20,556 nt of DNA from a virus. Position 1 is the stretch's first letter, and each line of letters opens with the position of its first letter. Of the stretch, positions 1 to 20,556 are shown piece by piece. The notes under the pieces were generated by a model, which ran no database searches, had not been told where the DNA came from, and saw nothing but the letters and a program-made list of their open reading frames with translations. Location of the stretch: IMG/VR virus record IMGVR_UViG_3300025151_008939, positions 1-20,556 of that record. One strand, 5' to 3'. The position numbers and the translations under genes are program-made.

Positions 1-1197
1 ACAAAAATGTCTGGTGGGGAATTTGTAATTAAAAAATCTGCTGTTAATAAAATAGGAGTAGGAACTTTAAACGCTATTAATGGATATGCTAACGGCGGCC
101 AAGCGGGACCCGGTATGGGCGCTATGGGTATGTTGGCTTTAGGGTCAGGAGCTGCTTCAGGTATAATTGGGGCGGCAATGGCTCCTAAACCTGACAAACC
201 GTTGCCAATGCAAAATTACGGACAAGGGAGGAGTGAGTTGGGTTACTTAGGTGGAGCTGACCCCGATGCTGGCCGTGTTGACTCTATATCTGGCAGTGGC
301 CGTTCCGCAAACGTTTCTCTTGCTAAGGGGTTTGTTTATTACAGAAGAGATCCAGAGACTGGAAGACTGATTAGCGAAAGAGCTCGCCCAACCGAAGGTA
401 GGTTTGAAGTTAGTGATAGACTTTCCTTAATGGGTAGATTGTCAGAGGGCGATCCTCAGACAGCTAGAATGTTTGAAAAAGAGCAAGCGATAGCAAACTA
501 TCAAAATTATGTAGCTCAAGAAAAAGCAAGCAGAAAAGCTCAAATTCAAGCCGTGAAAGATCAAAAGAAAGCTCGGACAATGGGGGCATTTATGAATGCT
601 GCTATGTTAATAGGTGGAGCGAAGCTAATGTCAATGGGTAAGCCTGATTCTCCAGCAGCAATAGACGTGGATTTTGATCCATCAACAGGAGCAAGTAGCA
701 GTTACCCTCTGGGTTATGGTGGTACAACTGGCTCCTTTAGCGCTACCACGGGAGCATCACACAGTTATCCGTCAAATTACCCCGGGATAGGAGGAAATAA
801 CGCTAATGGGGGGCTGGCTAAGGTAATGGGTGGAGAGTATATAATGAGCCCTCAAGCAGTCCGTACTCACGGCGTAGGCTTCATGACAGAGCTTAATCGC
901 GGAAATGTCCCCGGTTACGCTTCTGGCGGTTTAGTGGGCGCTGGAGGTGGAGGTGGGCCAACTGTCAATAACGGCGGCAACATGACCAACAATGTTAAAA
1001 TTAACGTCAATATAGATAAAAGTGGACAAGCTAAAGCGGAAACTACAGCTCAGGGGTCGTCTGGATCTGATTCAGCTAGAGAGGAAAATGAAGAGGCGCA
1101 AAACAATAGTGAACTGGGAGAAGTTTTGCAGGGGGTTGTTATTGAGGAAATAATAAAACAACAACGTCCCGGTGGATTACTTCATAAAGATAATTAA
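1..1197 (+). CDS. Tail tape-measure protein, C-terminal part (5'-truncated by window edge)
   Basis: This is probably the 3' end of the tape-measure gene, whose product sets tail length and fills the tail tube. The frame is open to the first base. The first ATG is at 7, but it begins directly with a motif usually found deep inside tape-measure proteins, so I read the gene as continuing upstream. Numbering from that ATG, the motif GGEFVI..AV.KIG..LNAIN.YA.GG lies at residues 3-31. A second copy, GGEYIMSPQAV...GVGFMTELN...GYASGG, lies at 275-308. Between them are Gly/Ala-rich hydrophobic stretches (about 30-60 and 198-215) and a charged, probably helical segment (about 150-190). The tail end is Gly/Asn-rich, then acidic. 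The gene converges on the tail-tip operon with a 4-base overlap at the stop codons. The motif is widespread near tape-measure C-termini. A separate short structural protein starting at 7 is the alternative. Confidence 0.7.
   Translation, partial: TKMSGGEFVIKKSAVNKIGVGTLNAINGYANGGQAGPGMGAMGMLALGSGAASGIIGAAMAPKPDKPLPMQNYGQGRSELGYLGGADPDAGRVDSISGSGRSANVSLAKGFVYYRRDPETGRLISERARPTEGRFEVSDRLSLMGRLSEGDPQTARMFEKEQAIANYQNYVAQEKASRKAQIQAVKDQKKARTMGAFMNAAMLIGGAKLMSMGKPDSPAAIDVDFDPSTGASSSYPLGYGGTTGSFSATTGASHSYPSNYPGIGGNNANGGLAKVMGGEYIMSPQAVRTHGVGFMTELNRGNVPGYASGGLVGAGGGGGPTVNNGGNMTNNVKINVNIDKSGQAKAETTAQGSSGSDSAREENEEAQNNSELGEVLQGVVIEEIIKQQRPGGLLHKDN
13..99 (+). repeat. Tape-measure motif, copy 1 (protein-level repeat)
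   Basis: Encodes the pattern GGEFVI..AV.KIG...LNAIN.YA.GG. It pairs with the copy at 829-930. The DNA has diverged, so the similarity is visible only in protein. Confidence 0.6.
829..930 (+). repeat. Tape-measure motif, copy 2 (protein-level repeat)
   Basis: Encodes GGEYIMSPQAV, then GVGFMTELNRG and GYASGG. It has the same order of conserved positions as copy 1 at 13-99, with about five extra residues, and a poly-Gly stretch follows. Confidence 0.6.
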
Positions 1198-2066
1198 TAA
1201 TTTCTATTTTCCAAATTTGAGATTCTTTTTTCCATATCTATGAATTTTTTTTCTATCATTTTTATACCTTCGTTATACATAGCGTATGGATTTAGTGACT
1301 CGTGAGACAACAGAGGGATTTTTGCAATTGGTGAGAAGTCGAAAGACAGTTCACAGGGAACATTTTCTACTGAAGGCATTCCGTACTTTTTGTTTAAAAT
1401 AATTACCTGTTTTTTTAAGCTAAGCAAACCTTCGGTAACTGTATCCGGTATTGGATACTGTAATTCTATCTGCGTTTTGCCATCAGAAAAGGTGGCTTTT
1501 TTTACGTCTTTTTCTAAGACTGAAGAAGATTCGGCTTCGTCGTATTCTACATCTACTGTAATAAATTCACCGGTATCATTCATTACTTTTACTGGGTTTT
1601 GGGGAGGAGCGATATATTTACCCGGTGAACTTATAGACATTTCAAGAATTTTACCTTTTGGGTCTACTTTTGTTACTGTAAATTCTGTATATTCTCCGGT
1701 TATGTTTCGCCTGTCACTTGAACATATTCCTCCTTGAGAGTAGATCAAATCTCCGGTATTGTATTTAAAATTATTGTCCTGCTTTATGTTGGAATAACTG
1801 TAAGCTTCATGTTCTGAAAAAGTAATTTCTAGAGTGTCTCCAGCTGCAATTTTGTAAGTGAAATCGCCTTTAATAGTTATGACTTTTTTTGCACCTGTAA
1901 AACTTCTTTTTATGTTTATTATTTCTGAGTTTTCTAGTTGGTAGTAGACTTGATTATTACCTATACTCAAAAACGCGCCATTTTTACATACGATTTTTCT
2001 ATTTCCTATTACGTAAAGCCTGTCGGTGTTACTTTTTATTGCAGCCTCAAAAGCTTCAGGTTTCAT
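1194..2066 (-). CDS. Unrecognised 290-aa tail-associated protein, last gene of tail-tip operon
   Basis: I do not recognise a family. The gene starts 9 bases after the J stop and is last in the operon, so a role at the tail tip (fibre base, J partner or chaperone) is inferred from position alone. There is no signal peptide or membrane segment. The N-terminal part (about 15-85) is beta-rich. Residues 102-158 hold a Gly-rich beta module (NTGDLIYSQGG, then NITGEYTEFTVTKVD, then a Gly-Lys-Tyr turn) that resembles short repeats in marine phage fibre proteins. The C-terminus (about 264-288) is a charged heptad-like stretch (IEKKFIDMEKRISNLE), probably a short coiled coil for oligomerisation. The frame stays open for the full length, while a 115-codon plus-strand frame inside it looks like a shadow. 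Its stop overlaps the tape-measure stop head-on. Confidence 0.75.
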   Translation of the reverse strand: MKPEAFEAAIKSNTDRLYVIGNRKIVCKNGAFLSIGNNQVYYQLENSEIINIKRSFTGAKKVITIKGDFTYKIAAGDTLEITFSEHEAYSYSNIKQDNNFKYNTGDLIYSQGGICSSDRRNITGEYTEFTVTKVDPKGKILEMSISSPGKYIAPPQNPVKVMNDTGEFITVDVEYDEAESSSVLEKDVKKATFSDGKTQIELQYPIPDTVTEGLLSLKKQVIILNKKYGMPSVENVPCELSFDFSPIAKIPLLSHESLNPYAMYNEGIKMIEKKFIDMEKRISNLENRNY

Positions 2067-2075
2067 ATTAGATTA

Positions 2076-5000
2076 TTATTCCATATCGGCTAAAACGCCA
2101 AATTTTATTTTTAATCCGCCTCCGTTTTTTAGGCGAGCACTAATGCCAAAATCTGCCTTCATCCATCTACCTGCATCATGATTAAAGTAATCGTTTGCGT
2201 CTTGGCGAATTATTACAGTAAACTGCCCTGCCTCTTTTATAACCTGATAATCAGTAGTTGCTGCTGTTGAGGGTTTACTACTGTACCAACCCTTCCTATT
2301 TCCTTTGGCGTAGCCTACCCTTCTTAGATAATCCATTTCATTTGTGTCCTCTGGTATTGGTAGATTGGTATTTATTCCTCCATCTACAGGAACAGGTGAT
2401 TCAGTAGATATTGTTACGCTATATTTATTTGGACTAATTGTTGACAACTCGTCTTCTAGTGGGACGTTTAATATTATAATCCGCCTTTGACTTAAACTAA
2501 AAGCAGTCTGATAACCCTGAGAAACACTCGGTCCAAGCCCTCTTAGCCATGCGCTGCTGCCTTCATTATAACTGGCCCGTTTTGACACGGCGTACATAGA
2601 TATTCCTTGAAAATCTACATTCCCTTTACCAAAAGCGGCGTCCATTTGCATCGAGTAATATCTGGCTGAGGCTTCTAAAGTATCGGTATTACTATCAATT
2701 ATATTAAATGCGTTTGTGGAAGAAACCGCTTCTTCAAAAGTTATTTCAGGAGCAGTTCCAATACCATAAGCAGCATGGTCAAAACAGAGTATTTTGGATT
2801 CCCTGTCCCGTCGGCCAACCGTTATTTCGCCCCAAGCTTGATATCCCAAAGACGTATTATAGGCTGAGTTGGCATTAAACTCTCCCATCCTAAAAGACGA
2901 CCCTAATTCGTTTAAGAAGGCGGTATCTTGGGTGCTGGTAACATTTGTAATTGTAAATGGAACGTCTTTTTTGGGTAATGTGGAGAAATTTAAACTAGTG
3001 TCTCTGAAAATTCTTTCTATTTGAAATGTTTCATTATTAATTACTGCCGTTTCCATTCTTGGGGCCTCGTTATCATTTACGTTAAAAGCTTTATTTAACG
3101 ACAACGAGTCAAAAAAAGCCATGCTCAATTGTATATTAGTTACCTCAGGTCTTAGTATCATTGGAAACGGCATTTCGAAACCATCTATTCCGTCGTTGTC
3201 CCCAAATATAAAAGCATCACGATAAACTATAAAGTTTCCATCTTTTTCTGTGGTTACGACTCCGTCAAAGGCTGAGCCTACTACCTCACCGTTACTGAGC
3301 GTTTTATTAGTAACCTCACTTGCTCTACCGTTCTCTACATTTTTATCAGATAGCAGTAAGTAACTGTTGTTAGCTTGTTCTGCAATATCTATTTCAAAGT
3401 GTGGTGCTAAATTTGTGAATTTAGTGTTGTTTTGAAGAACGTTGCCCTCACTGTCTTCTTCAATAGCTACCGAGCTATTACCCGTTGTATAGTAAATGAC
3501 AGCCCCTTGCGCGTCGTTAAAAAATTTGTCAATTTCCTCGTCACTTAGTAAAACTTTACCTTTGTCGTTTTGGACCTCTTCAAAAGTAAAAGCAAGCTTG
3601 CCTTCAGGCATTAATCTGACTGAAGCTTTGTAGGGGTAATTTAAGGTAGCGGCCTGTTCCATACTTAAGTACCGCGGACTAAAACCTTTAGGACTGTCTT
3701 CTTGGGCAAAAAATAAACCACTAGGGGAAGCAATTTGTACCCCTAATATATCATACCCATTGTTGAATAATTTTTCATCATAAGACTCTTGATTTTTATT
3801 TGGGTCTGTTCCCTGAATAATAGTATTTGAGTAAACGGTATTATTGGAGCTAGTTCTACCAAATGAATCTTGAACTTCTACAACCACATCAAATTCCCTT
3901 AATGGGTACATTGGTGAGTTTTGGATCACAAATCCACTGGCATCGCATTTAAAATACTCTTTAACTACCTTGCCGTCTTGTCCAACAATTTGATGTTTGC
4001 CTATTTGCCTATTGTTTAGTTGGTCTCCATTGTAGGTCTGACCCGCGCCGGCTATGTCGTCAATTATAGCTGGAGTGTTGTAATTTTCATTAAAGGTAAA
4101 AGACGGAATAGTAGAGTCTGAGCTATAGCCAGTAAATTCAAAATAAATATTATTAGAGGGAATATTTGAGCTTGATGGTTCTCTAATAGTGAGTCTGTAT
4201 TGAACATCTTGTACTTGAGTAAAGTCCAATTCATATCTTCCGAAACTGCTCTCTTCGTCTTCTGGCCTGTTAAATACAGGGTCTTGGCTGCCCAACGTCC
4301 ATTCAAAAACTGGCTCTGTGTTGTCTAGTGAGTATAGTAAAGTATCCCCGGCGCTGCTAGTTTGAATGGGTATATCGTTTTCATCTCTGGTTGTTAAACT
4401 GCTAATAGAGTACGCCTCAACCGGGGAAATTAATTTTTGCTGAGCCTCTTCGGATAAGGTAATGCCCCTTAAAAGACCATAACCCACAATACCTTGTTCA
4501 GAAATGGGGTAAACAACAATATAAAAAGGCATGATGTTGTTATTATTGTCCCTAGGTATGGATCCAACTAATGACTCTATTTCAATTTTAGTTTTTTCGT
4601 TATTAAAAAACTGAGTATTCTCTGACGTTACTAACGCGAACTCATTTTCCTTCATTGAGTCGTAGTAATCGGGGGAAACTAGATAGGTTACTGACTTTTC
4701 TTTAGAGCTTTGGGTTTGAGTATTAACTACAGGAACAATTCTTGGGTCATTTGCTGCAGCCCAATCGTTGGTTATTTGTGGGTCCCCAGTTGACACAATA
4801 CTAAAAGAATAACTAATTTTATTTATATCTCTACTTTCCCCATAATTTATACCCACCGTTCCGTCATCGTTAGCAATATTTAAATTGTTTTTAAATCCAG
4901 CTACGCTAAACTCACTTTTTAAGGTAACGTAATTTTCTTTAATAACACCGTTAATAGAAGGCTTATCTTCCTGAACTAGCAGTATATTATTATTTCTTTC

Positions 5001-7931
5001 ATTCTCGCTGGCGCTAGGTTTTGGGTTTTGTTGTGGATAATTAGAAGTCCAAGTATTTAAATTACTAGTTCCTCCCGCATTGTTGGGTATAGGGAAGTAC
5101 ATTTGCAAGTTTGCTGTCTTGGAAAAGCTGGTTCCAACTTCGTCTACCTCTGTATATTTACCAGTTGAATAAGAAAGGCCTTGAATATTATAGCTTTTAT
5201 TTTCTTCTTCTTTAATGTTAATAATTCTATATGAAGAAAAGCTATTATTTATGAATTTTGGATCGTCTTCAAAAAGTGGCTCTATTGACCAAATTAAATT
5301 TTGTCCAGAGTAATAATTACCCGAGTATGGTACTGCTTGGCTTTCATTTTCTACAGAGTTGTTTGAGTATCCAGTTATAACATAATCCCCGAAATTCAGT
5401 TGGTTGCCCGTGTACGTCCCAACGTTCCCCTTTGCCATCGCCTCCCCATTATAGTTAAAAGTATTCTCGACAGCCATACCGCTATTAAAAAATATCCGAG
5501 TGCAAACCGCTGAGTTTTCATCCCTTAGATTTGACCTGAACGCCCCGGGTCCTCCAGTGATATTTATAACATCAGAACCGTTAAAAGCCAAATTTTGTAC
5601 TTGAGTTCTTCTTACTCCCGGTAATTCATTGCTTGTTTCAATTGTGCCGGAATAATAGTCATAAGTTGGAGCGAGTAATGAAAATTTATATTTCGTATCG
5701 GGATCTAAAGTTATAGCTTGATCAAGTATAATACTGTTTACGTTTTGCCTTTGTGTCGCGTTAAGTGCTGTGTCGTCTGTCGGAGCACCTGCGACAACTG
5801 TTCGTCCTTTAATGACAGAATTTGTTCTACCGCTATGCTTTAACTTATTTCTGAAATTGTCATATATAGTGATTACGTCTCCGGGTCTCAGATAAGCGCC
5901 CTCTAACCCAGCACCAAAAGACACGGTTTCAGTTTCTTGGTACTCGCTGGCCAGAATCCACTTAGCGAATCTTCTCGCCTGACCCCTGCTTGTACAGCCT
6001 AAAGCTGTAGTTTCTATTTCTCTTATACCATATCTTCTTACAGCTTCTTCGTCCTCCAAATATTCCACCGCAGGCTTGTAAGTGTTTCTTTTGTCGTTAT
6101 ACCTTACAATAGCTACGCTATGTCGCGCTTTTTTAGAGGAGCTCGAGTAAGTGAAGTTGGAGTCGATTACGTTAGAGTTGTTAAAATGAAAAACAGGATT
6201 TTTTAATTTATCTTGAGAGGAAAAAATACTTCCATTTGTGTAGTATGAAATACCTCTAAATATAGAGGATAAGTCATTTAAAACTTTAAATGCTTCTTCG
6301 CGGGACCTAATTATGTAATTGATGGTAAACCTCGGTTCAAACCCTCCGTAAGTATCATCTACTAATTCATCGCAGTACTTCGCTATTTCATATAAAGCCC
6401 ACTTGTCTATTTGACCTTCCGTAATGTATTCACCGAGTCCATAACGAGGATTCGTAACTAAATCATAGAAACACCAAGCTGGATTATCAGTCCAAATTAA
6501 TTCTTCAGCAAAATTTCCATCCCATTCTTCATTAGTGTTCTCACTCTTGCGTTGAAAAGTAAAACCATCATCACTTTGGTTTAAGCTAGTACTTGTGTTT
6601 GTTTTATTGCCTAGAGCTACCCCTTTGTAATAATTGCTAGCGGAAGCGGAGCTATCTCCATAACTTTTTATGAACGGGTTGTAGTTGTTAGGAACTTTTA
6701 CCTTAAGTAAGTGTGTATCATATGCCCTAGATGGTATTCTCTGAAACGATCTAGCGTCAAAAATTGAGTAGACCATTGACGAATAAGGATAGGTCAACTT
6801 TGTTCCGTATACTTCTACAATTGAATCGACAAAACTTTGGTTCCTTAAAAACGAAGTTAAGGATTCAGGGGTAGTTCTTACTATTCTAATTTCCCAGCCT
6901 TCGAAACCTACCTTATCCTGAAAGCCTTTATCTGAAAAATCTAAAGTGGTAGCTCTAATATACCCAGAGTCTATTTTACCCTGTACTCTTTCTTTTTTAC
7001 CTAAACGCCAACCTTCTGAAACAAGGTTAGATCTGGTAACGTTTTCAGAGTCTTTACTATCGAATCTGTCGTTAAAAATAGGTTTGTAAAAAATACTATA
7101 TTCAATACTTCTAGCTTTTTGATCCCCGTATCCAGTCGCTGGTACCCCTTTTTTATAAGTTTTAGCTCCAAATTGTAGACTTTCTTGTAGAGCGGTTACT
7201 TTTATGTTTACAATTAGTTTGTTGCATTCTTTGTTTAAAATACGGTAAGTTTTTGCATATTTGTCTATAGGGCCTTTTGGTTTTGCGTATACAGTATTAG
7301 TGGGGGTATCACTTCCCCCTTTTACTTCTGGACCAAAAAGTCTCTCTCCGATACTTCTGTTTATAGACAAGTCCATAATGTCAGAAGTAGGAATAGATCC
7401 TAGTTGGGGCAAGTTCGGATTTATTTTAGGTACGGATCCAGTAGGTTTTCCTACTGAGTAGTCGACGTTTATATCTGCAAAGTTATAGAACCCGTTAGAG
7501 TCTACTAGTGGAACTTCATTCCAATAAATTGACTGTAAGAAACCTAGCTCATTTGTTTCGCCGGCTGTGCCTGTCGCTTTATAGTGATTAAAAACAGCTT
7601 TTTTATATCCGGAGATATTATCATTTCTTACAAAAGAATAATTCCCGCTTGTAATCCCTTCTATTGGCCCTTCAGATAATAAGTCTACTGTTTCGGCGTA
7701 AGATCTAGATACTACATATTCTCCTGCTTCATTTTTTACAGCACTAACGTCAGTAACCGTAGGTCTTGCTTTTGCTTGCTTTTTCTTTTTGTGAAAAATA
7801 CCAAACATGATAGGGGTTCCGTCTGCAGCTGTTGGTTGGTCGAGCCCAACTACCACAAGGTAAAGAACGCACCCCCAAAAAAACCAGTCCGAATTTAGGA
7901 CGTCTATTATTTTTTCTATTTTTTTATTCAT
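2076..7931 (-). CDS. J: Tail tip / host-specificity protein J-like, very large
   Basis: This is the central tail-tip protein, expected to trim the tail end and contact the receptor. The lambda-J-type core is clear. W.DNPAWCFYDLVTNPRYG.G is at about residues 480-503, followed by the INYII..REEAFKVLNDLSSIFRG segment. YGIREIE...G..SRGQARRFAKWIL and L.PGDVITIYD span 634-691. At 1951 aa it is far longer than lambda J (1132 aa). The extra part, from about residue 700, includes a beta-rich fibronectin-III-like stretch (about 1165-1370) and an unrecognised C-terminus that probably carries host specificity. The first ATG is at 7931 and overlaps the I stop by 8 bases. It adds 41 residues with a hydrophobic segment (WFFWGCVLYLVVVGL, 16-30). 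An internal ATG at 7808 (M42, before FGIFHKKKKQ) would give a more typical J start. I kept the long form because of the tight coupling. Confidence 0.92.
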   Translation of the reverse strand: MNKKIEKIIDVLNSDWFFWGCVLYLVVVGLDQPTAADGTPIMFGIFHKKKKQAKARPTVTDVSAVKNEAGEYVVSRSYAETVDLLSEGPIEGITSGNYSFVRNDNISGYKKAVFNHYKATGTAGETNELGFLQSIYWNEVPLVDSNGFYNFADINVDYSVGKPTGSVPKINPNLPQLGSIPTSDIMDLSINRSIGERLFGPEVKGGSDTPTNTVYAKPKGPIDKYAKTYRILNKECNKLIVNIKVTALQESLQFGAKTYKKGVPATGYGDQKARSIEYSIFYKPIFNDRFDSKDSENVTRSNLVSEGWRLGKKERVQGKIDSGYIRATTLDFSDKGFQDKVGFEGWEIRIVRTTPESLTSFLRNQSFVDSIVEVYGTKLTYPYSSMVYSIFDARSFQRIPSRAYDTHLLKVKVPNNYNPFIKSYGDSSASASNYYKGVALGNKTNTSTSLNQSDDGFTFQRKSENTNEEWDGNFAEELIWTDNPAWCFYDLVTNPRYGLGEYITEGQIDKWALYEIAKYCDELVDDTYGGFEPRFTINYIIRSREEAFKVLNDLSSIFRGISYYTNGSIFSSQDKLKNPVFHFNNSNVIDSNFTYSSSSKKARHSVAIVRYNDKRNTYKPAVEYLEDEEAVRRYGIREIETTALGCTSRGQARRFAKWILASEYQETETVSFGAGLEGAYLRPGDVITIYDNFRNKLKHSGRTNSVIKGRTVVAGAPTDDTALNATQRQNVNSIILDQAITLDPDTKYKFSLLAPTYDYYSGTIETSNELPGVRRTQVQNLAFNGSDVINITGGPGAFRSNLRDENSAVCTRIFFNSGMAVENTFNYNGEAMAKGNVGTYTGNQLNFGDYVITGYSNNSVENESQAVPYSGNYYSGQNLIWSIEPLFEDDPKFINNSFSSYRIINIKEEENKSYNIQGLSYSTGKYTEVDEVGTSFSKTANLQMYFPIPNNAGGTSNLNTWTSNYPQQNPKPSASENERNNNILLVQEDKPSINGVIKENYVTLKSEFSVAGFKNNLNIANDDGTVGINYGESRDINKISYSFSIVSTGDPQITNDWAAANDPRIVPVVNTQTQSSKEKSVTYLVSPDYYDSMKENEFALVTSENTQFFNNEKTKIEIESLVGSIPRDNNNNIMPFYIVVYPISEQGIVGYGLLRGITLSEEAQQKLISPVEAYSISSLTTRDENDIPIQTSSAGDTLLYSLDNTEPVFEWTLGSQDPVFNRPEDEESSFGRYELDFTQVQDVQYRLTIREPSSSNIPSNNIYFEFTGYSSDSTIPSFTFNENYNTPAIIDDIAGAGQTYNGDQLNNRQIGKHQIVGQDGKVVKEYFKCDASGFVIQNSPMYPLREFDVVVEVQDSFGRTSSNNTVYSNTIIQGTDPNKNQESYDEKLFNNGYDILGVQIASPSGLFFAQEDSPKGFSPRYLSMEQAATLNYPYKASVRLMPEGKLAFTFEEVQNDKGKVLLSDEEIDKFFNDAQGAVIYYTTGNSSVAIEEDSEGNVLQNNTKFTNLAPHFEIDIAEQANNSYLLLSDKNVENGRASEVTNKTLSNGEVVGSAFDGVVTTEKDGNFIVYRDAFIFGDNDGIDGFEMPFPMILRPEVTNIQLSMAFFDSLSLNKAFNVNDNEAPRMETAVINNETFQIERIFRDTSLNFSTLPKKDVPFTITNVTSTQDTAFLNELGSSFRMGEFNANSAYNTSLGYQAWGEITVGRRDRESKILCFDHAAYGIGTAPEITFEEAVSSTNAFNIIDSNTDTLEASARYYSMQMDAAFGKGNVDFQGISMYAVSKRASYNEGSSAWLRGLGPSVSQGYQTAFSLSQRRIIILNVPLEDELSTISPNKYSVTISTESPVPVDGGINTNLPIPEDTNEMDYLRRVGYAKGNRKGWYSSKPSTAATTDYQVIKEAGQFTVIIRQDANDYFNHDAGRWMKADFGISARLKNGGGLKIKFGVLADME

Positions 7932-8676
7932 TCCAATCTTGAACTCTTATAGGTATTCTAGGGTTAAAGTTGTATTTTAAACCATCTGACGCTGACCCCC
8001 ACGAACTCTTAGGTACAACATCTGCATCTACGTCAATAGTATCACTAGCACTTTGAATAACGTGGCTTCCTATCAGTAGTCTTCCATAACCAACAAAAAC
8101 AGGACCACCTTCTCTTATGGTGTTTTCGGGACCGTTAAATAAATACGACTTTGCGCCGCCTTGTTCTATTTCATTAAAATCGCCAAATTTTGGCATCGGC
8201 GTAAGAAGATTAGTTATGCCTGCGGCAACCAAACCAACACCACCCATTACCAAAGCCCCAGCCATCATACCGCCTTTTCCAGCCATTAAGGCTCCAAAGC
8301 CTCCGGCCATTCCCACACCCGAGGCAATTAAAGCCACACCTATTACAATCGTGATAATGTCATTCGCCCCCTCTAACACTGGTACGATATCTATAGTTTT
8401 TATATTATCGCTTTGTAAAACAAGTTCAGAGGACATGACTCCGTCAAAAGTGTTTGGATCCTTTCCGTCCTCTACATTAAAATCTTTTTCATTTACAAGA
8501 ACCCTATATTTAATATCTTTTTTATCGTTTTCTAATAGAAAATTGTAAAGTTGATGAGTTTTACATTCAACAGCTCTAATTGCTTCTCCTACGCTTTTTA
8601 CCGCTAGGTTCCATTCAGATCTTCCTAGTTGTTCAGCTAAGACTCCGTGAAATTTTATTTTAGATAAACTGCTCAT
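7924..8676 (-). CDS. I: Tail assembly protein I-like
   Basis: This is a lambda I-family tail-tip assembly protein, placed as in lambda between K and J. Residues 1-100 look like the ubiquitin-like N-terminal domain (IKFHGVLAEQLG start and a DIVPVLEGA end). About 108-157 is a long Gly/Ala/Met-rich hydrophobic stretch that could span or insert into a membrane. The C-terminal part has the family pattern SYLFNGPENT (177-186) and VGYGRLLIGS (195-204), which ends at the J boundary. At 250 aa it is close to the usual length. The start overlaps the K gene by 17 bases, and the stop overlaps the J start by 8, suggesting translational coupling. No Shine-Dalgarno sequence precedes the ATG. Family knowledge places I in assembly at the J hub; it is not clearly retained in the virion. 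Confidence 0.9.
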   Translation of the reverse strand: MSSLSKIKFHGVLAEQLGRSEWNLAVKSVGEAIRAVECKTHQLYNFLLENDKKDIKYRVLVNEKDFNVEDGKDPNTFDGVMSSELVLQSDNIKTIDIVPVLEGANDIITIVIGVALIASGVGMAGGFGALMAGKGGMMAGALVMGGVGLVAAGITNLLTPMPKFGDFNEIEQGGAKSYLFNGPENTIREGGPVFVGYGRLLIGSHVIQSASDTIDVDADVVPKSSWGSASDGLKYNFNPRIPIRVQDWNE

Positions 8677-9388
8677 GTCTGTAAATTGTGCTTATTTTAT
8701 TTTTTCTTCTCTCTGAGAGAGCTTCTATTGTGACAAATTTATTGCGTGGCCTGTGGATTATTGTGTTGTTGCCGAGATAAATTCCTACATGATTTGCAGT
8801 CTTGCCCTTTAACATTTCAAATAATAAAATATCATATTTTTTAAATTCTGCTGAAACTGGAATCTTTTTTACGTCCTTGTTAAGCGCCGCTATCTCTTCA
8901 GAGAGGTTTGGTTTTTCTTGATGCCAGTCATCGCTTCTAGAGTAGTCCGAATCTTTTAAGTTTATTCCTATTCTTTTGTAGTATTTTTGCACAAAAGTAT
9001 AACAGTCAGATACTCCTATTTTAAATTCGCTGTAGTCTATAAAAGTTTTGTTTTTTCTAGGGTCATAAAAAGTAAAATTATCATTTTTAACATTATACAT
9101 TATGTAATTTAACAAATGTCCGTTGCTGTTTATTAAGTCGTAAGGAGAAAAAGACTCCTCTCCCTCGGGATGAGAGTGATAGATTGCCTTAATTTGATAT
9201 GATTTTGATATTTTTAAGTAATCTTTCGGAGAAATAGAGAAATGTTTTTTAGGGAATTGAGAAAAATTTTTACATCTTAAAGCTTTATTTTCAGCTCTAT
9301 AATCTACTACAAAGCCACAGCATTCATCTGGATAAGACTCTAAAGCGTGATTTTTGATAATACTTTTTACTGTTTCGCTAAGTTTCAT
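8660..9388 (-). CDS. K: Tail tip protein K-like: JAMM (Mov34) peptidase plus NlpC/P60 domain
   Basis: This is a two-domain lambda K-type protein. The N-terminal JAMM metalloprotease domain (about 1-115) has E22 in DECCGF and the zinc motif YHSHP...SPYD, with H71, H73, S81 and D84 all present. The C-terminal NlpC/P60 domain (about 118-242) has the nucleophile C129 in SDCYTF, H200 in NHVGIYLG and a further polar residue around 208-212 (H212 in IIHRPR). Both active sites look intact. In known phages the NlpC/P60 half is thought to cut peptidoglycan or assist entry, while the JAMM half may process or position tip proteins. The gene starts 4 bases after the L stop, and its end overlaps I by 17 bases. 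The length (242 aa) is normal. Confidence 0.93.
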   Translation of the reverse strand: MKLSETVKSIIKNHALESYPDECCGFVVDYRAENKALRCKNFSQFPKKHFSISPKDYLKISKSYQIKAIYHSHPEGEESFSPYDLINSNGHLLNYIMYNVKNDNFTFYDPRKNKTFIDYSEFKIGVSDCYTFVQKYYKRIGINLKDSDYSRSDDWHQEKPNLSEEIAALNKDVKKIPVSAEFKKYDILLFEMLKGKTANHVGIYLGNNTIIHRPRNKFVTIEALSERRKNKISTIYRHEQFI

Positions 9389-9392
9389 TTGA

Positions 9393-10727
9393 TTAACCCA
9401 TTCCTCTTGATATTGAATTGGCCGCAGGGAATCCTCCGAAAGGAAGGTTTCCTATTGCAATTTCACACCCTCCTTTATTAGTAGATTTTCTATTCCTCCC
9501 TCCCCACCTTAACCTACATCCAGTTAGGCTTTTAGAGCATTCGTCTGCCACCCAGAAATCAGTGTTAGGTGGAGCTATATTTTCCTCACCTCCGAATCCC
9601 ATACTCCTTTTGCACACATAATAATATTTTACTCCCTTTTTTTCTATATAAACATAGTTTCCAGCCCTGTAGCCCATATCTCCTAGGCTTGGGTCATTTG
9701 GATCATTTTTTTGTTTATAGTCCTGTTTATACTCCCCAATGTCGGTAAAATCATAGCCAGTATTGTCTACATTTCTTTGTGACTCCGTAATGATATCATC
9801 GTCTGCATCTGTAGCTACAGGGGGCGCTGCTTTTAACATTCCACACGCGTTTAATTTAGTTGAGCTGCTGGCGGTGTCGCTAATGCTAGGTATTATTCCA
9901 TTATTTTTAAGAGTTTTTAACGATGCTTTTTTAAGTATTGGGATTGGGTTGTTTTCAGAAGTGGTTTCACTCGTATATTGATCTAGTTCAGTTGATGACG
10001 GTGCTTGATACCAGCAGCCTATACCTCTATATTGCCAGACGCACTTATTAGATAAAATCATCCTTTTGGGAAGTTTCGTGCCTTCTAGATCTAAGACTGA
10101 AGATAATTGATATACTAAGTTAATTTTGTTTTCTGTTTGCTTTCTTTCGATATAGTAAACATCATCAGGTAGATAAGCGTATGGGTCAGGCTCATAACCT
10201 TGTGGTAAAAAAGAGCTGTCTCTTCCGATCTTAGACTCTCTTACGGTGCCAAAATTTATTAAATCTAAATACTTAGCAAAGGTCCTTTTTCTTGTAACTT
10301 TTGCCCCTATGATGTCACCTATTTTTCTTATCTCGTATTTTAGTAAAGCAAGTTGATCTGCTCCGGTCTCGCTATTTGATGCAATTGATAGGCTGGGGGT
10401 GGGTAATGCTCCCTTGGTGGTAACCTCAAACCCAGTGGCTTGGATGGGGACGGGCCAGTATTTTTTTCCTTGCCATACGATAAAGGAGTTGAAAATTTTA
10501 GTATTGTTGTGAAACCTTAAAATTCCATCGCTAAAAGTTCCGTTACCTTGAGTTATTCCTTGATCTAATGCATCGGCGTTAAGATTTATATTGTTCTCTC
10601 TGAGTATTTCAGAAATATCTATTTCAAACATCGTTACTAACGCAGAAGGGGTAAGATTCGACAGCTCTGCATTTAAGGATTTTATAGAATTCCTAGCTTG
10701 AGATGGAGTTTGTTGGTAATCTGGCAT
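9393..10727 (-). CDS. L: Tail tip protein L-like with Fe-S-type cysteine set and carbohydrate-binding-like insert
   Basis: This lambda L-family protein sits between M and K as expected. The N-terminal half matches the L core: SALVTMFEIDISEI (about 28-41), ILRFHN, WQGKKYWPVPIQATGFE (85-101), then the IGDIIGAKVTRKRTFAKYLD segment. The C-terminal half carries C229 and C238 (CVWQYRGIGC) and C397 and C404 (CSKSLTGC), matching the four-cysteine pattern that in lambda L holds an iron-sulfur cluster. C295, C372 and C421 are extra. At 444 aa it is about twice lambda L (232 aa). The surplus is a Ser/Thr/Asp-rich linker (about 242-345) and a module at 353-395 (YRAGNYVY...KYYYVCK...IAPPNTDFW) that looks like a small chitin-binding-type fold. 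It starts 2 bases after the M stop, with no Shine-Dalgarno sequence. Confidence 0.9.
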   Translation of the reverse strand: MPDYQQTPSQARNSIKSLNAELSNLTPSALVTMFEIDISEILRENNINLNADALDQGITQGNGTFSDGILRFHNNTKIFNSFIVWQGKKYWPVPIQATGFEVTTKGALPTPSLSIASNSETGADQLALLKYEIRKIGDIIGAKVTRKRTFAKYLDLINFGTVRESKIGRDSSFLPQGYEPDPYAYLPDDVYYIERKQTENKINLVYQLSSVLDLEGTKLPKRMILSNKCVWQYRGIGCWYQAPSSTELDQYTSETTSENNPIPILKKASLKTLKNNGIIPSISDTASSSTKLNACGMLKAAPPVATDADDDIITESQRNVDNTGYDFTDIGEYKQDYKQKNDPNDPSLGDMGYRAGNYVYIEKKGVKYYYVCKRSMGFGGEENIAPPNTDFWVADECSKSLTGCRLRWGGRNRKSTNKGGCEIAIGNLPFGGFPAANSISRGMG

Positions 10728-10729
10728 TT

Positions 10730-11317
10730 TTAGTTATTTGTTTCTATGAAAGTCGCCCTTACCGAATGGTTGCCATGAAAAACAAAATTTGTAGCAAATT
10801 CTTGACAATAAAATCTTTTTTTATAATTACCATCTAAATAAATTGGTGGTAAATGCCTTATCACAAAGCTTTCTGTACCTTTTCTGGCTTTCAAAAAATG
10901 GGTGATGGCTCTAGCTTCTAAGTCTCCTCTCATTTCAAATGATGCGCTAAAATTTATAAAATTATTATGAATTCCGTCTTGAATTCTTTGCTCGTAACCG
11001 TTGCCGAAAACTACAGTATTGACTTTAGGGCGGCTGTTTACAGTTGCATTATATGACGGAACCCATATAAATTCTGGAATTTGTTGAACTCCTTTAATGT
11101 CTGTAGTTCCTGTGTTTTTAGTGAGTCCTCCCCATGAACTCGAGTCAGAAACACTTGTGCCGGCGTCAAGGTCTTTCAAAGCGTAGTAATATTTTATCGC
11201 TTTAGGCGTATTTGTACTGCTGGAAGGAAAATCTTCGTTAACAAAAACTATAGCGTTTTTTACATAGGTATCCGTGTTCCTGTAGGGGGGTACATTGTAT
11301 ATACTATTATTAGCCAT
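10730..11317 (-). CDS. M: Minor tail protein M-like, first gene of tail-tip operon
   Basis: This is a lambda M-family protein, a distal-tail or tip ring component. The family core occupies about residues 82-195: EFIWVPSYN, RPKVNTVVFGNGYEQR (FGNGYEQR at 104-111), FSASFEMRGDLEARAITHFLKARKG, then a beta-rich end. The N-terminal 75 residues are extra relative to lambda M (109 aa). They contain Y-V-K-N-A-I-V-F ... YYYALKDLDAG ... SSSWGGL, a pattern like the small carbohydrate-binding module seen again in L. This gene leads the minus-strand operon. It is the only start in the window with both a near-consensus promoter (11337-11365) and a strong AAGGAG ribosome-binding site a few bases before the ATG. 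Confidence 0.9.
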   Translation of the reverse strand: MANNSIYNVPPYRNTDTYVKNAIVFVNEDFPSSSTNTPKAIKYYYALKDLDAGTSVSDSSSWGGLTKNTGTTDIKGVQQIPEFIWVPSYNATVNSRPKVNTVVFGNGYEQRIQDGIHNNFINFSASFEMRGDLEARAITHFLKARKGTESFVIRHLPPIYLDGNYKKRFYCQEFATNFVFHGNHSVRATFIETNN

Positions 11318-11318
11318 T

Positions 11319-11326
11319 TCTCCTTA
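11319..11326 (-). promoter_or_regulatory. Shine-Dalgarno site of gene M
   Basis: On the minus strand, TTAAGGAG lies just before AAATG. Nearly all other starts in the window lack a comparable site. Confidence 0.6.
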
Positions 11327-11336
11327 ATCCTTTATT

Positions 11337-11365
11337 ATTATAATACACTGAAAAAAGAGTGTAAA
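11337..11365 (-). promoter_or_regulatory. Sigma-70-like promoter for the tail-tip operon
   Basis: Reading the minus strand, TTTACA (11365-11360) is followed by exactly 17 bases and TATAAT (11342-11337). The predicted start is near 11330, giving a leader of about a dozen bases before the M start codon. This is the best host-type promoter in the window. Confidence 0.65.
11344..11363. promoter_or_regulatory. Operator-like dyad inside the divergent promoter region
   Basis: TACACT (11344-11349) and AGTGTA (11358-11363) form a perfect inverted repeat with an 8-base A-rich spacer. It fills the gap between -10 and -35 of the minus promoter and touches the start of the plus-strand transcription unit. 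It could be a regulator site, or the accidental sum of two opposed AGTGTA promoter motifs. Confidence 0.4.
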
Positions 11366-11367
11366 AT
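11358..11367 (+). promoter_or_regulatory. AGTGTAAAAT promoter-like motif upstream of tube-like gene 1
   Basis: A variant of the AGTGTAATAT motif, starting 22 bases before the ATG at 11380. A separate TATAAT at 11339-11344 (part of the palindrome ATTATAAT) could also serve the plus strand, but it has no good -35. Confidence 0.35.
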
Positions 11368-11379
11368 AAAGATAAAGTA

Positions 11380-12258
11380 ATGTTAGGTAGAATTACAAGG
11401 GAAGCTGAAAAGCTCACAATCAATGGTACCGGAATTGAAGGGGTGCAGTCTTTATCGGCTTCTTACAACTCTGTAGCCAAACCCGTGGTAAACTTAGGTA
11501 TAAATCCAGAAAGTTTGGGGTATGGGAACACCGCTTTTCAGTATTACCCTGAGGGTCCTCAGGAAGCGAATTTGCAGTTAAATACGTTAATGACTCATTT
11601 TTTACCGATTCCTGATGATTTTTCTAACTGGTCGTCGAGGGATCCTATGCAAAATTTCACTGGGGCGTTGCCTTTTAGTGGTATAGTTGATCATGGGGAC
11701 AAAAAATTCTATTTTACTGAAGGATATTTAGAGACGTATTCGGCTGCCTGTTCCATTGGGGAAATCCCACAAAGCTCAACAAGCTCAGTAATATATGGAA
11801 ATTTTGGAACTGGAGCTAAATTTGATTCTTGGAGTGAGTATGATGCGGGTGCGACGTATCCCTCGCTCCATGTGGCCAGCTACGGCTCAATGGAGATCAA
11901 TCTAGACACTTTTACCACAAATAGAGTAAACTCTTTTAATGTAAATATAGCTACCCCTCGCCTACCTTTTTACAAAATAGGTTTAGATGAACCAGATGGA
12001 GTCATTGCGGGAACACCAATTGAGGTAAATGTTAACTTTCAAATAGAGCCTGATGATTATGAAATAAAAAATATGCGCCTGAGTCCCGGTGAAACAGTTT
12101 TCAAAAATACAATAATAACTTTGAAAGAAAACAATACTCACAATATATTACTTAGGTACTCTTTTGAAAATATGTTGTTGACCTCAGAATCCTTTAACGG
12201 CACCAGCAGTTCAAATGCGACAATTGATTTTAATCTAAGATCTTTCATTTTAAGGTAA
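11380..12258 (+). CDS. Tail-tube-like structural protein 1 (three-paralogue array)
   Basis: This leads the plus-strand structural operon. It shows no signal peptide or catalytic motif. The protein is beta-rich and looks like two related halves. Half one has a strand pattern ending in FTEGYLETYSAACSIG (GYLETYS at 115-121). Half two has NSFNVNIATPRLPFYKIG (about 184-201), then a long beta stretch. The motif G-Y/F-L-x-S/T-Y-S recurs in the next two genes, at the same residue number in gene 2, and PFYKIG matches PIYKIG there. Duplicated beta-domain proteins of about 300 aa recall trimeric tail-tube proteins such as T5 pb6, so I infer a tube or distal-ring role; no direct family match was made. 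No Shine-Dalgarno sequence precedes the ATG. Confidence 0.72.
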   Translation: MLGRITREAEKLTINGTGIEGVQSLSASYNSVAKPVVNLGINPESLGYGNTAFQYYPEGPQEANLQLNTLMTHFLPIPDDFSNWSSRDPMQNFTGALPFSGIVDHGDKKFYFTEGYLETYSAACSIGEIPQSSTSSVIYGNFGTGAKFDSWSEYDAGATYPSLHVASYGSMEINLDTFTTNRVNSFNVNIATPRLPFYKIGLDEPDGVIAGTPIEVNVNFQIEPDDYEIKNMRLSPGETVFKNTIITLKENNTHNILLRYSFENMLLTSESFNGTSSSNATIDFNLRSFILR

Positions 12259-12262
12259 AAAT

Positions 12263-12272
12263 AGTGTAATAT
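12263..12272 (+). promoter_or_regulatory. AGTGTAATAT promoter-like motif upstream of tube-like gene 2
   Basis: Lies in the 25-base gap between paralogues 1 and 2, starting 21 bases before the ATG at 12284. An AAGG just before the ATG is a weak ribosome-binding site. The same ten bases occur at 20385-20394. Confidence 0.4.
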
Positions 12273-12283
12273 CAAAAAAGGTT

Positions 12284-13195
12284 ATGGCAAGAATATTTTA
12301 CGATAAGGCTCCGGTTGAAATTCAGGTAGGTAACTACAGAGAAACTCTGATAGCGACTGACTGTAGCATAAACTTTAACAACTCTCAGGCTCCTATATAT
12401 TCAGTCGGTAAAAAGGGTCCAATAGGACAATTCCCGTCAGCTGCTCGTGCTGGAGACATTTCGTTTAACTTTTTAACTACCATAACAGGAAATTTTGATG
12501 CAATAGTAGGTGTTGGAACCGCTACACAAGGGAACATAATCAATTATCTAGCCGATCACGTTAAGAACTCAGCAGACTCAGAGGCTAGCGGGGTTGTTGT
12601 AAAATGCGCAGGAGTTAGTGGTATTGGTTTTCTTAATTCGTATAGTTTTAATACTACAGCTAACAGTATTTCTTCTTCTAGCGCAGCATTCACTCTTTTT
12701 GGATCCGGAACAGAACTGCCTGTTAGTGGAAGGTTGAGTGGAATTAGCGCTGGTGTTGGGATAGGGGGTACTGAAGCTAGCACTGTAACAACTGGTATTG
12801 CTCATGGTAGGTTTACAACGATGCCACCCAATTTAAGGACATCAATATACGATGGAACAGCTGCTCCAAAAACGCAAACAGCAACTATTTATAGCGCAGA
12901 TTATTCAATTAGTTTTAACCACACCCCAATTTACAAAATAGGTCAAGAATTTCCAACGACAACATTTTATACAAACGCTTCTGAATCTTTAAACGTTTCT
13001 GAAGACCTTTTCAACTCTGGATTAAAATTTGATGAAAGCTCCACTGACTATACCCTTGAGCTGAAAGGTTTAGCTGGGGCATCTTCAGCACCAATGTACG
13101 TTTTTATTAACGAAGCTAAACAAATTAGCACCTCAGCTAGTGTGGGGTTGGATGATATTATTAGAACTCAAAAGTCTTTAACGGCTGTTTATTAA
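12284..13195 (+). CDS. Tail-tube-like structural protein 2 (three-paralogue array)
   Basis: This is the middle paralogue of the array and shows the internal duplication best. DCSINFNNSQAPIYSVGKKGP (about 26-46) in half one mirrors ADYSISFNHTPIYKIGQEFP (205-224) in half two. AGDISFNFLTTITGNF (56-71) aligns with GGTFSFNYYLTGVDYF in paralogue 3. GFLNSYSFN (115-123) is the shared motif of all three. A Gly/Ser-rich loop (about 139-175) lies between the halves. The product is probably a ring-forming tail component. Which of the three is the major tube subunit cannot be told from sequence; this one has the clearest tube-like pattern and its own possible promoter and weak ribosome-binding site. The stop lies one base before the GTG of the next gene. 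Confidence 0.75.
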   Translation: MARIFYDKAPVEIQVGNYRETLIATDCSINFNNSQAPIYSVGKKGPIGQFPSAARAGDISFNFLTTITGNFDAIVGVGTATQGNIINYLADHVKNSADSEASGVVVKCAGVSGIGFLNSYSFNTTANSISSSSAAFTLFGSGTELPVSGRLSGISAGVGIGGTEASTVTTGIAHGRFTTMPPNLRTSIYDGTAAPKTQTATIYSADYSISFNHTPIYKIGQEFPTTTFYTNASESLNVSEDLFNSGLKFDESSTDYTLELKGLAGASSAPMYVFINEAKQISTSASVGLDDIIRTQKSLTAVY

Positions 13196-13196
13196 T

Positions 13197-14081
13197 GTGT
13201 TTTATACTGCAAATAATTCAAAAATACAGATTAACGGAAATGAAATTTTAGCTTCCGACGCACAAATATCTTTACAGGCAAACCTGCAGCCGAGTTATAC
13301 TATCCAACAACGTCATACAGAGTCCTTTACCCCGTCTAATGGCATAGGAGGCACCTTTTCTTTTAATTACTATTTAACAGGAGTAGATTATTTTAAGTCT
13401 TTTATTACGGGGCAGGGAGAAATGCCTCTTAAAAACAGTCAGGTTATATCTGGTAACTTTGGTGGACTAAATTTTGATAGTGGCTACTTAACATCTTACT
13501 CTGTTAATTTTGCAGCTAATGCTCCAGCCGTAGCAAATGCTAGTATATCTTTTTTTGATCAACTAAACGGAGAGTTTACTCCTACATCTGAATCTGCTCC
13601 GGAAGATAAAGAAATATTAAACTTTAAAAATGCCATTGTTTCTCATTACATACCGATAACTAATGAGCCATTATCGGGTTCGGTAGAAGAGTTTGTTGCT
13701 GGGACATATAATTATCAGTGTGATGTTCAGCCAGTTTATTTAATGAATGAGACTAAGCCAAGTTCAGTTAGCTTTGGGCCTAAAACAGTTAACATGAATT
13801 TTGAAACAGATAATCCAACGGGTTATCTTCCAGTGTCTGGGAACACGGCAAGACTATCAGTAGACTTAAAAAACAATAATGACCAAGTAGTTGAAAACTT
13901 TACTTGCTCTGGGGTTTTAAAAGAAAGGGGGCTGGCTTCAGCCGTCGGTGACTACATAAAACAAACTATCACAGTAACAGAAGCGGCTACTCAGGATACT
14001 TTCATATACGTTGCTTCCATGCTAAACGCACAGGGCCAACAAAACGCAGTAGGAGCAGGGACAACTTCACCACTTTACTAA
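13197..14081 (+). CDS. Tail-tube-like structural protein 3 (three-paralogue array), GTG start
   Basis: This is the third paralogue. ISLQANLQPSYTIQQRHTES (about 24-43) and GGTFSFNYYLTGVDYFKSFI (51-70) align with paralogue 2 residues 28-74. GYLTSYSVNFAANAPA (96-111) matches GFLNSYSFNTTANS there. The second half (about 165-294) has YNYQCDVQPVYLMNETKP, which lines up with the second-half repeats of paralogues 1 and 2. The start is a GTG one base after the preceding TAA. An overlapping ATG at 13195 is in another frame and soon stops, so GTG with termination-reinitiation is the best reading. The C-terminal 50 residues are Ala/Thr/Gln-rich. It is probably a tail ring or tube variant. Confidence 0.72.
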   Translation: MFYTANNSKIQINGNEILASDAQISLQANLQPSYTIQQRHTESFTPSNGIGGTFSFNYYLTGVDYFKSFITGQGEMPLKNSQVISGNFGGLNFDSGYLTSYSVNFAANAPAVANASISFFDQLNGEFTPTSESAPEDKEILNFKNAIVSHYIPITNEPLSGSVEEFVAGTYNYQCDVQPVYLMNETKPSSVSFGPKTVNMNFETDNPTGYLPVSGNTARLSVDLKNNNDQVVENFTCSGVLKERGLASAVGDYIKQTITVTEAATQDTFIYVASMLNAQGQQNAVGAGTTSPLY

Positions 14082-14082
14082 C

Positions 14083-17000
14083 ATGCCAGTATTTAATCCT
14101 AAAAAATTATTTCAGCTAAGCGGCCAGAACTTAAATTTTGCCGAAGGAGTTTTTTTTGGTGAAGATCAAGTAGAGGAAATTTTTTACCTGTCTAACACTG
14201 GAATTTCTGGAGAGGTTCCTGCCGCCGCTATGACTAGCGAAATTTTTATTGAAGCTAATGGGGGTAGATTGAGTTTAGGGAGTCCGTATATTGTGTTAGA
14301 CTCTGATAGTCAATTATCGGTTAGTGGATTAAAGCCTCAGTATGTGAGTGGGGTTGTGGGAGACATTATTCAGATATCGGGAGATAATTTTTACAAAGTT
14401 ACTGACGTTAATTTTGGGGGCAGTATGGGGGGTCAGTCTAGTGAATTTTCAGTTTTATCTGAAAATGTTATAGAAGCGGTTGTTCCCACAGGAGCAACTT
14501 ATCATGAAATTTCTGTATTCTCTTCTTTGAGAACTGGGGTGGCGGGAAGTACGTCTTTGGCTAGCGGGAAAACATACAACAAGTTTATTCCAGTCCCCGA
14601 TGTTACTGGTATAAACTCGGGTCAAATGTTGGGAGGCGAAACTTTGGTAGTGGGCGGTATAGGTTTTTCTGGAGTAACAGGAATATCAATAAACGATATA
14701 ATTTTTAATGATTTTAAATCCTTAGATGCGACGGGTGTTCAGGCTACAGTTCCATCAGGTTTGCAAGTTGGGGACTTGTATAAAAACACCAGAGGTCAAA
14801 TTGATTTAGGTTTAACAAGTGGACAGTCTTTTAAAGTTTCTGATGAATTTTCATTTAGCCCTCTCGCTAAAATAGCTGGAGTGTCTACAAATGCGTTTAT
14901 TGGATCTTTGTTAACAATAAGTGGAGAAAATTTTAATTCTGGAGTTTTTCATACTGGTGAATTCGATGGCAGCTTAGGTACCGGGTGTTTAGTTTCGATA
15001 GGTGGCCAAACAGGTAATTTTAAAATAATTAATGATGCTGGTGGTTACAATAGAATGCAGGGGCATTTACCCAGTGGAATTAACCTTGGGATTTCAGGGG
15101 GTAACGTTGCGGTTGGTAAAACTAATATCAATACTTTACCCATCAGTTTATTTAGTGATAATTACCCAGAAGTTTATCCTAATGATATTAGAGTTAGGCC
15201 GGGTATAGGTAGTCCCGAGGTTTACTCAGTGAGTCCCGAGTCTGGGGTTGGTGGAGATACGGTGCTTATTAGTGGGGCTAACCTTTATGGAATCACTGGT
15301 ATTAATTATAGGGGCGGAAACGTTGGTGTAGGTACGGAATTTGAGCAATCTAAAATAGTTGAAGTTACGCCGGGGCAAACTTTAATGAGTACTATCCCGG
15401 ACACTGCTAATTTTGGCAATAATGGAGGATTTTTAGATTTAGATGTCTCTGGGTTTTTTGGTAATGTGGGAGTAACTAGCGCTTTCTTTGTTTACGGGGT
15501 TCCAGTGATTAACACGATTACCCCCGGTGGTTCAGGTATAGAACCGGGTGCGCCTGCCGTAATTCAGGGCCAAAGACTTTATTCTGGGTCTGAGTTAGAG
15601 TTTTATGGTGGAAATGGAACTTTAGCTAGAAGCAATTTTAGGCAAAATTTAAATATCAGTGGTTACTCTTTAAACCATACGCAAATAAATTTTAATTACC
15701 CTAATAATTTTGAAACAGGAAATTCTTATGGTATAAGAGTGGTCAACCAGAGAGCGGGAACACAGCTTTATAGGGTTACTGGTTTTAATGAACCTGTTTT
15801 AAGTGGCGTAAATAGGGTAAGTGGAGTTCAGGGGGAGAGGGTTATTGTCTCGGGGTATTTTGAAAGAATAAAACCCTCTGGCTTAAGACTTGGTGAAAAA
15901 ATAATATTAGACTATGAGGAGGTTGGTTTCGCTTCTAACCCGCACCAGTTTAGCGGTATTGTTTTTGATATACCAAAAAATACTAGCAGTAATTTAATAA
16001 CTATTGATACTAGTGGGGGTTTTATTTCAACTACTGGGGTATTAAATGTAACTCCGGCAAAACCAGAAATTAGCGGTTTTTATCAAGACTTAACAGGTCA
16101 AAGACCTGATTATTATAATTCTTCTGAGCAGGCTTTTATATCTAACAATATGGTAAGGGTGACTGGAGAGAGGTTAAATTTAGTGACTGGAATTAACTTT
16201 TCTGGAATAAATAATGGAGATCCATTAGTACAAATAAATTCATTTTCTCAGGTCTCGCCTTTTAATCTCACATTTCGCTTACCCACAGGAATAAATCCTA
16301 ATAGCGGAAGTTTTGTGTTAAAGGACTTTGTAAACAGGGAGGTCGTGTCCCCGTTTCCTTTAAATATGGTGGTTTATTCTGGTTATTCACCTAGCTTTCC
16401 TGTGCCTAACGAGATAATAAATTTAAGTGGTGCAAACGTTACGGGTTTGGATTTAGTTTTTAGTGGCCTCGATGGAAATCCGGTAAGCCCGGAAATAGTT
16501 ACTAGTGCTGTTTCTGGTGGAGTTGATGTATTGTCTGTAAAGACTCCAACAGGCATAAGAAACTCTAACGTGCTGGTTACTGGGAGGAGTAATAGTAACT
16601 TGGGAGAACTATTTGACTTTAGGCCTTGTCCTGTAATTACAGGAGTTAGCGGTCAAAGTGCCAGTAATGTAATAACTACCGGACAATTGTTTTATATTAC
16701 CGGTTTAAATGTTGATCCTTCCGTGGCTTTTTCCGGAGGAAATATTTTTATTTCAGGCACAGGTAATAAAAATTCTCAAATGCAGCAATCTGCGTTTGCT
16801 ATAGAAAAAACTACAACTGGTGACGACTTAGGGGTGTTCTATACAAAATTTGACGTTAGGGCCAGTAATGATTTTATTGGAACTGGACGTTTTTTGTTTC
16901 CAGATGTAGGGGAGGCCGCCAAGCAGGCTCAGTTTTACGGCACTGAATATGTTATAAACGGAACTAGAGTCAATATTACTGGCTATGGGCCGATTAGGGG

Positions 17001-17448
17001 GGTTACTGGTGACGCTATAGAATTTACTGGGTTTGGTTTGAATGAAGTAACCGAGGTTTATTTCTCCCCCTTCAACGCGTCTCAGGTTAATGTAGACAGT
17101 TTTAATATATCTCCTCTAGTATCGGCTGAATTTGTTAATAACTCAAATAATAAAATTACTGTTACGGTCCCTGCTGATCTTGTAGAGGCTAAAGGTAAAA
17201 CTAATGTGCTGTTTTCTGGCGGTACTAATGAGATAGTTAGTGGTTTTGAAGTTATATTAGATGCGTCAGTTGTTGAGTACAATATAGTAGAAGAAAATGA
17301 TGTACCGACTAGCGCGTCGAGAGTCGGTAATTTTACTCAAAAAGAAACTGTAAATGGAACAGTGTTTGTGGTAACTAGGACAAGGTTCCCGGATGGAACA
17401 ACTGCTATCGTTAGTAGCACGCCTTTTGTTGGGATGGGTACTACTTAA
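14083..17448 (+). CDS. Large IPT/TIG-like Ig-repeat structural protein (fibre or tail surface)
   Basis: This 1121-aa protein is made of about nine Ig-like repeats of the IPT/TIG type. Each has the pattern P.I..V....G..V.ISG.N....VTGI.F.G, then a strand ending in a VP/TP.G turn. Clear central motifs are at about residues 101 (DNFYKVTDVNFGG), 193 (IGFSGVTGISIND), 399 (ANLYGITGINYRGG), 696 (ERLNLVTGINFSG), 782 (GANVTGLDLVFSG) and 984 (FGLNEVTEVYFSP). Others near 280, 490 and 570 are more diverged. There is no signal peptide, membrane anchor or enzyme motif. The last 60 residues are not an Ig repeat and may be a tip or attachment domain. The ATG follows the previous stop by one base, so it is part of the tube-like operon. 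The role is inferred: tail decoration or fibre, possibly binding cell-surface sugars. It converges with the accessory cassette. Confidence 0.82.
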   Translation: MPVFNPKKLFQLSGQNLNFAEGVFFGEDQVEEIFYLSNTGISGEVPAAAMTSEIFIEANGGRLSLGSPYIVLDSDSQLSVSGLKPQYVSGVVGDIIQISGDNFYKVTDVNFGGSMGGQSSEFSVLSENVIEAVVPTGATYHEISVFSSLRTGVAGSTSLASGKTYNKFIPVPDVTGINSGQMLGGETLVVGGIGFSGVTGISINDIIFNDFKSLDATGVQATVPSGLQVGDLYKNTRGQIDLGLTSGQSFKVSDEFSFSPLAKIAGVSTNAFIGSLLTISGENFNSGVFHTGEFDGSLGTGCLVSIGGQTGNFKIINDAGGYNRMQGHLPSGINLGISGGNVAVGKTNINTLPISLFSDNYPEVYPNDIRVRPGIGSPEVYSVSPESGVGGDTVLISGANLYGITGINYRGGNVGVGTEFEQSKIVEVTPGQTLMSTIPDTANFGNNGGFLDLDVSGFFGNVGVTSAFFVYGVPVINTITPGGSGIEPGAPAVIQGQRLYSGSELEFYGGNGTLARSNFRQNLNISGYSLNHTQINFNYPNNFETGNSYGIRVVNQRAGTQLYRVTGFNEPVLSGVNRVSGVQGERVIVSGYFERIKPSGLRLGEKIILDYEEVGFASNPHQFSGIVFDIPKNTSSNLITIDTSGGFISTTGVLNVTPAKPEISGFYQDLTGQRPDYYNSSEQAFISNNMVRVTGERLNLVTGINFSGINNGDPLVQINSFSQVSPFNLTFRLPTGINPNSGSFVLKDFVNREVVSPFPLNMVVYSGYSPSFPVPNEIINLSGANVTGLDLVFSGLDGNPVSPEIVTSAVSGGVDVLSVKTPTGIRNSNVLVTGRSNSNLGELFDFRPCPVITGVSGQSASNVITTGQLFYITGLNVDPSVAFSGGNIFISGTGNKNSQMQQSAFAIEKTTTGDDLGVFYTKFDVRASNDFIGTGRFLFPDVGEAAKQAQFYGTEYVINGTRVNITGYGPIRGVTGDAIEFTGFGLNEVTEVYFSPFNASQVNVDSFNISPLVSAEFVNNSNNKITVTVPADLVEAKGKTNVLFSGGTNEIVSGFEVILDASVVEYNIVEENDVPTSASRVGNFTQKETVNGTVFVVTRTRFPDGTTAIVSSTPFVGMGTT

Positions 17449-18077
17449 TCGTTTATCCAGTCACAATTAAATGCTATAGATACCCTGAGCTCTTCTTTAG
17501 GATTTGGGTCTACATAGTGCATTAACCAAGATGGGAAAATAATAACTTTTCCCTCGCGAACAGGGTACGTAAATAGACTACTGTCGTATTTACTGTCAAG
17601 AAGGTATGGGTTTTGATGACCATACTCATCGCCTATATCTGGCGCACAAATTCTGTGTTGAGGGCGTGGGTCTAAGAAATGTACATTACCTGAGTTGTCT
17701 GGAAATTTTACATAATAGCAGCCTGAATAGTGGTGATTGGGATGTATGTGAGGTGGATTAAAATTGCCCTTAATGTTTACGTTCATCCATTGTTCAAATT
17801 TTCCCCAATGACCTTTTGCCCAAGGCCTTCCTTGGGAAATTTTTTGGAACATTTTTTTTATTTGAATTTCTATAAAAGAATTAAGCTCTATATCGTCTTC
17901 ATACCAAAGTTCATCTCCTCCATAAGTTTCTAAAGAGGGGTCTTTGGAACAGCCGTCTGTTCCGTATTTGTTTATTATTTCATCTACTTGCCTGACGGCT
18001 TGTTTATGATATGGAAAATCAAATTCCCACAACTCGGTTACAAATAAATCATGCTGTGTGTAGGGTTCGTTTTTCAT
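17445..18077 (-). CDS. 2OG-Fe(II) oxygenase, cassette-distal copy
   Basis: This is a putative 2-oxoglutarate/iron-dependent dioxygenase of the type seen in marine phages and bacteria. Such enzymes use 2-oxoglutarate and O2 to hydroxylate a protein, nucleic acid or small molecule; the substrate here is unknown. Visible features: WMNVNIKGNFNPPHIHPN (97-114, with H110 and H112 as candidate metal ligands), SGCYYVKFP, FLDPRPQ, VREGKVIIFPSWLMHYV (H187, distal ligand) and R198 in LRVSIAFN, which would bind 2-oxoglutarate. The length (210 aa) is normal. The start overlaps the upstream DUF2384 gene by ATGA, and the stop overlaps the Ig-repeat gene head-on. It differs from the oxygenase at 19218-19847 in motif layout, so this is not a recent duplication. 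Confidence 0.88.
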   Translation of the reverse strand: MKNEPYTQHDLFVTELWEFDFPYHKQAVRQVDEIINKYGTDGCSKDPSLETYGGDELWYEDDIELNSFIEIQIKKMFQKISQGRPWAKGHWGKFEQWMNVNIKGNFNPPHIHPNHHYSGCYYVKFPDNSGNVHFLDPRPQHRICAPDIGDEYGHQNPYLLDSKYDSSLFTYPVREGKVIIFPSWLMHYVDPNPKEELRVSIAFNCDWIND

Positions 18078-18286
18078 AAATCCGCTTCCCCTATATCAAT
18101 AAAATATAAAAGTCGGTAAATTCTGTCCGGGTTTTTATCAAGCTTAAATACGTCCATGGGGCTATCCATATTTAAATCAGGATTTGGTTTATTAAGCCAG
18201 TCTGCGACATAATCGTGATCCATAACCACGCAACATTCATTGACTAGATTTGTGAACTCTATAAGTCTCTTTTTGGGAATTATCAC
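18074..18286 (-). CDS. Stand-alone MbcA/ParS/Xre antitoxin domain protein (DUF2384-like), GTG start
   Basis: This 70-aa protein matches the toxin-binding domain of Xre/ParS/MbcA antitoxins: W30-L, K33-P-N, L38, P43-x-D45, L59-L60 and G66, in the order WLxKPNxxL...PxD...LLxxIxxG. Only about 20 residues precede the domain, so the usual N-terminal DNA-binding helix-turn-helix is absent. In full systems this domain neutralises RES-domain (NAD-depleting or ADP-ribosylating) toxins. No RES toxin gene is next to it, so I infer either an anti-toxin/anti-defence role or a repurposed adaptor. The GTG start overlaps the upstream stop (GTGA), and its own stop overlaps the oxygenase start (ATGA), so translation is tightly coupled. 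Confidence 0.78.
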   Translation of the reverse strand: MIIPKKRLIEFTNLVNECCVVMDHDYVADWLNKPNPDLNMDSPMDVFKLDKNPDRIYRLLYFIDIGEADL

Positions 18287-18954
18287 TTATCTTTTCTTCT
18301 TTCGTCGTATTGCCTGCGTCTCTCATTAGAGTCAATTTTTCTATCTAGCTTATCTTGACCGCTCTGGAGCCTTTCTAGTCTTTGAAGAATATATTCCCTT
18401 TTTTCTTTATCGTCTATCCTATCTATGTACTCCAACCCTTTTTGGATGACCCTTGGGTCTATTTTTGGTCGTCTAGAGGGTACAGTAACAACGTTTGGTT
18501 TAGGGGCTGCTGGCGTAGTCTTGACGGGTTTACTTTTATCGTCTTTCTTTTTTATGATTGTAGGTTTGGTGTTAAGTTTAGGCAACGTGACAATGGACGG
18601 TAGTTTGTGAGTATCAAACGAAAGCAGCTCTGTCACTCCGTTGTTGTCTACCTCCACTAACCCTCTTTCTACGCTCAGTAGTGTTACCCCACTATCCGTT
18701 CTCCTTTTAGAGGACAGCGTCAAAAACCTTTTTGGTATATCTTTAGAAAACATGTAGACGTTAGTAATTCCTCCCTTAGTTATGATGCCCGTCAGGTTAA
18801 GTTTTATAGGTGGCTGCTCTATTAGTTTTGGAACCTCAACTTTTGCTGGCGCCTCTTCAAGTAAGGCGAAGGCGTTTCGCTTAGCGATTGTATCGTAAGG
18901 GTTCTCTTGTGCCAATATAGAGCCAGCAAATAATAGCGGTATTAGTTTTTTCAT
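18283..18954 (-). CDS. Secreted GspC/PilP-like protein with charged coiled-coil tail
   Basis: A short signal peptide is visible (MKKLIPLLFAGSILAQ, 1-16), so the product is probably exported to the periplasm. It is followed by NPYDTIAKRNAFAL (18-31) and a Pro-rich stretch. A small beta domain at about 50-114 has LTGI..KGGITNVYMF, SGVTLLSVERGLVEVDNNG and LLSF. This layout resembles the inner-membrane clamp domains of type II secretion GspC and type IV pilus PilP. In particular it recalls short proteins I associate with Verrucomicrobiota genomes. A Lys/Pro linker (125-168) leads to a highly charged helix (170-223, KEKREYILQRLERLQSG...). No catalytic residues are apparent. It may be a host-derived envelope protein that acts on secretion or pili. 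The start has an ACTGTAATAATA motif just upstream and no Shine-Dalgarno sequence. Confidence 0.65.
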   Translation of the reverse strand: MKKLIPLLFAGSILAQENPYDTIAKRNAFALLEEAPAKVEVPKLIEQPPIKLNLTGIITKGGITNVYMFSKDIPKRFLTLSSKRRTDSGVTLLSVERGLVEVDNNGVTELLSFDTHKLPSIVTLPKLNTKPTIIKKKDDKSKPVKTTPAAPKPNVVTVPSRRPKIDPRVIQKGLEYIDRIDDKEKREYILQRLERLQSGQDKLDRKIDSNERRRQYDERRKDK

Positions 18955-18958
18955 ATAG

Positions 18959-18970
18959 TATTATTACAGT
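18959..18970 (-). promoter_or_regulatory. ACTGTAATAATA promoter-like motif before the GspC/PilP-like gene
   Basis: Sits in the only real gap of the cassette (31 bases, 18955-18985), ending about 5 bases before the ATG. If TAATAA acts as a -10, the transcript would begin at or next to the start codon. Confidence 0.35.
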
Positions 18971-18985
18971 AATTGTTTACTTTTT

Positions 18986-19213
18986 TTACTCATTTTCAAT
19001 TTGTTTAATATATTTATTTAAATCACAGCATTCTTGTAGTAGGTTTATTGCTGTAGCTCTCCAGAATTTACCTGCATCTCTCAAGGCTTCATTTTGATCC
19101 CTTAATCCTTCTAGGTACCGTTGAGCTTTATCTACGTGTGGGCAAGTGTCTTCAGGAATAGGTGGGCAGTCTTCTTTTATTTCTTTATATCCTTTAGTCG
19201 GAAAAATAATCAT
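18986..19213 (-). CDS. Small unrecognised protein, 75 aa, Cys-containing
   Basis: No family is recognised. From the ATG at 19213 it reads MIIFPTKGYKEIKEDCPP..., with cysteines at 16, 24, 62 and 63 (CPP, TCPH and ECCDL) and a long amphipathic helix (about 28-72, AQRYLEGLRDQNEALRDAG). The frame is also open upstream to an ATG at 19264 (92 aa), but that would overlap the oxygenase gene by 47 bases. The start at 19213 is 4 bases after the oxygenase stop, matching spacing elsewhere, so I chose it. The Cys pattern could bind a metal but is too sparse to assign. The gene lies between the oxygenase and the secreted protein gene, in the same orientation as both. Confidence 0.65.
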   Translation of the reverse strand: MIIFPTKGYKEIKEDCPPIPEDTCPHVDKAQRYLEGLRDQNEALRDAGKFWRATAINLLQECCDLNKYIKQIENE

Positions 19214-19217
19214 TTTA

Positions 19218-19847
19218 TTATAGCGATTTAAGCTGGTAGTGCCAAGCGGCCATGGTGAGGCCAACTCTAGGGTTTTCTGGGGTTGCTCCTGAGGTTATAT
19301 CTGTTACTAAATGTGGCCGTGTGGGGTCGAAAACAACAAGTCTATTATATCTAAAAGGTATAGTGAGCCAATTGTTGTTGTTAGGGTCACTGCACTTGCC
19401 CTCTTCTTCAATTAACTCATATTGGTTTTTGCAGGTTAGATCTTTTTCTGTATTGACTAAGTTTAGTTTTAAGTCTCCACCTTCTATTTTATTTTGCGGG
19501 TCTAGATATAAAACTGATGTATACATTGGATGTACAATCTTACCGCTTTTTCTTTCCTCGTATTCGTCAACATCAACATGCAAGCCTAGTGTGGTTTCTG
19601 TCGACATTGTATTATCCCAAACTTCAAATCCTAAAATTTTACTGCAATCAAATTTTAATTTTTTATTCCAAGTATAGTTAATGATATCTAAAATACACTG
19701 ATTATCTTTATGCTTTTGGTTTGGTAACTCATCTTTTTTGATAAAAAAAGAGCTAAAGTTACCTGACTTTATAAACCCTGAAGCTTTTTTGGCTAAATCA
19801 GGGTCTAAAAAGTCATCCAAAACCAGACAAAAATTTTCTAGATTCAT
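19218..19847 (-). CDS. 2OG-Fe(II) oxygenase, prolyl-4-hydroxylase-like
   Basis: A 2-oxoglutarate/iron-dependent dioxygenase with a complete facial triad: H90-V-D92 in GLHVDVDEYE, distal H179 in FDPTRPHLV, and R194 in PRVGLTMAAWHY to bind 2-oxoglutarate. SVLYLDP...GGDLKL (111-128) is the typical core strand. The N-terminus (VLDDFLDPDLAKKA) matches the opening helix of prolyl-hydroxylase-like proteins. At 209 aa it is full-length. The substrate is unknown; phage relatives are suspected to hydroxylate virion proteins, host proteins or nucleobases. Its ATG overlaps the pyrophosphatase stop (ATGA), so the two are translationally coupled. It is only distantly like the oxygenase at the other end of the cassette. 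Confidence 0.9.
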   Translation of the reverse strand: MNLENFCLVLDDFLDPDLAKKASGFIKSGNFSSFFIKKDELPNQKHKDNQCILDIINYTWNKKLKFDCSKILGFEVWDNTMSTETTLGLHVDVDEYEERKSGKIVHPMYTSVLYLDPQNKIEGGDLKLNLVNTEKDLTCKNQYELIEEEGKCSDPNNNNWLTIPFRYNRLVVFDPTRPHLVTDITSGATPENPRVGLTMAAWHYQLKSL

Positions 19848-20383
19848 ACCTTAGCTTGTCTTTCTTGCCACCTATTGTGAGCATCTATAACAACCGTGCT
19901 GGCTTTTTTTCCATTTTTCCATTCGCCCACTTTTACAGAACTGGTTCTATCAATTTTATAGATTCTGAAAAACTGTTTGTAAATTTTGAGATGTTCCTCT
20001 TCTATAGAGGACAAGCGTGGATAACGGCTTTTTGGGGACCAGTGCGGGACAGCTATTACTTTATAGTCTATTTCGTCGTTATCTACAAAATCTAGAACAC
20101 CTAAAACCCTACATTGCACTAAACTGCCTCTGTCTATGGGGTCGTGATTAAAAATCAAAACGTCTAGTGGGTCATTGTCTAAAGCAAAGGTTTGAGTTAT
20201 GAACCCATAATTAACCGGATATTGTAAAGAAGAAACTAAACATCTTTCTAATTCAAAAATGTTATATTCTTCATTATACTCGTATTTAGTATTAGTTCCT
20301 TTAGGGATTTCGACGATACAGCTTATGTGGTCAAAACCATCTTTTGTAATTGGAATGTCGTTTACTAGATTTCTCTGTGTCAT
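19844..20383 (-). CDS. ppa: Inorganic pyrophosphatase (family I, soluble)
   Basis: Hydrolyses pyrophosphate to two phosphates and so pulls DNA, RNA and other nucleotide-releasing syntheses forward; it is cytosolic. At 179 aa it is the usual bacterial length. By comparison with E. coli PPase every expected active-site residue is present: E25, K33, E35 (VEIPKGTNTKYEY), R47, Y55 and Y59 (YPVNYGF), D69, D71 and D74 in the signature DNDPLD, D101, D106 and K108 (DNDEIDYKVIAVP), and Y142-K143. It should therefore be active. It leads the minus-strand accessory cassette. A 17-base gap separates its start from a divergent plus-strand gene, and there is no Shine-Dalgarno sequence, so a leaderless transcript is possible. 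A pyrophosphatase inside a phage late region is unusual to my knowledge. Its origin, presumably a bacterial host, cannot be told from this sequence. Confidence 0.95.
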   Translation of the reverse strand: MTQRNLVNDIPITKDGFDHISCIVEIPKGTNTKYEYNEEYNIFELERCLVSSLQYPVNYGFITQTFALDNDPLDVLIFNHDPIDRGSLVQCRVLGVLDFVDNDEIDYKVIAVPHWSPKSRYPRLSSIEEEHLKIYKQFFRIYKIDRTSSVKVGEWKNGKKASTVVIDAHNRWQERQAKV

Positions 20384-20400
20384 TAGTGTAATATTATTTT
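20384..20400. promoter_or_regulatory. 17-base divergent intergenic region with AGTGTAATAT motif
   Basis: The gap holds AGTGTAATAT (20385-20394, plus) and, on the minus strand, TAATAT (20396-20391). Either used as a -10 would place transcription starts at or almost at the ATGs on both sides, so both messages would be leaderless. No -35 match is convincing in either direction. Confidence 0.4.
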
Positions 20401-20556
20401 ATGAATCTTTTGGTTCATGCGCCATTGTCCGAACCGCCGACGGAAGCTCTTCCTTTCAGGTACGTGTTATCTTCTTGCAAAATTGATTGTGGTATGGAAA
20501 TCCTACTGGAATGTGAAGAAGGATCCAAGGATTTATATTGGGATTTTTTAAAGCGT
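20401..20556 (+). CDS. Unrecognised gene, 5' part only (runs off window)
   Basis: An ATG at 20401 opens a frame with no stop for 52 codons up to the window end. The product begins MNLLVHAPLSEPP and contains three cysteines (SSCKIDCG and LLECEEG), then YWDFLKR. Support for a real gene is modest: an open frame, an ATG directly after the AGTGTAATAT motif, and lack of any other gene here. No family is recognised and no signal peptide or membrane helix is evident. Confidence 0.5.
   Translation, partial: MNLLVHAPLSEPPTEALPFRYVLSSCKIDCGMEILLECEEGSKDLYWDFLKR

Follow-up and report, generated by a model that had tools for sequence, protein, structure and literature searches.

Three consecutive genes of an uncultivated virus, here called P1, P2 and P3, probably encode minor tail-tube proteins of a large siphovirus, which would form three pseudo-hexameric rings of the T5 p140 type between the tube and a lambda-type tip, with the third ring probably anchoring an appendage. 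We put the chance that this reading is correct at about two in three. The size, the fold and the gene position of the three proteins are all as expected for p140-like rings. The DNA that was analysed (the window) is a 20.6-kb IMG/VR virus record, a fragment that starts inside the tape-measure gene (TMP). It carries a lambda-type tip module on the minus strand, consisting of gpM, gpL, gpK and gpI homologues in order and a large protein in the place of gpJ, from which P1, P2, P3 and a fourth gene, P4, run divergently on the plus strand. The features of the window are the following:

7 to 1197, plus strand: 3' end of TMP, cut by the window edge (phrog_3547, E 1e-9; position as that of the 2183-aa TMP of the relative G001)
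1194 to 2066, minus strand: ORF of no named family
2076 to 7931, minus strand: 1951-aa protein in the lambda gpJ-type central tip/fibre place (by position only, the order J-I-K-L-M being kept in relatives)
7924 to 8676, minus strand: gpI-type tail assembly protein (phrog_32, 8.5e-41)
8660 to 9388, minus strand: gpK-type JAB and NlpC/P60 protein (Pfam NLPC_P60 and Prok-JAB, phrog_30)
9393 to 10727, minus strand: gpL-type minor tail protein (Pfam Phage_tail_L, 4e-37; phrog_18)
10730 to 11317, minus strand: gpM-type minor tail protein (Pfam Phage_min_tail, 2e-16; phrog_14)
11318 to 11379, no strand: divergent intergenic region of 62 bp with the inverted pair AGTGTA(A/T)(A/T)AT, putative divergent promoter of gpM and P1
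11380 to 12258, plus strand: P1, 292 aa, proposed tip ring 1 (AlphaFold2 model, PDB matches, tube-family profile E 7e-12)
12263 to 12272, plus strand: motif AGTGTAATAT, 21 nt before P2, putative promoter for P2-P3-P4
12284 to 13195, plus strand: P2, 303 aa, proposed tip ring 2 (AlphaFold2 model, PDB matches, similarity between its halves)
13197 to 14081, plus strand: P3, 294 aa, GTG start, paralogue of P2, proposed appendage-bearing tip ring 3 (profile match to P2)
14083 to 17448, plus strand: P4, 1121 aa, at least 8 TIG/Ig-like repeats, probable tail appendage (strand motif; Pfam TIG_SUH in orthologues)

After the tail genes, the minus strand carries two 2OG-Fe(II) oxygenase-like genes and an inorganic pyrophosphatase gene (17445-18077, 19218-19847 and 19844-20383); the second oxygenase-like gene scored just under the Pfam cut-off.

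The order P1-P2-P3-P4 beside M-L-K-I-J was kept in about 70 loci, wherever the locus was long enough to judge, and the 62-bp gap between gpM and P1 was almost invariant in about 30 relatives. P1 and P2 each seem to have a putative promoter of their own, with P3 and P4 following P2, because sites of the type AGTGTAA(A/T)AT lie upstream of the ORF starts. In G001, every one of the eight exact copies of this motif precedes an ORF start by 12-22 nt (TMP, P1, P2 and a portal-like gene among them), where about 2.5 sites would be expected in shuffled sequence.

Paralogy and internal duplication of P1, P2 and P3

The initial annotation, made from the letters of the window, had described the three genes as tandem paralogous tail proteins, each internally duplicated, on the basis of a few shared motifs, and all of these motifs were found in place. 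The element G[YF]Lx[ST]YS occurs at residue 115 in both P1 and P2 and at residue 96 in P3. The pattern of the second halves is present as PFYKIG at residue 196 of P1 and as PIYKIG at residue 215 of P2 (which has PIYSVG at 37), and in a weaker version, PVYLMN, at residue 179 of P3. The GD/G-x-SFN segment ascribed to the second and third gene reads GDISFN in P2 and GGTFSFN in P3, and the mirrored halves of P2 can be recognised in the pair SINFN at 28 and SISFN at 208. In the family alignments the G-Y/F-L-x-S-Y-S element lies in the strand pair close to the end of the first tube domain, with counterparts in the second domain, e.g. LTSESF in P1 and LDSESF in the family of separately encoded tube proteins discussed below (the tube family).

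When single sequences were compared, the similarity between P2 and P3 and that between the two halves of P2 were significant (0 of 500 shuffles as good in both cases), that of P1 to P2 and of P1 to P3 was marginal (13 and 30 of 500 shuffles, respectively), and the half-against-half comparisons of P1 and of P3 were not significant. The marginal values would fit a resemblance by chance or composition among beta-rich, Ser/Gly-rich tail proteins. Such an explanation is hardly credible, as it is contradicted by family profiles with negative controls, by shuffled and reversed controls and by independent structural matches. Relatives were collected from IMG/VR (67 distinct loci for P1 in the first scan), and family alignments were built for P1, P2, P3 and the tube family. 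Profile-profile comparison connected P2 with P3 (E 1.2e-15), P1 with P3 (E 8.2e-8) and P1 with P2 (E 2.5e-6, a match that was weak with the first, shallower alignments), whereas the control comparisons with gpM, gpL, gpK, gpI and the TIG protein P4 all gave E > 0.05. Judged by their family profiles, P1, P2 and P3 are true, distant paralogues, in line with the initial annotation.

The internal duplication is, by the same type of comparison, real at the family level, because the pooled N halves of the four families matched the pooled C halves with a score of 40.8 across 115 aligned columns, far higher than the scores of 100 column shuffles (8.6 on average, 12.5 at most) or of the reversed profile (12.0). 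Across families, N halves matched N halves and C halves matched C halves. Several links between an N and a C half scored above all 40 shuffles (P1N-tubeC, P1C-P2N, tubeN-tubeC and P2N-P2C), and the comparisons P1N-P1C and P3N-P3C did not. The claim that each gene is duplicated was thus upheld for the pooled families and for P2 by itself; the halves of P1 and those of P3 had no detectable match with each other, and in P3 a duplication would follow from its homology to P1 and P2.

Predicted fold and known counterparts

The AlphaFold2 models of P1 (pLDDT 76, pTM 0.73) and P2 (pLDDT 67.6, pTM 0.69) both consist of two beta domains, which are predicted to be tandem tube-type beta-sandwich domains. 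Structural searches of both models were done with Foldseek and VIA-align. Full-length matches included T5 pb6, the DT57C tube, the P74-26 tube, the major tail protein of SH-Ab15497 and tail-tip chains of T5 and DT57C (293-298 residues), with Z 15.4-17.9 and rmsd 4.7-7.0 A for the best seven matches of P1 and Z 13.6-15.9 and rmsd 4.5-6.8 A for the matches of P2. The entries 9iny, 5ngj, 8ed0 and 8xan aligned almost end to end with both models. Single-domain tube proteins (Hcp, GTA, lambda V and R4C) aligned with one half at a time, some with the first and some with the second. The likeness to T5 pb6 that had been suggested for the duplicated domains was therefore recovered, with pb6 among the best solved matches and superposed over the full length of P1 and P2, and lambda V superposed on single halves. 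Models of moderate confidence (pLDDT 68 and 76) that align at rmsd 4-7 A indicate the fold, not the role. For P3, a two-domain tube fold would follow from homology to P2 only; the P3 orthologue in locus L144 matched Pfam Phage_tube_2 (E 3.5e-5). In BFVD, P1 was matched along its length by numerous tail and major tail proteins of phages that are of similar size, so that duplicated tube proteins are in themselves common.

The best PDB match of P1 was a T5 tip chain (7qg9_G), and the p140 ring of the T5 tip appears to be a closer known counterpart of P1-P3 than pb6. The tip chains of 293-298 residues are almost certainly T5 p140 (chain G of 7qg9 and chain A of 9ioz) and DT57C TTMP (chain L of 8hqz), assigned by their length and the published content of the entries, the titles of which name no chain. 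In T5, the last pb6 ring is followed by a p140 trimer and then by the Dit hexamer. Related to pb6 but free of decoration, p140 is surrounded by a collar that anchors the side fibres (PMC10038345). The counterpart of p140 in DT57C is TTMP (PMC10713586). Like p140 and TTMP, the proteins described here have about 290-300 aa and are encoded among tip genes, and the models of P1 and P2 have a TTP-like two-domain tube fold with neither a decoration domain nor an added Ig domain. The arrangement differs from that of T5 in that a single p140 ring adjoins a T5-type tip there, whereas three tandem paralogues lie by a lambda-type M-L-K-I-J module here. The neighbouring module resembles the lambda tail tip by family matches of gpM, gpL, gpK and gpI and, for gpJ, by position. 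The lambda tube protein gpV is a single-domain protein, and we know of no p140-like ring in lambda. The whole-tube formers pb6, P74-26 and SH-Ab15497 share with P1 and P2 the duplicated tube domain and the full-length structural match (Z 14.7-17.9 for the best-scoring matches) and differ in that the probable major tube gene is here a separate paralogue in relatives (423 and 476 aa in G001). In T4, gp54 and gp48 likewise form additional TTP-like rings, which lie between the baseplate and the tube (PMC10038345); these are likened to P1-P3 by description and, unlike them, are single-domain, hexameric rings of a contractile phage.

No detectable sequence similarity was found between P1-P3 and p140 or TTMP, and the P1, P2 and P3 family profiles gave unrelated matches only, and no tail protein, among the PDB chain sequences. 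This does not exclude common descent with p140, since the identity between the T5 paralogues pb6 and p140 is no higher than 9% (PMC10038345). Searches of Pfam and PHROGs with P1-P3 yielded nothing useful, Pfam leaving all three unnamed and PHROGs giving a weak match of P2 to phrog_985 ('virion structural protein', E 1.7e-4). A tblastn search of 50,697 phage records with P1, P2, P3, two members of the tube family and a capsid-like protein gave no match, so that no relative among annotated phages was found, and in bacterial genomes matches were limited to three contigs of one uncultured bin.

Separate tube genes in relatives

The usual place of a major tube gene is between the neck genes and the chaperone genes/TMP. 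In the 170-kb relative G001, which was read from end to end (P1 and P2 80% and 87% identical to those of the window, respectively), this place is occupied by two tandem tube paralogues of 476 and 423 aa (13428-16151), and P1-P3 lie on the tip side, by gpM. The neck, chaperone and portal genes of the relatives were named from position and size, not from family matches. The 144-kb relative G002 has the same arrangement with one tube copy, and a tandem pair was found in nine relatives (G001, G004, G007, G008, G009, G015, G017, G019 and G023). The tube family (genes of the ORF8/ORF9 type) was present in 22 of the 25 contigs tested, at one to five places in each; its alignment matched P1 with a profile E of 7e-12, and by profile comparison P1 is closer to this family than to P2. 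Another tube-type paralogue (474-478 aa; 478 aa in G001) is located directly behind the portal-like gene, far from the tail genes, in G001 (135941-137377) and G002 (113612-115036), and possibly forms a ring at the head end.

P1-P3 are probably not the main tube, since in larger relatives the gene for the major tube protein, present once or twice, lies apart from them, by the tape-measure gene; the window is a fragment, and the separate gene was seen in these relatives. Of the two interpretations offered initially, several distinct ring types is for this reason favoured and a tube of mixed subunits disfavoured. In such a mixed tube P1, P2 and P3 would all be major subunits, alternating or in zones along the whole tail, in line with the tube fold of the P1 and P2 models, with the closeness of P1 to the major-tube family and with the tandem pairs in G001 and several relatives, which point to a lineage that duplicates its tube genes. 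We regard it as quite unlikely, because the relatives have a separate and longer tube protein at the canonical site, ahead of the chaperone-like genes and TMP, P1-P3 are grouped with the tip genes on the opposite side of TMP, and some relatives appear to manage with fewer of these genes. For instance, only one gene, of the P3 type, adjoins gpM in G012 and G014, which gave no match to P1 or P2 in the stretch read or in a search of the whole record, and in G021 the tube gene was the only such gene in the stretch read.

One of P1-P3 could also be the true major tube protein, in which case the ORF8/ORF9 family would be something else. P1 is the candidate, being close to that family and adjoining TMP in G018 and G022, where a P1-type gene lies between TMP and a gpM-like gene. 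Yet the ORF8/ORF9-type genes occur in nearly all contigs tested, between neck-like and chaperone-like genes, whereas P1 and P3 were absent or highly diverged in some of them, which makes this possibility very unlikely.

P4, probable tail appendages and the proposed rings

P4 contains a TIG-like strand motif in 8 copies, against 0.4 expected. The P4 of the window had no Pfam TIG match; among its orthologues, the one in L070 matched Pfam TIG_SUH with 26.2 bits (cut-off 24) and others stayed below the cut-off. In two distant relatives (L222 and L225; 6680-10819), P3 and the TIG protein form one ORF of 1380 aa. Because P4 is encoded directly after P3 and belongs to the same polypeptide in these distant relatives, P3 is probably a ring that carries P4 as a side appendage. 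Five P3 orthologues (in L144, L029, L063, L065 and L068) have some 130 additional residues inserted in the second half, perhaps a domain of the carbohydrate-binding type. Furthermore, a 3918-aa ORF of G017 (2116-13872, locus L277) opens with a two-domain tube-type unit, which suggests a giant fibre anchored through a tube ring.

The fusion, the inserted segment and the giant ORF would equally suit tube domains that had taken on a new use outside the DNA channel, surrounding the tail as a collar or as an adaptor for fibres, like the p132 ring of T5. This is an unlikely reading given the complete two-domain tube fold, with full-length matches to channel-forming proteins, and given that P1 and P2 have no added domains. 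We propose instead that P1-P3 are p140-like tip rings, a reading also favoured by the P1-type gene between TMP and the gpM-like gene in G018 and G022 and by the P3-type gene next to gpM in G012 and G014. The duplicated tube domain would allow three copies of P1 (or of P2, or of P3) to close into one pseudo-hexameric ring, and three consecutive trimer rings, one of each protein, would be stacked between tube and tip. There they would prolong the DNA channel and fit the tube to the tip, a role that p140 has in T5, and the P3 ring would bear the TIG appendage P4 on the outside. The number of rings is uncertain, as other tip proteins may contain tube domains.

G001 has six paralogues in all: three at the tip, the tandem pair of major tube genes and the gene that follows the portal-like gene. 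A tentative extension is that a single duplicated tube domain gave rise in this lineage to a set of rings distinguished by position and that the tail is a segmented tube, in which successive ring types would mark the head end, the shaft and the tip and would carry different appendages.

Neither the tube fold nor a TTP-like ring at the tip is in itself new. In the open-access literature and in phage records we found no description of three tandem tip-ring paralogues, of their combination with a lambda-type tip, of their gain and loss within a lineage or of the fusion to a TIG chain. The findings supply annotations for proteins that are unnamed in Pfam and have at most a weak 'virion structural protein' match in PHROGs. 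They also connect p140-like proteins to an uncultivated lineage with a lambda-type tip, in which none to three of them were seen per branch and, in some relatives, one forms a single polypeptide with a repeat filament. The lineage would thereby offer a natural series in which to study the origin of additional tail rings and the attachment of side appendages to a siphophage tail.
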